64,000 nt of DNA from a virus, in the IMG/VR virus record IMGVR_UViG_3300040771_000047, positions 25,263-89,262 of that record. One strand, given 5' to 3'. Below are positions 1 to 64,000 of this stretch, one piece after another. The position numbers and the translations under genes are program-made. The notes beneath the pieces are model-generated. The model saw only the letters and a program-made list of their open reading frames with translations, made no database searches and was not told where the DNA came from. Within the stretch, counting starts at the first letter, position 1. The number at the start of each line of letters is the position of its first letter.

Positions 1-1
1 A

Positions 2-250
2 GCGAATGTAAGTTTCTTGACTATCAATGAGTTCAAAGCTAAGCTTAACTTGGACAATGTTAAAGCAGACGTGGTAAGAAGTCCGCTTACAAACAAGTTA
101 TTCCTAGCAATAGGAACCAGTAACTTCAAATGCCAACAAGACATTGACTCCACTAAGGAGATGAAAATGCTGATAGAGAATGGCGACTATGATAATGCCT
201 GCTTAACCAATGTTAAGGAGACTAGTAACAATGTGTTATTTAGTCTGTAA
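2..250 (+). CDS. Hypothetical protein, 5' end outside window
   Basis: The frame is open from base 2 with no ATG before residue 30, so the gene very probably starts left of the window and 82 residues of its C-terminus are visible. The visible part is a small, mixed-charge soluble protein with no motif I recognise. A strong terminator follows 18 bases after the stop, so it is the last gene of a transcription unit. An internal TTG at 17 is a possible but less likely start. Confidence 0.6.
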   Translation, partial: ANVSFLTINEFKAKLNLDNVKADVVRSPLTNKLFLAIGTSNFKCQQDIDSTKEMKMLIENGDYDNACLTNVKETSNNVLFSL

Positions 251-268
251 CACATTACCCAGGAATAA

Positions 269-310
269 CGTATACATTATGTGCAAACATAGTGTATACG
301 TATTCTTTTT
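269..310 (+). terminator. Intrinsic terminator
   Basis: A 13-bp stem pairs 269-281 with 288-300 (one G-T pair) around a 6-base loop TGCAAA and is followed by TATTCTTTTT. It ends the unit containing the gene at 2-250. Confidence 0.9.
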
Positions 311-592
311 AATGGCTTATTAACGGATAATGCATAAAAGTTTAATTAGGTTTATAGTTATTTTTATTGTAAGGCTTCCTCTCAAAACCCTCACTCATTT
401 GGAGTATTATTATCTTGGAATATATGTCATAAAGTCAATGAGAGTCACGGTTACAGCGTGTTCTACAACACAACACCCACTATTCAGCACATATTCCATA
501 TTACCTATTTAATAAACATTATCATAATAGCTTAAATCTAAATACCACAATAGACTACAAACTATTTACTAACCCTTAATACCTAAATACGC
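311..592 (+). promoter_or_regulatory. Non-coding leader with possible phage promoter
   Basis: These 280 bases lie between a terminator and the gene at 593. They contain copy 1 of a 25-bp repeated element (380-404). A short frame at 330-512 overlaps the element and does not look like a protein. CTCATT at 394-399 can pair with AATGAG at 439-444, so the leader RNA may also be folded. No clear TTTG/TAnnTTTG host promoter is visible, so the repeated element is the best candidate for the start of transcription. Confidence 0.4.
380..404 (+). repeat. 25-bp dispersed repeat, copy 1
   Basis: The core CTCAAAACCCTCACT is followed by CATTTGGAG. Copy 2 at 5491-5515 is identical except for one C/T difference. 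Both copies lie shortly after a terminator and upstream of a new gene (188 bases upstream here), the position expected for a promoter or regulator site. Confidence 0.7.
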
Positions 593-1009
593 ATGAAAAC
601 ATATAAAGGGTTAATTACCCAATTAGATGACAATTCCATATTTGTCTTTGGTTCTAATACTCAAGGTAGACATGGTAAAGGTGCAGCATTAATAGCTAGA
701 CAAAAGTTTGGAGCTATTTATGGACAATCTGTAGGAATACAGGGTAACTCCTATGCAATATGCACTAAAGATTTAACTAAGTCAGTTCATCCTTCTGTGT
801 CTACTAGAGACATTATAGGACAGATAACACTGTTATACTCTTTTGCTAAGGCAATGCCAAGATTAACATTCTACGTTGCATACAGTGGACAAGGTGTAAA
901 CTTAAATGGTTACACTCCGTTAGAAATGGCTAATATGTTTGGACATAAAGATATACCAGACAATGTAATATTTGAAGAATACTTCAGTAAGATAATACCA
1001 ATAATATAA
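593..1009 (+). CDS. Macro-domain-like phage protein
   Basis: This 138-aa soluble protein contains, at residues 17-60, FVFGSN..GRHGKGAA..A...GA.YGQ..G.QGNSYAI.TKD. That signature belongs to a widespread phage protein family of macro-domain-like fold. Macro domains bind or hydrolyse ADP-ribose and related nucleotides, and the glycine-rich HGKGAA loop would contact the phosphates. A role in reversing host ADP-ribosylation or NAD-based defence is possible, but that is inference. The length fits the family. It is the first gene after the repeated element at 380 and is followed 18 bases later by a small membrane protein. Confidence 0.65.
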   Translation: MKTYKGLITQLDDNSIFVFGSNTQGRHGKGAALIARQKFGAIYGQSVGIQGNSYAICTKDLTKSVHPSVSTRDIIGQITLLYSFAKAMPRLTFYVAYSGQGVNLNGYTPLEMANMFGHKDIPDNVIFEEYFSKIIPII

Positions 1010-1027
1010 ATCAAAATTTAGATAACC

Positions 1028-1234
1028 ATGAATATTCCAATATCACACTATGCTCCTTATGTAGTATTCGCAATATTACTTTATGCTTTTATGTACTATG
1101 CAGTTTTTACTACAAAGTCTACCAGATGGCGTAATAATTATGACGATACAGTGTTATTTAAGTTCTTAGCATTTTTTGTCTCTATGACATGTACTGCAAT
1201 ACTTTACGTAAATGACATTACTATTACATGGTAA
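1028..1234 (+). CDS. Small two-helix membrane protein
   Basis: A 68-aa protein with two hydrophobic segments (about residues 10-28 and 45-65) separated by a basic/polar turn containing KSTRWRNNYDD. This predicts a small inner-membrane hairpin. No family recognised. It sits 18 bases downstream of the macro-like gene and probably shares its transcript. A membrane-acting accessory or superinfection role is possible but unsupported. Confidence 0.6.
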   Translation: MNIPISHYAPYVVFAILLYAFMYYAVFTTKSTRWRNNYDDTVLFKFLAFFVSMTCTAILYVNDITITW

Positions 1235-1242
1235 AATAATTA

Positions 1243-1500
1243 AAAACAATTTATATTACAAATGCAATGTTATTATCTACACTCCATAGTAGTTTATAGT
1301 CCAATAACAACAAGATAGCATAAGGATGTAAATTGTTTTATCTTTACAATATAGCTTAACTAGTAATATAATCTGCATCATAGTGTGCAGGACAAACAAG
1401 TAGTCATAATTCCGTCTGGGTACGGTCAGGGATAACATTTTGTATTATTAGGGAAGTTATATTATTACATTTACAATTAAAACAAACAATTAAAACCAAC
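1243..1500 (+). ncRNA. Candidate structured RNA in a 284-base gap
   Basis: No coding frame is convincing between 1235 and 1518. The bases 1243-1253 and 1329-1339 form a perfect 11-bp long-range helix (AAAACAATTTA with TAAATTGTTTT). Downstream are a CTGCA/TGCAG hairpin (1373-1377 with 1386-1390) and a CCGT/ACGG hairpin (1412-1415 with 1422-1425). This may be a separate RNA or the leader of the small genes that follow. The class is unknown. Confidence 0.4.
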
Positions 1501-1518
1501 CCACTAAAACATATTACC

Positions 1519-1608
1519 ATGAAAACATACATCAAATATTGGTTCTCAATTTTTATGAAAGAACTACGTGAAACAGGTGCTAATGCTTCTTATGCTATCC
1601 ATAGATAA
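1519..1608 (+). CDS. Very small hypothetical protein (29 aa)
   Basis: An ATG preceded by the typical A-rich leader (ATATTACC) opens a 29-codon frame ending TAA. The product is basic and partly hydrophobic (KYWFSIF). It begins a closely packed set of four tiny genes (1519-2068). Supported only by start context and tight packing. Confidence 0.35.
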   Translation: MKTYIKYWFSIFMKELRETGANASYAIHR

Positions 1609-1610
1609 AT

Positions 1611-1694
1611 ATGAAAGCTAAAACACACTACAGAATAGGCTTGTTTATAATAAGCTTATTCTTTATTTCTACAGTACTATTAATCAACCTTTAA
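1611..1694 (+). CDS. Very small membrane peptide (27 aa)
   Basis: The ATG lies 2 bases after the previous stop. After a basic start (MKAKTHYR) the product is one hydrophobic helix (residues 9-27), as in single-pass phage membrane peptides. No family recognised. Support comes from packing and composition. Confidence 0.35.
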   Translation: MKAKTHYRIGLFIISLFFISTVLLINL

Positions 1695-1706
1695 TTCATC
1701 TTTGTT

Positions 1707-1916
1707 ATGAGTAAAAAACCTAAAACCTATTCAGATTCTAAGCAAACTATGTGGGAAACATGGTTTGTTATATCCATTGTTATTGTATTTGCTTACTTAT
1801 GTGTAGGTGTTATGACAGGTTCAGCAGAACAATTCCCTAATTGGGATATCTTTGCTATACTTGCAATAGTTAATTTACTAGTATGTCTTTATAAAGGTAG
1901 TACAATAAAACATTAA
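1707..1916 (+). CDS. Small two-helix membrane protein
   Basis: A 69-aa protein: a polar N-terminus (1-17), a hydrophobic helix (about 18-37), a polar turn containing PNWD, a second helix (about 48-62) and a short basic tail. It should be an inner-membrane protein. It lies 12 bases after the preceding membrane peptide and 2 bases before the next frame, so the group is probably co-transcribed. Function unknown. Confidence 0.6.
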   Translation: MSKKPKTYSDSKQTMWETWFVISIVIVFAYLCVGVMTGSAEQFPNWDIFAILAIVNLLVCLYKGSTIKH

Positions 1917-1918
1917 TT

Positions 1919-2068
1919 ATGAAGAAAGCAACTTATGATGTAACTCTTAATGGAATTACAGTTGTAGTCAAAGCAAGAGATAGATTTGAAGCTTTACTTA
2001 AAGCTGAAATTAAAGTAGCTATAATATTAAACAACAACAAAGTAAAAAGCTCTACACCTGACTCTTAA
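1919..2068 (+). CDS. Small hypothetical protein (49 aa)
   Basis: The ATG starts 2 bases after the preceding stop. The 49-residue product begins MKKATYDVTLNGITVVVKAR, a beta-rich start, followed by an amphipathic helix (DRFEALLKAEIKVA). This pattern is common among small uncharacterised Bacteroidota phage proteins. The frame ends where the large candidate RNA begins. Confidence 0.5.
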   Translation: MKKATYDVTLNGITVVVKARDRFEALLKAEIKVAIILNNNKVKSSTPDS

Positions 2069-2617
2069 CTGAGAGGGTAAATAGTATATATAGAATGCTA
2101 GTGAAGTCTAGAAGTTGTTGTTTATAAAGTGGACTAAACATTGAAAACCACTATAAAAATTGGATACTATCAGTAATGGTAGATGTGTAGCGTCCTTGAG
2201 AAAGATGTGGTACATCTCAGTAAGAAACACTGACTACACAAATGAGCCAATATCCGTGAGGACTTGGGTTATTTATACTTAATGAAGTGGCTCAATAAAA
2301 CCGAGAGCCTTGAAAACTGTTAGTCATACAGGATGTAGGATAGATTCCTTTAAATAACTTGAATAAGAGCATTAAGCAACCGGACTTAAGTATAAATAAT
2401 TTCTCAGCAAAAGAAGTAAACTGTTTGAAGCCTGCTAATCAGAAAGGAATGGACAGGCAAATAGTCAAAACTCAAACCCGTTAACCGTTTACTGACCCTA
2501 CTCTTATACATGACAGATGAAAATCGTTGTCTTAGGGCATAGTGTATAAGAAAGAGGGTGCTAATATATTTTTGCGAGTAAATATAATGATAAGTGCCAC
2601 TACAAAGTGGATTTTTA
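2069..2617 (+). ncRNA. Candidate large structured non-coding RNA
   Basis: About 550 bases with no plausible gene but many mutually compatible helices: 2184-2190 with 2234-2240 (7 bp), 2243-2249 with 2288-2294 (7 bp), 2269-2282 with 2386-2399 (14 bp, perfect, 103 bases apart), 2415-2421 with 2487-2493 (7 bp) enclosing 2430-2434 with 2454-2458, and 2503-2510 with 2543-2550 (8 bp). GNRA-type loops cap two hairpins: GTGA at 2256-2259 and GAAA at 2519-2522. A short hairpin plus T-run (2597-2618) could be its terminator. Size and complexity recall large ornate RNAs such as GOLLD and ROOL, which also occur in phages, but I cannot assign a class. Confidence 0.6.
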
Positions 2618-2618
2618 T
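2597..2618 (+). terminator. Weak intrinsic terminator
   Basis: CCACT-ACAA-AGTGG (2597-2601 with 2606-2610) is followed by ATTTTTATT. The 5-bp stem is short, but it closes the large RNA region and lies 24 bases before the next ATG. It might instead attenuate the downstream gene. Confidence 0.45.
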
Positions 2619-2641
2619 TAACAATCTTAAAAACAAATGTT

Positions 2642-3325
2642 ATGAAAGAGCAGTTTAAAAGAGTACAGGTAATTATGTTACCAATGATAAATAGTATTGG
2701 TAAAGTAGGTATTTACTTATATGAAGGACATTTAGGGTATAATGATAGAAAGGTGGTTAGTACAGATGCTCTTACACAACATCTTTACATTATTTCGGAT
2801 GAAGAAATTAAGGAAAGTGATTGGTATTATGATTTATATTTTAAAGAAGTGTTTCAATGTAGAAATTTGAAATATACTGAAGAACATAAAAGAATACATA
2901 AAAAGATTATAGCTACAACAGATAGTTCTCTGCTCTACACTGAACAAAGGACTGAAAGAGGAAATTTTGAAAACTTACCTTTTGAAGAAGGTATACATAA
3001 AGCTAATTTTAAGCCTACTTATATCTCTAGACCATCACAACAGTTTATTGAAAAGTACATTGAGGCCTATAATAAGGGAGAGATTATCACGGATGTGTTA
3101 GTGGAGTATCATTCTATCATAAATACTAGAAATCACACTGAAAGGTATCAAGTTCAAACTTTAAAGATGAACCCTAGAGACAACACTATTACAATTAAGA
3201 AATTAAAAGATAGTTGGAGTAGAGAAGAGGTTTTTGACTTAATGAAAAAGTCCCTTCAAAAAGGTTTTAATAGAGACATTTTAGCATGGGACCAATTAGA
3301 AATTTGGATTAAAGAGAAATTATAA
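2642..3325 (+). CDS. Conserved Bacteroidota phage protein of unknown function
   Basis: A 227-aa soluble protein. I take ATG 2642 (MKEQFKRVQV) because an upstream in-frame GTG at 2594 would overlap the terminator hairpin. Sections such as LYIISDEEIKESDWYYD, KKIIATTDSSL, FIEKYIEAYNKGEI and NPRDNTITIKKLKDSWSREE match a pattern I associate with a recurrent uncharacterised protein of Bacteroidota phages and prophages. No catalytic motif is evident. A TAnnTTTG-like box at 2567-2574 could give it its own promoter. Confidence 0.75.
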   Translation: MKEQFKRVQVIMLPMINSIGKVGIYLYEGHLGYNDRKVVSTDALTQHLYIISDEEIKESDWYYDLYFKEVFQCRNLKYTEEHKRIHKKIIATTDSSLLYTEQRTERGNFENLPFEEGIHKANFKPTYISRPSQQFIEKYIEAYNKGEIITDVLVEYHSIINTRNHTERYQVQTLKMNPRDNTITIKKLKDSWSREEVFDLMKKSLQKGFNRDILAWDQLEIWIKEKL

Positions 3326-3346
3326 ACAAGTATACCCCAAATAAAA

Positions 3347-3859
3347 ATGAAAAAAGACCATTTAATATCAATTGAAAAAGAGTTAGCTTTAATAGAAAGC
3401 ATATCTAATACTGTTTTAAGTTATGGACTTAATGCAAGTAATACCACAGTAGTCACAGTATCTGCAGACTATTCTAGTATTGTTGGTCAAATTATTAGGC
3501 ACAATTTATCCTTTGAGGGTGAAGTTGCAGATGGTTTTTCAGTAGACGTGCCATACCCTGACCAAGTTTGGGACGAAAACTTTGTGTACGACTTAAGTTA
3601 TATTTTGTCATTACAGTACAACAGGTTTAAAGGTAGTACTTTGCTTTTAGTGGAAGCTGGAGTTATACGTGGAGGTAATTATAAATTCCTTACGGAGTGG
3701 ATTGCTGAACATTACCCTGATGTAAAAGTTAAAACTCTAACTTTATTTGAAAATGTTCACAGTGCTTTTAAGAGTGACTTTGTAGGAGAGTTTTATGATG
3801 ACAAGACACAAGACTTAACATTTAGCTGGGAGAAATTTAATAATCATTGGAATAAATAA
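3347..3859 (+). CDS. PRTase-like protein (tentative)
   Basis: A 170-aa protein. Residues 98-112 read STLLLVEAGVIRGGN, which has the layout of the type I phosphoribosyltransferase PRPP loop (hydrophobic strand, two acidic residues, TGGT-like turn), but the acidic pair is replaced by E-A and the turn by RGGN. An amphipathic helix and a second strand follow, as expected for the fold. If the assignment is right, PRPP binding may be weak or lost. The gene lies 21 bases after the preceding one. Function unproven. Confidence 0.5.
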   Translation: MKKDHLISIEKELALIESISNTVLSYGLNASNTTVVTVSADYSSIVGQIIRHNLSFEGEVADGFSVDVPYPDQVWDENFVYDLSYILSLQYNRFKGSTLLLVEAGVIRGGNYKFLTEWIAEHYPDVKVKTLTLFENVHSAFKSDFVGEFYDDKTQDLTFSWEKFNNHWNK

Positions 3860-3872
3860 TTGCTTTTAGTTT

Positions 3873-4124
3873 ATGAACCTAAAAATAGATACAGCAGTAA
3901 TCTACAGCAATGATGAAATCCTTGATGTAGTACATGGTAAAGCAGAAGGTTTATTTAGAACTTTAACAGACCATTATAGTTGGGAAACTATACTGGAAAG
4001 TTTATATGAATCTGAAACTGTACTAAAGAACTTAGAAGAGTTAGAAGACGCACAGTCCAGTGGTAAGCTGGACTCTTGCTCATACATTGTTAAAATATTT
4101 AGAGGAAAGACCTATAAATACTAA
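3873..4124 (+). CDS. Small acidic hypothetical protein (83 aa)
   Basis: An 83-aa, acidic, mainly helical protein with a central stretch LESLYESETVLKNLEELEDA that could form a short coiled coil. It starts 13 bases after the preceding stop. No family recognised. Confidence 0.6.
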   Translation: MNLKIDTAVIYSNDEILDVVHGKAEGLFRTLTDHYSWETILESLYESETVLKNLEELEDAQSSGKLDSCSYIVKIFRGKTYKY

Positions 4125-4141
4125 TTAAATGCAAAATTAAG

Positions 4142-4207
4142 ATGAAAAATCAAAATCAAATTCAGTTGGGAATTTTACAATTCCTACAGGGTATTTTCTT
4201 ATTCTAA
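4142..4207 (+). CDS. Possible micro-ORF (21 aa)
   Basis: A 21-codon frame with a polar, Gln/Asn-rich start (MKNQNQIQLG) and hydrophobic end, between the genes at 3873 and 4214. It stops 6 bases before the next ATG, so it could be a leader peptide coupled to that gene. Little supports expression beyond start context. Confidence 0.2.
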   Translation: MKNQNQIQLGILQFLQGIFLF

Positions 4208-4213
4208 GAACCT

Positions 4214-4546
4214 ATGGAAACAAACTTAGATGAGATACCTGAAGTGCCTCAAAATGAACAAACTTCTCAAGAACAAAATGACTCAGATGGTACAAGCCAT
4301 AGAAAGACATTAAGAGAAGCGAGGTTAGAAAAGTTTGAAGAAGGAGATTACATACTAAAATTAGAAGAAATGAACTATTTAGTCATTCCTTTTGATGGGA
4401 GTAAACTTGTAATTGACACTCAAACAGAAGAATATGGTGTTATTGACTACTTTCCTAAAGCTAATAAAGTACTTATTAGAAAGGAAAACAGTTGGAAACC
4501 TCATGGACTTAAATGGATGTTGGATAACTTATTTAAAACAGAATAA
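4214..4546 (+). CDS. Hypothetical acidic protein (110 aa)
   Basis: A 110-aa protein with a disordered Glu/Gln/Asp/Ser N-terminus (1-30), then a short basic helix (HRKTLREARLEKFEEGD) and a beta-rich C-terminal domain. No family recognised. Its stop overlaps the ATG of the next gene (TAATG), suggesting translational coupling. Confidence 0.6.
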   Translation: METNLDEIPEVPQNEQTSQEQNDSDGTSHRKTLREARLEKFEEGDYILKLEEMNYLVIPFDGSKLVIDTQTEEYGVIDYFPKANKVLIRKENSWKPHGLKWMLDNLFKTE

Positions 4547-4767
4547 TGGGTAGACATTATGTAACATTTGGACAGTCACACACTCACAGGGCAAATGGTA
4601 AAACATTTGACTGTGATTGCGTAGCTGTAATAGAAGCAGAGACATTTGAAGAGGGTAGAGAAAAAGCTTTTGAAGCTTTTGGATCTGTATTTGCAACAAG
4701 TTATCAAGATTCCCAATGGGATGAAAAAGATATGAAATATTTCCCTAGAGGATATTTAGAATTATAA
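4546..4767 (+). CDS. Small conserved phage protein (73 aa)
   Basis: A 73-aa protein containing HYVTFGQSHTHRANGKTFD, then VAVIEAETFEEGREKAFEAFG and FATSYQDSQWDEKDMKYFPRG. The arrangement resembles a small uncharacterised family seen in many phages, with a His-rich strand pair followed by a helix. Its start overlaps the preceding stop. Function unknown. Confidence 0.65.
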   Translation: MGRHYVTFGQSHTHRANGKTFDCDCVAVIEAETFEEGREKAFEAFGSVFATSYQDSQWDEKDMKYFPRGYLEL

Positions 4768-4793
4768 ACAAATTTAATACCAAAAATAATCTT

Positions 4794-5297
4794 ATGAAAG
4801 CATTTAAAATCAACTCTAAAGCAGCTTTAGCTGTAATTACTACAGCATTATCTCTTACTTTAAGTCCTAGTGCAAAACCTAAGAAAAGGGTTAAAATAAT
4901 AAAACAGCTTCAACTATTAATGTTTCTTAATAATAAGAAATATAATGTACATGTTTTGGAATCAGATAGCTTTGTGTATAGAGGTATAGCACATATTAAA
5001 TCTATTGAAGTAGAAGGAGATGTACAGTTCATAGAAGAGCTTGAAGTTGAAGTAAAAGAAGAATCACATGAAGTTTCTCAACATTTTTCAGCATTTGTAA
5101 AAGAGATTCTTAAAACAAAAGGAGGGTTACGCCAAGGGGAAACAGCTCAAGAACTCTTAAATAGGGTATTAGTTGAAAATAGAAGAGGTTCTTCAGATAG
5201 TGATAAACCTGAATCATCTAAAAGTCCTTGTGATTGTCAAGCTTGTACTTCTATTAGAAAGATGAAGAAGGCAAATAAACTACAAAAGAAAAAGTAA
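4794..5297 (+). CDS. Hypothetical protein with hydrophobic N-terminus
   Basis: A 167-aa protein whose first 28 residues (basic start, then AALAVITTALSLTLSPSA) resemble an uncleaved signal or membrane anchor. They are followed by a very basic KPKKRVKIIK stretch, an acidic beta/helix region and a Lys-rich tail preceded by CDCQAC, a possible metal-binding or disulphide motif. No family recognised. The four-way-junction RNA begins 13 bases after the stop, so it may be the 3' UTR of this gene. Confidence 0.55.
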   Translation: MKAFKINSKAALAVITTALSLTLSPSAKPKKRVKIIKQLQLLMFLNNKKYNVHVLESDSFVYRGIAHIKSIEVEGDVQFIEELEVEVKEESHEVSQHFSAFVKEILKTKGGLRQGETAQELLNRVLVENRRGSSDSDKPESSKSPCDCQACTSIRKMKKANKLQKKK

Positions 5298-5310
5298 CCA
5301 AAAAGAAAAC

Positions 5311-5400
5311 TCTATAGTTATCCTCTTTCCTTTAAGGGAGGAGGTTATCCTGAATACCGATGGTATGCGAGGGCAAACTCTTTGCACAAAGTTATAGAGA
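5311..5400 (+). ncRNA. Four-way-junction structured RNA (about 90 nt)
   Basis: A closing stem, 5311-5318 with 5393-5400 (8 bp), encloses three hairpins: 5323-5331 with 5337-5345 (9 bp, TTTAA loop), 5355-5359 with 5363-5367 (5 bp, GAT loop) and 5368-5374 with 5380-5386 (7 bp including G-T pairs). Nearly every base is paired. The outline is a cloverleaf, but tRNA signatures (GTTCRA loop, AGYY..GG D-loop) are absent. A strong terminator follows at 5434. It could be a stand-alone small RNA or a 3' UTR element. Confidence 0.55.
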
Positions 5401-5433
5401 ATTTTTGAGAGTTGCAATTAAATACATGTTAGA

Positions 5434-5476
5434 AAAGAAAAACTTATAAACAAAAAATAAGTTTTTCTTTTTCTTT
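5434..5476 (+). terminator. Intrinsic terminator
   Basis: A perfect 14-bp A/T-rich stem pairs 5434-5447 with 5457-5470 and runs into TTCTTT. It ends the unit with the gene at 4794 and the four-way-junction RNA. Confidence 0.8.
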
Positions 5477-5490
5477 GTTATAAAACCTCA

Positions 5491-5515
5491 TCTCAAAACC
5501 CTCACTTATTTGGAG
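5491..5515 (+). repeat. 25-bp dispersed repeat, copy 2
   Basis: It differs from copy 1 (380-404) at one base (TATTTGGAG instead of CATTTGGAG). It starts about 15 bases after a terminator and 123 bases before the next gene at 5614. The rest of the 5477-5613 gap holds an ATTAGTG/CACTAAT hairpin just downstream and no gene. Confidence 0.7.
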
Positions 5516-5613
5516 CTAGTATTAGTGTGGTTTATTTGCTACATAAGCACTAATGCGTATAATACAATTACATTTCGATAATTAACTTAATCCAATCTTA
5601 AATTTATCTAACC

Positions 5614-5814
5614 ATGTTAAACAACACAACCAAATCAAAAAGAACAAGAATTATTACTGGCAAATTTGTAGCATCTTCTAACCATTTAAAGAACATAATG
5701 GGAAAAAGATTAGATGTATCTGTAAAATATGTCCAGTCAGGCTTTAGTAATAGAATTATTTCTATAAACGCTATAGGAATAAGAGAGTATAATTATCCAG
5801 CTTACTTAAATTAA
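5614..5814 (+). CDS. Small basic hypothetical protein (66 aa)
   Basis: A 66-aa basic protein (TKSKRTRIITGKF start) with alternating hydrophobic residues suggesting a small beta-rich fold, perhaps nucleic-acid binding by charge alone. It is the first gene after repeat copy 2 and lies 5 bases before the next gene. No family recognised. Confidence 0.55.
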   Translation: MLNNTTKSKRTRIITGKFVASSNHLKNIMGKRLDVSVKYVQSGFSNRIISINAIGIREYNYPAYLN

Positions 5815-5819
5815 AGATT

Positions 5820-6065
5820 ATGTGGAAAAATTTTAGAGTGTGGCTATTTAACTTAGTCAACCCACCTGTAGAAGAATACCAAATAGATGAAGCAAAGAAA
5901 TTGCTTACTACAATAACATCTAGGTATTCTATTGAAGAACAAAGTGATATAGTTCACAAATTAAAACAAGAACTTGTTGCTTTTAGAGAGCAAGAAGTAG
6001 ATGCAACTATAAAGCATCTTGTTAGATTAGAAGCTAACCTTTCTGAATTGAAAAAACAAATTTAG
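5820..6065 (+). CDS. Small helical hypothetical protein (81 aa)
   Basis: An 81-aa protein, aromatic and hydrophobic at the N-terminus (MWKNFRVWLFNLV), then two long charged helices (about residues 23-78) with coiled-coil character. It might be membrane-associated through the N-terminus. A terminator follows 28 bases after the stop. No family recognised. Confidence 0.6.
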   Translation: MWKNFRVWLFNLVNPPVEEYQIDEAKKLLTTITSRYSIEEQSDIVHKLKQELVAFREQEVDATIKHLVRLEANLSELKKQI

Positions 6066-6093
6066 ATTGGACTAGGTTTAACGGGGGGAGTAT

Positions 6094-6140
6094 AGAGGAA
6101 AAGTCAGTCTCATGGAGCATTTTCCTCTTCTCTTTTCTTT
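6094..6140 (+). terminator. Intrinsic terminator
   Basis: AGAGGAAAA (6094-6102) pairs with TTTTCCTCT (6120-6128), and TCTCTTTTCTTT follows. The 17-base loop contains a short CTC/GAG hairpin. It ends the two-gene unit 5614-6065. Confidence 0.75.
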
Positions 6141-6197
6141 AAATGTACAATTTAAATAAAATTACTAGGGCTCAATATTGAACTGTAAAAACAGATG

Positions 6198-6227
6198 TTT
6201 GGCAGGTCCTATTTTTTACTATATTTG
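6198..6227 (+). promoter_or_regulatory. Bacteroidota-type promoter (-33/-7)
   Basis: TTTG at 6198-6201 and TATATTTG at 6220-6227 are separated by 18 bases, close to the TTTG-N19-TAnnTTTG consensus of Bacteroidota primary sigma factors. It follows a terminator and lies 25 bases before the ATG at 6252, so the host polymerase should read this small secreted-protein gene. Confidence 0.65.
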
Positions 6228-6251
6228 TAAAACCATTAAAACCAAAATAAT

Positions 6252-6561
6252 ATGAAAAAGATTTTATTTGTATTTGTATTGGCTTTCAGTTTGTTTTCCT
6301 TTGTTGGAAATAGAGACTATGTGAAGCCTATTGTTGCTCAAGAAACTGTATTTGTAATTTCTACTAACTTTCCCTAAAACTACTGTAAAAAGTAAAAGAA
6401 AGAGAAGAAGAGTACAACAGATTAACATTACTGCTTTTATTAAGTGTTTAGACTATCAAGGAATTATAATATCTTGCGGCAGAGTAGACTTAAAATCTAT
6501 ATTCACTTTAAGAAATTATAAAACACCGTTTAGGATAATACATAAAAACAAAAACCTCTAA
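6252..6561 (+). CDS. Signal-peptide protein with apparent +1 frameshift
   Basis: The zero frame gives 41 residues: a typical signal sequence (MKKILFVFVLAFSLFSF) then VISTNFP, ending TTT-CCC-TAA at 6369-6377. The +1 frame is open from there to TAA at 6559-6561, has no start codon of its own and encodes a basic (KSKRKRRRV), then beta-rich, C-terminal part, about 102 residues in all. CCC followed by a stop is a known kind of +1 slip site (for example in Listeria phage PSA), so this is either programmed frameshifting or a recently broken gene. It has its own promoter (6198-6227) and terminator (6550-6587), and the terminator stem overlaps the end of the second frame. Product function unknown; an exported basic protein is predicted. 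Confidence 0.5.
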
Positions 6562-6587
6562 CTTACAATTATGTTAGAGGTTTTTAT
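6550..6587 (+). terminator. Intrinsic terminator
   Basis: A perfect 13-bp stem pairs AAAAACCTCTAAC (6550-6562) with 6573-6585 and ends in TTTTTAT. It lies 7 bases upstream of the tmRNA 5' end, so the tmRNA needs its own promoter or read-through and processing. Confidence 0.9.
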
Positions 6588-6593
6588 ATTACT

Positions 6594-7012
6594 GGGGATG
6601 ACTGGTATTGATTGCTCATACAATGTTACATAATTCAGCACAGAGAGATAACTGTTTAAAACTAAGGTGAACTCAAGTAATTGACAAACAAAACAATAAT
6701 GCCCAAGTACAAGCTAATATGAATGTAGTTCATAACATCTTAAATGGTGGAATATCTGTATCTGTTGATACAGAAGAACTAGCTGTGGCTGCCTAACCAA
6801 AGAATAGGTGATTACCTCAAATTTAGTATTGAGCTTAAATTTTACTATTACACAGTTTGCTAGTATGACAAACTAGATGGTGGAAGTTAACTAGATCAGG
6901 AAATTCCTGGCAGTTGGCCCTTGTCTAACTTAAAGACTTTAAATAAAAGTAAGCTGTAAAAAATTGTGTAATAAAAATGAGTAAGACCCGGGTTCGACTC
7001 CCGGCATCTCCA
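6594..7012 (+). ncRNA. ssrA: tmRNA (transfer-messenger RNA)
   Basis: tmRNA rescues stalled ribosomes and adds a degradation tag. The 5' end GGGGATG (6594-6600) pairs over 7 bp with CATCTCC (7005-7011). A T-arm with stem CCGGG/CCCGG and loop TTCGACT lies at 6988-7004. GCTCAT (6614-6619) pairs with ATGAGT (6977-6982), forming the P2 helix. A tag frame ends GAA-CTA-GCT-GTG-GCT-GCC-TAA (TAA at 6794-6796), giving the classic C-terminus ELAVAA. Upstream, GTAATT followed by GAC-AAA-CAA-AAC-AAT-AAT-GCC aligns with the usual resume region, giving a tag starting DKQNNNA and about 37 residues long, far longer than the roughly 10 of many bacteria. CCA is not encoded. Structure and tag make the call secure; the exact resume codon is inferred. 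Confidence 0.92.
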
Positions 7013-7020
7013 CAATATGA

Positions 7021-7351
7021 TTACCCAGCACTTAAATAAAGAATGCAGGCACAATTTGCTAACCTGTAGTGAATAAACAGTGTCTTTAACAGGCTACCGG
7101 ATAGCAAGAAATCCAAAGGGCAAAGAAGGTACTCAAGACATGTGAGCATTGCAAGGCAATATCATTGAGGGTACTGGTCAAAGTGGGGTTACTATTAAGA
7201 AAAATGGAAATGTTCTTATTTTTAACGTAAATATAGAGTTGGCACTCTAGTAAATTATCATGTATAACTAAAACTTTTACATTGTAAATTCAGAAGTTTA
7301 TTTAAAGTGCTCTTTTGTTTATGTTATTATACTTGTTGCAAAGTAAAAGAA
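7021..7351 (+). ncRNA. Possible structured RNA between tmRNA and tRNA-like gene
   Basis: No credible gene occurs in this 330-base stretch. Hairpins include ATTGC-AAG-GCAAT (7148-7152 with 7156-7160) nested in CTCAA/TTGAG (7132-7136 with 7165-7169), and a weak AAGAA/TTCTT stem followed by ATTTTT near 7197-7222 that could terminate it. The features are weaker than in the other RNA candidates, so it could also be spacer. Confidence 0.3.
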
Positions 7352-7379
7352 TGTACAGGTTTGACCATTATCCTGTACA
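7352..7379 (+). repeat. 8-bp inverted repeat before the tRNA-like gene
   Basis: TGTACAGG (7352-7359) and CCTGTACA (7372-7379) are perfect inverted copies separated by 12 bases, ending 4 bases before the tRNA-like gene. No T-run follows. It may be an operator, a processing hairpin or part of a folded precursor. Confidence 0.5.
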
Positions 7380-7383
7380 AATT

Positions 7384-7458
7384 GGAGAAGTAGCTCAGTT
7401 GGTTAGAGCGTGGGTATGGATATGCCTGAAGTCATAGGTTCAAATCCTATCTTCTCCA
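7384..7458 (+). tRNA. tRNA-like gene with abnormal anticodon arm
   Basis: The acceptor stem GGAGAAG (7384-7390) pairs perfectly with CTTCTCC (7451-7457). The D-arm GCTC...GAGC (7393-7409) and the T-arm ATAGG-TTCAAAT-CCTAT (7434-7450) are canonical. The anticodon arm is not: the only reasonable pairing is GGGTA (7412-7416) with TGCCT (7423-7427) around a 6-base loop TGGATA. If T7417 is U33, the anticodon would be GGA (Ser), but the usual long Ser variable arm is missing. CCA is not encoded. It may be a divergent tRNA, a decaying one or a tRNA mimic. Confidence 0.65.
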
Positions 7459-7479
7459 CACAAATTGCGAACTAAACAA

Positions 7480-7770
7480 GAACAGTCAACCCTCAAGTAC
7501 TTAAAAACATAGTTATTAACTTTGTAACAGTCAATAGGTAATGCTAAGGTACGTTTATGCAGCTTTGGGGGCAGTAAATAGCAGTAAAATTCAGTAGCTA
7601 TTTAATTATACTGATTAGTTTACATACTCCTAGGAGTTACTGTAATCAAAAAAGCTGTCTTTTTGAAATAAGTTACTCGGTAACTTTAAGTTAATAAAAA
7701 GCATAGAATGACTAAATCAAAGGAGAAATAGTAAGCAGGTTTTTATGCTTTCTTGTATTACTATTATCTA
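7480..7770 (+). ncRNA. Candidate structured RNA upstream of the gene at 7794
   Basis: This 333-base gap has no gene but several strong pairings: AAATAGC with GCTATTT around a 14-base loop (about 7577-7604), the 12-base palindrome ACTCCTAGGAGT (about 7625-7636), AAGTTAC-TCG-GTAACTT (about 7670-7686) and AAAGCATA with TATGCTTT near 7695-7752. A TAACTTTG box at 7517-7524 could be the -7 element of a promoter. It may be a free RNA or a long structured leader of the following gene. Confidence 0.4.
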
Positions 7771-7793
7771 AAAATCATTTAAATTAAATCATT

Positions 7794-8456
7794 ATGGAAT
7801 CAAATGCAAAAGTTGCTGTTGCAACTCAAGAAGGGGTAAGAAAAGAAGAAACTTTTCACCCAATTGTAATTAGTAGGCTTTATGTTTCTCCTTATCAAAA
7901 AGAAGGAACAAGAACTGTTGAGTTAAAACAGACTGTAGGAACTAAAACTTTCTATCCTTCAAAGACTGTAACCAGCAACCTTCAAGATAATCCTTTTAAT
8001 ACAGAGGAATTTGGCTTTGAAGAGACAGAGTACGAAACAGACTCAGTAAGAGTTGCTTGGGTAGATGTACCTGTTAAGTTATCTGATGCAGTTGTTATTG
8101 CTAAATTAAAAAGCATTACTTCTGCTAGACTTTACAGAATTTTATCTAACCACCCTATTCTTTCTGACAGACAGGAGTATACTATTGAAAACCCTATTCC
8201 AGGAGCAGATATTACTCTTACTTTAGAGAGTATTGCGGACAGACAAGCTATTAGATACCCTAAGAACCATGCTACTGATGCAGGGTTATTAATTATGGAT
8301 GGTAATGGTAAACCACAGTACAAAGCTATTTTCTTTAGTAAAACTGCTAAAGAAGACATTGACAGAAGAAATGAAGTATCTGATGATTTTTATTCTACGT
8401 CAGCTATGAGAGAAGAAATGACAGGAGTTATTTCTCAATCAATTACTTCTTTGTAA
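7794..8456 (+). CDS. Conserved phage protein of unknown function (220 aa)
   Basis: A 220-aa soluble protein with a disordered N-terminus (1-22) and a beta-rich body. Repeated polar/hydrophobic alternation and the block KLSDAVVIAKLKSITSARLYRILSNHPILSD suggest a structured nucleic-acid- or protein-binding domain; no catalytic motif is visible. It starts the replication region, has a long leader and its own terminator (8461-8502), and so is probably transcribed singly at high level. A DNA-binding replication accessory is a guess from position only. Confidence 0.7.
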   Translation: MESNAKVAVATQEGVRKEETFHPIVISRLYVSPYQKEGTRTVELKQTVGTKTFYPSKTVTSNLQDNPFNTEEFGFEETEYETDSVRVAWVDVPVKLSDAVVIAKLKSITSARLYRILSNHPILSDRQEYTIENPIPGADITLTLESIADRQAIRYPKNHATDAGLLIMDGNGKPQYKAIFFSKTAKEDIDRRNEVSDDFYSTSAMREEMTGVISQSITSL

Positions 8457-8460
8457 CATT

Positions 8461-8502
8461 AAGATTGAGAGTAGGGATTTTTCCTTACTCTCTATCTTTT
8501 TT
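8461..8502 (+). terminator. Intrinsic terminator
   Basis: GAGAGTA (8467-8473) pairs with TACTCTC (8486-8492), extended by AAGAT/ATCTT, with an inner GGGA/TCC pairing. TTTTTT follows. Confidence 0.85.
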
Positions 8503-8533
8503 GATTTAGAAATATTGTAAATAAATTATAAAC

Positions 8534-9925
8534 ATGGAATTAAAACAAGGGCAAGCAAGAGGTCTTGAAGAAAGTCTTGAGATTTTAGAAACTGAGAAAA
8601 GACTAGTTGTTAGAGGTAGTGCAGGTACAGGTAAAACATCTATGGTTGATGCTTTAATTGATGCTGCTATAATTAAGTTTGGCATCAGAGGGACAATTGT
8701 ATGTTCAGCTCCTACTCATAAAGCTTTAGCTATACTGTCAGGTAAAATACACAATAAAAAAGTAGTTTTTTCTACCATTCATTCTGTATTAAAGTACCAG
8801 AAAAAGACTGATAGACTTACTGGAGATGAGTCTTTTGCTCCTTCTTTTAGTCCTAAGTATCCTCCAATGCAAGGTTTTGGTCTACTACTAATTGATGAAG
8901 CATCTATGATAGGTCTGGAAATGCAAAGTTTTATTGAAATGTATGCTGGTATTAGATGTATTGTTATTTTTGTAGGAGATGATAAACAATTAAATCCTGT
9001 AGGAGAAGAGGACAGTCCTGTATTTATAGGTAAACCTACTTTGTATGACAAATTAGAGCAAATTTCTGATGAAACAGTTAAGCCTTACTTCTATGAGAAA
9101 CTAGGTAAGTGGGTAACTTTCAAACCTTACCCTCAAGTTGAATTAACTGAGATTATCAGGCAAGGGGAAGGTAATCCAATTATTACTTTAAGTAGAAATA
9201 TTAGTCTAATTAAAGAAGGTATTAAAGATGTTAATCAAGAGGGTCAAGGATTTTTGTATACAGAAAACTATGCTAAAATCATTGAAGAACTTGCTGCTGT
9301 TAATGGTACAGATGAGTGGAAATATTTAGCTTGGACCAACTCTGAGATAGATAGAGTAAACCTGGAAGTTAGAAGGAGAATATACGGAGCCGAGCCAGCC
9401 AAAGTTGAATTAGGTGAGAGTATTATTTTTGATGCACCTTGTGGAAACTTTACAACTAATCAAGAATTAAAAATTGAAAAATTAGACATAGATTATGTTG
9501 ATTTTGACCAAGTTGTAGAAAATACAGGAAGGCAAACTGTTAAAAAGAAGATTAAATTAAAGTGTTATATCATTAATGGTAGAAAGACTGATGACTGGGG
9601 AGATGGTATAATGAGATGGAAAGGAACTTTTATAATACATGAAAGTGCTGAGAACAATTTAAAACATTTTGTATATTTGCTATCCAATAATTGTAGAAAT
9701 AGATTATTGGACTATGTAACTAAAAATGAATTTGTAAATAGTTTTGCAAAATTTAAATACAATCACGCTATTACAGTACATAAAAGCCAGGGTTCCACTT
9801 ATAAAAATACTATTATTAATGTTAAGAATATTGGACTTAACTCTAATTTACAAGAGAAAGAAAGATTATTTTATACAGGAATAACTAGGGCGAGTGATTT
9901 ATTAATAATATATAACCTAAATTAA
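8534..9925 (+). CDS. SF1 DNA helicase, Dda/RecD2-like
   Basis: A 463-aa ATP-dependent helicase. Walker A GSAGTGKTS is at residues 28-36, Walker B LLIDEAS near 118, VGDDKQLNPVG (motif III) follows, and the C-terminus has HKSQGSTYKN and YTGITRASD (motifs V and VI). Order and spacing match the 5'-to-3' SF1B helicases such as T4 Dda and RecD2, including the late HKSQG motif. It likely unwinds DNA ahead of or behind the fork, or removes bound protein. It begins a tightly packed operon (2 bases to the next gene). Confidence 0.88.
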   Translation: MELKQGQARGLEESLEILETEKRLVVRGSAGTGKTSMVDALIDAAIIKFGIRGTIVCSAPTHKALAILSGKIHNKKVVFSTIHSVLKYQKKTDRLTGDESFAPSFSPKYPPMQGFGLLLIDEASMIGLEMQSFIEMYAGIRCIVIFVGDDKQLNPVGEEDSPVFIGKPTLYDKLEQISDETVKPYFYEKLGKWVTFKPYPQVELTEIIRQGEGNPIITLSRNISLIKEGIKDVNQEGQGFLYTENYAKIIEELAAVNGTDEWKYLAWTNSEIDRVNLEVRRRIYGAEPAKVELGESIIFDAPCGNFTTNQELKIEKLDIDYVDFDQVVENTGRQTVKKKIKLKCYIINGRKTDDWGDGIMRWKGTFIIHESAENNLKHFVYLLSNNCRNRLLDYVTKNEFVNSFAKFKYNHAITVHKSQGSTYKNTIINVKNIGLNSNLQEKERLFYTGITRASDLLIIYNLN

Positions 9926-9926
9926 A

Positions 9927-10223
9927 ATGGCAGGACACAAACAAATGACTCTTTTAAGAGGAGTTTTGACAGCAATGACTACTCCTTTAGAGATCACTAA
10001 GGAGAATGGGTCTAAGATGACCAGAAGTGTATTAACTATTGAAACTGTAGATGGGCAAAAAGGTTTCTTTGAAGCTAGAGCTCAAACTATAGAGAGAATT
10101 GACAAACTTTCAATTGAAGTAGGGAATAATGTACTAGTTGGGTATGTGTTTATTGGTTCTGAGAAGAATGATAAACTCTACAATAACTTGTTTATTAATT
10201 CTATTTCACATGATGAAAGGTAA
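9927..10223 (+). CDS. Small OB-fold protein, SSB-like
   Basis: A 98-aa protein with the strand pattern of an OB fold (LRGVLTAMTTPLEIT, SVLTIETVDGQKGFFEA, NNVLVGYVFIGSEKNDKLYNNLFINSI). It resembles the short OB proteins of Bacteroidota phages, so single-strand DNA binding or a helicase/primase accessory role is likely. No acidic SSB tail. Located between the Dda-like helicase and the polymerase genes, and its end overlaps the next start. Confidence 0.6.
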   Translation: MAGHKQMTLLRGVLTAMTTPLEITKENGSKMTRSVLTIETVDGQKGFFEARAQTIERIDKLSIEVGNNVLVGYVFIGSEKNDKLYNNLFINSISHDER

Positions 10224-10620
10224 ATTAACTTCACAAGAACTTAGTGATGTGATGATGCAAAGTGTTGCTCTTAGTACTATTTTAGCTGAAAAGTTTGAAA
10301 TTATGACAGAGAACAATCTTGTTATTCATAAAGCTAAGCAAAGTTTAAAGACTACTACAGGTTTTCTCAATAATTATGTAGACAAAGTTTTCCAAGTTGA
10401 TGATGCAGAATCTGAAGAGGGCCAGCACATGAAAACAGGAGCTAGTCACATAGCAGAACTTACTAATAGAATAGAAACTTCTTTAACTACAGAGAATCTT
10501 TTATCTATTAGTGATAGAAAAACTTTGTTACTAAAGATTGTAGATAATACATTATTAGAAGCTACAGATAAACACTTGTTGTATGAGCAAATTAGAGATT
10601 CAGGAATTATAGACTACTAA
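10213..10620 (+). CDS. Helical hypothetical protein (135 aa)
   Basis: I take the start at ATG 10213 (MKGKLTSQEL), which overlaps the end of the OB-fold gene by 11 bases; a longer frame from 10138 would overlap it much more. The product is mostly helical and acidic in the middle (DDAESEEGQ). No family recognised. Its position within the replication operon suggests an accessory protein. Confidence 0.6.
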   Translation: MKGKLTSQELSDVMMQSVALSTILAEKFEIMTENNLVIHKAKQSLKTTTGFLNNYVDKVFQVDDAESEEGQHMKTGASHIAELTNRIETSLTTENLLSISDRKTLLLKIVDNTLLEATDKHLLYEQIRDSGIIDY

Positions 10621-10624
10621 AATT

Positions 10625-10846
10625 ATGGCACAACTAGAAATTTTCATTGGCTACATGGGGTTAATTCCTCAGTATCATATAATTAACTACCCTGAATTTA
10701 AAATTCCAAGAGACATAAAGGCTAAAACCCATTTTGTAGAATCTGATAATAAACCTGCTAGACTTAGAAGTAACTTACTTAAGCACCATAATAAATCTAA
10801 CAAGACGTCTACTAATTATGAAGGTACAGGTTTAAACAAAAGATAA
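10625..10846 (+). CDS. Small basic hypothetical protein (73 aa)
   Basis: A 73-aa protein with a hydrophobic N-terminal half (FIGYMGLIPQYHIIN) and a basic, Ser/Asn/Lys-rich C-terminus (KHHNKSNKTSTNYEG) that looks disordered. It precedes the DNA polymerase by 2 bases and is probably coupled to it. Function unknown. Confidence 0.55.
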   Translation: MAQLEIFIGYMGLIPQYHIINYPEFKIPRDIKAKTHFVESDNKPARLRSNLLKHHNKSNKTSTNYEGTGLNKR

Positions 10847-10848
10847 TT

Positions 10849-12792
10849 ATGGAATATACAGTATTTGATTTAGAATCAAATGGATTACTAGATGAAGTAA
10901 CTGTAATCCATTGTCTTTCTTGGTATAAGTCAGATGGTACCAGTGGTACTATTGTTGATTACCCTAGTATAGTTGTTTTTATGGGAGAACAAAAAGTCTT
11001 GGTTGGTCACAACATAATTCTTTATGATATTCCTGTGATAAGAAAAGTGTTAGGAGTTTCTCTTGATTGTATAATGATAGATACTTTGGCTTTATCTTGG
11101 TATTTATATCCTACACTTAAAATTCATGGTTTAGAAGCTTGGGGAGAAAAATTGGGTGTTAAAAAACCTCATATTGTAGATTGGGAAAACCAATCTTTAG
11201 CTGACTATATACATAGGTGCGCGACAGATGTTGTTATCAACACAAAACTATTTAAAAAGCAAATCCAGTACCTAGTTCAAATTTATGAAGGAATAAACAT
11301 CAACGAATTACTAGAATACTTGACTTTTAAACTTAAGTGCGCGGAAGAACAAGAAAGAGTTAAGGTTAAAGTTGATGTAAATCATTGTAATAAAGTTTTA
11401 TTAGAATTAGACCCTGTAATCTCAGAAAGAGTATATGCATTAGAGTATGCTATGCCTGAAATTATTAAGTATAGAATAGTGATGAAACCTAATAAAATGT
11501 ACAAAAAGGATGAATCTTTATCTGCTGCTGGAGTCAAATGGTTAGAACTATTGTTTGAACATGAGTTAGATGCCAACCATGAAGAACCTATTAAAGTAGT
11601 AAAGACAAAAGAAAAGCCTAAAGCTTCTTCTGTCCCTCAACTTAAGAAATGGTTGTTTACTTTAGGATGGGAACCTACTATATTCAAGTATGTTAAAGGT
11701 AAAACTTATAATGACCCTGTTAGAAAAGTTCCTCAAATCAGTGATAAAGATGGTAAAATTTGCAGAGATATAAAAAGATTGTACATAGGACATCCATATT
11801 TGGAAAACCTGGAAAGTCTTTTTATGCTTAAGCACCGACAAACTACCTTAAAAGGTTTTATAGAATGTGCAAACTCCAATGGCTATATGAAAGCTCAAGT
11901 TGGAGGTCTTACTAATACTTTAAGATTTAAGCATAAGAAACCTATAGCTAACCTACCTTCAGTTTTTAAACCTTATGGTAAAGAAATTAGAGGAGCTATT
12001 GTTATTCCTGATAATAGATTTTTGTTTGCTGGTAGTGATATGGAAGCATTAGAGGATACTACTAAGCAACATTATATGTATTTCTATGACCCTGAATATG
12101 TTACACAGATGAGAGTTCCAGGATTTGACCCTCATCTCGATATTGCCTTGCAAGGTAAGATGCTTACATTAGAACAGGTTGAAGCTCACAAAGCTGGAAC
12201 TGAAGATCATTCTAATGTAAGAAAAGATGCCAAGCAAGTTAATTTTGGTGCAGTCTATGGAGTTGGCCCGCCCAAATTATCTATGACTACAGGGTGGGAA
12301 TTAGAGAAATCTACAGCTATGTTAGCAGCTTATTGGGAAAGAAATAAAGCAGTAAAACAAGTTGCTGCAGACATTACAGTAAAAATATTTCACAAAGATG
12401 GTACTATCTTTAACTATGTTGCAAAGAACATAACTGCACTTGCTAGAAAAGATATGAATGCCTTTGAAGAAACTATTAAAACTATGTGGTTATATAATCC
12501 TGTTTCTAAATTTTGGTACTCTCTAAGGTATATAAAAGACATATTTTCTACCTTAAATCAAGGTACAGGTGTGTACTGTTTTGATACTTGGGTAGGCTTT
12601 GTCAGAGAAAAAGGAATTAAAATCTGTCTACAATACCATGATGAAATCTTGTTACCATTTCTTAAACAATACTCTGAAAGAGTTAAAGAAGCTTTACAGT
12701 TATCTATTACTCAAACTAATGAGAAGTTACAACTCAATGTACCTTTGGCAATATCTGTAGACTTAGGTGTCACTTATGCAGCTTGCCATTAG
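10849..12792 (+). CDS. Family A DNA polymerase with 3'-5' exonuclease
   Basis: A 647-aa replicative polymerase, of T7 size and lacking a 5' nuclease domain. Exonuclease motifs are FDLESNG (6-12), VGHN near 53 and YIHRCATD near 124. Polymerase motif A is GSDMEALED (D397), motif B RKDAKQVNFGAVYG (about 458-471) and motif C YHDE (HDE 597-599). Motif A ends EDT instead of the usual ELR, so the conserved Arg is missing while the catalytic Asp and the Glu are kept. It lies between small operon members and an SF2 helicase gene and ends in TAG. Confidence 0.93.
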   Translation: MEYTVFDLESNGLLDEVTVIHCLSWYKSDGTSGTIVDYPSIVVFMGEQKVLVGHNIILYDIPVIRKVLGVSLDCIMIDTLALSWYLYPTLKIHGLEAWGEKLGVKKPHIVDWENQSLADYIHRCATDVVINTKLFKKQIQYLVQIYEGININELLEYLTFKLKCAEEQERVKVKVDVNHCNKVLLELDPVISERVYALEYAMPEIIKYRIVMKPNKMYKKDESLSAAGVKWLELLFEHELDANHEEPIKVVKTKEKPKASSVPQLKKWLFTLGWEPTIFKYVKGKTYNDPVRKVPQISDKDGKICRDIKRLYIGHPYLENLESLFMLKHRQTTLKGFIECANSNGYMKAQVGGLTNTLRFKHKKPIANLPSVFKPYGKEIRGAIVIPDNRFLFAGSDMEALEDTTKQHYMYFYDPEYVTQMRVPGFDPHLDIALQGKMLTLEQVEAHKAGTEDHSNVRKDAKQVNFGAVYGVGPPKLSMTTGWELEKSTAMLAAYWERNKAVKQVAADITVKIFHKDGTIFNYVAKNITALARKDMNAFEETIKTMWLYNPVSKFWYSLRYIKDIFSTLNQGTGVYCFDTWVGFVREKGIKICLQYHDEILLPFLKQYSERVKEALQLSITQTNEKLQLNVPLAISVDLGVTYAACH

Positions 12793-12810
12793 GATTAATA
12801 TGAACCTTTC

Positions 12811-12859
12811 CAATGTATGTTTATACATTGTTGCTTACAGTAAACTACTGTAAACATAC
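12811..12859 (+). promoter_or_regulatory. Tandem inverted repeats before the SF2 helicase gene
   Basis: Two perfect 8-bp inverted repeats stand side by side: CAATGTAT/ATACATTG (12811-12818 with 12823-12830) and TTACAGTA/TACTGTAA (12835-12842 with 12846-12853). An alternative 9-bp pairing joins GTATGTTTA (12815-12823) with TAAACATAC (12851-12859). The mutually exclusive pairings suit an attenuator or a pair of operators. They lie in the 92-base gap between polymerase and helicase. Confidence 0.5.
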
Positions 12860-12884
12860 CAACACGTTACTTAAAAATTTTGTT

Positions 12885-14162
12885 ATGAAAAAGATATTTA
12901 AACAATTAGACGTTTTTATTAAGAAAACTAGCTCTATTATTGATGTTGCAGATGAAGTAGAAATACTTAGGAAGCAATTAAAGAAGGAAGAAGACATTGT
13001 ATTATTTGTAAATGCAGTTAGAGAAAGAGTTCAATTTGAAGCTTTCAATGCTGTAGTTAATAATAATGGTAGAGGATTAATAGCTATGGCTACTGGTGCA
13101 GGTAAATCTAGAGTAGGTGTAATGCTTGCTAGATGGTATGCTCCTAATGATTTAGGGACTAACCTTGGACTTGTAGTCCCTACTGAAAAACTTAGAGATG
13201 AAAATTGGAAAGAAGAATTTGACAAATGGGGTGCCACTGAATTGTGGAGTAAAACACTAAGACTATGTTATGCTTCAGCTTCTAAAATAGACTCTTATTA
13301 CATTGACTTATTGATTCTTGATGAAGGGCATAATATTACTGCTTTATCATCTGAAATCTTTAAGAATAATAAAGTAAAGAATGTAGTACTACTTACCGCT
13401 ACTCCACCTACAAGTGTAGATAAGCTTGAAATATTACAAGAGTTAGACATACCTTTGGTGTACCATCTTACTTTAGATGTTGCAGTTAAACTAGGATTTG
13501 TAGCTCCGTATAGGATTACTGTAGTTTACACTGAATTAGATGCTGTTGAGAAATATGTAGTAGCCGGTAACAAACTTAAACCTTTTTATCAAACTGAAAA
13601 GGCTAATTATGATTATCTTACTCTTGTTATTGACACATATAAAGAAAAAGTGTCTCCTACTTTTCAAGAAAGAGAAAGAAACAAGTTTGCTATTCTTAAA
13701 AGGATGCATTCTATCTATAGTTACAAAAGTAAAACTTTAGCTGCTAAGTTTATCCTAGATAACCTTATACCTAAAGATGATAGAACTCTTATCTTTTGTG
13801 GAGGTATACCTCAAGCTGAAGCTCTTTCTGACCATTTTTACCATTCTAAGACCAATAGTAAATCTTACGATTTGTTTAAATCAGAGAAAGTAAACAGGTT
13901 GTCTTGTGTAAAAGCTATTAATGAAGGACATAATTTTCCTGGTATTGATAGTGGTGTAATAGTTCAGATAAATTCTAAAGAAAAAGACTTAATTCAAAGA
14001 CTTGGTAGACTTCTTAGATTTAGACCTGGACATGAAGGACATCTTTACATTGTAGTAATTAAAGGGACTCAAGATGAAGTGTGGTTAAATAATGCATTAT
14101 TAAACTTTGACAGTACTAGAATAGAATACACTGACTTTAAAACCTTAAAAGATAACCAATGA
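12885..14162 (+). CDS. SF2 DNA helicase (DEAH-type)
   Basis: A 425-aa helicase. I start at ATG 12885 (MKKIFKQLDV), since the in-frame ATG at 12813 lies inside the inverted repeats. It has Walker A TGAGKS (about 70-75), DEGH Walker B (about 146), TATPP motif III and QRLGRLLRFR motif VI (about 371-380). This layout matches SF2 DEAD/DEAH helicases of the SSL2/type III restriction branch that are common in phage replication modules. It probably remodels replication or recombination intermediates. The TGA stop overlaps the next ATG. Confidence 0.85.
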   Translation: MKKIFKQLDVFIKKTSSIIDVADEVEILRKQLKKEEDIVLFVNAVRERVQFEAFNAVVNNNGRGLIAMATGAGKSRVGVMLARWYAPNDLGTNLGLVVPTEKLRDENWKEEFDKWGATELWSKTLRLCYASASKIDSYYIDLLILDEGHNITALSSEIFKNNKVKNVVLLTATPPTSVDKLEILQELDIPLVYHLTLDVAVKLGFVAPYRITVVYTELDAVEKYVVAGNKLKPFYQTEKANYDYLTLVIDTYKEKVSPTFQERERNKFAILKRMHSIYSYKSKTLAAKFILDNLIPKDDRTLIFCGGIPQAEALSDHFYHSKTNSKSYDLFKSEKVNRLSCVKAINEGHNFPGIDSGVIVQINSKEKDLIQRLGRLLRFRPGHEGHLYIVVIKGTQDEVWLNNALLNFDSTRIEYTDFKTLKDNQ

Positions 14163-14371
14163 TTACAAAATTTTTACAATTTACAAATAGTAAATTAAAA
14201 GCAGTGGATAAGCAAATTCTTCTTACAATTGATAACCCAGGTTCTATTGTTAGTCATAAAAAAACAATGGTAATCCACCCTGAGAATAAGACTTTCACTC
14301 AAGAAGAAACACAAAAAATAACTGAATTATTAACTAAAACTAAAGAAAATGGAAATAAATCCAATGATTAG
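14159..14371 (+). CDS. Small hypothetical protein (70 aa)
   Basis: A 70-aa basic protein whose ATG overlaps the stop of the helicase gene (ATGA). It has a beta-rich middle (QILLTIDNPGSIVSHKKTMVIH) and a helical tail. The next gene starts inside its 3' end. No family recognised; translational coupling suggests it works with the helicase or the following protein. Confidence 0.55.
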   Translation: MITKFLQFTNSKLKAVDKQILLTIDNPGSIVSHKKTMVIHPENKTFTQEETQKITELLTKTKENGNKSND

Positions 14372-14897
14372 AGAAACTTTAAGAAGTTTTAGTATTACTG
14401 AGGAAGATGGTATAGCATATTTGCTTTCTATTTACTTTGATTGTAGACCTTCTTATGTACCTACTATTTTAGTTCAAAAGATGAATGTTACTAATATTCT
14501 TGGTTTAGATGATGATAGACTTTTGAAATGGAATATCCCATTGTTTGACACAACTGTAGAAGGTATAGGTAAATGGGACTGGGTACATCTTTGGATGGAA
14601 GGTTTTGCTAGAATTAATAAGTCTAGAAAAGGTACTAAATCTACTTGTGTATCAAGAATGAAGATATTTTTCTCTCAAAATCCTGATGTAAGAAAAGAAG
14701 AAGTACTTGGTGCCACTGAATTATACTTTAGAAGTGTAAGTGATCCAGAATATATTTTTACTTCACACTATTTCATATTTAAAGACAAAGGTGCAAACAG
14801 AACTTCTGCACTAGAACAATGGATAGAGACTTACAGGGAGTCTGTACAAGAAACACCTACTAGTAATAGAGTACACATTTCAAATCAAATGCAATAA
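14349..14897 (+). CDS. Replication-module protein, possible helicase loader
   Basis: A 182-aa protein overlapping the previous gene by 23 bases and the next start by 1. The C-terminal half, around RMKIFFSQNPDVRKEEVLGATELYFRSV then EYIFTSHYFIFKD, recalls the helical domain of small Bacteroidota phage replication proteins found just before DnaB-like helicase genes. That placement suggests a helicase loader or initiation factor, but this is inference from context. Confidence 0.6.
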   Translation: MEINPMIRETLRSFSITEEDGIAYLLSIYFDCRPSYVPTILVQKMNVTNILGLDDDRLLKWNIPLFDTTVEGIGKWDWVHLWMEGFARINKSRKGTKSTCVSRMKIFFSQNPDVRKEEVLGATELYFRSVSDPEYIFTSHYFIFKDKGANRTSALEQWIETYRESVQETPTSNRVHISNQMQ

Positions 14898-16033
14898 TGA
14901 ATGTAATAGAGAAGTTCAACGAAGGACAGAGGGGAACCAATAAAGGTTTGTCTATGGGAGAAGGATTAAAAGCTATCTCTCTTGCTATTAATGGTATTCA
15001 AAAAGCAAGGGTATATACTGTAGCCGCAGGACCTAAAGTTGGTAAATCTACTTTAGTTGATGTTGGCTTTGCTATAGAACCTTGTTTGGATGCTATGGAA
15101 AACAATATTCCTTTTGAGTTGATTTACTTTTCTTATGAAATTGATAGAGTAAGTAAGGAGTTTGATTTTATTGCTCACTTCATTGCTAGAGATTATGGAA
15201 TTACAGACATATCTTTAGCAGAAGGAGTTACTTATAAAGGTGAGAAAACTGTTCCTTTGGAAGCGGGCTATCTTATGGGTCAAGTACAAGACGACAATGG
15301 AAAAATTATAAAAGTTAGTCCTGAAGTCTTTACTATGATAAAAGCAGTTTACATGAACAGAATTATACCTTTATTTGGTGAATTTGGAGAAGATGGTACT
15401 CAGATTAAACCTGGAATCATTACCTTTATAGACAATAGAGAGAACCCTACAGGAATTAGAAATAAGCTCATTACTCATGCTAAAACTGAAGGAAAGTTTG
15501 TCTATGAAAATAGTGTAGGTTCAGGTGGAAAGCAGTTCCAAAGAATGGTAGGTTACAAGCCAAACAATCCTGCAAAAATGACTCTTATTATTACTGACCA
15601 CTTAAGAAAACTTATTCTAGAAAGAGGTTTTACCCTCAAGCAAACAATTGATAAGTTTGCAGAATATTCTACTGAATTAAGAAATAGTTGTGGTTATTCA
15701 TTTGTCCATATTATCCATTTAAATAGAAATATGGCAGATATTAAGAGAATGCAGTATTCTGATGATAGACTTTTTCCAACTGCAGATGATATTAAGGAAA
15801 CAGGTAACTTAAGTGAAGAAAGTAACTACATATTCACTATGTTTAACCCTAATGATGATAAGTACAATCTTAAGAAACATTTTGGTCTAATGCTTAAAGA
15901 TGTAAAGAATAACTTATTACACCCTAATATCAGAACTATTCATTTAGTAGAAAGTAGGCATTGTGCTTACCCTCAACATTTTAGAGTTAACATGTTAGGT
16001 GCCACAAAACAATTTAAACAATTAACAATTTAA
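14897..16033 (+). CDS. DnaB-like replicative helicase
   Basis: A 378-aa RecA-fold ATPase. Walker A GPKVGKST is near residues 45-52, then IYFSYEID (helix-strand as in DnaB motif 1a), Walker B-like LIITDHL near 233-239 and VHIIHLNRN (motif 3/4 region), then ADDIKETGNLSEESN. The DnaB N-terminal domain is absent and a long insert lies between motifs 1a and 2, as often in phages. It likely unwinds DNA at the fork with the primase encoded at 18311. Confidence 0.82.
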   Translation: MNVIEKFNEGQRGTNKGLSMGEGLKAISLAINGIQKARVYTVAAGPKVGKSTLVDVGFAIEPCLDAMENNIPFELIYFSYEIDRVSKEFDFIAHFIARDYGITDISLAEGVTYKGEKTVPLEAGYLMGQVQDDNGKIIKVSPEVFTMIKAVYMNRIIPLFGEFGEDGTQIKPGIITFIDNRENPTGIRNKLITHAKTEGKFVYENSVGSGGKQFQRMVGYKPNNPAKMTLIITDHLRKLILERGFTLKQTIDKFAEYSTELRNSCGYSFVHIIHLNRNMADIKRMQYSDDRLFPTADDIKETGNLSEESNYIFTMFNPNDDKYNLKKHFGLMLKDVKNNLLHPNIRTIHLVESRHCAYPQHFRVNMLGATKQFKQLTI

Positions 16034-16038
16034 TTTTT

Positions 16039-16758
16039 ATGTCAGAAGTTCAAGAAGCAGTAACACCTGCAGCAGTTTCAGTAGCACCTTCAAAGGTGAG
16101 GTCCATTTGTATAGACACTCTCACAGCTATACAGAATGAAGAATACATGAGAGACAAAAAGAAAGCAGGACATGATAAGTGGAAGGATTACGGTCAAGAC
16201 ATTTACAGTTTTAATGCTGACTTACAAGCTTTGGGGTTTGAGTTAATCTTAGTTTTGGGAGAGCCTGGTACAGGTAAATCTTCAGGAATGAGAACTTTAC
16301 ACCACAATAGTAATATCTGGTACAATACAGATAACAAGAATCCTACTTGGCAAGGTGGTAGAGAAGAATATGGTAGAAAAGTTGCACCGAGAGCACCTTT
16401 CCATATTATTCCTAGTACTTATTCTGAGATTATCCAGCACATTCAAATGGGTCTTGAAAGAGGTATGTTTGAACAGGATAGGTTTGCTTTTATTAGTGGT
16501 CATACTGAAACTTACAAAGTAGGTAATGATACCAAAGAAAGATTAAAAATTCTTGGTACTATGGGTACTAAAATGCAATTAGAGGGTAAAATGGAATCTG
16601 TTTTCTATAGTAGAGTAGAGAAAGTGGGTTCTGATGTAAGCTTCTTTTTAGAAACTCAGAATAGTGGTTTTAATACTGCTAGAAGTCCTCAAGGTTTATT
16701 TGAAGGAAAGATAGAAAATGACTATCAAATGATTTTAGATAAACTACTAACTTACTAA
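16039..16758 (+). CDS. P-loop ATPase
   Basis: A 239-aa protein with an Ala/Val/Pro-rich start, then LILVLGEPGTGKSSGM (Walker A at 74-82) and RFAFISGHTETY as the likely Walker B strand. The pattern matches AAA/RecA-like phage ATPases sometimes compared with Sak4-type recombinases, but the family is not certain. Located directly after the DnaB-like helicase (5 bases), it is probably a replication or recombination factor. Confidence 0.72.
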   Translation: MSEVQEAVTPAAVSVAPSKVRSICIDTLTAIQNEEYMRDKKKAGHDKWKDYGQDIYSFNADLQALGFELILVLGEPGTGKSSGMRTLHHNSNIWYNTDNKNPTWQGGREEYGRKVAPRAPFHIIPSTYSEIIQHIQMGLERGMFEQDRFAFISGHTETYKVGNDTKERLKILGTMGTKMQLEGKMESVFYSRVEKVGSDVSFFLETQNSGFNTARSPQGLFEGKIENDYQMILDKLLTY

Positions 16759-16761
16759 AAC

Positions 16762-16968
16762 ATGAGTACTCAAACACAAGAATTAATGCCACTTATAATT
16801 GCTATTGCAATATTATTAGGTGTAATTATTGGAGCAACATTTGTTGTTTTAAATACCAAAAGAATCTCTAAACAAGATGAAGAAGAATTTGCAGAGTTTC
16901 TTTATAAGAAAGAACTTAGAGCAAGAGATTTGCAAAAACAAGCTAAGGATTTAGCAAACAACTATTAA
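16762..16968 (+). CDS. Single-pass membrane protein (68 aa)
   Basis: A short polar start, one strong hydrophobic helix (LMPLIIAIAILLGVIIGATF, about residues 8-28), then a charged helix of Glu/Lys/Arg with coiled-coil character. The topology resembles small membrane anchors or inner spanins, but the position within replication genes argues for an unrelated role, perhaps membrane attachment of replication. Unknown. Confidence 0.65.
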   Translation: MSTQTQELMPLIIAIAILLGVIIGATFVVLNTKRISKQDEEEFAEFLYKKELRARDLQKQAKDLANNY

Positions 16969-16993
16969 TTTAAACAATTTTTATACATATATT

Positions 16994-17386
16994 ATGTCAG
17001 AATTACAAGAAGGTACTCAACAAGTACAAAGTGAAGCTATTGCTCCAAGACCACAAGTTAGAATTTCAGATTGTAAGCGTATGCTTAAAGAAGGTATGGA
17101 CAGAAAGGCTATTGCAGCTCATTATGGTATTCCTGCTTCAGCTATGGCTGAGAAAGTTTGGTCACACCCTGAACTAAAGGGATTGAAAACTAAGAAAATC
17201 TATGAGATAGATTTGATTGATGACACTCTAGTTGAAGAAGTTGCAGAAGTTGCGGAACTTGCGGAACTTGCGGAAGTGGTAGATGAAGAGTTAGTTACTA
17301 CTGAAGCTAATGTTGCTTTTAGTGATATGCAAGCTGAAGTAGGTGAGACTGAAGTTGCAACTACTGTTAATGATTGGGGAAATTAA
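16994..17386 (+). CDS. Small HTH protein with acidic repeat tail
   Basis: A 130-aa protein. Residues 26-56 (DCKRMLKEGMDRKAIAAHYG, then IPASAMAEKVW) read as a helix-turn-helix. Residues 73-100 are Glu/Val/Ala-rich and include four copies of E-(V/L)-A coded by 9-base tandem units (17237-17272). A DNA-binding regulator or a component of the replication apparatus is plausible; the acidic tail might contact a partner. Confidence 0.6.
   Translation: MSELQEGTQQVQSEAIAPRPQVRISDCKRMLKEGMDRKAIAAHYGIPASAMAEKVWSHPELKGLKTKKIYEIDLIDDTLVEEVAEVAELAELAEVVDEELVTTEANVAFSDMQAEVGETEVATTVNDWGN
17237..17272 (+). repeat. Four 9-bp coding tandem repeats
   Basis: The units GAAGTTGCA, GAAGTTGCG, GAACTTGCG and GAACTTGCG follow one another in frame inside the gene at 16994, encoding EVAEVAELAELA. 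Such a tract can change length by slippage without breaking the frame. Confidence 0.8.
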
Positions 17387-17452
17387 TCATAGATTAAAGA
17401 TTACGCATACAAAAACTAAATTTCAATATTAACAATAATAAATTTAAAAATT

Positions 17453-18256
17453 ATGTCAGAAACGACAAGTCCTCAAATTCAAGGTTACGGGTATACTTCA
17501 GATAATGATGAAGCTTTAAAAACTAAATCAGGTGGTAGATTTGGGTTAAATGCAGGTACTGCAGTATTGGCTAAATTTGCTTACAATCCTAATACAGCAA
17601 AAGAAGGTCAAGAAATAAGAGAAGCTATTGAGATTACAGTAAAAGTTGGTGATAGAGATTATCCTATGTGGATTTCTCCTGTTACTAGAGTTTATGTTAA
17701 GAATCAAGAGTACACTGAGTTTACTACTCCAGAAACTATTGCTGCAGTAAATGCAGAAATGAAGCAACAACAAGCAGTAATTACTCATATTGTGAAGTCT
17801 CAAGGTGTTACTGATGCACAGTTACAAGCTGCATTATCTTCATCTCCTATTACATCTTTTGCTGACTATGCTAACAGATTATGTTCAGTGTTACCAGCAG
17901 GTTTTGAAACTAGGGCATTAGATGTATTCTTAGAGTATCAATGGGATTTTGGTAAAAAAGCTGATGGTACTTTGAATGACAAAACTTATGCTCAATTGCC
18001 AAAGAACATGAAAGGTGGTTACTTTATTGTACCAGCTCAATCTGGTGTATGGGTTGCATCTCTTGCTGCTGATGGTGCTTTGTCTTATAAAAATGCAAAT
18101 GGTGTAACACACCCTATTGAAAAAGATGCAGCTTTTATGGAAGGTAAGAAAGGTACTCAGCAAGTTGTAGGACAAGCAGTTAAACCTGTAGGTACTGCAG
18201 CCATTACTCCTATTGCTCCGGGTGCAGCAACATCTTCTACTTGGGATAATGTATAA
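17453..18256 (+). CDS. Conserved phage protein, possible ssDNA-binding protein
   Basis: A 267-aa soluble protein with a Gly-rich N-terminus, a beta-rich domain (about 35-90), a helical region (about 90-140), a motif-rich part LEYQWDFGKKADGTLNDKTY then MKGGYFIVPAQSG, and a low-complexity Ala/Thr/Pro tail ending STWDNV. Location between helicase and primase genes and apparent abundance-type codon use fit a phage single-strand DNA-binding protein, but I do not recognise a defining motif. Confidence 0.65.
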   Translation: MSETTSPQIQGYGYTSDNDEALKTKSGGRFGLNAGTAVLAKFAYNPNTAKEGQEIREAIEITVKVGDRDYPMWISPVTRVYVKNQEYTEFTTPETIAAVNAEMKQQQAVITHIVKSQGVTDAQLQAALSSSPITSFADYANRLCSVLPAGFETRALDVFLEYQWDFGKKADGTLNDKTYAQLPKNMKGGYFIVPAQSGVWVASLAADGALSYKNANGVTHPIEKDAAFMEGKKGTQQVVGQAVKPVGTAAITPIAPGAATSSTWDNV

Positions 18257-18284
18257 TTAATTATTTTCTTAATCTCTTTTGTTC

Positions 18285-18292
18285 TAAGTTTG
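18285..18292 (+). promoter_or_regulatory. Possible -7 box (TAAGTTTG) for the primase gene
   Basis: TAAGTTTG matches TAnnTTTG and lies 18 bases before the ATG at 18311, but no TTTG is present at the expected -33 distance. It may give a weak promoter inside the replication region. Confidence 0.25.
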
Positions 18293-18310
18293 TCTTCCTA
18301 AATAATATTT

Positions 18311-19357
18311 ATGAAACAATATGGATTTATCTCCGACAAGTTAAGTAGAAGAGGTTTTATTAAAAAGGAAGATATTCTTGCTGTTATAACCCAAGAGGAG
18401 ATTTTCAAGTTAGTTTTTAAAGAACTTCCTATAGAATTTAAATATGTAAAGTCCCCTTTTCGAGAAGACACTAATCCTGGATGTTGGTTTCATTATAATA
18501 TTGATGGTAAATTAAGATTTACAGATTTTGGTAATCCTGCCGTAATCAATGGCATATCTATGGGTAACATAGATTGCTTTGATTGCGTACAGGTTTACTT
18601 TAAACTTGCAAACTTTTATCTTACACTAGAGTTTATCTTTAATCACTTAATCAAAGGAAAAAATGTTGACACTGACAATAGAATAGAAATTCAGGTTCAA
18701 AAGAATGAAAAGAAGGCTGTAAAAATATTAATTGAACCTAGACTATTTAATTCAAAAGATGCTGCCTATTGGACTTCTTATGGAGTTAGTAAAGCACAAT
18801 TAATAGAGGATAAGGTTTTCCCAATTTCAAGGTACCATGCTTTAAATACTAAATTTGGTAACTTTAGTTCTAGTTGTCCTGATATATCCTATGCCTACAC
18901 AGAGTTCAAAGAAGGGAGGAAAAAACTATACTTCCCCCAGAAGGAAGGCAATAAAAGATTTCTTACTACCTGCAGTAAAGAAGATGTAGGTGGTACTACT
19001 TCCTTATCTTATGGTAAACAATTAATCATTTCTAAAGCCTATAAAGATTATAGAGTACTGAAGAATGAAGGTAAAAATGTCAAGTGGCTCCAAAATGAAG
19101 GCATGGTTCCTAGCTTAGATAACTTAACTGAGTTGGTTAAAGATTTCAAGAACGTTATTGTTTTCTTTGACAATGATGAGACAGGTATTAAAGCTTCCAA
19201 GGACATTACAGACATTATTAACTCAATTTCTAGAGGTAAGGCTAAATCTTTACATCTTCCTGAAAGATTGCTTAGTGAAAAGATTTCTGACCCTTCAGAT
19301 TTATTCTTAAGGAGAGGTAAAGCATCATTAACTAACTTTTTAAATACTTTTACATAA
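18311..19357 (+). CDS. DNA primase (TOPRIM)
   Basis: A 348-aa DnaG-type primase. The N-terminal FREDTNPGCWFHYNIDGKL then DFG and DCFDCVQ correspond to the DnaG zinc-binding region, with a reduced set of Cys. The TOPRIM core includes KQLIISKAYKDYRVLK (acidic residue of the first motif replaced by Lys/Ala context) and FFDNDETG near 284-291, where the DxDE metal ligands are present. It makes primers for the family A polymerase with the DnaB-like helicase. The next gene starts immediately after. Confidence 0.85.
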   Translation: MKQYGFISDKLSRRGFIKKEDILAVITQEEIFKLVFKELPIEFKYVKSPFREDTNPGCWFHYNIDGKLRFTDFGNPAVINGISMGNIDCFDCVQVYFKLANFYLTLEFIFNHLIKGKNVDTDNRIEIQVQKNEKKAVKILIEPRLFNSKDAAYWTSYGVSKAQLIEDKVFPISRYHALNTKFGNFSSSCPDISYAYTEFKEGRKKLYFPQKEGNKRFLTTCSKEDVGGTTSLSYGKQLIISKAYKDYRVLKNEGKNVKWLQNEGMVPSLDNLTELVKDFKNVIVFFDNDETGIKASKDITDIINSISRGKAKSLHLPERLLSEKISDPSDLFLRRGKASLTNFLNTFT

Positions 19358-20086
19358 ATGAACCCCTTTGAACAATTTCATCCTTCTTGGAAACCTATTA
19401 TTGGGTTACTACATCAAGGACTTTTAGCAGAGCTTAGTGCAGACATTCTGCCTAACTGCGTGTATTACCCACAAAAGGAAAACATCTTTAGAGTTTTCAG
19501 AATGCCTTTAGATAAGATTAAGGTAGTTATATTAGGTCAAGACCCTTATCACGGACCCGGCCAAGCAAATGGTTTATGTTTTGCAGTAGATGGACTTAGC
19601 AGAGTTCCTCCTAGTTTAGAGATAATATCTAAAGAACTGACTAATCAAGGATTGAAAGAAAGTCATAATTATGACACTCCTTGGAAGACTTTAGCACATT
19701 GGGAAAAACAAGGTGTATTCTTGCTAAACACTGCATTAACAGTTGAATCAACTAAACCTGGAAGTCATATAAAGTACTGGGAAGAGTTTATTAGTAAAGT
19801 AATTACCTTTATTGCTCATAACCAACCCTGTATGTGGTTACTTTGGGGTAAGAAAGCTCAATCTTACACTACTCAAATACCACATAAGACTATCTTTGAC
19901 GTGAAGAACTATAGTAAAGAAACTATAGAAGGAATACCTACTAGCCCTTATTTTAACTATATTTTGAAAGCAGCTCATCCTGCTGCAGAATGCTATCAAA
20001 GCAATGCAGGATTTTTAGGATGCAATCACTTTTATTATGTTAACAAAATCTTGACGAAAAACAATCAAGTAAAAATCAATTGGTAA
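19358..20086 (+). CDS. ung: Uracil-DNA glycosylase, family 1
   Basis: A 242-aa enzyme that removes uracil from DNA. VVILGQDPYHGPGQANGLCF has the catalytic motif GQDPYH at residues 60-65, followed by PPSL; WLLWGKKA and the catalytic His (H207) are present. The second motif, usually HPSPLSxxRGFFGCNHF, reads HPAAECYQSNAGFLGCNHF: GCNHF is kept but the loop that carries the DNA-intercalating Leu is replaced and slightly longer. Phages use such enzymes for repair or dUTP tolerance. It is directly adjacent to the primase gene. Confidence 0.9.
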   Translation: MNPFEQFHPSWKPIIGLLHQGLLAELSADILPNCVYYPQKENIFRVFRMPLDKIKVVILGQDPYHGPGQANGLCFAVDGLSRVPPSLEIISKELTNQGLKESHNYDTPWKTLAHWEKQGVFLLNTALTVESTKPGSHIKYWEEFISKVITFIAHNQPCMWLLWGKKAQSYTTQIPHKTIFDVKNYSKETIEGIPTSPYFNYILKAAHPAAECYQSNAGFLGCNHFYYVNKILTKNNQVKINW

Positions 20087-20105
20087 AAAATAAAAAACAA
20101 TTAAA

Positions 20106-20972
20106 ATGTCAGAATCAAATACAAATGCTGTAGAGAATACTCCAGTTTCAAGAACTATTACTATTTATGCAACAAGAGGTAACTCAGAGCCTGTTGACAT
20201 TATTTCATCTGCAGTTACTTGGGGAGATTTTATTCCTGAAGTAAAGAAAGCAGGTTACTCTGTAGATAAAGTGTTATGTACAGAAAGCCATACAAGAATG
20301 GATTTAGTTAACAAATTAGCTATCTTACCTCTTGTAGACTTTACAATCTTTATTAGAAATAAAGAAACTAAGTCAGGTGCAACAGAACTAAGCTACAAAC
20401 AACTTAGAGCTGCTATTGCTGGATTTATGTCTGAAGATTTTAACAGAGCAAAAGCTCACTTTGGTAACTACACTACTAAAACTACAGTTCTCTTAAGAGA
20501 ATTGCATGCTTCTTATTCTCCTGCTGTTGTAGAAGAAGAGCAAGTGGAAATGAATGAAGTAGAAACTAATGTTGCTGATGTAGTTGAATCTGTTAAAGAT
20601 TCTAAAGTAATCTACATTACTAACTCTGGTAGAATTGAAAAGATTTCAGCTTTACTTGCAGGTGTTACAGCTTGTACTACAAATGAAGAAGTTCTTGAAA
20701 GAATTGAAATCATTGAAGGAGAGATTGAAGGTCTTAGAGAAGCTGTTAATTCAGATGATACAGAAATTCTTATGGAAGCTGAAACAGCTCCTGTAGCAGA
20801 GGTTCCTGTCTTTGATGCTGAAGCTGAAGGGAGAGCTCAAGCAGTTGCAGAAGCTAAAGCTAAAGAAGAAGCTAAGATGGCTGAAGAAGCTGAATTAGCT
20901 AGACTTGCAGCAGTAGCTAAGCAAATCAGAAAAGATGCTTTGGCTTCTCAAGCTAGAGAGTTAGGTTTATAG
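20106..20972 (+). CDS. Ubiquitin-like (beta-grasp) protein with helical tail
   Basis: A 288-aa protein. Residues 17-95 (ITIYATRGNSEPVDI, TWGDFIPEVKKAGYSVDKVLC, LPLVDFTIFIRNKETKSG) follow the strand-helix-strand order of ThiS/ubiquitin-like beta-grasp domains, including the LP..DFT.F....KTKSG ending common in phage Ubl proteins and PRTRC protein C. The C-terminal half (about 135-288) is acidic and Ala/Glu-rich, predicted coiled coil. No C-terminal GlyGly is present. The genes that follow (E2-like, JAMM, E1-like) identify it as the likely modifier, although it might need cleavage or act without conjugation. Confidence 0.65.
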   Translation: MSESNTNAVENTPVSRTITIYATRGNSEPVDIISSAVTWGDFIPEVKKAGYSVDKVLCTESHTRMDLVNKLAILPLVDFTIFIRNKETKSGATELSYKQLRAAIAGFMSEDFNRAKAHFGNYTTKTTVLLRELHASYSPAVVEEEQVEMNEVETNVADVVESVKDSKVIYITNSGRIEKISALLAGVTACTTNEEVLERIEIIEGEIEGLREAVNSDDTEILMEAETAPVAEVPVFDAEAEGRAQAVAEAKAKEEAKMAEEAELARLAAVAKQIRKDALASQARELGL

Positions 20973-20997
20973 TAATTTGCAATTTATTTATATAATC

Positions 20998-21030
20998 AAA
21001 AGTGAGAGCAGAAATGTTCTCACTTTTTTA
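20998..21030 (+). terminator. Intrinsic terminator inside the Ubl module
   Basis: AAAAGTGAGA (20998-21007) pairs with TCTCACTTTT (21018-21027) and is followed by further T. It separates the Ubl gene from the E2-like gene and would let the Ubl be made in excess of the enzymes. Confidence 0.85.
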
Positions 21031-21040
21031 TTTTTTAACT

Positions 21041-22261
21041 ATGAATATAACATCAAATTTTAATTACAATGAAAGAAGGCTAGGTCTTCCTTTAGATAGA
21101 ATAGTACATTCTGCTAGACTTTTGTCCTTAACTAAGGATAAGAAATGGTTACATAAAATTATAGATAGAGGTTTAATACGAACTTGGGATGAAGGTATTA
21201 TTGTAGAAAGTGATTCACAAAAAGATAGACTTAAAGCTTTTATTGACATAATGATAGAAGGTTTTTCTAGAAGATATGGAAACAATTGGGATGTACACTT
21301 ATCAAAAGTAAACAATAGACAGTATACCATAAATTTCTTTACCATATTTCCTAGTACTACTATCACTAATAGAGATGGAAACAGTCATGTTATTAAGGAT
21401 TTAATAGTTCTTTTTCCTATTGCTTGCTCAACGGATGATAACTTTTATATCACTAGAATACAAGGTGGTAGAGCTACTTATTATCAGAAAGAGCTAGATA
21501 ATCAATATTCTCACAGCCATTTAAGAAGTAGTGTTTCTGGGATTTCAGTAGATGAGCCTTTCTATACAAATGACTTTTGTATTGGAGCAGGTGATTTATC
21601 TTTTCTAGAAGGTGTATTACGTAATAATTTTAATGTCAGAGACTTAGAAGCTTATCTTTATGAAATAGATGCTACAATTCAATGGGAAAGTATTGAAGGT
21701 ACTCCTTATAAACATATTAGAGACCTTACTTCTACTAGAAGTAGTATTGTAAGAGAAGGTTCTTATAGTGTTTCAGGTTTTACTAGCAATTTCTCTAATG
21801 ATTTAGATGTAGACTTCTATATTAGTAACAATACCTATAAGATAAAGTTCAATAGTACTTTTAAAAGTTTTATAAGAAGTATTTTAGACCAAAATCTTAG
21901 TGAATATGGTTCATTACGACATGACATACTATGTGTTTATAATCCTGTAACTAGAAGGTATTACAGAGCAGAAAGTTCACAAACACAAGAAGGCTACATT
22001 CCAGACATTCGTACCTATGGAGGAGAAAATGCTTACACTATTTACAATGGTCAGAAAAAGTATTTTTCTATCAAAGCTACCCCAATAAGAGCAAATGCTC
22101 CACAAGAAGTTTATATTATTTACCCTAAATTCTTAAAAGATGTCCACACCCAATTTGAAAAATTACTCCACGAAAAAACCGTTAGACAAAGTGCAATTAG
22201 CAAATATCATTCCGCTGAATATCAGTCTTCCTATTCTACACAAAATTCAGTTTCTTTGTAA
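21041..22261 (+). CDS. E2-like protein of a ubiquitin-like system
   Basis: A 406-aa protein; I start at ATG 21041, because the in-frame GTG at 21002 lies within the terminator. Residues 155-185 contain YSHSHL (His158, His160) and, about 20 residues later, DFCIGAGDL with Cys180. This His...Cys-x-Gly layout matches bacterial E2-like domains such as PRTRC protein B, where the Cys carries the thioester. The upstream strand-rich region (about 75-150) fits an RWD/UBC-like sheet. The C-terminus is Ser/Tyr/Gln-rich. Its 3' end overlaps the JAMM gene by 122 bases. The assignment rests strongly on neighbours. Confidence 0.6.
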   Translation: MNITSNFNYNERRLGLPLDRIVHSARLLSLTKDKKWLHKIIDRGLIRTWDEGIIVESDSQKDRLKAFIDIMIEGFSRRYGNNWDVHLSKVNNRQYTINFFTIFPSTTITNRDGNSHVIKDLIVLFPIACSTDDNFYITRIQGGRATYYQKELDNQYSHSHLRSSVSGISVDEPFYTNDFCIGAGDLSFLEGVLRNNFNVRDLEAYLYEIDATIQWESIEGTPYKHIRDLTSTRSSIVREGSYSVSGFTSNFSNDLDVDFYISNNTYKIKFNSTFKSFIRSILDQNLSEYGSLRHDILCVYNPVTRRYYRAESSQTQEGYIPDIRTYGGENAYTIYNGQKKYFSIKATPIRANAPQEVYIIYPKFLKDVHTQFEKLLHEKTVRQSAISKYHSAEYQSSYSTQNSVSL

Positions 22262-23321
22262 AAGTATACCAAAAGTAGAATGGTCAGGTGTATTATTTTA
22301 CTCTGTAACAGGAAGTATTAAAGACCCGACTAACTTTAAAATTGAAATTGAAGATATATTACCTTTAGATGTAGGTACTTCAGTTTTTACTTCCTATGAT
22401 TTAGATAATAGATTTATTGATTATCTTATGGAAGACCCTAAAAGAATGAAATTTAAAGTAGGTCACATTCATTCTCATAACATTATGAGTGTATTCTTTT
22501 CAGGTACAGACATGGAAGAACTAAATGACAGTGCTTCTGCTTACAATTACTATCTTTCTTTGATTGTAAATAACTATATGGACATGACAGCTAAAGTAGC
22601 TTTTGTTGCTAATGCTACTGCTACTATACAGAAAGTAGACTATGTTTCATTAGATGAAAATGGTAAGCCTTTTAGCATGTCACAAAAGGACTTTACTTTT
22701 GAGAAAGAAATTCTTTATATGTATGATTGTGGTATTACAGTACCTAGTATAGATATTGTAGTAGAAGATAGTTTTGCTAAAAAAGTGGCAGTTTTATTGG
22801 TACCAAAACCTGTAGTTAAACATGTTCCAATAAAACCTTTAATTCCTGTAGTAAATAGAATTCTTCCTGTGCATACTCCAAAAGGAGCTCCTCAATCAAG
22901 TTTAAACAAGTATAAAGATTTCTTTAGTGGTTCTGAGTTTAGTTCTTTAGCTGATTTAATAGATGATGAAGATGATGAAGACTATGAAGAATCTGCTGAG
23001 AAACTACTTAGTTTTGCTACTTCTCTTTTTAGTAACTCTACTCAATTACTTTCAGATGAAACATTAGATGAAGTTCTATTGTCTTTACTTGATATGGAAG
23101 TAGACCCTACAGACATTGCTAAAAAAGTTCTAGATGTGTATGCTACTAATTACAGCAATCAGTTCCCTGAAAAAGATGATGTAGATTTTATTGCAGACAC
23201 TTATGAAGTCTTAGATATTCTATATGATGTGCCAAGTGCACTTACAACACTTACTAACCCAACTATCAGAGTTATAGAAATGATGGTTAAAGCTTTTCAA
23301 TCAGATGCAAGAACAGTTTAA
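22140..23321 (+). CDS. JAMM/MPN+ metalloprotease (deubiquitinase-like)
   Basis: A 393-aa protein with an N-terminal JAB domain (about 28-160). Glu47 lies in VEWSG, and HSHNIMSVFFSGTD (residues 111-124) is a perfect HxHx7Sx2D zinc motif, so it should be an active isopeptidase that processes or removes a ubiquitin-like modifier. Beyond residue 190 come a Pro-rich linker and an acidic helical region (DDEDDEDYEES). It overlaps the E2-like gene upstream by 122 bases and the E1-like gene downstream by 17. PRTRC protein A is the closest system relative I can name. Confidence 0.85.
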   Translation: MSTPNLKNYSTKKPLDKVQLANIIPLNISLPILHKIQFLCKSIPKVEWSGVLFYSVTGSIKDPTNFKIEIEDILPLDVGTSVFTSYDLDNRFIDYLMEDPKRMKFKVGHIHSHNIMSVFFSGTDMEELNDSASAYNYYLSLIVNNYMDMTAKVAFVANATATIQKVDYVSLDENGKPFSMSQKDFTFEKEILYMYDCGITVPSIDIVVEDSFAKKVAVLLVPKPVVKHVPIKPLIPVVNRILPVHTPKGAPQSSLNKYKDFFSGSEFSSLADLIDDEDDEDYEESAEKLLSFATSLFSNSTQLLSDETLDEVLLSLLDMEVDPTDIAKKVLDVYATNYSNQFPEKDDVDFIADTYEVLDILYDVPSALTTLTNPTIRVIEMMVKAFQSDARTV

Positions 23322-23982
23322 TAGATTTAAAGACGCACCTTGGTTCCCTAAAGATAGGGAATCTGTATTAATTGGTGGCGCAGGTGGTATAGGAAGTTGG
23401 TTAACTTTCTTTCTAGCCAGAATAGGTTTTAGTCCTATTGTTTATGATTTTGATACCATTGAAGAACACAATCTTGGAGGTCAACTTTTTAGAAAAGAAG
23501 ATGTTAACAAGCTTAAAGTATTGGCATTAGCTGATATTACTAGAAGTTTTTGTAATACAGAGATAACTACTTTTACTGAAAAGATAGACTTAGACTCTCC
23601 TACTCATTACTTTATGTTCTCAGCTTTTGACAACATGAAAGCCAGAAAAGATGCTTTTGAAGTATGGAAAAGAAGTATTCCAAATTGTCCTGTAACTCCT
23701 ATCTTTATTGATGGTAGATTAGAATTAGAGCAGTTACAAATATTTGCAGTAACCCCTAATAGAATTGCAGAGTATGAAGCTCATTTATTTGATGACAGTC
23801 AAGTAGAAGACTTACCTTGTACGCTAAAGCAATCCTCTCATACTGCAGCTATGATTGCTTCTCACATGGTTGGTACATTTACTAATCATATTACTAACTT
23901 GTATACAAGAAGAAATATTAGAAGTGTTCCTTTTTATTATGAGTTCTATACTCCTATGGCATTAACAACTTTAAATGATTAA
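23305..23982 (+). CDS. E1-like ThiF-family adenylyltransferase
   Basis: A 225-aa Rossmann ATPase that should activate a ubiquitin-like protein by adenylation. VLIGGAGGIGSW (residues 21-32) is the nucleotide loop, YDFDTIEEHNLGGQLF (47-62) the Asp...Asn...Gln region and FSAFDNMKARKDAF the conserved D-N-x-x-A-R motif. DLPCTLKQSSHT (Cys172) is in the place of the E1 catalytic Cys. The length is that of the minimal MoeB/ThiF domain without a zinc-binding tail. It starts within the end of the JAMM gene. Confidence 0.85.
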   Translation: MQEQFNRFKDAPWFPKDRESVLIGGAGGIGSWLTFFLARIGFSPIVYDFDTIEEHNLGGQLFRKEDVNKLKVLALADITRSFCNTEITTFTEKIDLDSPTHYFMFSAFDNMKARKDAFEVWKRSIPNCPVTPIFIDGRLELEQLQIFAVTPNRIAEYEAHLFDDSQVEDLPCTLKQSSHTAAMIASHMVGTFTNHITNLYTRRNIRSVPFYYEFYTPMALTTLND

Positions 23983-23985
23983 ATT

Positions 23986-24993
23986 ATGTTAGAAATACAT
24001 ACTGAGACATATGGAAGTTTTGATAGGGATAACAGTAAGCCTGCTAATCTTGTTAGTAATAACTTCTTTCCTCTTATATCTATTAATTGCTTAAGAATGG
24101 AAGGTAATCAAGAAGAAAATTTTACGCAGACTTATTACAAACCTAGCATAACATCTTCAGTTAGAACTAAGGCTTCTTCTAGTAAAAACATTTTACATAG
24201 TTTAAATGACGAAGCTCAAGTCACAAAGTATCTTTTTGGAGATAAAGTGTATTATATTAACAAAGGATTGGTAACAGACTCATTGGGTAAAATTTTACTT
24301 ATACTTACTATTAAAAAAGAAGTTTTAGTAGAGTACGATTACTTAAAAAGAAATACTTTTCATCACACTCATGCTAGATTTAGCTATGATAACTTTGTTT
24401 TGTTTATTTCTAGTGAGATGTCCTGTAACCCTTTACATTCAGTATTTTACAGAAGAATACAAAAAAATTACTTGAGTTTTTGCTACGAAAAAGGAATGGA
24501 GGTACGTACAGTACCTTCTTCTGTAATAGAAAAGAATACCTTTGCAAATTCACTTAACCTAAGATTTAACTCTATTACAGAGTTAGACTACCACCTTAGA
24601 AATGAAGTAAAGTATTTCTTAAATGCTGATGAAGGAGAATCTGTAACGCGTGCTCTACAAATTAATATACCACCTGTAGACATGGAAGAAGATGTGGAAG
24701 TACTGAATGAAGCATCTAATGTGTCTAATGTAGAAGCTGTACAAGAAAGAATATTAGAGTTACAAGATTTAGCTACTGCTTCAGTTGGAGTACCTGCTTC
24801 ATATCTTAATGACAGTACTGATAGTGTAACTTCTGGCTATATTTCAGGAATTGATTATTACAATAATCAAGTAACTACTTCTTCTTCAATAAGTACAGAT
24901 AGTATAATGGCTATGTCAATGGCTATGAATACTGCAGTTAGAACACCTACAGTTGAGCCTGTAGTTGTGGATGATGATATTATAGAATTTTAA
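23986..24993 (+). CDS. Unknown fifth protein of the Ubl module
   Basis: A 335-aa protein starting 3 bases after the E1-like gene. It has a beta-rich N-terminal half and a middle block with HHTHARFSYDNFVLFIS then MSCNPLHSVFYRRIQ (about 125-160). The His pair and the Cys in SCNP might be functional, but I recognise no family. The C-terminal 120 residues are acidic and Ser/Thr-rich, probably disordered. Position and coupling suggest a specificity factor, adaptor or target of the conjugation pathway. Confidence 0.6.
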   Translation: MLEIHTETYGSFDRDNSKPANLVSNNFFPLISINCLRMEGNQEENFTQTYYKPSITSSVRTKASSSKNILHSLNDEAQVTKYLFGDKVYYINKGLVTDSLGKILLILTIKKEVLVEYDYLKRNTFHHTHARFSYDNFVLFISSEMSCNPLHSVFYRRIQKNYLSFCYEKGMEVRTVPSSVIEKNTFANSLNLRFNSITELDYHLRNEVKYFLNADEGESVTRALQINIPPVDMEEDVEVLNEASNVSNVEAVQERILELQDLATASVGVPASYLNDSTDSVTSGYISGIDYYNNQVTTSSSISTDSIMAMSMAMNTAVRTPTVEPVVVDDDIIEF

Positions 24994-25034
24994 GAATAAA
25001 GGTATTGTAAGTTTATAATTTGTTAATAAGTAGA

Positions 25035-25562
25035 ATGACTTACATGGGAATAGGAAAAATAAATAAGATGATGGGGAGTGAAGCAGAAATTATGTACTCT
25101 TTATTCTTTAAGGATTTAGGCTTCAGAAACTGTATACCTTCTCGTCATGTTAGTGCTAAGCATGATAATGCTAAAATAGATTTAATGAATATACCTTTTA
25201 ATGTACAAGTTAAAGCAGGTAAACAAACAAACATGAATCCTGGGAAGGAGTTGTTGTCAATGCAACATTGTATTGACCTCATGTTTGATGATGACGATGC
25301 TATAACATTAAAACCTAACATACTGATTCATTACATTACAGTAGAAAAGGACAAAGAAAGGTTGCCTGAACATGAGATAGTTTATATGTCATTACAGCAA
25401 TATGATTACTGGAGAAGTATGGGTTCAAAACTAGAATATCTTGGAATGAGAGAATTTAGGTTTGAACTAAACTCTGAATTTAAGACCATTGTGTGTGTGA
25501 CTTTAGAAGTTTTTAAAAAAGAAATCATAATAAAACATTATCAGAATGGTAATAATAACTAA
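25035..25562 (+). CDS. PD-(D/E)XK-type nuclease
   Basis: A 175-aa protein starting at ATG 25035 (an upstream TTG at 25020 is less likely). The order E-A-E (16-18), KIDLM (Asp49) and VQVK (Gln58-Val-Lys60) gives the E...D...QxK core of the PD-(D/E)XK fold, with Gln in place of Glu as in several resolvase-like and Cas4-like enzymes. It may be a Holliday-junction resolvase or repair nuclease. It overlaps a second nuclease gene by 17 bases. Confidence 0.65.
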   Translation: MTYMGIGKINKMMGSEAEIMYSLFFKDLGFRNCIPSRHVSAKHDNAKIDLMNIPFNVQVKAGKQTNMNPGKELLSMQHCIDLMFDDDDAITLKPNILIHYITVEKDKERLPEHEIVYMSLQQYDYWRSMGSKLEYLGMREFRFELNSEFKTIVCVTLEVFKKEIIIKHYQNGNNN

Positions 25563-26817
25563 TCAAGAGTTAATACAAGAATATTTTGCATCTCCAGCTA
25601 TAGGACAATCTACATTAAAGAAACTTCTAGGAGGTCTTCCAGGCTTTCATAAAGAAGTAGACTCTTCAGCATCACATTTTGTGCTAGGTTCTGCTGTAGA
25701 TTGCATATTAACAGCAGAAGAAGGAGAATTTGAGAGACAATATTATGTTTCTAATGTTGAAAAGAAGCCATCAGATGCTATTGTAGCTATACTAAGTGTA
25801 GTTCATGCCAGATTGTTGGAAGATTATCAAGAGTATTTATCTGTAACTATTCCAGACACATCAGGTAAAGAAGCAGATTGGGGTTGGGAAAACCTAGAAT
25901 CTAATGAAGTTACCGGCTTAATTAAAGAGGTTATAGCAATTTCATCATTTGTAGAATTTGTAGACACTTTATCTAATTGGGAAACTTATTTACTAGATGC
26001 TGCTTCAGAAATGGATTGGCAAAGAACTTGGGGAGATGCTGCTAAAATTAAGAATTTAGTAAATGAAAGAAATGAAGAATACTTTCTTGACCTTTGTCAA
26101 GCTTATGGTAAAAGTATACTAGACAATAGACAAAATGAAACTGTTTGGAATATTGTTAGGTCCCTTCAAAATAATCCAAGAACTGCTAGGTTCTTTAATA
26201 GAGCAGGAATAAGTGAAAACCCTTTAGTAGAAGTTTACTATCAATTTCCTATTTATTTTGAACACAAAGGAACATCTTGTAAAGGTCTTTTAGACATGGT
26301 AGTTGTAGAGAAGTCTATAGACACGGCTATTGAAGGAGTAGAAACTGACCCTTATATCACATCTATTATTCCTATAGATTTCAAGACTATGTTTGATGAC
26401 ACATATAACTTTATGGCTTCACTGAAGCTTAGAAGATATGATATTCAAGCCGCTTGGTATACTTTAGGACTTCATAAATGTTTTAACATAAGTGAAGATT
26501 CAAACATAGTAAAACCTTTTATCTTTGTAGTAGAAAGTACCACTTTTCAAGGAAAACCTCTAGCTTATGAGCTTACAGATGAGGTACTTAAAATTGGGAG
26601 GTATGGTAGAGCAGCTGTAAAAATAGTAGAATCAGCTTTTACATTTTCTGAACAGCCTACACAATTCACTATACAGAAAAAGGTTCTAGGTTTTGAAGAC
26701 CTTATAGATGATTACATTTTCTATGAAAATAATGGATGGCATGAAGAAAAACTAATTCAAGCTTCAGGTACTAACCCTATCTTACTATCTTGGGATGGTA
26801 TAGTTGACATGTCATAA
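25546..26817 (+). CDS. PD-(D/E)XK exonuclease, RecB/lambda-exonuclease-like
   Basis: A 423-aa nuclease. An N-terminal helical part with SQSTLKKLL-type residues and FVLGSAVDCIL precedes the core CKGLLDMV (Asp250), PIDFKT (Asp278-Phe-Lys280) and RRYDIQAAWY (Gln-x3-Tyr motif). This is the standard GxxD...DxK...QxxxY order of RecB-type nucleases found in phage recombination modules. It probably resects double-stranded DNA ends for recombination-dependent replication with the P-loop ATPase or OB-fold proteins. Confidence 0.8.
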   Translation: MVIITNQELIQEYFASPAIGQSTLKKLLGGLPGFHKEVDSSASHFVLGSAVDCILTAEEGEFERQYYVSNVEKKPSDAIVAILSVVHARLLEDYQEYLSVTIPDTSGKEADWGWENLESNEVTGLIKEVIAISSFVEFVDTLSNWETYLLDAASEMDWQRTWGDAAKIKNLVNERNEEYFLDLCQAYGKSILDNRQNETVWNIVRSLQNNPRTARFFNRAGISENPLVEVYYQFPIYFEHKGTSCKGLLDMVVVEKSIDTAIEGVETDPYITSIIPIDFKTMFDDTYNFMASLKLRRYDIQAAWYTLGLHKCFNISEDSNIVKPFIFVVESTTFQGKPLAYELTDEVLKIGRYGRAAVKIVESAFTFSEQPTQFTIQKKVLGFEDLIDDYIFYENNGWHEEKLIQASGTNPILLSWDGIVDMS

Positions 26818-26820
26818 ATT

Positions 26821-27405
26821 ATGAAAATAGAAATAGGAAAAGTTTTCCCTAACAAAACTGTTAAGTATTTGTTACCTAGTCTTAAACTTCTAGGAGATGA
26901 TTTTAAAGCTAAATTTAATCTAGTACATGTACTAGCATCAGGAGTACATGATACTCTTATGGATGGTACTCCTTATGAAGGGCAAAGACTAGTTTATCTT
27001 TTACTGGATAAGTTAGTAAAACCTACTTTATTTAAAGGTTTTCTTTCTTGGGTAAAACTTCAACCTTATTATGCTCTTGATTATTCATTTGATAATTTTG
27101 AAACAGGAAGAATGCACATGATTGCATTAAGCTATCCTGAAAAATATGCAGATGCTTATGATAAGTTTATATTAGGTAAATATAGTAAAATGTACACCAA
27201 AGATGAAGTAGTAGAGTTTTTTGGTGCAAATAGAGAAGATGCTAAAAGTGTTATTAATAAGTCAGCTAAATCAGGTGAAAAACATGTGATTAATTTGAAT
27301 CTTACTTATAACTCTAGCATAACTTTAACAGATTTGTTACATGAAGGAGGAGAGCATGATTTCCCACCTCAAGAAGAACAAGAAGTATTTAATTTTAAAA
27401 AATAA
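26821..27405 (+). CDS. Conserved hypothetical protein (194 aa)
   Basis: A 194-aa soluble protein, helical with a beta-rich N-terminus (KIEIGKVFPNKTVKYLLPSL). An amphipathic block YTKDEVVEFFGANREDAKSVI and an acidic end (EEQEVFNFKK) are visible. It starts 3 bases after the exonuclease gene and may be its partner. No family recognised. Confidence 0.65.
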   Translation: MKIEIGKVFPNKTVKYLLPSLKLLGDDFKAKFNLVHVLASGVHDTLMDGTPYEGQRLVYLLLDKLVKPTLFKGFLSWVKLQPYYALDYSFDNFETGRMHMIALSYPEKYADAYDKFILGKYSKMYTKDEVVEFFGANREDAKSVINKSAKSGEKHVINLNLTYNSSITLTDLLHEGGEHDFPPQEEQEVFNFKK

Positions 27406-27439
27406 ACCTCGCTTGCATAGGTCAAAGCTAATCTACATT

Positions 27440-27694
27440 ATGAATAACAACCAAAAACTAACTGCTGCTGTACAAAAAGTTACAGGGCAAACTAAAGTAC
27501 AGGCAGAAGAAAGCATTCAAGCAGTTCTAACATCAGTAAAGAATTTAGCTATTGAAGATGGTAAAGTAACTATACAAGGTTATGGTACATTTTCTAATAA
27601 GTTAAGAGCTGAAAGAGAAGGTAGAAATCCTATGACAGGAGCTACAATTACTATTGAAGCAAAAGAAGTTTTTAGCTTTAAAGCTTCTAAATAA
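27440..27694 (+). CDS. HU/IHF-family DNA-binding protein
   Basis: An 84-aa protein; ATG 27440 is chosen because it gives the standard HU length (MNNNQKLTAAVQKVTG). Two N-terminal helices, the turn GYGTFSNKLRAEREGRNPMTG and the C-terminal helix are typical, with the beta-arm motif GRNPMTG intact. It bends DNA for replication, packaging or transcription. IHF-like genes are a standard part of crAss-like genomes. A terminator follows 10 bases after the stop. Confidence 0.9.
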   Translation: MNNNQKLTAAVQKVTGQTKVQAEESIQAVLTSVKNLAIEDGKVTIQGYGTFSNKLRAEREGRNPMTGATITIEAKEVFSFKASK

Positions 27695-27704
27695 TTAACT
27701 AAAA

Positions 27705-27746
27705 AAAACAGAGTGAGAGTGTGCGTAACCTCACTCTGTTTTATTT
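27705..27746 (+). terminator. Intrinsic terminator
   Basis: A perfect 13-bp stem, 27705-27717 with 27730-27742 (AAAACAGAGTGAG and its complement), around a 12-base loop and followed by ATTTT. Confidence 0.9.
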
Positions 27747-27762
27747 TAAAATCTAAATTAAA

Positions 27763-27897
27763 ATGGCTAAATTTTATTACGAATGTAAGAGTTGTGGGGA
27801 AGATTTTGATTCTTCATCAGCAGAAGTAGTGTGTACAGAGTGTTTAAGTAGTAACATTGTAGGAGGAGAAATAAGGGAGGAAGAAGATGATAATTAG
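27763..27897 (+). CDS. Small zinc-ribbon protein (44 aa)
   Basis: A 44-aa product MAKFYYECKSCGEDFDSSS... with CxxC (Cys8, Cys11) and a second CxxC (residues 24-27, VVCTEC), a two-knuckle zinc ribbon like those of small phage transcription or RNA-binding factors. It ends in an acidic tail and overlaps the start of the kinase gene by 11 bases. Confidence 0.7.
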   Translation: MAKFYYECKSCGEDFDSSSAEVVCTECLSSNIVGGEIREEEDDN

Positions 27898-28672
27898 TAT
27901 ATCTGGAAAAATAGGTTCTGGAAAGGATACAGTAGGTAGGATTATACAATACCTTGAGAATCCTATAATTACTACAGCAGATATAGTTAAAGCTCTAAAA
28001 GATAAAAATAGAAGTTATAAAAGTACTTCTTTTGAAATCAAGAAATGGGCAGGTAAACTTAAAGATATTACTTGTATTTTACTTAACTGTACTAGAGAGG
28101 ACCTTGAAGATTCTGATTTTAAGAATAAAGAATTAGAAGAAGAGTGGTGGTATTACACTAATAGTATAGAAATGTTTTCTTTTTTAAATAATCAAAAAGA
28201 ACTAGACCATGAATATTATTTAGTTAAACTTACACCTAGATTACTTCTTCAACTACTTGGTACTGATTGTGGTAGAAATATTATACATCCTAACATATGG
28301 GTAAATGCTTTAATGAGTGAGTATAAAGGTTGGTTTGATGAACAAGGGGTTGTAATAGACAATAATACAGGTAGAAAAATGAAATATCCTAATTGGATTA
28401 TTACTGACACTAGATTTCCTAATGAATTAAAAGCAGTGCAATCTAAAGGAGGTTTGAATATTAGAGTTAAAAGACCTAAACCTCTTATAAAAACAGGGAA
28501 TAAAACAACAGATGATGTACTTAATCATACTAAAAATTATGGTATAGTAGAACATGAATCAGAAACAGCATTAGATCAAGCTGAATTTGATTATGTTATT
28601 TACAATACTGGTACTATTCAAGATTTACTTAAAGAGATAAAAGAAATATTAACACAAGAAAAAATTATTTAA
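27887..28672 (+). CDS. Deoxynucleoside monophosphate kinase
   Basis: A 261-aa P-loop kinase. Walker A GKIGSGKDT is at residues 7-15, the block LTPRLLLQLLGTDCGRNIIHPNIWVNAL is characteristic of T4 gp1-type dNMP kinases, and NWIITDTRFPNE is a lid/substrate region. It converts dNMPs to dNDPs for phage DNA synthesis, fitting the ThyX gene downstream. Confidence 0.85.
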   Translation: MIISISGKIGSGKDTVGRIIQYLENPIITTADIVKALKDKNRSYKSTSFEIKKWAGKLKDITCILLNCTREDLEDSDFKNKELEEEWWYYTNSIEMFSFLNNQKELDHEYYLVKLTPRLLLQLLGTDCGRNIIHPNIWVNALMSEYKGWFDEQGVVIDNNTGRKMKYPNWIITDTRFPNELKAVQSKGGLNIRVKRPKPLIKTGNKTTDDVLNHTKNYGIVEHESETALDQAEFDYVIYNTGTIQDLLKEIKEILTQEKII

Positions 28673-28673
28673 G

Positions 28674-28997
28674 ATGTCATACAAAATTATAACTACAGTA
28701 TCTAAAGTAGTAGAAACAACAACAGAAGTAGAAGTTACTTTAGTGGGTTATGTTGGGTCAAGAATCAAAATGTACAGAGAGCAACTAGGTTTGAAGCAAA
28801 TAGATGTTTCTCGTAAAACTATACAACCAGATGGTTCATGTGCAATTTCAGCTGGAACTGTTTCTTACCTAGAGAGTGGTATAGGAAATCCAGGTATTAA
28901 CAATTTAGAAGAAATAGCTAGAGTTTTAGGAGTTCATATCTCTGATTTATTTCCTAAAAAAGAAGGAGAAGTTGAATCTGATTTAACAACTATCTAA
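28674..28997 (+). CDS. XRE-family HTH transcription regulator
   Basis: A 107-aa protein. Residues 26-88 (VGSRIKMYREQLGLKQIDVSR, then AISAGTVSYLESGIGNPGINNLEEIARVLGVHISDLF) give a complete Cro/CI-type helix-turn-helix, with an insert between helices 2 and 3. An N-terminal Thr/Val-rich strand region and a charged tail flank it. A phage-encoded repressor or activator; the target is unknown. Confidence 0.85.
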   Translation: MSYKIITTVSKVVETTTEVEVTLVGYVGSRIKMYREQLGLKQIDVSRKTIQPDGSCAISAGTVSYLESGIGNPGINNLEEIARVLGVHISDLFPKKEGEVESDLTTI

Positions 28998-28998
28998 G

Positions 28999-29244
28999 AT
29001 GACTATAAAAACTAAATTTAACATAGGAGATGTTGTATGGGTTATACATGGAACTGTAGTTCAATCAGCTTTTGTAAGAGAAATTGATATAAGAGTTACA
29101 GGTACCTATGGACATTTAAGGTATAACCTTGGTAACACTGCTACAACTAGTTCAAGACTTCAAGATGCTTCTATACATGGGACAAAAAACTTCTTAGAAG
29201 AGAATTTGTTTAAGTCAAAAGTTCTACTTGTAAAATCTTTATAA
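28999..29244 (+). CDS. Small beta-rich protein (81 aa)
   Basis: An 81-aa protein with FNIGDVVWVIHGTVVQSAFVREIDIRV at the start, reminiscent of SH3/KOW-like small beta barrels, followed by a Thr/Ser-rich middle and a basic end. It starts one base after the HTH gene. No family recognised. Confidence 0.6.
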   Translation: MTIKTKFNIGDVVWVIHGTVVQSAFVREIDIRVTGTYGHLRYNLGNTATTSSRLQDASIHGTKNFLEENLFKSKVLLVKSL

Positions 29245-29245
29245 T

Positions 29246-29452
29246 ATGAGTGAATTAACTGAAGGACAAAAGAAAGGATATTTAAGAGACCCTAATGAAT
29301 GTCCTTATTGCATATCTGAAAATATTGAAGTAATAAGTGACTTTGATTATGAAACATTAAGCACAACTGTAGCATGTCGTGATTGTAGTAAGACATGGAG
29401 TGATTGTTATACCTTAACAGATGTAGAAGGGAGTGTGACAAATGACACCTAG
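29246..29452 (+). CDS. Small zinc-ribbon protein (68 aa)
   Basis: A 68-aa protein with CPYCISEN (Cys19-Cys22) and, 20 residues later, VACRDCSKTWSD (CxxC again), a zinc ribbon resembling transcription-factor or topoisomerase knuckles. The end overlaps the next gene by 11 bases. Likely nucleic-acid binding. Confidence 0.72.
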   Translation: MSELTEGQKKGYLRDPNECPYCISENIEVISDFDYETLSTTVACRDCSKTWSDCYTLTDVEGSVTNDT

Positions 29453-30947
29453 TATAAGACAACAAGCTGTTTATGACACTTGGCAGAACACAGATGCAAA
29501 TATCTTAGTACAAGCTGTCGCAGGTGGTGCAAAAACTACTACATTAATGGGAGTATTGGCTTTGTGTGAATTTAGAACTTTGTTTTTAGCTTTCAATAAA
29601 TCTATCCAAGAAGAAATTGGTGGTAGAATTGAAGCTAATCCAGCTCTAAAGCACGCGAAGTCTATGACTCTGCATTCATTAGGTTTATCTGCTATAAAAT
29701 ATAAGTATGGAAGGTTTACTCTAAACAAGAGTAAAAACTACCTGATAATTAAACATTTACAAACTTATAATAGAGCTTTATTTAATGGTATGTCTTGGGA
29801 AGAAAAGACTAAAACTACACTTACTTTAATGGAGATGAATGATGTTAGTAGATTGTTTCTAACTGAAGACATTACTATAATTACAGGTTTCATGTCAACT
29901 ATGGATAAGTTTTTCTACATTCATCCTAACATGGATGATTTATGGAAAGAGTTCTTATTTATTAGAGAACAGTTCACTGCAGACCTAATGATAGATTATA
30001 TTGATATGATTTACATTCCGGTAAGCCAGAATTTGTTTATCCCCATTCAGCCTTATTATCTAATGATTGATGAAGCTCAAGACTTAAACTTGGTTCAACA
30101 TAAGATGATTAACAATCTTATAGACCAGGGAGACATTAAAAAGTGGATAGCAGTAGGGGATAGAAGACAATCTATCTATGGTTTTAGTGGTAGTTATGCA
30201 TCTTCCTTTGATTTGTTTAAACAGAAAGAAAATGTATATGAATTACCTCTTGATGTTTGTTATAGATGCCCTGTGGACATCATAGCAGAAGCTAATATGA
30301 TTTATGATGTCATAGAACCTTTTAAAACTTATGAGGGCATAGTGAAGACTATTACAGATTATAAACTAATCCAAGATTCTTCTATGGTTATCTGTAGAAA
30401 TTCAGGACCCTTGTTAGACCTGTATTTCCAATTACTTAGCCAAAACAAGAAAGTATTCATAAAAGGAGAAGATATTTTAAATGGAGTAATTAGATTTTTA
30501 AGACCTTACCAATATAAAACTGTAAGAGAAGCTCATAAAAAGATTAACTTTGAGATACTGGAAATCCAGGAATTAGAGGTTAAGACAGATGAGTTAAGAT
30601 TTAAGTTGTATAAACTAAAGGATAATCTTAAAAATTTTATACTTTTGTCTAAGCATTATTGCAAGCCTAACGATAAGGTAGGTGTAATCATTTTAGAGCT
30701 AGATTCTATGTTTAAATCTATAGATGATAGTACAGCAATTACACTTTGTACTATTCATAAATCTAAAGGACTTGAAGCTAATATAGTCTATATTCTTAAT
30801 GAGTTTTTAATACCTTCTAAATTTGCTAAGTCACCTATGCAGTTAGAGCAAGAAAGAAATCTAAAATATGTAGCTAGAACTAGAGCCAAAGAAGAGCTTT
30901 ATTATCTAAACATTAAAAATGAAAAAGATGAATCAGAAGAAGTTTAA
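29442..30947 (+). CDS. SF1 DNA helicase, UvrD-like
   Basis: A 501-aa helicase. Motif I AVAGGAKTTT (residues 25-34) has Ala where GxGKT normally has Gly before the Lys. Motif II is LMIDEAQDLN, motif III GDRRQSIYGFSG, motif V CTIHKSKGLEANIVYI and motif VI YVARTRAKEELY. Order and DEAQD match the 3'-to-5' UvrD/PcrA group. It is a second SF1 helicase besides the Dda-like one and probably acts in repair or recombination. Confidence 0.85.
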   Translation: MTPSIRQQAVYDTWQNTDANILVQAVAGGAKTTTLMGVLALCEFRTLFLAFNKSIQEEIGGRIEANPALKHAKSMTLHSLGLSAIKYKYGRFTLNKSKNYLIIKHLQTYNRALFNGMSWEEKTKTTLTLMEMNDVSRLFLTEDITIITGFMSTMDKFFYIHPNMDDLWKEFLFIREQFTADLMIDYIDMIYIPVSQNLFIPIQPYYLMIDEAQDLNLVQHKMINNLIDQGDIKKWIAVGDRRQSIYGFSGSYASSFDLFKQKENVYELPLDVCYRCPVDIIAEANMIYDVIEPFKTYEGIVKTITDYKLIQDSSMVICRNSGPLLDLYFQLLSQNKKVFIKGEDILNGVIRFLRPYQYKTVREAHKKINFEILEIQELEVKTDELRFKLYKLKDNLKNFILLSKHYCKPNDKVGVIILELDSMFKSIDDSTAITLCTIHKSKGLEANIVYILNEFLIPSKFAKSPMQLEQERNLKYVARTRAKEELYYLNIKNEKDESEEV

Positions 30948-31431
30948 ATTCCCTAAAGAATCTTGGAATAAATGGAAAGAAGCTTTATTAAGTGGAGAAT
31001 ACGCGCAAGGTGAAGGGTACTTAGTTTCTTATAAACCAGACTATGAGAAAGATAAATATGAAGAATATGAAAATTCAATTGAATTTTCAACACAAACTTG
31101 TAATTTCTGTTGTTTAGGTGTAATGGCAGCTTGTCAAGATGTACCTTTAAGTAACTTATTTGCTGTGGAATATCTTTATGCAAACAAAAATTATGAAGTT
31201 CCATCAGAGCTAGTTTCTGAGTCAACTGGAACTTTATCTCATACGGCTTTAGTTGAAATACTTTCAAGTTTAAATGATGGATTTTCTAGAAATACGTTTA
31301 TAAATGATTTTAAGAAATTAGACTACGTTTTTAGAATAGATTTATTACAATATTTTGAGTATAATCAAGAACTTAAATTTAACTTTGTACAAATAGTAGA
31401 GTTTATAGAGGACAATACTGAATTTTACTAA
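30919..31431 (+). CDS. Conserved phage protein of unknown function (170 aa)
   Basis: A 170-aa protein beginning MKKMNQKKFKFPKESWNKWKEALLSGEYAQGEGYL, followed by CNFCCLGVMAAC. This W..aLxSGxyxQ...L then CCLGV layout recurs in many phages as an uncharacterised family. It overlaps the UvrD-like gene by 29 bases. Three Cys in CNFCCLG might bind metal. Function unknown. Confidence 0.7.
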   Translation: MKKMNQKKFKFPKESWNKWKEALLSGEYAQGEGYLVSYKPDYEKDKYEEYENSIEFSTQTCNFCCLGVMAACQDVPLSNLFAVEYLYANKNYEVPSELVSESTGTLSHTALVEILSSLNDGFSRNTFINDFKKLDYVFRIDLLQYFEYNQELKFNFVQIVEFIEDNTEFY

Positions 31432-31432
31432 T

Positions 31433-31927
31433 ATGGAAGAAAGAGTGATTACCATTTCAATGCCTTTACCTACTCATATAGCTTGTACTGACAATGTTAA
31501 AGCTAAGAATAGCTACTGGAAGATAAATAATCAAGCTATATATAATGGTTCTGTTAATACATTTAAGAGAGCCATTATAGTAGCTAACATGCATCATTTT
31601 GTAATCAACAGTCTAGATGATTCCATATTAAACCTTAACCTGGAAAAGCTTATAAGAGTAGAATATCAGTTTTACACTGTTATCAATCATGGAGATATTT
31701 CTAGAAGGTCAGGTAAGACATGTTGGAAACCACCTATAGAAGACTACAAAATAACTTGGGATTTAAATAATCTCTCTGATATTTGGATAAAAACAGGTAA
31801 TGATGCACTAACTGAAGCTAAAGTAATAGCGGATGATAATGCAGGAGTAATTAGAAAAACATCTTATGAGCTTATTCTTGTAGACCATATAGATGATTTA
31901 GAATTAGTAATTAACATAATTTATTAG
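31433..31927 (+). CDS. RusA-like Holliday junction resolvase (tentative)
   Basis: A 164-aa protein whose C-terminal part DLNNLSDIWIKTGNDALTE then VIADDNAG has the D.N..K/x...DAL......DD arrangement of RusA, including Asp110, Asp124 and the Asp134-Asp135 pair that would bind Mg2+. The first region carries Lys/Arg residues for DNA contact. The Lys of the RusA motif is not clearly placed, so the call is tentative. A resolvase fits the recombination genes nearby. Confidence 0.6.
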   Translation: MEERVITISMPLPTHIACTDNVKAKNSYWKINNQAIYNGSVNTFKRAIIVANMHHFVINSLDDSILNLNLEKLIRVEYQFYTVINHGDISRRSGKTCWKPPIEDYKITWDLNNLSDIWIKTGNDALTEAKVIADDNAGVIRKTSYELILVDHIDDLELVINIIY

Positions 31928-31929
31928 AA

Positions 31930-32127
31930 ATGACAGATATAACTGTAAAAGAAAAAGTAGAAGGATTAAGAATAATGCTTCTAGCAATACAAGAAGGAGT
32001 TAAAGACATTCAAAAACATGGTGTTGAACTAGAGTTTAAAATAGCTAGTGAATATAAAACTGTTGATGTAAAGTCTAAAGGTATTTTTGAAATATCAGTA
32101 AAAGCAACAATTAACCAAGAACTATAA
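31930..32127 (+). CDS. Small hypothetical protein (65 aa)
   Basis: A 65-aa protein with two strands and a helix, starting two bases after the preceding stop. The last base overlaps the ThyX start. No family recognised. Confidence 0.5.
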   Translation: MTDITVKEKVEGLRIMLLAIQEGVKDIQKHGVELEFKIASEYKTVDVKSKGIFEISVKATINQEL

Positions 32128-32774
32128 TGAGTCAAGTAACATTGAAATCAATTACTCCGCAAATAGAACAAAATATTGTGGAAATAGCTAGAGTAAGTTC
32201 TAGTAGAGAAAATAAGTCTGAGCAAGTTGAAGGACTTATTAATTATTTAATTAAGCACAAACATTGGAGTCCTTTTGAGCATGGTTTTATGACTTTAGAA
32301 ATTAAAACTTCTAAAGCAATTGGGATACAACTTATTAGGCACAGAAGTTTTACTTTTCAAGAGTTCAGTCAAAGATATGCCAAAGTTACCGCTATGGAAC
32401 CTATAGAACTTAGAGCAGAAGACCCTGTAAACAGACAAAGTAGTACGGAAGTTTTTGACCCTAAAATAACAGAAAACTATGGTTTAGCAATAGCTAGAAA
32501 CGCTTCAGAATCTATAGAAATGTACCTCAAACAAGGTATTGAACTATACAATAAACTATTGGAAGTAGGTGTAGCCAAGGAGTGTGCTAGAATGATTCTT
32601 CCATTAACAACTGAAACTACTATCTATATGACTGGTTCTATTAGAAGTTGGATTCACTTGATAATGATTAGAGACGATAGCCATGCTCAAAAAGAGATTC
32701 AGATTATAGCTAGAGAAATGAAAAGCATCTTTAAACAAGAATTGCCTTTAATTTCTAAAGCATTAGGATACTAA
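32127..32774 (+). CDS. thyX: FAD-dependent thymidylate synthase ThyX
   Basis: A 215-aa enzyme making dTMP from dUMP with FAD and methylene-tetrahydrofolate. The ThyX signature RHRSFTFQEFSQRY occurs at residues 71-84, with Thr and Gln in place of the usual Ser and Asn. HWSPFEHG upstream and MTGSIRSW downstream also fit the family. It supplies dTMP with the dNMP kinase and is typical of phages of Bacteroidota. Confidence 0.93.
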   Translation: MSQVTLKSITPQIEQNIVEIARVSSSRENKSEQVEGLINYLIKHKHWSPFEHGFMTLEIKTSKAIGIQLIRHRSFTFQEFSQRYAKVTAMEPIELRAEDPVNRQSSTEVFDPKITENYGLAIARNASESIEMYLKQGIELYNKLLEVGVAKECARMILPLTTETTIYMTGSIRSWIHLIMIRDDSHAQKEIQIIAREMKSIFKQELPLISKALGY

Positions 32775-32779
32775 TTCAT

Positions 32780-32787
32780 TAACTTTG
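32780..32787 (+). promoter_or_regulatory. Possible -7 box (TAACTTTG)
   Basis: TAACTTTG matches TAnnTTTG and ends 15 bases before the ATG at 32803, but the -33 TTTG is not clear at the usual distance. A weak promoter for the GroES-like gene is possible. Confidence 0.3.
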
Positions 32788-32802
32788 TAAAAAATTAAAA
32801 TT

Positions 32803-33126
32803 ATGAGAGTAATAGGTACAATGGTTCTTATAGAACAAACAATGACTAAGAAAACGTCAGCAATTATTATGACAGATGGAAACAAAGAACAATCTTTTGA
32901 CACTAAGTTCAAGATTGTTGGATTAGGAGGAAAATGTCCTAATGAAAGAGAAGATACTTACGAAGGTATAAAGGTTGGTGATGAACCTATATTTTCTACT
33001 CATGTAGTTTTTCATGGTGCCAAAAGAATATCTGAGGTTAAAGCTAAGAATGGTAGAGATGTTGAAAGTGCTGTTATACACACTATGGTAGACTATGCTG
33101 ACATTATTGCTATAGAAAACGATTAA
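32803..33126 (+). CDS. GroES-like co-chaperonin (tentative)
   Basis: A 107-aa protein with the beta-barrel pattern of Cpn10: VLIEQTMTKKTSAIIM (mobile-loop region with a hydrophobic IIM), KFKIVGLGGKC, YEGIKVGDEPIFSTHVVFHGAKRI and DYADIIAIE at the end. T4 gp31 is a phage example that replaces host GroES. The similarity is pattern-based, so this remains tentative. The last base overlaps the next gene (TAATG). Confidence 0.6.
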   Translation: MRVIGTMVLIEQTMTKKTSAIIMTDGNKEQSFDTKFKIVGLGGKCPNEREDTYEGIKVGDEPIFSTHVVFHGAKRISEVKAKNGRDVESAVIHTMVDYADIIAIEND

Positions 33127-33728
33127 TGAAAATTAAAAAACTAATCCACAAATCAAAATTGAATATGGAAAAGATTACAGATATAGCAGTATATCAACAA
33201 CTTGCAAGTAGGACTTGTGTAGATTTAGGTTCAGAAGAATTAAACACTAGACACATGCAAATGGGTGTAATTACTGAAGTAGGTGAAACTCTTGATGTAA
33301 TTAAGAAATTTGTAGCTTATGGTAAACCTCTTGATATTGTTAATATTGGAGAAGAAATAGCTGATACCATTTGGTACAGAGCTAATGAAGCTAAAATGGG
33401 AGGAGTAGCGTGGACACAATCAGATTTAGATATTTTCTGTGGACAAATTGATGCTCAAATTCTTGAAAGTGGTTTTAAAGTTACTGCAGATACTGTAGAT
33501 GCTTTTATAGTTAGTATTTTACCTTATTCTTACGGTAGTTCTGAAGCAGATAACGCTCTTAAAGATGTAGCTATTCTTAATGTAGTTGCTACTTTTTATG
33601 GACTTGATTTATTTCAACTTCTTACTAACAATATTAATAAGTTGCGAATAAGGTATCCTGAAAAATTTACTAATGAAGCAGCTCTTAACAGAGACTTAAC
33701 TGCTGAAAGAGTTGAATTAGAAAAGTAA
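33126..33728 (+). CDS. MazG-like NTP pyrophosphohydrolase
   Basis: A 200-aa all-alpha protein. Residues 45-85 (MQMGVITEVGETLDVIKKF then IVNIGEEIADTIWY) carry E51xxE54 and E76/E77...D80, the metal-binding motif of the MazG/dUTPase superfamily. It would hydrolyse NTPs or dNTPs, perhaps dUTP or ppGpp. The start overlaps the GroES-like gene. A second helical part (about 100-190) is unassigned. A terminator follows. Confidence 0.75.
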   Translation: MKIKKLIHKSKLNMEKITDIAVYQQLASRTCVDLGSEELNTRHMQMGVITEVGETLDVIKKFVAYGKPLDIVNIGEEIADTIWYRANEAKMGGVAWTQSDLDIFCGQIDAQILESGFKVTADTVDAFIVSILPYSYGSSEADNALKDVAILNVVATFYGLDLFQLLTNNINKLRIRYPEKFTNEAALNRDLTAERVELEK

Positions 33729-33739
33729 AATAAATAAAT

Positions 33740-33774
33740 ATAGCGAGAATATAAAAAGTTCTCGCTATTTTTAT
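33740..33774 (+). terminator. Intrinsic terminator
   Basis: ATAGCGAGAA (33740-33749) pairs with TTCTCGCTAT (33759-33768), followed by TTTTAT. It ends the long replication/nucleotide operon. Confidence 0.9.
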
Positions 33775-33791
33775 GCCTTAAAACTAACACT

Positions 33792-34544
33792 ATGGCTAGA
33801 TCAGCAAATTATTGGGATAATTTTAATTTTAAAAGAGCATTTACAAATGTACTTATCATTTTGTGTTTGCTGCTTTTATGGAGTAATTGTGAAAAAAGTA
33901 GTAAGATTAGTCAAATTAACAGCCTTAATTCTAGTTTGTCAGACACTGCTACATTCTGGAAAACTAAAGAAGGTTTTCATAAAGCTAGGATTACAGTATT
34001 GGAAGCAAACACTGCAAGGGATTTTATAAACTTATCTACTAAAGATACTACTATAATTAAACTACAGAAACTTGTAAATAACAATAAACAATTTATTAAA
34101 AAACAAGGTAGCATTACTGTAATAGAAAGTGAGACTAAAATAAAGACCTCAGTTGCAAATATTGTGAACGATAACACTAAAGTATACCCTGATGGAAAAT
34201 CTCCTATATACACCTCTCAAATTAAGTTAGGTAAATGGGTTACAGGTTCAACAATAGCTACTAGAGACAGTACTGTTATTGATATTTCATTTAGAGAAGA
34301 GATGGATTTTGTTATTGGAAGAAAGAAGACTGGATTCCTAGGACTTGGTAAGGGGCAACCTTTTGTAGAAGCTACTCTTCATAATCCATACAGTGAAATT
34401 AAAGTGATTAGATCATATCAACCCAAAGCTCCTGCAAACAAAAAGTATCACATAGGCCCAACCTTAACGTACGGGATAGGTCAGAACCTTCAACCTGGAG
34501 TCTATATAGGTATAGGCGTTACTTGGGGCGTTATAAATTTTTAA
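33792..34544 (+). CDS. Spanin-like envelope protein (tentative)
   Basis: A 250-aa protein with a short basic N-terminus, a transmembrane helix (about residues 16-34, NVLIILCLLLLW), a periplasmic helical region with coiled-coil potential (about 38-125), a beta region and a C-terminus of alternating hydrophobic/Gly strands (YHIGPTLTYGIGQNLQPG, then VYIGIGVTWG). The topology, inner-membrane anchor plus beta-rich end, fits phage spanins that join the two membranes at lysis. No known family assigned. Placed between terminators at the end of the left arm. Confidence 0.5.
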   Translation: MARSANYWDNFNFKRAFTNVLIILCLLLLWSNCEKSSKISQINSLNSSLSDTATFWKTKEGFHKARITVLEANTARDFINLSTKDTTIIKLQKLVNNNKQFIKKQGSITVIESETKIKTSVANIVNDNTKVYPDGKSPIYTSQIKLGKWVTGSTIATRDSTVIDISFREEMDFVIGRKKTGFLGLGKGQPFVEATLHNPYSEIKVIRSYQPKAPANKKYHIGPTLTYGIGQNLQPGVYIGIGVTWGVINF

Positions 34545-34545
34545 T

Positions 34546-34734
34546 ATGGATGAAAATGAAGTAATATGGTGTTATTCTCTAATAGATAATGATGTGATTT
34601 TTATTTTTAGAGATAGAGGTAAAGAAATTAGAATTGATTTAAAAGATAGTAACAATAAAATTGTTAAAACAATGAATTGGTTAAGACCAGAAGAGACTGA
34701 ACTTATAGTTAAATTAAAAGCAGAAGTGGTATAG
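34546..34734 (+). CDS. Small hypothetical protein (62 aa)
   Basis: A 62-aa mixed-charge protein starting one base after the spanin-like gene and ending inside the bidirectional terminator. Beta-rich start (DNDVIFIFRDRGKEIRIDL), helical end. No family recognised. Confidence 0.55.
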   Translation: MDENEVIWCYSLIDNDVIFIFRDRGKEIRIDLKDSNNKIVKTMNWLRPEETELIVKLKAEVV

Positions 34735-34756
34735 GCCTCACTTCTGCTTTCTTTTT
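34717..34756. terminator. Bidirectional terminator between convergent arms
   Basis: AAAGCAGAAGTG (34717-34728) pairs perfectly with CACTTCTGCTTT (34739-34750). On the plus strand CTTTTT follows; on the minus strand the stem is followed by TTAATTT. It lies between the last left-arm gene (+) and the last right-arm gene (-). Confidence 0.85.
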
Positions 34757-34770
34757 ACCTCACTTTAACT

Positions 34771-37700
34771 TTAATTTTTTATTTCTTTTTGTTCTTTATC
34801 ATAATCATCTCTTTCCGGTATAATAAGTTTAAGTTCTTCTAGTGTTTCAGGGTAGTTAGCTACATCATTAAGAATCCTTATTGCTTCACTATTAACTTCT
34901 TCTGCAGTAGCTTCTGGAAATTCTTTTCTTAAAGATTCTCTAGTATCTTCTAAAAACTCTTTTCTAACTCTCACTGCTTCTTCCTTGTCATTTTTAAAGT
35001 CTGAATTAAACCATCTGTCTATTTTAGAGTCAGTGTCATATTCTTTTCTAGTTATACTTTCTAGACCTCCATTATAGTCATCTTGACCATAGTTTCTGAT
35101 AATCATCGGTAACTGTTTTCTTGCAGCATTCCCTAGCTTAGACTCACCTGCATTATCTCCTGATTTAATTGTATCATCAGCACTAGCAATATCTACACTC
35201 AACTTTACTAATCTGTCTGCAAAACTAGATACACCATTATTCTGTATAATTGCTTTGTACATACTAGTAGGGTCATCTGCAAAGTTAAGTTCAGAATAAA
35301 GATTACTTAAAAGATTACCTACTGCATTGTGTAAGGCTTTCATAGTTGAACCTTCTTCTTCTGCTGCTTTTTGTGCTAAGTATCTTTTGTTTTGAACAGA
35401 ACCTTTAGCACCTTTATTTTCATCTTCTTCATCATCTCCTCTAAGAGACATTGCTGCCATACTCATCATTACAAGTAAAATATTAAACTGAGCAGATTTA
35501 GTCAGTAACTGTAGATTAGCAAAATCTTTTCTATCTTGTTCTGAAGTAGCTGATTCTTGTAAACTTGTCTTCATAATAGGTATAAAATTCTTTTGCATAG
35601 CTATAGCAGTTAAGAAATTTATTCCTGTGGTAGCAGTACCCAAAGTTAAACTTTGAGCTATGTATTTTGCTTGATTCCAATGTTGATTATTTACAGAAGT
35701 TAATGGGCCGGTTCCTTTATCTTTTGCCATTTTATATAATGCTGCTCCGGCTATAGCTACTGGTATAATTAATCCCATACCTCCAGCATAAGTAGAAGTA
35801 GCAAGAATAGCTAGTAAAGCTTTAGAACCATGTATACCCATTGCTGCAGTAGAAGTTTTAGGTTTTAATAAGGGACCTAAATAAAAACCATCATGTGTCT
35901 CTCCTGTAGATAAACTTTTTTGATTGTAAGCAAACCTATCATACAAATAATTAGGTAACCAAGTCTTATACTGACTCATAGGTTTACCAATTACTTTTTG
36001 TTTAAATCTTATACTTCCTTCTTGAGAATAGTCACCGTTTAAAGAAGCTAGTATAGACTTATTCCCTTGCTTCCAATTTATCATATCAGGAGAAGAAAAC
36101 TTTTCAAAATTCTCAATATTACTCGGACTGCTCCACTCTTGTTTTAGCTTTAATTTACCCTCTACAATTTCATGTGCTTGAAATTCTGTACCATTAAACA
36201 AAGGCACTGTATAAGGACTTCCATCTGCATTTGTACGCGTAGGATGTTGCACCAATATGTCCATAGCTCTTGCTATTAAAGAAACAGATTGATTTGTCCA
36301 TTCTACTTTTTTAGTAAGATACATTCCATCAGTAAATAAATTACCAGCTTGCATTAGCTTAGAATTATTTTCACTCTTTTGTATTTCAGTAGTTTGATTT
36401 TCAATAGCTCTCAAACTTTCAATAAACAATACAGTCTTTTTCCACTCTTCATCATGCTTCTTACTTATTCTTCCTTTTAATCTTCCAAGTATAATATGAT
36501 GAATCACTTTTCCTGCAGTACCTTCTGTCCAGAAGCCTTCAATACCATCTCTCATCATTAAACTTTGCATACCATTGAGGAAGTTCTTAAATGGTGCCAC
36601 AGGATTATAAAAAAGTCCTGCTATCATTCCACCCTTTACTACTACAGCTTGTACAAAAGCTGCTCCTGTGTAGTCTCTACCAAGTCTTTCTACAGTACCT
36701 TCTAATTTCTTTTTCTCAGTTAAAAGTTTTTCAATTAAGGTTCCATTACTTGTAGTAAGAAGTTGTCTTTCAATGTTATCTACTCTTTTGGTTGCTATTT
36801 CATAAATTTGCCTTTCTTGTGGAGTCAAGTTTTTATAAAAGAATTTTCTAACTATAACTTTAAATTTAACATAGTCAGTGGCTCCTTCTTTATTTCCTTT
36901 TAAAGCCTTACTAATGTTTGCAAATTCTTCATTTACATTCTCATTCTGAACAAGTTTTTTTACAAAAGCATCTCTTTTCTTATTTCTATTTTCATTGGCT
37001 TTACCCCCTTCATCATTTTTAGCTATTCTATTTTTAATAACATCTACACTAGCTTTTGTGTTTACTCTTGCTCTGTGTTCAGATGCTACTTCTAAGTGAG
37101 CTTTAAGTGTAGTAGGCAAATCTAAAGTTTGCTCTGCCATTATCTTTTCCTGAGATATCACCTTTAAATCAGATACAAGAAAAGTTCCTTGTGGTGCAAT
37201 GTCATCAATATTTTCTCTACCTAAAAGCTCTAAAATACCATTTCTTTTTCCTGAGGAAAGTGCTAAAAAGTTGATTTTACTATTATCATTTAAATTGACA
37301 TCTAGTATGTTTTTAAGAGCAGTTTTTGTAATGTTGTAGTCACTAATTACCATCTTATCAAAACTTCTAATCTGACCCCCTAGTTGTACACTTCTGTCAC
37401 TATCTTCTGCAAACCTTTGACTTTCACTAAGCTCATTCTTTATTAGTTGCTTCACATTTAAAAGTTGAGCAAGACCATACTTAGCTATTTCCCACCAAGT
37501 CTTATCTATAAGAGCTTCTCTAAAGTTCTTTCTTCTATGTAGTAAAGAAAGGGGGTCCAAGTCTAGCTTAGAACCTACTACTCTATTATTAGTAGCTACA
37601 ACTGAAGCTGTGTAGGCTTCTAGCATTCTTAAAAGAATAGGGTTGTTCTCTATTTGCTCATAATCTTTATCATAAAATTCACTCTGACTACCATTGGAAT

Positions 37701-39726
37701 AGACACTTCTTGGAATATATGTGTTGTATTTAATGTAAGCCGGGAAAGAATTTGTTTGAGTTCCAAAGGTTACAGGTACTTGATTACCACCAGTATTACG
37801 TCTGTTTGTTATAAATGACATTGGGTCATTTCTTTCCATTGTTATTTGAAAATTAACTTTAGCTCTATCTGATAAATCATCAAAATTTTGCACTCTTTCT
37901 TTCTTGAGCAAGTTTGACAATGTGTTTTCCTTCATTTGTAAAAACAAATCAAGATTGTATTTTTGTTCTTCTATAAGACTTTTATATTTAGAAGCTCCAA
38001 TTTTAGCTAAAATATTAGCTTTATAAGCTGCAGCCGCACTTGTATCTCCATTTTTATAAGCATCATACTTTGTACTACCTTCAAAAACATCATGTAATGC
38101 ACTGAAATCAATCCATTCTACATTATGGTCCATAGTATCAAAGAAAGAGTTTAACTCTGTTATAACAGCCACAGGGTCTGTTAAAGTTCTCATCTGTCTA
38201 TTATGATTGATATGAGTATTTGATAAAAAATTGTTCCAACTAGCACTAAATTTTTCTACAAGCTTACTAGAAATCTTACCTCTAATATCTTTTTGTTTAA
38301 ATACGTTGTAATTATATATTTTAGTACCTAAAACAGTAAAGAACATACCTAATCTGCTTAGTTCTTTTTCTCCTATTTTTAAAGTGTCATTAATTTCTTC
38401 TATCAAAGGCTGAATAATAATCTTTTCTTTCTCTTGCTCTAGTTCTAACTCTAGTCTAATGAGTTGGTTAAGCATATCTTCCTTTGCCCACATTTCTTTG
38501 TCAACAGATATTAAATTTGCTTCTACAATACTAGTATCTTTAAGTCTAGTCATCAAAGCATCTCTTAAATCTTGCGCAGTCATACCTTTAAATTCTTCAA
38601 ACTTGTCAAATCTTTGAGAGTGTTTATCTAAAAGTTCTAAGAAAAGGTCATCAAACTTAGAGTTAATACTTACTTTAAGGTCTATAATATCCTTTGTTAA
38701 AGAATTTATTAATTCACTAACTTCAGGTAAGTTAAGTTGATTACTTTCAATGTGAAACATAGCTCCAGTTCTAGTTTGGTCTATGTTTTCAGTAATAAAA
38801 TTAAACATTTCTTCAGCTAGAAATAAATTCTCTAAAGTAGGGTCAGCTAATAAATTCTTTATGACTACTATGTCATCTTCAAAGAAGTCCCTAATTAAGT
38901 CAAACATGTCCAATCCTCTATTGAAGTTATCTATGTCTTTTTCTATAGTTGCTTTTAGCTTATTTAACTCATTAATTCTACTAATAGTTTTAACAGAGTG
39001 ATTCTCCTTATTTATTTCATACAATCTTTGTAAAGTAGAATTAACTTTTTTCAGTAAAGCTTTTTTATGAATAAGATATTTGTCAAAGCTAGGTGTAACA
39101 TAACTTGCTGCACCTGCCGGTGAATTATTAGATATTGCTGAATCATACTCTTCTTCAACATCATCTATGCTAGAGTCATAGTTTTCTAATTCTTCTAATT
39201 CATCAAAAGGAGTTTTACCTCCATCCTCTTGAAACAACCCATCAGGATAATTTTTAGTATTTTCTTGGCCCATCTCAGCTATAAAAGTTTCAACTCTTTG
39301 TGCTTCATTGGTAGTATCTTCTTGAAAAACTTCTTGGTACTTAACAGACTCCATTTCTTGCCTTTCTATGGCTCTTTCCTTTTCTATTCTTCTATATTCA
39401 CCATAACTTAGTTTTTCTTCGTATATACCTAAAGCTTTTCTAGCTGCATCAACCTGCTCAAATGCAGAATCAATTGGTACAACTCTTTCATTGTAAACTT
39501 TTTCGTAAGGAGCTCTATCCAAAGTATTAGAACTTATAGTGTATAAAGCTTCTAATTCTAGTCCGTAGGCTTTATTAGTATCCTTAATTTGTGCAGCATG
39601 AAAAGCATTGAACTCATCTTTTCTAGATAAGTTCAATACTCTTGTTTCATTTATAATCCCGTCTTTCTGTAATGCATCTATAGCATTAAGTTTTGAAAGT
39701 TCATGTTTTAAAATATTACAGCTCAT
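34771..39726 (-). CDS. Large virion protein with membrane-active segments (1651 aa)
   Basis: A 1651-aa protein, the last gene of the right arm. The N-terminal 350 residues are acidic and helical with coiled-coil stretches (Glu/Gln/Lys-rich). The middle is helical and Lys-rich. The C-terminal third has hydrophobic, Gly/Ala-rich segments (about residues 1296-1334, LLAILATSTYAGG then GLIIPVAIAGAAL; and about 1405-1425, ILLVMMSMAAMSL) followed by an acidic RGDDEEDEN stretch. The composition resembles internal proteins of podoviruses that are ejected and insert into membranes. It lies 11 bases after the giant polymerase gene, as do companion giant proteins in crAss-like phages. No enzymatic motif seen. 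Confidence 0.7.
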   Translation of the reverse strand: MSCNILKHELSKLNAIDALQKDGIINETRVLNLSRKDEFNAFHAAQIKDTNKAYGLELEALYTISSNTLDRAPYEKVYNERVVPIDSAFEQVDAARKALGIYEEKLSYGEYRRIEKERAIERQEMESVKYQEVFQEDTTNEAQRVETFIAEMGQENTKNYPDGLFQEDGGKTPFDELEELENYDSSIDDVEEEYDSAISNNSPAGAASYVTPSFDKYLIHKKALLKKVNSTLQRLYEINKENHSVKTISRINELNKLKATIEKDIDNFNRGLDMFDLIRDFFEDDIVVIKNLLADPTLENLFLAEEMFNFITENIDQTRTGAMFHIESNQLNLPEVSELINSLTKDIIDLKVSINSKFDDLFLELLDKHSQRFDKFEEFKGMTAQDLRDALMTRLKDTSIVEANLISVDKEMWAKEDMLNQLIRLELELEQEKEKIIIQPLIEEINDTLKIGEKELSRLGMFFTVLGTKIYNYNVFKQKDIRGKISSKLVEKFSASWNNFLSNTHINHNRQMRTLTDPVAVITELNSFFDTMDHNVEWIDFSALHDVFEGSTKYDAYKNGDTSAAAAYKANILAKIGASKYKSLIEEQKYNLDLFLQMKENTLSNLLKKERVQNFDDLSDRAKVNFQITMERNDPMSFITNRRNTGGNQVPVTFGTQTNSFPAYIKYNTYIPRSVYSNGSQSEFYDKDYEQIENNPILLRMLEAYTASVVATNNRVVGSKLDLDPLSLLHRRKNFREALIDKTWWEIAKYGLAQLLNVKQLIKNELSESQRFAEDSDRSVQLGGQIRSFDKMVISDYNITKTALKNILDVNLNDNSKINFLALSSGKRNGILELLGRENIDDIAPQGTFLVSDLKVISQEKIMAEQTLDLPTTLKAHLEVASEHRARVNTKASVDVIKNRIAKNDEGGKANENRNKKRDAFVKKLVQNENVNEEFANISKALKGNKEGATDYVKFKVIVRKFFYKNLTPQERQIYEIATKRVDNIERQLLTTSNGTLIEKLLTEKKKLEGTVERLGRDYTGAAFVQAVVVKGGMIAGLFYNPVAPFKNFLNGMQSLMMRDGIEGFWTEGTAGKVIHHIILGRLKGRISKKHDEEWKKTVLFIESLRAIENQTTEIQKSENNSKLMQAGNLFTDGMYLTKKVEWTNQSVSLIARAMDILVQHPTRTNADGSPYTVPLFNGTEFQAHEIVEGKLKLKQEWSSPSNIENFEKFSSPDMINWKQGNKSILASLNGDYSQEGSIRFKQKVIGKPMSQYKTWLPNYLYDRFAYNQKSLSTGETHDGFYLGPLLKPKTSTAAMGIHGSKALLAILATSTYAGGMGLIIPVAIAGAALYKMAKDKGTGPLTSVNNQHWNQAKYIAQSLTLGTATTGINFLTAIAMQKNFIPIMKTSLQESATSEQDRKDFANLQLLTKSAQFNILLVMMSMAAMSLRGDDEEDENKGAKGSVQNKRYLAQKAAEEEGSTMKALHNAVGNLLSNLYSELNFADDPTSMYKAIIQNNGVSSFADRLVKLSVDIASADDTIKSGDNAGESKLGNAARKQLPMIIRNYGQDDYNGGLESITRKEYDTDSKIDRWFNSDFKNDKEEAVRVRKEFLEDTRESLRKEFPEATAEEVNSEAIRILNDVANYPETLEELKLIIPERDDYDKEQKEIKN

Positions 39727-39737
39727 ACTTTATTTTA

Positions 39738-42700
39738 TTAAATTGCTAGTCCACCTTCACAAGGTAATTTTTCTTCCTCTGACAAAACTACTTCATTTTC
39801 TTCAGCTACACTATTATTGTCAATCATATTATCAGCATCATCAAATAAAGATGTTTGATTAGGGTCTTTGAATTGCTCTTCAGCCTTTTCATTAAAATTA
39901 AATCCTAAGTCATTAAAGAATCTAATAAAAGCTGCTTTTTCTTCAGCATTTACATTTTCAGCCATCATTTCTTGGTATATCTCTTCTAACTTATATTCTT
40001 CATAGTCTAATGATTCACTTCTACTTATCTGAACATTCCAATTAGTTACAGGTACAGCATAATTTGACATTCTACCATTAAGACTTTTAGCTACTAAAGT
40101 GTCCAAATTTTCTAATGCAAAATCTAAATTATCTTTAGTAATTGGAATATACTCTTGGGAAGCACCGTTATTAACAGGTTTTGCTATATAATACTTACCA
40201 TTAGTAAGTTGATTGTTAATATTTTCTTCATCTAGTTTAGCAAATGTTTCTTTATTAGCTACTAATTGTTTGATTTTATCAACTTCTTTAGTAGTATCAA
40301 TAGTTTGTACACCTAATCTCTTACTGTCTAAACTACCAAGTTGAGAATTTGATAGAAGTTCATAATAAGATAACTGTTGTTCAGCTCTTTCTTTTTCAAT
40401 GAATCTTAGAGACTTCCCTACTGCGTCATGTGCCACACTTCCTTCTTTTAAATTAGGGTAGATGTTTTCCATAAACTTCATTATAGTAGCTAATATTTTA
40501 TCTAGGTAAGATACTCCAGATTTCATATAAGGTACTTGAGACATAGCATCTTGGAAATTTTTACTAGTCAAAGACATAGTCATAAATTCCTTGATATTAT
40601 ACCCAGCATAATAAATACTCTTATCATCCTCAGAAAAAGACAACTTATTATCTTTTTTGAATTTCATACTAGCAATTTCCGCAGCATATTTTGCTCTAAA
40701 CTGACTAAATGAAATATGTAAAGCAGTTACATGAGTAGGTATTGTTACATCCTTTCTAAGGTTTATAAAATCACTATCATAATATTTTTCTAATTCTCTA
40801 GTTGTTATTGTGTGTATGTACTCATGTAAGAAAGTAACAGCAGTTTTTTCTACAGAAACTCCTGTAGTCATTGAAGGTTTTAGTTTTACTTTTAAATCAC
40901 TTACATAAGAAGCTCCGGCTCCAACAATGTCAGTACCTAATTCAAAGCCAATATTTGGATTACCAAATTGCTCTAAGAATTTAGCAGCTTCAGTAATAAA
41001 AGCAAAGTCCTCACTCAAAACTAAATTTTTAATTTTTTCAAGTACTGTACCTACTGTAGTGTCCTCTTCTAATTTTAAGTCTACTGCTTCATTACCTTCT
41101 AATAGTGAGTTGTTTGCTTTAAGGTTTTGAATCTTAGTTTCTCCTAAAGAAAATGCACTAAGTACTCCATATTGATACTCTGAAACACCATTTTGTCCTA
41201 GTAAACTAATTCTTTGGTAATTCATGGCACCTACATTCTGGTATAGAACATAGCTAGTCTTTCCTTTATCTTTTATTGCCATAGACAAAAAAGGTAAATT
41301 CTTGCCTTTAGACTCTTCTTTTAGTGTAAAAGTTCCTTCTGCATTCTTTACATTAGTTATTCCCTTAGAATAGATTTTTGGTGCTAAAGAAGGGTTATGT
41401 TGGAACCTTTGTTTAGTAAATGTACTAAAACTTCCCTCAACAGGTGATAAACCTAGAAGTCTTCCAAACATACCATTTTCTCCACCTTCAGGCGTATTCA
41501 TTCTATTAGGGTTCAAACCTTGTAACTTTCTATTTGCAGATTTAAATACTCTTCTAGCTTCAGACTTACCTTCAGCATTTATGAATCTTGACTGCTCATA
41601 CTTTCCAATAGTCTCTAATACTTCAACTGGTATAAATTTTACAAATTGAGTAGCTTCTTGTACACCACCTTCTAAGTAAGAATAAGCTATTAGGTCTTCA
41701 GCTAACATTCTAGTAGTATATGCTTCACCATTCCTGTTTGGAAGTTTAAGGTTAGACATAATTAAACTTGGAATTGCATTATACATTAACTCTTGATTAT
41801 TGTTATCAACAGATGTATTACTGTAATTAATTAAAGATAACTCTCCCGGAAGCTTACCTGTAATAAATTCAAAAGAACTAATTAATGCATTTTTCTTTAA
41901 TGAACTTATACCTCTTGTATTTGTTGCACTTCTAAGAGTATCTTTTATGTAAGTGGATAATGAAGTATTACTTTCATCATCTATAAGAGTTTCATGTCTC
42001 TTAACTTGAGCATTACCTTCAAAGATGTTATTAGCTTCACTAGAAAAAAGATATTTCTTAATGTCAGTTAAAACTTCTTCATAAGATTCTTCATTAGCTC
42101 TGTCAGGGTCCTTCCCAGATAACCTAAGGTTCTCTTCTACAATTGCAGTTAAGCTTGTATCTTGATAAGGAAAGAAATCTTTAAATAAAGTATGACCTAA
42201 CTGAAGACCTGTAATAGCTATCTGACCTTGTGGAGTTGTTGGTTTTACCCAATACTCACCTATATCATAGTATCCTTCAGGTTTAGTGAAATACATTTCT
42301 TTAGAAAGAAAATCTCCAATTAACTTAGAAGCGTTACCTAGTACACTGTTTTCAGTAATTTTCTTAAGTTTTTCATATTTTAATTGAGACTCAATTATAG
42401 ATTTACCTAAGTTGTTAGTGTCTACAACACTTTGAGCATTAGCTACTTCTGCAACTTCTTTCTCTAGGTTGACATAGTTCATAAGAGCAGCAGCTTGAGT
42501 TTCAGATGTAGTGTCATTCTTTTCAATAGACTCTAACATATTCTTTCCTGTAAGCTTACCTCCCATAAAGTCCTCTACTTCTTGATTATCAATAGCATTT
42601 CTAAACTTCCATATTCCTTTTACTTCTGTATAGATTATACTTCCAGAAGTTAGAGTGGATATTGTAGTTGCTATTAATTCATTTTTATTTATATACTCTC

Positions 42701-45700
42701 CTAATACACCTTTAGCATCTCTTAATTGTTTGTTAAGGTTAACAATTACTGGTTGAGATAACATTAAGAAAGGAATAGAATTACCATTTTCATCTTTGTC
42801 AAATCCCATTAAAGTTAAGTAAGCATCTATGTTGATAGTTTGCTCATTAACTCCTACTCTACCAAGTACTTGTTCTTTCTCATTATCTGTAGCAATGTTT
42901 TCTCTTTCAGCTAATACATCCGCGATACTTCTGCTTCCATCTACTGTCATTTCTTGACCAAGAATACCTTTAGCAGTGTAATTACCTATAGTTAAAGGTT
43001 TAGGATTTCCTTTCTTGTCTCTGATAAAAATTTCACTACCATTTTGTTGTATAAGTCCATTAAGAGTAGTAAAGTTAGCATACACTCCAATAGCAGCTTT
43101 TCCAATAGTTCCTAAATCCATCTTTTGCTTTTGGTAAGCATAAGATAAAAAAGTGAAATTACTATTCATTTGTTCATACTCAAGTTTAGCTTCATCACGA
43201 GAAAGACCCTCTGCTTTTCTTTCGTTAATGTACTTGTTCTTTTCTCCTAAAGAGTTTATTTTTTCTAATTTTTCAGCTTGTTCTTTAGCATAATCAATAG
43301 AAAGTATCTTATTAATTTTACTTTGAATTTTTACACTAGGGTTATTGTAAACAGCTAAATGAACTTTGATAAATTCATTTTCTGCTAGTTTTCTTTCTAG
43401 TTCTGATTCAAGATAGTTTAACTTATCTATGATGTCCAATTGAGGTAAAAGCAAAGATTCTAATGATTCTTCATCCAATAAGTTACCTTGGCCCTGTACA
43501 AAAGCACTGAACAATTCATTTGCAAAACTACTTTTACGAGAAGTACTTGTGTTTTCTAAATTAAACTTTTCAATTTTATCTTTTAGACCTGAAGTTATGG
43601 TTTCAATGTCAGCTCTGTCTAGTACTTTAATTTTACCACTATCAGTTAAAAAGTGGTTTAATTGGTAAGCAGATTCTTTATCAACATCATAATCAAGACC
43701 TTTTTGTTTAGTGAAGTTCTTAGGAACAATCATTAAATCCCCTTGTATAGCTGGAAGTATGCCAACTATTTCTATACTTGAACCAGATACGTGAGAAGAT
43801 GTAGGAGTTCTAAAAGAGAAGTTGTTGAACAACATAGGGTCAATCATATCTTCTTTTAATCCTAGACTTCCATTTTCGTTTCTTTTTAGATACTTAGCAT
43901 TAGCTACGTTTCCTGTCTTTAAGTCAAAACCTTCAAATAAATCAATTAACTCATTGTTGTTATCCTTAAACTTAGAGGTTACAAATACTTGTGCTTTATG
44001 AAACTTAACTTCACCATTTTCAGAAGTTGTATGTGTACCTTGTAATTCTTTACCATTATAGTTATCTAGGTATATAACATCTGATTCTTCAATACCTTCC
44101 ATAGTTTCAGAGTATGCAAAACCACTTTCAGAACCTGCTACAAAAGCATTTCCTGGCATTTTGTGATGCATAACAGCATTACCAATAAGAGAGTTTAATA
44201 AAGACTCATATCTGTTACTGTCAGAAGATAGCCATAGAGGAGTTTTAAATTCATAATAGTATCCTAACTTAGCTTGTAGTTTTTCAATCTTTAAACCTCT
44301 TACAGATTTAAGACTCATACCTTTTGCTATAGCTTCTTTAACTAATAAGTCTTGTAAGTTCTTAACAAATTTAGCTTCATTCTTTACAGTACCATCTTCT
44401 TCTAAGCCTAGTTTAGAAAATAATTGTTTCTTCTTAATGTCAACAATCTTAGCAAAAGATTCATTGTAATGGTCATACAATTGTTTACCAGTAAGAGTTT
44501 CTGTGTCAGTAGGGTTCAATTTAAAACCATCTTCGTTTATAACCCCATCACCAAACAAAAGCTTAAAGAACTGAGTACCCATAGATACTGTATCACTTTT
44601 CTTCTTATCAGATTTAAAAGGTACATCTTGTTGTATTCTAAAGTTATCTCTACTTAAAACAACTACTGAGTTATTAGCTCCATTTTCATCAAATGTTTTT
44701 GTAGCTGCATTGTAACCATTCATTACCTTCTCTAAAGACTGTTTGTCAAAAGGGTTTACTTCATTTTCTGATTTTACACTACCTACCTTATTAGCTGTTT
44801 TAAAGGATGCTCTTACACCATTTCCTGTAGCTTCATGTAGCTCTTCCATTTTCAATCTAAGGTCATTTAACCTGTTCCCTTGTGTGAACTGAGGTAATAA
44901 TGGGAAAGATGAAGACTTAATATAAACTACTCTATTCATGTCCCAACCTTTATTAAAATAAGTTCCTGTATGAACTGGTTTAATTGGCTGAAGAACTATT
45001 GCTAGTTGTTGTTTATTTAAATGTCCTTCTCTTCCCGGCTTAGCTAGAGTAGCAAGGATACCTGCATGCTCTTCATCACTCATTCTACCTAATCTGTAAA
45101 TAATATCTACATGCTCTTTAGCTGTAGTATACTCTTGTGCATCAGTAGATTCAAGGTCAAAATACCCATCCAAGCTAGGAAACTTTTTAGCCAAACCATC
45201 TCTAATTACTTTCATATTAGATTTAGCAGCTGCAAGAATAGCAGGGTCAATTTTGCCTACTCCTTGCTCCATATCAGCTACAACCTTAGCTTCTATGGCA
45301 TATTTTTCTAATAAAGGTTTAGCTTCAGCAATACCTTTTTCTCCGTAAAATAATCCAACTAAATACTCACTGTTCTCAGCAATATCAATACTATCTTTTA
45401 AGAAAATTTGATTGTAGTTTTCTTTGTAAGAGTTTGCTATTTTATTACCTGGAGCTATTAACAGGGCTAATCTTTTTCCAAGATTTACTCCAATTGTTTT
45501 ATTTAAAGAAATGTATTGTTCATCAGTTTTAGTGTTTTCTGGTCCCACTTCTCCAACTTGTTTGTCTTTTGCATACATAGAAACATCTCCTGCAAAGACC
45601 TTAAACAAATCTGCTTGATGTAACATACTGTTTAAGACATAGTCATAAACTCCTAATTTAAAATCTTTAGATGGAGTTAAACTTATGTCAGCTTTTGAAA

Positions 45701-48700
45701 AGTACTCAGCATCAAACATTTTATTACTCTTAACTACTTGTCCTTCCCATAATTTACTGAAGTGGTTCACTTCTTTTTCTACTACATTCTCTAGTGTAGC
45801 TACAAACTTATCTTTGTGAAGTTCTACTATTTTATCATAGTCTAAGTTTCCTTGAGAAGCTAGTTCTCCAAGTATGTCAATAATTCTAACTCCCTTCTCA
45901 TCTTTTACATTGTTCATTCCTGGAATAAGATGAAAAACCTGAGCTGCTTTATCATAGTCAGCTACATTAGTAGACTTAACATTATTATGAAAGTTTACTA
46001 TTCTTTTTAATTCTGAAGCTACTAATTGGTCAAAAAGTAAATCTGTAGTTCTTTTAGTTAAACTTTGATTTCCATTTTCTTTTGGATAAAAAGCTGTACT
46101 TGCATCTGCTAAGAAGTCAAAAACACCTGTTCTAAGAAATACATTAGTAGTCTTGTCAGACATAGTAAGGTTAAGCATGTTTGCCATTCTAATAGTAAAC
46201 CCACCTATTTTAGTATTTTTACTAATTTCTTCACCTTTTCTATCTTGAAAACCTGTAAGAGTTGTCAAGTAGTAGTCCATATCAGATAAATTATTTAACC
46301 CTGCTTTAGTAGGTGTGTCTCCTTTTTCTTTAAAAGCAGTTATACCAACATGGCTAATTTTAAATAAAGATTTAAAGTTTTTGTTTTCTTTTAATAACTG
46401 TAACATTATAGAGTTATCAGAAAAAGATAAACTTTGTAAGTCCTCTATTAAAGTATTATTACTGTCCGAAGCACTTCTCTTAAGTTCAGCTACTCTATCA
46501 GTAATGAACTTAGTAGGAACTTGTGTAGAAATGTCCTTACCTGAATCTCTAAATGCTAGAGAAATAAGTTGAGGATTGTATAACGCTTCTACGGCACTGA
46601 TACCATTTATAACCCCTGACATTTCTTTAAAAACTGTATTTTCAGAAGTAAATTCGTAGTCTAAAGGATTTGCTTTAGCTTCATTTAAAAATTTAAGTAT
46701 AGGGTAAGTTAACCCTCCTGCTTCTAAAGTTAGTAAATCATTAAAATCATAATCTTGTTTATTATAAATACCCTTTGCAACTATTTGGTCCCAACTTCCC
46801 TCTTCTAAATAAAGACCTATTTGTTCTAGCCAAGACCTAAGTTCTTTAGTTCCATTTTCAGTTTTTACATCTATAGCTGCAAATTGTGTCAATAAACTCT
46901 CAGCAAACTCAGCATTAAATGAACCTTCTTTAGTATATAGATTAGAAGCTTTAGTATCATTTATCCATCTTTTCTTTAGTACTCTTGTAATTTCATTCGC
47001 GTTAGTATCATACATCTTAAGCTTAACTCCTGATGCTGTGTTTTCATACATTCCAAATTTAGATTGAAGTGTGTGCTTAACAAAAGTAGTAAGAAACTTG
47101 TTCTTAATTTGTTGACTAGAACCTTCCAATTTAGCTAAAACATCAGCTACAAAAGGAGTTTTACTTTCTTTTAATTTTCTTATTAGTGAGTCATAGTCAG
47201 AAGGTATTTCTGAAGATAATGTAATGTTTTTGGTCAACTGGTTAAAAACATCATTGAAGTCCATATAGGATGGTAAGCCTAAGTACCCACTAACCGGAAC
47301 ACCTTTCTTATCATACACTGCAATACTGTTCAAAAACAATCTAAGGTCAGGGTCTATAGAACCTTTAAAGTCAGCTTCAATAGATTCTTTACCAAATTGT
47401 TTAACATCTAAAATATCTTCTGCATCTGTTTCTGAATCTACAATCTTAGTTTGTTGTTTTAGGTCTTCAAAAGCTTTATCAAAAAGCTTAGTGTACTCAT
47501 TAACAATTGTGTTTAAGTTAGTCAAGGTTTCTTCATACTTATCTTTAACTTGTAAAGATTTAGCATCTGTGTTACCTTCAAGTTTAGCCTGCATTACTGT
47601 AATCTTACTTTTAAGATTGTTTACTATTTGAGTAAGTTCAAACTCAATAGCCACACTTAAATTATTTTTTACTTCAGGAGTAATTTTCTTTTTAGGGTCT
47701 AATTTGTATTCATCTACAATTTTCTTGCCTATGTTAGATACAATAAACTTTCTAATAGCTTGCTCTTGCTCAATATCTAAGTTACCGGTAAGATTAAAAA
47801 TACTAACAATTGCATCAACATTGTCAATCATTTCATCATACAACTCATCTTCTACTTCTATACCTAGAGTATTTAAGAAATCTATGTGTTCACTAACTTC
47901 AACTTTTTTCTTTTCTTCAAGCTTTTTAAATACCGGAGCAACAGTTTCTTCCACTAAAGTAGAAGCTGGTTTCTCTTGTTTAGCTACAGATTTATAGTTT
48001 ATATGAATTACAGGTTGAATTATTGTTGCGTAAATAGGTTTAGCTTCAGTACCTACATTAAAAGCTTTTATGTTAGTTTTAGAGTTAGCTTTAATATAAT
48101 CATGGTAAGTCATTTTCTTACCATCTTTTTGTAGTAGTTCAACTTTTTCTGTACCAACTGCTACCATACCTACTTTAGAACCTAATGCAGCACTCAAAGT
48201 GTGCTGAGTTAGCATATCTTTTGCTATAATATCTTCTATAGAGTAATTAGCAAACAGTCTTTTGTATAATATTAAAGAACTACTATCATAACTTTTTCTA
48301 TCTGTAGGAAGTCTTAATTCCATAAGAGTAGCTGCACTAATTTGAAAATGCATTCTAATAAAATCAGTCAAGTCCTGAATCTTTGAAATATTATAGCCCG
48401 TAGCATCTAGTATAGGGTCTACAAAAGTTTCTATTATATACCTTCTATCTTCTGGAGTATTGTTTGTAGTACTAGGAAAGTTCTCTTGTCTTCCATTTTT
48501 AGCATTAATGGTCTGTCTTTGAGAAACGGCTTTGTACTTATTATCAGAAAGTAAGTTAAAAATATGGATAGCATTTGCGACACTTTCTACTTGACTTGCA
48601 TTAGGATATCTTTCAAATTTACTTGCTCTATAAGTTTCTACAACTTTACCATCAGCCAGTACATCAGTACCTACTCTATACACATAGAAAGAATGTCCTA

Positions 48701-51700
48701 AAGAACTTCCATCAAAATCTTCTTCTTTATTTAATAATACTTTACTTCCTTTTGCAAAACCTTCATCAAGATTTTGAAGTAACCCTTTACTACCTGTTCT
48801 ATTTAAAGTAGCAACAACAGACTGAGGATTAGATTCTTCTAAAGTAATCTGTTCTTGTTCCATAGGAATTACGTACATAATACCTTCTTTACTTCTTCTT
48901 TCTACAGTTACTTCGGTTAAACCTGAATTGATATTTTCTCTTAAAGCTCTGGCATTAGCTATACCTGCATTGATATGATCTTGCCAAGGTTTAGTAGGGT
49001 TAGCTTGATTAGTAGATGGTCCAAAAGGGTTATCAATATCATAAGCATTATACCCATCAATATCTTTTACATAACCTATTGGCTCTCCTTTCATACTAGT
49101 ATAGTACATAGGGACTTTGTCAAGAAATTCTTGAGTGCTTCTAAAGTTAGGGTTAGCAGCTTCTCTCCTAGATAACCAGGAAGAGAATGGAGTAAGAACT
49201 CTTTCTCCTTTAGCATTTCTACCATTTGAAACCATAGTAGTTGCCCAATCTGATTCAGGAGCAATCTTAACTCCCATAGGTGCTCCATTAGGATAAGCAT
49301 CAGGGTCTAATAAAGCTAAGTAATTTACTTTATCAACTGGATTTAATTCAGTTCCAGAAGTTACCTTACGAACTACTCCATCTTCACCTGTAACTATTTC
49401 ATAAGCTTGTGCAGAATAACCTATCCAAGGTGTTAAACCTTGACTAACTCTTTCAGTTAAAGTCTTGTTAGCCTGTTCTACATGAGAAGGATTATTTTCA
49501 TCATCAAACAAAGTATCTTGAACCACTACACCATCAGCAATAGTTTGTTCTAATTTTGCTGTTTGTGTTACCACAGTCTCCACAGGAGGTACAGAAATTA
49601 CTTTCTGAGGACTTTCATACATATTAAAAATAGAATCTGTTATAGACTCTATATCTGATGCAATATCAAAGAACTTATTATACAAGTTCATTGTTTCAGC
49701 ACTAGTAACAGTATGACCTAGTTCAGTCCAACCTCTTACAAGATGATTGTAATACTTCTTAACATTATTTTTATCTTTTGAATACTTATAAAACTGCTCC
49801 ATTACATCAGTAAAACTTGGAGAAGGATTATTAGTAAGAGTTGCAACCATACCATAGATATGGGCAATACCTTTTTTCATCACTTCTAATTGTTCCGGAG
49901 TATAAGCATAGTTATCTATACTGTAATCTATCAGTTCTCCTTCATTAGCAGCAACGTCCTCATCATCAAAACTATCATCTAGGTCTGAAGTGAAATTTTC
50001 TATGTCAGATATGATATTACCTTCTGCATCTTCATCTCTTACTATTACTACTTCTGGAGTAATAGGAGTTTGATTAGGTGTTTCAGCAGCAGCACTCGCT
50101 TGAGCACTTGCTTGCATATCCTTATACCTTTTAAAATTCATAGTTAAAACAGCAAATTGGTCAAATTTAGTTTTGATGTCTTTGTAAGCTTTATCATTAA
50201 TCTTATTGTCAGTTGCCCATTTACCTACAAAGTTTTCTTTGTTCTTTTCAAACAAGAAATCTATAAGTTTAGTATTAACTACAAGTTGCCCCTCTGCATC
50301 AAAAGTAACATTCTCAGTATCATTAAGATACTCATCATCTACGTTGTCAATGCCTTCAGATTTAGTTTTTCTATCTTGTATATCACCCAAGAGGTCTTGC
50401 ATTTCTTTCTCAACTCTTTGCTTATTTATTTCATGTTGAGGTTCAGTTCTAAGTTTAGCTACTATTTTATTAGTACTATCTAAAACTTCTTGCATTTGCT
50501 CTGAAGCTTTTAAACTGTTACTATAGTTAGAAACACCTTCGTGTCCTCTCTCAAGCATCTCCAATTCAGCAGGACTAAATGTAGTATTACCTGGAGTAAA
50601 AATTTCATCTATATTGAAACCTCTTCCCGGATAATCTGCTTCAATCTCTTTACGAGCTTGTACAGAAAGTGTAGAACTGATAGCTTTATTATCCTCAATA
50701 CCTTCTTCTAAGTTCATCTTCTCATATTGAAATTTTAAGAGTTTATTTAATAATGGATGGTCTTTATATACTTCAGATATTCTGTTCAATTCAGTTACAT
50801 GCTCACTAGCTCTTACTAAAGTCTTTTGAGTTTCAACATTTAAACTTCCCTTGGCTCCTGCTCTTTTAAGTACTGTAGATAATTCAGATAATTGACCTGC
50901 TTGCACAGCATTTGAAACTACGTTATTAAACATAAGTTTCTCTAGCATATCAGCAGACTCAGTTTTACCTTCTGCTCTAAATCTTTTAATTTCTTTATTT
51001 TGAAGTTCTATATTGTTAGCCCCTAAAGACTGTATGTTAAGTATTTGATTTAGGTCAGAATCTTTATTAGCAAGTCTTAACCCATTGATAGCTTCTCTTG
51101 TACTATTTCTTGCATCATTGTACTTTCTAATATCAGAGTACTTAGCTTCTTTGTTTGCATTTTTATTAGCTTGTGCTATTGCAGTGTTAGAAGATAAATT
51201 AGCTGCTTTAAAGTTTACAACTTGGTTCTTATATTGTTCAGTTTCATCAATACTAAGAGTACCACTTGCTAACTTAGCTTCAGCATCTTTTATTCTTACA
51301 TTGTTTTCAGCAATGGATTCAGTATGATTCTTTTTTAAAGCAGTGGCCTCATCTATTCTAGCTTGACCTAACTTGTTAACTCCTAGTTGGTAAGAAGTCT
51401 GCATAGAACCAACAGCACCAAATCCAGCATTTAATAATGCTGTTTGAATTAGAATGTCTTTATTTGATTGTAAATCAAAAGTGGTATCCATAAATTCTTT
51501 AGGGTCCCCTTCAAATATACTGTTAACTGCACTTGTAAAATATTCTTCAGGAAGCTCTTCTACAGTACCAGTTATTTTCTGTCCATTAAAAGTTGGCACC
51601 AAAGCTTTACCTGATAATTTCTTATCAAGGAATTTAGTTAGTTTGGTACTGTTAACAAGTTTTGCTCTACCTGTAGCTATTTCTTCTCCCAATTCCCCGA

Positions 51701-53573
51701 CAGCTTTTTCTGTTCTAATAGCAAATTTACCTAGTCCGGAAAATGCGGATTTACCCTTACCTAATTTAACTAATCCCTTGCCTAGATTTCCTAGTAATGC
51801 ACCTGTGTAAACTTCAGCTAAACCTTCAGCAGCTTGTTTTCTAAGTCCAGTCATACTGGCTTCAAACAAACCTAAAGGTCTGAAAGTTTCTATTTCCTCT
51901 TCTAAAGTTTGTTCACCTGCAGAAAACCTTTTACCTAACTTAATTTCCATGTGAGCTACTTCTGCTTCTTCTTCTGGAGTTAAGTTAGCTTTAGCTCCTA
52001 ATGTAGCTAATTTGTTTTTGTAAGATTGTGCAATTCCTTCATTAGTCCTTTGCATCAATTTGTAATAGTTGTCTTGAACATAGATATTTGTAATCTTACC
52101 TTGTTCATCTCTAACTACATTAGAACCTTTGGATAAACCTTCATTTATAAAGTGAGGGTCCATTAAATTCATAGCTTCAAACTTAGCACCAAGTACTGCA
52201 CCATCCATCCCAACAGCTGTTGTTTTGGTAAGCATTTTAGATACTTTATCAGGACCCATACTTCTGTAAAGGTCTTTAGAAGCTTGAGAAATGTAACCTT
52301 TCTCTAAAAAAGCTAACTTTTCTCCTACTTCTGCTACTCTAGTTCCTCTTGCAACTATTCCTGCACCTTTACTTAATAATCCAGCAGCACCTTCAGTTAA
52401 CATCATTTCAGCTATCATATCTAGGGAACCTCCCATTTGATTAATAGTGTTATGACCAAATGATTTCATGTCAGCAGTCTGAGCCTGTGCTTCATCCCTT
52501 AAAGAATAAGATTGTAGCATTGCCATATCCTTCTCAGGAATAGCACTAAGTCTTACTTGAGCTTCTTCATCAGTTTCTCCTTCGGGGCCTACAAGTTGGT
52601 TCTGATATTTCTTTTCTAACTCATCTTTCTGAAAGAAGTTTATTAATTGACTAGTTTGATGAGGAAAAGGTATTATCATTCCTTCCTTTTCATTAGTATC
52701 CACAATAGTAGAAATAAGTTCTCCTATAACGTAACCTACTTTAGGGTCTAGTACATTATCTAAACCTCTAATCTCACGTTCATTATTATAAAGTTCTACA
52801 TTTAGTCTTCCTCTCTCAAATGAGTCAGTACTAGCATCATGCAGTCTTTGTATAGTTTCATTTTGTTTTTGTATCTGCTGCTTTTTAAGCTTAACTCCAG
52901 GAGCTTTAGCTCCTTTAAGCTCTTCTTGCAGCTTTTCTACTTTCTTTTGGTCATTTGATGCAGGTAGTATAGAATCAAATCCTGCATCTAAAAGTCCACT
53001 TACTCCATTTACTAAACTTGGAGCAATGTTTCCAAAACCTTTGGCAATTTTTTCTCCCCACCCAGCATCGGGACCAGACTCTAAGTATTCCATTTTAGAT
53101 ACAGATGCACCTTTAGTTTGCTTAGCTAAAAGGGCATCTAATTCTTGTTGCTTTTGTACAAAAATAGGGTTAGCTTTAGTTTCTTCAGCTATTTTATATA
53201 AAGCAGCTTCTTCTTGTTCTTGAACTTCTGGTGCAACTACAGGTCCAACAGGTTTAACCTTATTAGCTACTGCTTTTCTAGCATCAGCATCTTTTTGCTG
53301 AGCTTGAGCAAGTACTTTTTGTTTATCAGCATAGTCTTTTTTATAAGCTGCTTCTTTTTCAACTAATTCAAGAGCTACTTGTTTTGCTCTTTCTTCTTCA
53401 GCTTGTTTTTTCTCAAAATCTGCAACATACCTAGCAACGTTATCTTGTTCTTCAATTGATAAAGTATTTTTATCAATTTCTTTTTGTATTTTTTCGTATT
53501 CACTTTTTCTGTTTTGAAGAGTTCCTTTATAATCTTCAACGTTAATACCATTTACACGATGTTGCTTACCCAT
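39738..53573 (-). CDS. Giant virion RNA polymerase with zincin motif (4611 aa)
   Basis: This 4611-aa protein matches the giant crAss-like virion RNA polymerases (compare phage phi14:2 gp66) that are packaged, ejected with the DNA and transcribe early genes. The catalytic loop is GLDYDVDKESAY with Asp3294, 3296 and 3298. HEYIHTITT with His4250 and 4254 is an HExxH zincin metalloprotease motif, as reported for this group. N-terminal residues 1-190 are charged coiled coil; hydrophobic/Gly-rich parts follow (about 190-480); about 1175-1215 is acidic linker. The single frame is unbroken over 13.8 kb. At over twice the length of the phi14:2 polymerase, it probably combines polymerase with cargo or processing domains. 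Confidence 0.85.
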   Translation of the reverse strand: MGKQHRVNGINVEDYKGTLQNRKSEYEKIQKEIDKNTLSIEEQDNVARYVADFEKKQAEEERAKQVALELVEKEAAYKKDYADKQKVLAQAQQKDADARKAVANKVKPVGPVVAPEVQEQEEAALYKIAEETKANPIFVQKQQELDALLAKQTKGASVSKMEYLESGPDAGWGEKIAKGFGNIAPSLVNGVSGLLDAGFDSILPASNDQKKVEKLQEELKGAKAPGVKLKKQQIQKQNETIQRLHDASTDSFERGRLNVELYNNEREIRGLDNVLDPKVGYVIGELISTIVDTNEKEGMIIPFPHQTSQLINFFQKDELEKKYQNQLVGPEGETDEEAQVRLSAIPEKDMAMLQSYSLRDEAQAQTADMKSFGHNTINQMGGSLDMIAEMMLTEGAAGLLSKGAGIVARGTRVAEVGEKLAFLEKGYISQASKDLYRSMGPDKVSKMLTKTTAVGMDGAVLGAKFEAMNLMDPHFINEGLSKGSNVVRDEQGKITNIYVQDNYYKLMQRTNEGIAQSYKNKLATLGAKANLTPEEEAEVAHMEIKLGKRFSAGEQTLEEEIETFRPLGLFEASMTGLRKQAAEGLAEVYTGALLGNLGKGLVKLGKGKSAFSGLGKFAIRTEKAVGELGEEIATGRAKLVNSTKLTKFLDKKLSGKALVPTFNGQKITGTVEELPEEYFTSAVNSIFEGDPKEFMDTTFDLQSNKDILIQTALLNAGFGAVGSMQTSYQLGVNKLGQARIDEATALKKNHTESIAENNVRIKDAEAKLASGTLSIDETEQYKNQVVNFKAANLSSNTAIAQANKNANKEAKYSDIRKYNDARNSTREAINGLRLANKDSDLNQILNIQSLGANNIELQNKEIKRFRAEGKTESADMLEKLMFNNVVSNAVQAGQLSELSTVLKRAGAKGSLNVETQKTLVRASEHVTELNRISEVYKDHPLLNKLLKFQYEKMNLEEGIEDNKAISSTLSVQARKEIEADYPGRGFNIDEIFTPGNTTFSPAELEMLERGHEGVSNYSNSLKASEQMQEVLDSTNKIVAKLRTEPQHEINKQRVEKEMQDLLGDIQDRKTKSEGIDNVDDEYLNDTENVTFDAEGQLVVNTKLIDFLFEKNKENFVGKWATDNKINDKAYKDIKTKFDQFAVLTMNFKRYKDMQASAQASAAAETPNQTPITPEVVIVRDEDAEGNIISDIENFTSDLDDSFDDEDVAANEGELIDYSIDNYAYTPEQLEVMKKGIAHIYGMVATLTNNPSPSFTDVMEQFYKYSKDKNNVKKYYNHLVRGWTELGHTVTSAETMNLYNKFFDIASDIESITDSIFNMYESPQKVISVPPVETVVTQTAKLEQTIADGVVVQDTLFDDENNPSHVEQANKTLTERVSQGLTPWIGYSAQAYEIVTGEDGVVRKVTSGTELNPVDKVNYLALLDPDAYPNGAPMGVKIAPESDWATTMVSNGRNAKGERVLTPFSSWLSRREAANPNFRSTQEFLDKVPMYYTSMKGEPIGYVKDIDGYNAYDIDNPFGPSTNQANPTKPWQDHINAGIANARALRENINSGLTEVTVERRSKEGIMYVIPMEQEQITLEESNPQSVVATLNRTGSKGLLQNLDEGFAKGSKVLLNKEEDFDGSSLGHSFYVYRVGTDVLADGKVVETYRASKFERYPNASQVESVANAIHIFNLLSDNKYKAVSQRQTINAKNGRQENFPSTTNNTPEDRRYIIETFVDPILDATGYNISKIQDLTDFIRMHFQISAATLMELRLPTDRKSYDSSSLILYKRLFANYSIEDIIAKDMLTQHTLSAALGSKVGMVAVGTEKVELLQKDGKKMTYHDYIKANSKTNIKAFNVGTEAKPIYATIIQPVIHINYKSVAKQEKPASTLVEETVAPVFKKLEEKKKVEVSEHIDFLNTLGIEVEDELYDEMIDNVDAIVSIFNLTGNLDIEQEQAIRKFIVSNIGKKIVDEYKLDPKKKITPEVKNNLSVAIEFELTQIVNNLKSKITVMQAKLEGNTDAKSLQVKDKYEETLTNLNTIVNEYTKLFDKAFEDLKQQTKIVDSETDAEDILDVKQFGKESIEADFKGSIDPDLRLFLNSIAVYDKKGVPVSGYLGLPSYMDFNDVFNQLTKNITLSSEIPSDYDSLIRKLKESKTPFVADVLAKLEGSSQQIKNKFLTTFVKHTLQSKFGMYENTASGVKLKMYDTNANEITRVLKKRWINDTKASNLYTKEGSFNAEFAESLLTQFAAIDVKTENGTKELRSWLEQIGLYLEEGSWDQIVAKGIYNKQDYDFNDLLTLEAGGLTYPILKFLNEAKANPLDYEFTSENTVFKEMSGVINGISAVEALYNPQLISLAFRDSGKDISTQVPTKFITDRVAELKRSASDSNNTLIEDLQSLSFSDNSIMLQLLKENKNFKSLFKISHVGITAFKEKGDTPTKAGLNNLSDMDYYLTTLTGFQDRKGEEISKNTKIGGFTIRMANMLNLTMSDKTTNVFLRTGVFDFLADASTAFYPKENGNQSLTKRTTDLLFDQLVASELKRIVNFHNNVKSTNVADYDKAAQVFHLIPGMNNVKDEKGVRIIDILGELASQGNLDYDKIVELHKDKFVATLENVVEKEVNHFSKLWEGQVVKSNKMFDAEYFSKADISLTPSKDFKLGVYDYVLNSMLHQADLFKVFAGDVSMYAKDKQVGEVGPENTKTDEQYISLNKTIGVNLGKRLALLIAPGNKIANSYKENYNQIFLKDSIDIAENSEYLVGLFYGEKGIAEAKPLLEKYAIEAKVVADMEQGVGKIDPAILAAAKSNMKVIRDGLAKKFPSLDGYFDLESTDAQEYTTAKEHVDIIYRLGRMSDEEHAGILATLAKPGREGHLNKQQLAIVLQPIKPVHTGTYFNKGWDMNRVVYIKSSSFPLLPQFTQGNRLNDLRLKMEELHEATGNGVRASFKTANKVGSVKSENEVNPFDKQSLEKVMNGYNAATKTFDENGANNSVVVLSRDNFRIQQDVPFKSDKKKSDTVSMGTQFFKLLFGDGVINEDGFKLNPTDTETLTGKQLYDHYNESFAKIVDIKKKQLFSKLGLEEDGTVKNEAKFVKNLQDLLVKEAIAKGMSLKSVRGLKIEKLQAKLGYYYEFKTPLWLSSDSNRYESLLNSLIGNAVMHHKMPGNAFVAGSESGFAYSETMEGIEESDVIYLDNYNGKELQGTHTTSENGEVKFHKAQVFVTSKFKDNNNELIDLFEGFDLKTGNVANAKYLKRNENGSLGLKEDMIDPMLFNNFSFRTPTSSHVSGSSIEIVGILPAIQGDLMIVPKNFTKQKGLDYDVDKESAYQLNHFLTDSGKIKVLDRADIETITSGLKDKIEKFNLENTSTSRKSSFANELFSAFVQGQGNLLDEESLESLLLPQLDIIDKLNYLESELERKLAENEFIKVHLAVYNNPSVKIQSKINKILSIDYAKEQAEKLEKINSLGEKNKYINERKAEGLSRDEAKLEYEQMNSNFTFLSYAYQKQKMDLGTIGKAAIGVYANFTTLNGLIQQNGSEIFIRDKKGNPKPLTIGNYTAKGILGQEMTVDGSRSIADVLAERENIATDNEKEQVLGRVGVNEQTINIDAYLTLMGFDKDENGNSIPFLMLSQPVIVNLNKQLRDAKGVLGEYINKNELIATTISTLTSGSIIYTEVKGIWKFRNAIDNQEVEDFMGGKLTGKNMLESIEKNDTTSETQAAALMNYVNLEKEVAEVANAQSVVDTNNLGKSIIESQLKYEKLKKITENSVLGNASKLIGDFLSKEMYFTKPEGYYDIGEYWVKPTTPQGQIAITGLQLGHTLFKDFFPYQDTSLTAIVEENLRLSGKDPDRANEESYEEVLTDIKKYLFSSEANNIFEGNAQVKRHETLIDDESNTSLSTYIKDTLRSATNTRGISSLKKNALISSFEFITGKLPGELSLINYSNTSVDNNNQELMYNAIPSLIMSNLKLPNRNGEAYTTRMLAEDLIAYSYLEGGVQEATQFVKFIPVEVLETIGKYEQSRFINAEGKSEARRVFKSANRKLQGLNPNRMNTPEGGENGMFGRLLGLSPVEGSFSTFTKQRFQHNPSLAPKIYSKGITNVKNAEGTFTLKEESKGKNLPFLSMAIKDKGKTSYVLYQNVGAMNYQRISLLGQNGVSEYQYGVLSAFSLGETKIQNLKANNSLLEGNEAVDLKLEEDTTVGTVLEKIKNLVLSEDFAFITEAAKFLEQFGNPNIGFELGTDIVGAGASYVSDLKVKLKPSMTTGVSVEKTAVTFLHEYIHTITTRELEKYYDSDFINLRKDVTIPTHVTALHISFSQFRAKYAAEIASMKFKKDNKLSFSEDDKSIYYAGYNIKEFMTMSLTSKNFQDAMSQVPYMKSGVSYLDKILATIMKFMENIYPNLKEGSVAHDAVGKSLRFIEKERAEQQLSYYELLSNSQLGSLDSKRLGVQTIDTTKEVDKIKQLVANKETFAKLDEENINNQLTNGKYYIAKPVNNGASQEYIPITKDNLDFALENLDTLVAKSLNGRMSNYAVPVTNWNVQISRSESLDYEEYKLEEIYQEMMAENVNAEEKAAFIRFFNDLGFNFNEKAEEQFKDPNQTSLFDDADNMIDNNSVAEENEVVLSEEEKLPCEGGLAI

Positions 53574-53586
53574 AATATTGCTTTAT

Positions 53587-55305
53587 TTAGTCTGTATCTA
53601 CTCTTATTCCTAAGTTGTTAAAAGTGGTAACAAAGTGTAAAGGTACACCATTTACTTCAAACTCAAAGGAATTTTTATTATTATGAAACTGTGAAGGATT
53701 ATCAGTTAAAATAATAGGCATTTCAGAACCTTTTACAAAGTAATCTCCAGTTCTTTTAGCTTTAGTATTTTTAGAAGCAGCTGGTCCTCTTCGAGCTCCT
53801 CCTATTGTTGTTTTAGTTTCTTCAGTTGTTGCATCTGCTTCAGTTACACCACTAAAATCTTCTTCTGTAAATCCATAAAGCTCTGGATTATTTTTTATAT
53901 CATAAAAAGATTTATTTTTTACATGTATAGTTTTACCTGCACGATTTCTTATATCAAAATCCCCTTTTACACCATATAAGTTAGCAGGGTCTTCTGTATA
54001 CGCTCCTACTGCTTTTTGAATAGCAACTGTTGCAGCTACACCTAATACTTCAGAAGTTGCTCCATAACCAATGTTTAACCTTTCTGTATACAATTTACCT
54101 ATTTGAGTATATTGTTCACGTAACTTTTTAGCTTCAATACTTCCTTCTGGCATTTTAGCAATAGTTGCATCTAAGGCTTCTTTAATACCTTTTACACTCA
54201 TTTCTTTTCCAGCTCCTTGTCGTGGCATTTTTAATGTGTCAAAAGCAAATGAGTTTAAAGCATCATTGTATTTTTGATTAACTAAAAGTAAATCTTTCTT
54301 CTTAGTTAACACAATGTTTTTAGATACACTTCCTAAAAGATTAGTCTTGTCTGACTGTGTTTTTGCGTATTGTTCTTGTTGCCATTCATAATGACTATTA
54401 ACTTTTATACTACGTCTAGTATCTTGTTCTTTTACTTCATAGGCTATACCTGCAGCTTGTGCTTTTCTTCCAAAGAAATTGTCTGGATTTATAGTTTGTA
54501 CTTGTTGTCCTTTTTTATTTACTGAAGTATTGTATGCTCTATTAATATCAACATCTTCATACCCGGCAACTCCCGAAGCACTCCAATCATTTAAAGCTGT
54601 TTGATAGTTAACATCTGCTCCAGCTGCAGCTAAATAAGCTTGTTGTATTTCTCCTTGTGTAAGTATCTTATTATCATCAGAACTAGTGTTAATCCAAGCT
54701 CCTGATACACTATCTCTTTCAACTTTTTTACCTTTAGCTTTCATTTGAGCTAAGAATTTGTCATCAAATTCAGGATGATAGTATGTACCATCTACTTTAA
54801 GAGTGCCAGTAGATTGTTTAGTTGCATCATTATATCCTAATCCATTCTCATAGCCTGAGAAAATTTCTTTTTTCTTAATGGCTACATAATTAGCATCTTC
54901 TGGATGTGCCTTAAGATGGTCATTTAATATTTGTATTTCAGCTTCTGCTTTCTTTTTATTATTCTGCATAGTTCCAATAGGACCTGTAGTCCAATCAGCA
55001 CTAATATCTCTACCAAGTTTAGTAATGTCCCCTGTGTACTTATTGTACTCCATAGGATTAGCTTGTATGTTTTCTACAATACCACTTATCTTACCTTCAT
55101 AGTCAGCAATTCTCTTCTGCAAAGCAGGAGTATCTTGTATTAAAGATTCAGCTTTAAGTTTTTCTAAGTAAGAATTAGCACTTGCAATAGTGTCATCTAC
55201 AGCTTTTTCTTTGTTCATAATAACATTAGCCATAAGTTCAGCAGGTGCTTGATACATTTTATTATCAATAAAATGAGGTTGTGACGTTTCGTAGAATCTA
55301 CCCAT
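53587..55305 (-). CDS. Internal/structural virion protein (572 aa)
   Basis: A 572-aa protein with a long helical, coiled-coil N-terminal half (DDTIASANSYLEKLKAESLIQ and following) and a mixed, Lys-rich C-terminal half ending in beta-rich EFEVNGVPLHFVTTFNNLG. No family recognised. It sits 13 bases upstream of the giant polymerase gene and overlaps the previous gene, in the position of the cargo proteins of crAss-like phages. Confidence 0.65.
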   Translation of the reverse strand: MGRFYETSQPHFIDNKMYQAPAELMANVIMNKEKAVDDTIASANSYLEKLKAESLIQDTPALQKRIADYEGKISGIVENIQANPMEYNKYTGDITKLGRDISADWTTGPIGTMQNNKKKAEAEIQILNDHLKAHPEDANYVAIKKKEIFSGYENGLGYNDATKQSTGTLKVDGTYYHPEFDDKFLAQMKAKGKKVERDSVSGAWINTSSDDNKILTQGEIQQAYLAAAGADVNYQTALNDWSASGVAGYEDVDINRAYNTSVNKKGQQVQTINPDNFFGRKAQAAGIAYEVKEQDTRRSIKVNSHYEWQQEQYAKTQSDKTNLLGSVSKNIVLTKKKDLLLVNQKYNDALNSFAFDTLKMPRQGAGKEMSVKGIKEALDATIAKMPEGSIEAKKLREQYTQIGKLYTERLNIGYGATSEVLGVAATVAIQKAVGAYTEDPANLYGVKGDFDIRNRAGKTIHVKNKSFYDIKNNPELYGFTEEDFSGVTEADATTEETKTTIGGARRGPAASKNTKAKRTGDYFVKGSEMPIILTDNPSQFHNNKNSFEFEVNGVPLHFVTTFNNLGIRVDTD

Positions 55306-57626
55306 TACTTTTTAGTTTTCTTATTAATAGCTATGATTTTGTTATTCTTATCAAATTGGAAATACTTACTCATCTGATTTACCATGTTCATCATAGTTTC
55401 ATTCTGCTTAACTTGATTCAAATCTTTACCTGTTTGTTGAAGACCTTGCCCCATAGTAGCCTTATCTTGACCTAGTTGTTTGTAGAAAGCATCCTTGTCT
55501 TGTCTATTAGCTAAGTCAGCTGAAGCAGCTCCACCTTGCTTAACTTGGTCAATATTAAGTTTCATATTACTTTCTTGCCCTAGCATAGCCATCATTTGTC
55601 TAGCATATTGGTCAGAAAGACTAGCATTAGAATCATTAGATTGCAAGTCTACAGCTAAGTCTGTTGCTCTCATAGTGTTAACACCTCTAGAACTGTTTCT
55701 AGAATTTCTTTTAGCACCATTGGCTTGAGTAACTATTCTTTGCTTATTATTATCATTCTCTCCAGCCAACATGTTCTTAGCTTCTGCATTAGCAGCTAAA
55801 GCTTCATCTCCATAATTTGCATACTGATTTATATTGGCAGTATCAGAAGCTCTATTTTTCAAAGTATTATTCATAGGAGAGAACATAGAAACTGCATTAC
55901 CTAGTAAACCTGTAATATCTCCAGGTGTAAATTGCATGCCCATTCCTGCATTTGCTTCTGCTCCTGCTTCATCAGTATATAATGAAGCCATTTTTCCATT
56001 AGCTTGATAATCTTTTTCCATTCCTGCAAGAACTCCTACCGCACCCGCTCCAAAATTATTCATAAAATTATTAGATTGAGTAGGGGTTTGAGTTTGTGCA
56101 AAAGCATTTAAAGAATTAGTCATTTCATCTTGTTCAATATCTGAATAGCCTAAAGGACCTGTTCCTCCTGCCATCTTAACTCCTTGCTTACCTGTCCCCA
56201 TAGCAAACTCTTGCATTTGGTTAAACTGATTGGCCATCTCTTGCATCTGCAAATCGTTTTGCTCTTCATTTTCAATAGCCATTTTCATTCTAGTATGAGA
56301 ATTGGCTATGGCTTTATCTCCTTTGTTGGCTGCAAGAAGTTCATCAAGTTTAAGTTCTTTTTTTTCTCTAGCTTTCTTTCTATCTGCCATTGTTTTACCA
56401 TCAGCACCTTTAAGTTGGTCAGAGTATATCTTAGTCCCATCAGGAACATTTAAATCAATTCCACCTTGAGTATGTTTAGGTCCTTTTAATTCAGTAGCTT
56501 CTCCACCTGGAGCTTCTATCATCTCACCACCTTCTGCTTCAATTTGACCTTCAGCATCTCCCATTCCCATAGCTGCCATAGGTACTTGTTCTTTGTTAAA
56601 CATGCCGGCCATGCCCGGTGCCATACTAGATAAAAGTTGTCCACCTAATAGAGTACCCATTGCCCAAGGGTTATCAGCAGCATCAGCTTCAGCCTTTGCA
56701 AACATAATATCATTGTCAGCTAAAGCTTCAGCAGGAGTTTGCATATAATTCTTAGTATTAACTCCACTTGTGCCAGTACCATTAGCAAACTTTTTTTGAT
56801 TTGCTGAATACTGTGCCCATTGAGGAGTTTGTTGTATATCTAAGAAGTTACTATCTTTTACAAACTCTCTATCATTTGCTATATTAAAACCTTTGGCATC
56901 TGTATTTCTACTATAAAGATAAAATCCAGAATCACCAGTAGCTCCATCAGTAACTCCAGGCTGATACCTCACTATAGGTTTAGTATTATATGCTCCTGCA
57001 GTTACAGGATTACCTCCTATAACAAGTGGTAATCCTGTAGTTGGGTCAATAGGAGGGTCAATAGTAGGGGCAGTTACACCCGCTGTTCCTGTACCTTTTC
57101 CGTACTTTCTTACTGTTTTTTGTTTCATATCAGGGTTAATTATATCTTTTATAAATTTAGCATTGCTTAAATAGCCTGCTCCATATTTTTTTAAATATTT
57201 ATTATGTTCATCAGGACTACCACTAAGGGCTCTTTTAAACTGCTCTTTTTGAAGGTCTGTAGTTTTAGGTAAATATTCTTCAGCAATAGCTTCAATAGTT
57301 TTACCTGATACATTGGGTAAAAGAGAGCCAATAAAATTACTAGCTAATCCCATAACATCCCCATCTACCAAAGCTTTACCTGTATTATATATGTCATAGA
57401 CTGTTTCTGCAAAAGGGATTTTACCTAGTGCTGCACCAATCATAGTTGCTTTAGTAGCACTTTCAGAAGTTTTTTTAAGTCTGCTTTGTTCAGGAGCTAA
57501 ATAATCTTCAAGTTTTGCTTTTCCTTTAACTTTATCAGAATATCTTTTAGGGCCTATTAGAGTTGTTGTAGGACCTGCAGGCTTTAGTTTACTTTGTTGT
57601 TTATTGCTAGTTTTAGGTTGTAACAT
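55305..57626 (-). CDS. Structural/cargo virion protein, Gly/Ala-rich (773 aa)
   Basis: A 773-aa protein. N-terminal basic region, then hydrophobic Gly/Ala segments (about 38-55, ATMIGAALGKIPFAETVYD, and 72-90), a region with repeated GTGTAGV/GTGTSGV/GTGKQGV motifs and the block GGEMIEAPGGEATELKGPKH then TQGGIDLNVPDGTKIYSDQL (about 362-405), a pattern I associate with crAss-like virion proteins. The C-terminal part is Asn/Gln-rich helix. Probably an internal or tail-lumen protein; function unproven. Confidence 0.65.
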   Translation of the reverse strand: MLQPKTSNKQQSKLKPAGPTTTLIGPKRYSDKVKGKAKLEDYLAPEQSRLKKTSESATKATMIGAALGKIPFAETVYDIYNTGKALVDGDVMGLASNFIGSLLPNVSGKTIEAIAEEYLPKTTDLQKEQFKRALSGSPDEHNKYLKKYGAGYLSNAKFIKDIINPDMKQKTVRKYGKGTGTAGVTAPTIDPPIDPTTGLPLVIGGNPVTAGAYNTKPIVRYQPGVTDGATGDSGFYLYSRNTDAKGFNIANDREFVKDSNFLDIQQTPQWAQYSANQKKFANGTGTSGVNTKNYMQTPAEALADNDIMFAKAEADAADNPWAMGTLLGGQLLSSMAPGMAGMFNKEQVPMAAMGMGDAEGQIEAEGGEMIEAPGGEATELKGPKHTQGGIDLNVPDGTKIYSDQLKGADGKTMADRKKAREKKELKLDELLAANKGDKAIANSHTRMKMAIENEEQNDLQMQEMANQFNQMQEFAMGTGKQGVKMAGGTGPLGYSDIEQDEMTNSLNAFAQTQTPTQSNNFMNNFGAGAVGVLAGMEKDYQANGKMASLYTDEAGAEANAGMGMQFTPGDITGLLGNAVSMFSPMNNTLKNRASDTANINQYANYGDEALAANAEAKNMLAGENDNNKQRIVTQANGAKRNSRNSSRGVNTMRATDLAVDLQSNDSNASLSDQYARQMMAMLGQESNMKLNIDQVKQGGAASADLANRQDKDAFYKQLGQDKATMGQGLQQTGKDLNQVKQNETMMNMVNQMSKYFQFDKNNKIIAINKKTKK

Positions 57627-57654
57627 AATACTTAACTTTATTAAAGGTTAATCT

Positions 57655-60600
57655 TTATCTTTCAGAAGGCTTTTCATCTTGAACTGAAAAATTCATAATC
57701 AATCTAGTGTTGTCAAAAGTATCAAATATTAGCCTAACAACCAAGAATTTATCTCTAAAACTTTCCATCTCTCTCCAGTCCTTATTGTAGTTAATTGCAT
57801 TTGCATTTACAGTTTTATCTACGAAATAGTCAGACTGTAAATCAGATAGTTTCTTACTAAACATTGGAATTTCATAATTTGTTCTAATATCTCTAAATTC
57901 ATTTATGTTCCAATTCCTCTCTGTCCTAGAGATAGCAATATCATATAAAGAATTTTTTACTTGTTGATTAATGTAATTATCAGCTGCTGTCTTAGGTATA
58001 AGATTTTTTAACCCACTAATTTGATGAGAATTATAAACTAAAATTTTATTAAAAGTAATATCCTTTTTATCAAAGTATTCTTCGTATTCAGCATTGTATT
58101 GTTTAGCTTCTGTCTGTAACATAATGTTATCACAAAGAGCAGTCTGAGTACCATAGGTGTCCACATACTCTACAATAAAAGGATACTTTACACCAAAGAA
58201 AGTTTGGTAGTGATTCTTTCTATTAAATCTATAGATAGAAGCTCCTCCTTGCTTCCAAGCATAGAACTTCTCTTGTACTCTAAAGTAAAAACTAGGTAAG
58301 TAACTATGCCAGCTAATCCACTTTTGTTCTTTTAAAGAGTAACTCAAAGTCCAGCTATTGTTAATTGTACTTGGAACTATTGGAGTACCTTCTACATAAC
58401 TAAAAGTAGTTAAAGGAACTTGTGTAGTAACAGAAGTATCCACCTCTTCTGTGTAATTAACTGTTGTGTTTACAGTAGTAAATACCTCTTCTGTGACAGT
58501 TTGATTAGCAATTTCACCTCCACTTACTCCATTCACTGATAATTTTCCTTCAAGAATATTATAAGTAAAAACCCCCATAGTTTGAGCTTGACTAGCATCA
58601 CCTGTTTCAGGTCCATTAATAAAAACTGGAGCAAATGTATAATTACCTCTTAATGTTCCTCCTGTATTTATAAATTCATAATTTGAACTACTTATAGTTC
58701 CCCCTTTATAAGCAATAGCATCCATTTCAACATTACCTCCTGCAGCTCCTTCCAAGTTACTATTGGTGTGCCAGTAAGACCTGCACTCAAAAGTAATTAG
58801 ATTTTCATTAGGGAAATCTCGTTTTAGTTGCCCCACGTCAATATGAATAGATTCGTAACCATTACCTTTGTTATCTCCAGCCCAAAAGAAATAAATATTA
58901 GGAGATGAAGGTAAATTCCACCCAAATCTTGTACTTGCAAAAGGAGATATTAAATTACTGTTAGTATCTAAATCTGTTAATCCTGGTGGCATCTTAAATC
59001 TAAAAACTAAATGATCTACTTCAGCAAAAATACTTCTAGTTACTATTTCTGATGTAGTTACAGAATCAACTCTAGTTCTTTCTACTAATTGTATTCTGGA
59101 TTCTATTTTATCCTCTAGTATTGTTTTTGAGAACTTTAATTTACATTTTTCTATTCCTAAGTATTGAAAGTTTAAAGCCTTTTTGTCAGTTATGATTTGT
59201 TCAAAGTCATTAAAAATAACTGTGCCATCTCCTGAGTCACAAAGTTTATACCCTGTGCCCAAATCAGTTGTTATTTTAAAATCCTTTTTACTAATAATTA
59301 TTCTTTCTTTTTTAGTGTCATAGGTAGCTAAGTACCCTACTCCAATAGGGTTAGAAGGGTTGTTGCTAAAAGGATAATCAATTCCATTGTCTACATAATA
59401 ATCTTCACTCACTTTAAAGTTCATATTTTCTTTAAAGTAATTAGACATAGACGTATCTGAAAAAGCTTTTAATTGTTGACCATCAAATATGTACCATTTC
59501 TTTTCTTTATGTGAAGGAAATATTACACCAAACTTAGTTTTTATTCTCGCCCACTTATGAGAAGTTCCAGCAGAACTATTACTATCATCTACTATTTTTC
59601 TTGGTGGAACAGAGAAAAACTCACCTGTACCTAGAAAAGATAATATATCCCCCGTAATTCTTTCTTGACGAATCTGAGGTAAGTGCCATAAAGCTTCTTC
59701 TGTATGTATGTAAAGATTATTTTGAACCCTAAATACATCAGTTATTGCACCTGTTTCTCCTTCTATATCTCTATAGTTATTAGGAAGAAAAGTTCTATAG
59801 TTATCTGTAAGTTCTTCTTGAAAAGAGTCTTCAGACCAATGTGTTCTATGAGGAAAACTTTCTCTACAATCTGAACAACAGTCATATTCTAAAGGTAAGT
59901 GGTTAAAGATTTTCTGTTTATTTCTTCTATAGTAATCCAGGTTTACTTGATAAATTTCAGGTAATGCAATAGATAGGTAAGTCCTACCTCCTTCTCTCTC
60001 TTGGTCTACTACAGTTAGTTTAGACAACAAGTGTCTGTCTAACTCATTTGCAGGTTTAACAGGACCATTGTTACCATTTCCAGTTTCAGCTAAAGCAGGG
60101 GAGTCTATGAAGTCAGGAATAGAACCTACATTGGCTCCATACCTTAAAGACATGTTTACACTAGACTCAAACCATAAATTAGTCAAAGCTTCTCCATACC
60201 ATCTGATTTCATCATCAGGTGGATTAACAGCTTTAAAATTATCATTTAAAAAGTCATCCTCTATAGTTTCTCTTAAACCTTGGTCATATAACTCATTGTA
60301 GGTTTTATTCCAATTAGCTTGTTTAATACCTGAAGATGCAAGTAAAGCTCCTCCTGTAATAGCTGCAGCTCCGGCTCCCGCAACCAATGCTAAGCCTACA
60401 GAACTTAATCCTAAACTAGTCCCACCACTAAAAATAGCAGCAGCTACACCTACAGCTACAAGAAGTACACCTACAAAAATACTAAGAAAACCTCCTTTAG
60501 TTCTTCTTTGTCTAAATCTATTTTCATAAAACAGAGAGTTCACATACTTCATAGAAGTTACATAGCTGTCTCCATTGGCCACTCTAGTTTTACTTATTAC

Positions 60601-63210
60601 TCCTTCTTGGAACTTTACCATGTGCTTACTTTCTTTATAGTAAGGAAGTGTTCTAAAGTTACTGTAAGGGTCTGCTATGTTTCTCTTAAAGATTACATAA
60701 GGTAAAGTATTAATTATAGGGTCACTAAAGTCAGAGTTTAAAGATAATATACCTATTTTATTATCTGAAGATACATTAAAAACATCTTTATCTATATTGT
60801 AACTATCTTCTACATTTTTATAAGTTAATGCATCTAAATAAAATATTTCTTTAATATCTGTTTTTACAAACAAAGGCTTATGTGCAGTGTTATACGCAAG
60901 AATATTATCTTTGGTTCTTACTCTTAAATCAAAACCGTCATTATCTTTCTCAGAACCTCTATGTCTTTTACCATCATAGGATGTTCCATCTAATACATCT
61001 TGCACTAAAAAATTACTGTATAAACTACCAATACTTGAGTGTACATACTCTCCTTCTTTTATAATTTCATCTACTTCAGTGTAAGTTTTATTATTAAATT
61101 TAAATTCAGGATTAATAATACTTAAGAAATCTTTTTTAATTTTAGTAGTTGAAGCATTTGCAAAGTCTGGCATTAATAGGCCATGTGATACAAAATGTTC
61201 ATTTTGCATAGTAGAGGTAAGTACCCCACTATCTAAAATAGTTTTTTCATTCTCAGTTCTTTCATTTCTAACTATGTAATACCCTACTATTTTTTCCCCA
61301 CCTGTATCAGCTAAACTTGGCATTTCTACATTAGAAAATTCAATATTCATTACTTCAGAATAAAATAATTTACCTTCAGTTTCAGCTATATAAGGAACAT
61401 CATCTATAACATAAGTAAGACCTGTGGAAGGAGAAGGTTGTCCTGCAGTTAGTACCACACCATCTTCTTTAATAGAAACTATAGTAATAACCCCTCCCGT
61501 AAGAATAGGGTCTAAATACACTTCTTGTCCTGGAGTTGAAAGGTCATCCCAATTGGTGTACTCAATAGTTTTACTAGCATAATAAGTTGTACCGTTAGCT
61601 ATGTACTCAATTAAATATTCAATAAAATCAGCAGTAACACAATTAGGATCATAAGCAGGGTCTGCTGTGTCCGTTACACAAGGAGCAGGAAAACTAATGT
61701 TTCCATTTACTCTTATTCTTAATGTATGAAATTCAGTAGAACTTTCACTTGCTAGTACTTCAGTGAATAAAGGTTTATTAATTTCACTTCTTAAAGGAAA
61801 TCTATGATGCCTTACTAGCTTATCTTTTAAAACTGTACCTTCACTATCCACTCCCCAGTAGCCTAAATTGTCACAGGTGTCATTATCAATATACCTAGTT
61901 GAAGAAGAAGAGTTATTACCACTCATAGGATAATACGTTTTACCTTCTTCATTGGGCAGAAAAGTTGTTCCTACTGATAGTAAAGAGCTTCTCCCCGGTA
62001 TATGACAAACAGGACTTACAGTCATGTCCTCAAATATATAAACTATCCCAAAAGAATGTATTTCACCTGGAGTATAAGCTACACCATTGATGTTTGTATC
62101 AGCATGTTTAGGGTTTGTTTTATTTAGAGCATTAAGAGAAACTGTAGAAAGTATACAATCAGCTTTAATTCTACTTGCGTACCTTTGTAAAGCACAATAA
62201 TTGATTTGCTTACCTTTTACATTAGATAGTATTAATTTGTTTTCTATTTGTTCTACATGTTCTGCAGACTCAATAATATTATTAAATACAATAACATCTT
62301 GTTGGGTACCTGAACTTTCAAAATTAGCTCCTGTATAAACAAAAACTGGATTTCTAGTAGATATTTCAGCAGTGTATTTTGTATCACTAACTTGCCCACT
62401 CCCATTATTGGATTCAGTAAAAGCCAGTCTGTAAAAAGGAAAGTCTAAATCTAATTCTGATACTTCTACCCTAATAGATTTGTTAGTATCTGTACTTAAG
62501 TATAAAGGTGTAGTTTGAGAATTGCTTCCTCTAATATCTTTATAAGGACCTGTATAGCTATCATTATAAATATGCACCACTTCAGTACTAGTTATAAACT
62601 CAGTAGGATTCAGGTCTTCATCTAAATATTGTATAGAAATATTGTAACTACCTGATACTAAAACTCCTCCACTATTTAAAGCTTCTACTTTATCAAATTT
62701 AGGTATAGAATTATATGTTTTAAATAAACTAAATTTGCTTATATTCCAATTACCTAATGCATCTTTAAAGTTTTCTTCTTTTTCTATAATGAAGCTTCTA
62801 GGTTTAGGGTCTGCCCAATAAATAACTCTTTCACATCCTCTTCTTAATCTAAAAGTAGCTGATATTTGATGGTCAATCCTAAAACCTAATTTATCAGTTT
62901 GGTCAGCATCATTAACTATGACATTAAGATTACAGTTTCTATCAGCTATTGCTAAAGCAGAATCACCTATAGCAGATACTAAAAAAATTAAAGTGTTTTC
63001 TCCACCAATGTAGACTTCACCAATAGGAGAAAATCCTGCAGGCAAAGTATAACAAGCTTCATTACTTTCTTCATTAGCTCTGTGTCCAGAATCTCCTTCA
63101 TTTGTTTCGTTAACTCCATTAAGAACAAATCTAGTTGTTCCTTCCGGTTGTGAAACTAATGAGGTATCTAAACTTAATCCTCCAGGCTTTGTAACTTTAT
63201 TTTGTGCCAT
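57655..63210 (-). CDS. Large tail nozzle/muzzle-like protein (1851 aa)
   Basis: A 1851-aa beta-rich protein. The N-terminus (KPGGLSLDTSLVSQPEGTTR then FVLNGVNETNEGDSG) is typical of podovirus tail nozzle/stabilisation proteins of the P22 gp10 type, with beta-propeller-like repeats after it. About residues 900-960 contain two hydrophobic Gly/Ala helices (SIFVGVLLVAVGVAAAIFSGG and AALITGG-like), unusual in a tail protein and possibly used to enter a membrane. The C-terminal region is beta-rich with Thr/Val repeats (VTEEVFTTVNTTVNYTEEV). In crAss-like virions the corresponding muzzle closes the tail. Confidence 0.65.
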   Translation of the reverse strand: MAQNKVTKPGGLSLDTSLVSQPEGTTRFVLNGVNETNEGDSGHRANEESNEACYTLPAGFSPIGEVYIGGENTLIFLVSAIGDSALAIADRNCNLNVIVNDADQTDKLGFRIDHQISATFRLRRGCERVIYWADPKPRSFIIEKEENFKDALGNWNISKFSLFKTYNSIPKFDKVEALNSGGVLVSGSYNISIQYLDEDLNPTEFITSTEVVHIYNDSYTGPYKDIRGSNSQTTPLYLSTDTNKSIRVEVSELDLDFPFYRLAFTESNNGSGQVSDTKYTAEISTRNPVFVYTGANFESSGTQQDVIVFNNIIESAEHVEQIENKLILSNVKGKQINYCALQRYASRIKADCILSTVSLNALNKTNPKHADTNINGVAYTPGEIHSFGIVYIFEDMTVSPVCHIPGRSSLLSVGTTFLPNEEGKTYYPMSGNNSSSSTRYIDNDTCDNLGYWGVDSEGTVLKDKLVRHHRFPLRSEINKPLFTEVLASESSTEFHTLRIRVNGNISFPAPCVTDTADPAYDPNCVTADFIEYLIEYIANGTTYYASKTIEYTNWDDLSTPGQEVYLDPILTGGVITIVSIKEDGVVLTAGQPSPSTGLTYVIDDVPYIAETEGKLFYSEVMNIEFSNVEMPSLADTGGEKIVGYYIVRNERTENEKTILDSGVLTSTMQNEHFVSHGLLMPDFANASTTKIKKDFLSIINPEFKFNNKTYTEVDEIIKEGEYVHSSIGSLYSNFLVQDVLDGTSYDGKRHRGSEKDNDGFDLRVRTKDNILAYNTAHKPLFVKTDIKEIFYLDALTYKNVEDSYNIDKDVFNVSSDNKIGILSLNSDFSDPIINTLPYVIFKRNIADPYSNFRTLPYYKESKHMVKFQEGVISKTRVANGDSYVTSMKYVNSLFYENRFRQRRTKGGFLSIFVGVLLVAVGVAAAIFSGGTSLGLSSVGLALVAGAGAAAITGGALLASSGIKQANWNKTYNELYDQGLRETIEDDFLNDNFKAVNPPDDEIRWYGEALTNLWFESSVNMSLRYGANVGSIPDFIDSPALAETGNGNNGPVKPANELDRHLLSKLTVVDQEREGGRTYLSIALPEIYQVNLDYYRRNKQKIFNHLPLEYDCCSDCRESFPHRTHWSEDSFQEELTDNYRTFLPNNYRDIEGETGAITDVFRVQNNLYIHTEEALWHLPQIRQERITGDILSFLGTGEFFSVPPRKIVDDSNSSAGTSHKWARIKTKFGVIFPSHKEKKWYIFDGQQLKAFSDTSMSNYFKENMNFKVSEDYYVDNGIDYPFSNNPSNPIGVGYLATYDTKKERIIISKKDFKITTDLGTGYKLCDSGDGTVIFNDFEQIITDKKALNFQYLGIEKCKLKFSKTILEDKIESRIQLVERTRVDSVTTSEIVTRSIFAEVDHLVFRFKMPPGLTDLDTNSNLISPFASTRFGWNLPSSPNIYFFWAGDNKGNGYESIHIDVGQLKRDFPNENLITFECRSYWHTNSNLEGAAGGNVEMDAIAYKGGTISSSNYEFINTGGTLRGNYTFAPVFINGPETGDASQAQTMGVFTYNILEGKLSVNGVSGGEIANQTVTEEVFTTVNTTVNYTEEVDTSVTTQVPLTTFSYVEGTPIVPSTINNSWTLSYSLKEQKWISWHSYLPSFYFRVQEKFYAWKQGGASIYRFNRKNHYQTFFGVKYPFIVEYVDTYGTQTALCDNIMLQTEAKQYNAEYEEYFDKKDITFNKILVYNSHQISGLKNLIPKTAADNYINQQVKNSLYDIAISRTERNWNINEFRDIRTNYEIPMFSKKLSDLQSDYFVDKTVNANAINYNKDWREMESFRDKFLVVRLIFDTFDNTRLIMNFSVQDEKPSER

Positions 63211-63239
63211 GTACTTATGTATTTTAAATTTTTCTATAT

Positions 63240-64000
63240 TTAATAATCAGTTTCTACATAAATTCTATTTATTCCTAATTGTACAGAAGTTACAGGAGTC
63301 AAAGCAGCATTACTTGCTAGTACTCCTGCTGTAAATAAAGTAGTGTTTATAGGTAAATTTAAAGTTGCTATTCCGTTAGCTTCTGTATTCAAATTTATAT
63401 CTTTTATTCTCCAAGTAACTTGATTAGTGTTTGGAGCGCAAAACATATATAAATCATAGCCCTTATTTGATACTATTGTAAATCCTGTTGTTGCTTTAGT
63501 TGCTACCGTTCCCCTTGTTAAAAAACTGATTGCACCGTTGTCAGCAGCATCTACACAAAACCCCATAGTATTATTTAAAGCAGACGGATCAGCAGAAATT
63601 ACCGTTGTTGCCGTGTGCATACCCGTAAAAAATCTTCCTCCATTAGTCCAAACATCCATTCCTACTCTTGCATAAAAAAAGAAACCTCCTTGCCTAGATA
63701 AAGAACCTCTTGTAAACATCGCTTCTGTATTTCTACACCCTAAAACTTGGTTTAAAGTAGTTACAACATTAGCATACCTTGAACGTACTATTGAAGTATA
63801 AACTTCCGTTGCTGTTGGTAATGCTCTTGAAAATGTTCCTGTAGTAGCACCAACGCTACCAAGCCAAACACCCGCAGTTACGTTTGTTGGATTCCACATT
63901 GTTATATTATTTTGCCAAAACGCATTTTGTAAAGGGGAATCCAATCCTGATTGCCCCTTTATTTTTATAGCTAGTTTCCCGCTTATGTATTTAGTATAAA
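63240..64000 (-). CDS. Tail appendage/fibre protein, N-terminus outside window
   Basis: The frame is open to the right edge of the window (63998), so 253 residues of the C-terminal end are visible. It is Gly, Asn and Thr-rich and beta-structured (FARVG-type strands, GGRFFTGMHTATTVIS, NNTMGFCVDAADNGAISF, TSVQLGINRIYVETDY). This resembles the concanavalin-like carbohydrate-binding ends of tail fibres of Bacteroidota phages. An internal TTG near 63944 is a less likely start. It lies 29 bases upstream of the muzzle gene. Confidence 0.55.
   Translation of the reverse strand, partial: YTKYISGKLAIKIKGQSGLDSPLQNAFWQNNITMWNPTNVTAGVWLGSVGATTGTFSRALPTATEVYTSIVRSRYANVVTTLNQVLGCRNTEAMFTRGSLSRQGGFFFYARVGMDVWTNGGRFFTGMHTATTVISADPSALNNTMGFCVDAADNGAISFLTRGTVATKATTGFTIVSNKGYDLYMFCAPNTNQVTWRIKDINLNTEANGIATLNLPINTTLFTAGVLASNAALTPVTSVQLGINRIYVETDY

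Follow-up and report, generated by a model that had tools for sequence, protein, structure and literature searches.

In the crAss-type, Fipvunavirus-like phage described here, a 4611-aa open reading frame probably encodes a single-chain RNA polymerase that would be ejected from the virion together with an ejection-associated zincin, which is most likely not needed for polymerase maturation. One chain would join an N-terminal part resembling crAss001 gp47 and phi14:2 g067, a two-barrel polymerase of the gp66 type, and a C-terminal zincin. Nucleotide positions refer to the window, the whole stretch of 64,000 nucleotides that was analyzed (it spans 25263-89262 in a virus record 89,262 bases long).

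The frame (39738..53573, minus strand) begins with ATG and has no internal stop, compared to 189-763 stops in each of the other five frames. It contains one DxDxD-type motif, DYDVD at residues 3294-3298 (43680..43694, minus strand), and one HExxH motif, HEYIH at residues 4250-4254 (40812..40826, minus strand). An earlier note on this DNA had reported a single unbroken frame with these two motifs, and we confirm it, with the ORF on the minus strand. As a protein of such size and composition is expected to contain about 1 DxDxD and 0.05 HExxH by chance, a DxDxD on its own is no proof, and the motifs needed the support of homology. Both were settled by the match of the polymerase profile to phi14:2 gp66 (E 4e-46) and by the location of HEYIH in a conserved zincin-fold domain. 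Single motifs are cheap, and HEYIH could in principle be a chance motif in what is merely a large polymerase. This reading has almost no credibility left and, provided that the predicted fold is right, is rejected because of the low expectation for HExxH, the clade-wide conservation, the confidently predicted zincin core and the profile homology to the C1 domain of N4 virion RNA polymerase (vRNAP). Whole-protein searches of Pfam and the PDB gave no matches; matches in these came solely from alignments of relatives. Hydropathy indicated no transmembrane segments in the 4611-aa protein.

Among named phages, Flavobacterium phages in the genus Fipvunavirus are closest to the window phage. Family phrog_16227 (4401 positions) covers the 4611-aa protein over its full length (E 0), and gene order is shared as well, with products of 1783, 628, 732, 4401 and 1596 aa in Fpv1 versus 1851, 773, 572, 4611 and 1651 aa in the window, the two middle genes being similar but not equal in length. 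Upstream are the 572- and 773-aa genes (53587..57626, minus strand) and the gene of a 1851-aa virion structural protein (phrog_15100; 57655..63210, minus strand), all ordered as in Fpv1. Family match and gene order together place the 4611-aa protein among the giant proteins of the Fipvunavirus type. The downstream 1651-aa gene (34771..39726, minus strand) belongs by family profile to the phi14:2 g065/crAss001 gp49 family but lacks the zincin and any HExxH; its family profile matches the non-zincin parts of crAss001 gp49 (6e-16) and phi14:2 g065 (9e-8). The Fpv1 protein of 4401 aa (ANB40275), annotated merely as "structural protein", shows 46% identity to the window protein (residues 1269-4409) and carries DYDID at 3222 and HEVIH at 4179, positions equivalent to those of DYDVD and HEYIH, whereas the first 1250 residues and the tail at the C terminus can barely be aligned. 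Since Fpv1 has a giant protein of like size with both motifs, neither size nor fusion is peculiar to the window phage.

Some other features of these phages were observed. The window carries a tmRNA gene at 6594-7015 (plus strand; Rfam RF00023, 64 bits) with the tag VDTEELAVAA according to ARAGORN. A tmRNA above the cut-off was also found in Fpv1 and in seven IMG/VR relatives, so that it looks conserved in the clade; phi14:2 scored one bit below the cut-off. A tRNA gene at 7384-7459 (plus strand; Rfam tRNA, 58 bits), whose anticodon ARAGORN read as four bases long (ggat) without assigning an amino acid, possibly has an unusual anticodon loop. In pig-gut phage cr273_1 (L007), annotated CDS of the transcription block (4735-28269) contain TAG codons in frame, which agrees with reports of TAG recoding among crAss-like phages.

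The polymerase region, of the phi14:2 gp66 type, occupies approximately residues 1800-3800 (42174..48176, minus strand), and the three Asp of its DYDVD catalytic loop do not vary among 44 relatives. A profile built from 44 relatives over residues 2641-3780 had a single PDB sequence match, 6vr4 (phi14:2 gp66), in an alignment that spans ~856 to 1807 and includes the catalytic DFDID. The AlphaFold model of the region (pLDDT 83.5, pTM 0.83) matched 6vr4 as well (E 1e-29, TM 0.61), no other match being below 0.001; the weaker structural matches were cellular RNA polymerase large subunits. Judged by model and profile, this is a crAss-like two-barrel virion RNA polymerase, and the 6vr4 match places both predicted barrels in one chain. 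The RNA polymerase catalytic loop claimed in the earlier note is thus borne out, and because model and profile agree on 6vr4, the double-psi beta-barrel around residue 3296 on which that claim depended is predicted to be present. An N4-like (Schitoviridae) vRNAP was also considered and rejected, as the polymerase part is of the two-barrel type and not a T7-like single-subunit domain. The window polymerase would work like N4 vRNAP, yet is by sequence and model not N4 vRNAP.

Transcription of early phage genes has been shown for the phi14:2 polymerase (PMC7886860). The annotations of phi14:2 g065-g067 rest on MS/MS, and crAss001 gp47, gp49 and gp50 were detected in virions by mass spectrometry (PMC10172136). 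By analogy with phi14:2 and crAss001, and from the Fpv annotation, we infer that the window protein is packaged in the virion and transcribes early genes.

The excess length over phi14:2 gp66, which the earlier note had ascribed to extra domains, is accounted for by fused neighbors, namely a gp47/g067-like N-terminal region and the C-terminal zincin. The N-terminal region (~residues 1-1750; 48324..53573, minus strand) is fast-evolving. Its profile matches crAss001 gp47 38-1026 (E 2e-9; window residues 267-1205) and phi14:2 g067 244-751 (E 2e-4; window residues 511-1146), and also phi14:2 g066. At the other end, the tail of residues 4410-4611 (39741..40346, minus strand) is poorly conserved (0-14% identity to Fpv1), and model confidence is low from ~4400.

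The zincin-fold domain was delimited by model and profiles to residues 4166-4384 (40422..41078, minus strand). In the model of residues 4040-4450, two helices (H135-143 and H149-161 in model numbering), three strands, the HExxH helix (H202-223, with HEYIH) and a helix (288-297) with E4329 at its start are predicted with high confidence. This predicted order is that of the zincin core described in PMC5512222, and we assign the domain, on its model, a zincin metallopeptidase architecture consisting of a small beta sheet, an HExxH helix and a Glu on a later conserved helix. The zincin motif is thus predicted to sit within a metalloprotease fold, as the earlier note supposed. Foldseek against the PDB returned N4 vRNAP first, followed by small gluzincins, BlaR1 and M1 peptidases, at E values of 0.05 or worse. 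Among predicted viral structures (BFVD), the model matched Fpv, phi14:2 g065 (2e-6), a phiKMV-like internal core protein (2e-6), an N4-like vRNAP (2e-4) and polyvalent-domain proteins. Weak Pfam matches to SprT-like proteins in 25 of 35 zincin domains (0.06 for the window) are an echo of the fold, and membership in that family was rejected. A single-sequence search for relatives of the zincin in IMG/VR was unsuccessful.

The presumed third zinc ligand is E4329 (40587..40589, minus strand). Together with F4330 it is kept in every aligned relative (37/37 rows, from relatives picked for an HExxH downstream of DxDxD, the HExxH being the sole selection criterion). The Glu-Phe pair is also kept in the degenerate zincin copies inspected, so its conservation alone is no proof of zinc binding. 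Within the supported clade to which the window belongs, each of the 18 rows has an intact HExxH, even though domain identity to most of them is 24-35%. The window zincin has all zinc ligands in its sequence and is probably active.

The zincin domain of the window clade aligned by hhalign with 11 Schitoviridae C1 domains at 97.7% (E 2e-12), with the HExxH and the Glu-Phe helix in register, compared to at most 0.3% for shuffled and reversed controls; HExxH is invariant in 11/11 aligned N4-type domains. This profile-level homology indicates that the window zincin belongs to the clade of N4 vRNAP C1 and ejection-protein zincins. The best PDB sequence matches of the zincin profile were the PhiM1 ejection protein 8vb2, limited to the Glu-helix half, and the phiKMV-like internal virion protein 9sfn_G. 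The latter carries HEAVH, and a segment of it gave tblastn matches to N4-like vRNAPs from two phages, Nepra and Kc283. Given that the N4 polymerase is T7-like, the same domain is carried by two unrelated polymerases, and its homology to both N4 C1 and phiKMV-like internal virion proteins suggests that it accompanies ejected proteins and not one polymerase fold. What zincin carriers have in common would then be that short-tailed virions eject them, and not a part in transcription.

Polymerase-zincin fusion is the rule: both motifs occur in one ORF in 34 distinct IMG/VR relatives, 853-1086 aa apart (956 in the window). In phi14:2, HExxH is absent from g066, and HEIMH is found at residue 245 of the next gene, g065. 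The window zincin profile matched the g065 stretch around HEIMH (E 8e-13), the gene at the equivalent place of a pig-gut crAss phage (3e-8) and KpCHEMY26 vRNAP (2e-6), with the best shuffled control at 4.8. From these matches, the giant protein corresponds to a g067-like part plus a g066-like part plus the zincin, and the gene border that follows the polymerase lies behind the zincin in the window and before it in phi14:2. A second zincin was seen in a downstream ORF of three relatives (L019, L032 and L038) and earlier in the same ORF of another (L040, residue 1093). These second copies lie before or behind the polymerase, and zincin domains seem to be gained and lost in this region. The window lacks the HEAFH-type zincin that gut crAss phages (cr118_1, crAss001 gp47) carry upstream; this upstream zincin may be related to the C-terminal one, whose profile matched crAss002 gp32 at E 0.0035.

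The earlier note had suggested that the protease might cleave the polyprotein during virion maturation or after entry. An unbiased profile census showed that the first His is changed to Lys or Glu in some relatives, while the Glu, the second His and the Glu-Phe are kept. The degenerate forms include KEAVH, KELMH, KETVH, EEVVH, EEMLH and KEYAH, and a degenerate C-terminal zincin is present in the polymerase ORF of L031, L037, L038, L040, L043, L054, L059 and L060; HExxH is intact in most relatives outside the window's clade. In every degenerate copy the first His was replaced and never the Glu or the second His, a pattern that looks non-random. On the tree there are at least four first-His changes, a count that does not separate losses from gains and that includes some long-branched rows. 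In four of these relatives (L031, L037, L054 and L059), no other HExxH was found in ORFs of at least 200 aa within 28-60 kb around the polymerase, some of the records being fragments, which led us to reject a rule whereby no phage is without an intact zincin in this block. Their polymerase chains nevertheless measure 4245-6563 aa.

Self-processing, in which the zincin cuts the giant polyprotein in the head or after entry to free the polymerase from its N- and C-terminal partners, would agree with the separate g067, g066 and g065 genes of relatives, which imply that separate chains work, with the placement of the zincin at the border of the polymerase and the g065-like part, and with the self-cleavage proposed for P1 DdrB and polyvalent proteins generally (PMC5512222). 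However, giant chains persist without an intact zincin in those four relatives, phi14:2 still has an intact zincin even with its chain already divided among g067, g066 and g065, and N4 vRNAP, with a homologous domain, is packaged full-length and unprocessed (PMC5512222) and was purified without degradation (PMC12633501). Obligate cutting of the polyprotein is weakened by these observations; we find the cleavage proposal unsupported and self-processing improbable.

At least four lineages no longer have the first catalytic His, so proteolysis may be dispensable, or the domain may be structural. A structural or regulatory domain with vestigial catalysis, helping to pack or thread the polymerase or to keep it inactive, would explain why the fold is retained while the first His is repeatedly lost, and the C-terminal domain of N4 vRNAP, with its homologous zincin, does inhibit the polymerase (PMC12633501). 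Against it stand the intact HExxH throughout the window clade and in most other relatives, and its invariance in the N4-type domains. We regard this explanation as a minority possibility, if a somewhat better one than self-processing.

The reading that we favor is an ejected polymerase with an ejection-associated zincin. The protein would be packed as cargo in the head and ejected through the tail, perhaps with the partial unfolding of ejected cargo that has been proposed for crAss001 (PMC10172136), and the ejected polymerase would transcribe the early genes of the incoming DNA. Most likely, the zincin would act during or after delivery, on candidate targets such as co-ejected cargo, the envelope or host proteins; the target itself is a guess. 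In a broader proposal, to which we give an even chance, one mobile zincin module was joined independently to crAss two-barrel polymerases, to T7-like N4 virion polymerases and to non-polymerase ejection proteins for a common delivery-time job, and became a pseudo-protease in several crAss-like lineages through loss of the first His.

Giant crAss-like virion polymerases were already known, and so was the zincin on N4 polymerases. What is added here is the same zincin, on the same side, on two unrelated polymerases, and also in phiKMV-like internal virion proteins. The idea of a maturation protease is thereby turned into a testable question about the role of ejected phage proteins while crossing the cell envelope, for which the natural His-to-Lys/Glu variants are ready-made comparisons. 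Neither the crAss-N4 zincin homology nor the repeated first-His loss appears to be described in the literature examined, although an earlier description of the zincin in Yutin 2018 or in the phi14:2 structure paper is possible; the crAss-phage papers examined do not mention a protease for this block.

Several known systems resemble parts of this arrangement. Protein A0A345MT41 of crAssphage ctbg_1 bears the name "Putative RNAP associated protein fused to zincin protease", a public annotation that already connects the crAss transcription block with a zincin, but by name the fusion is to an RNAP-associated protein, and the fold match is weak (E 0.012). Polyvalent proteins (Iyer et al., 2017; PMC5512222) are packaged, multi-domain proteins with a zincin-like MPTase as hub, and they include N4-like RNA polymerases; crAss phages have 0 occurrences in that paper. 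In Thermus phage P23-45, the giant virion protein gp96 (5002 aa) likewise unites a metallopeptidase domain with a two-barrel virion RNA polymerase (PMC10770324), but there the polymerase occupies the N-terminal end of a tail tape measure protein. The phiKMV-like internal virion protein (9sfn_G; LKD16 gp37) and PhiM1 gp48 (8vb2) are internal ejected proteins that have this zincin core, the match to 8vb2 covering its Glu-helix half, and carry no RNA polymerase. The polymerase itself finds its counterpart in phi14:2 gp66 (6vr4), a two-barrel, single-chain enzyme as in the window protein, although gp66 has 2180 aa and its N-terminal partner g067 and the zincin (the N-terminal part of g065) are encoded by separate genes. 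In overall layout the window protein is like the N4-type vRNAP, a giant ejected protein in which a homologous zincin follows directly on the polymerase, but whose polymerase is an unrelated T7-like single-subunit enzyme and whose C1 domain is followed by a large C2 domain (PMC12633501).
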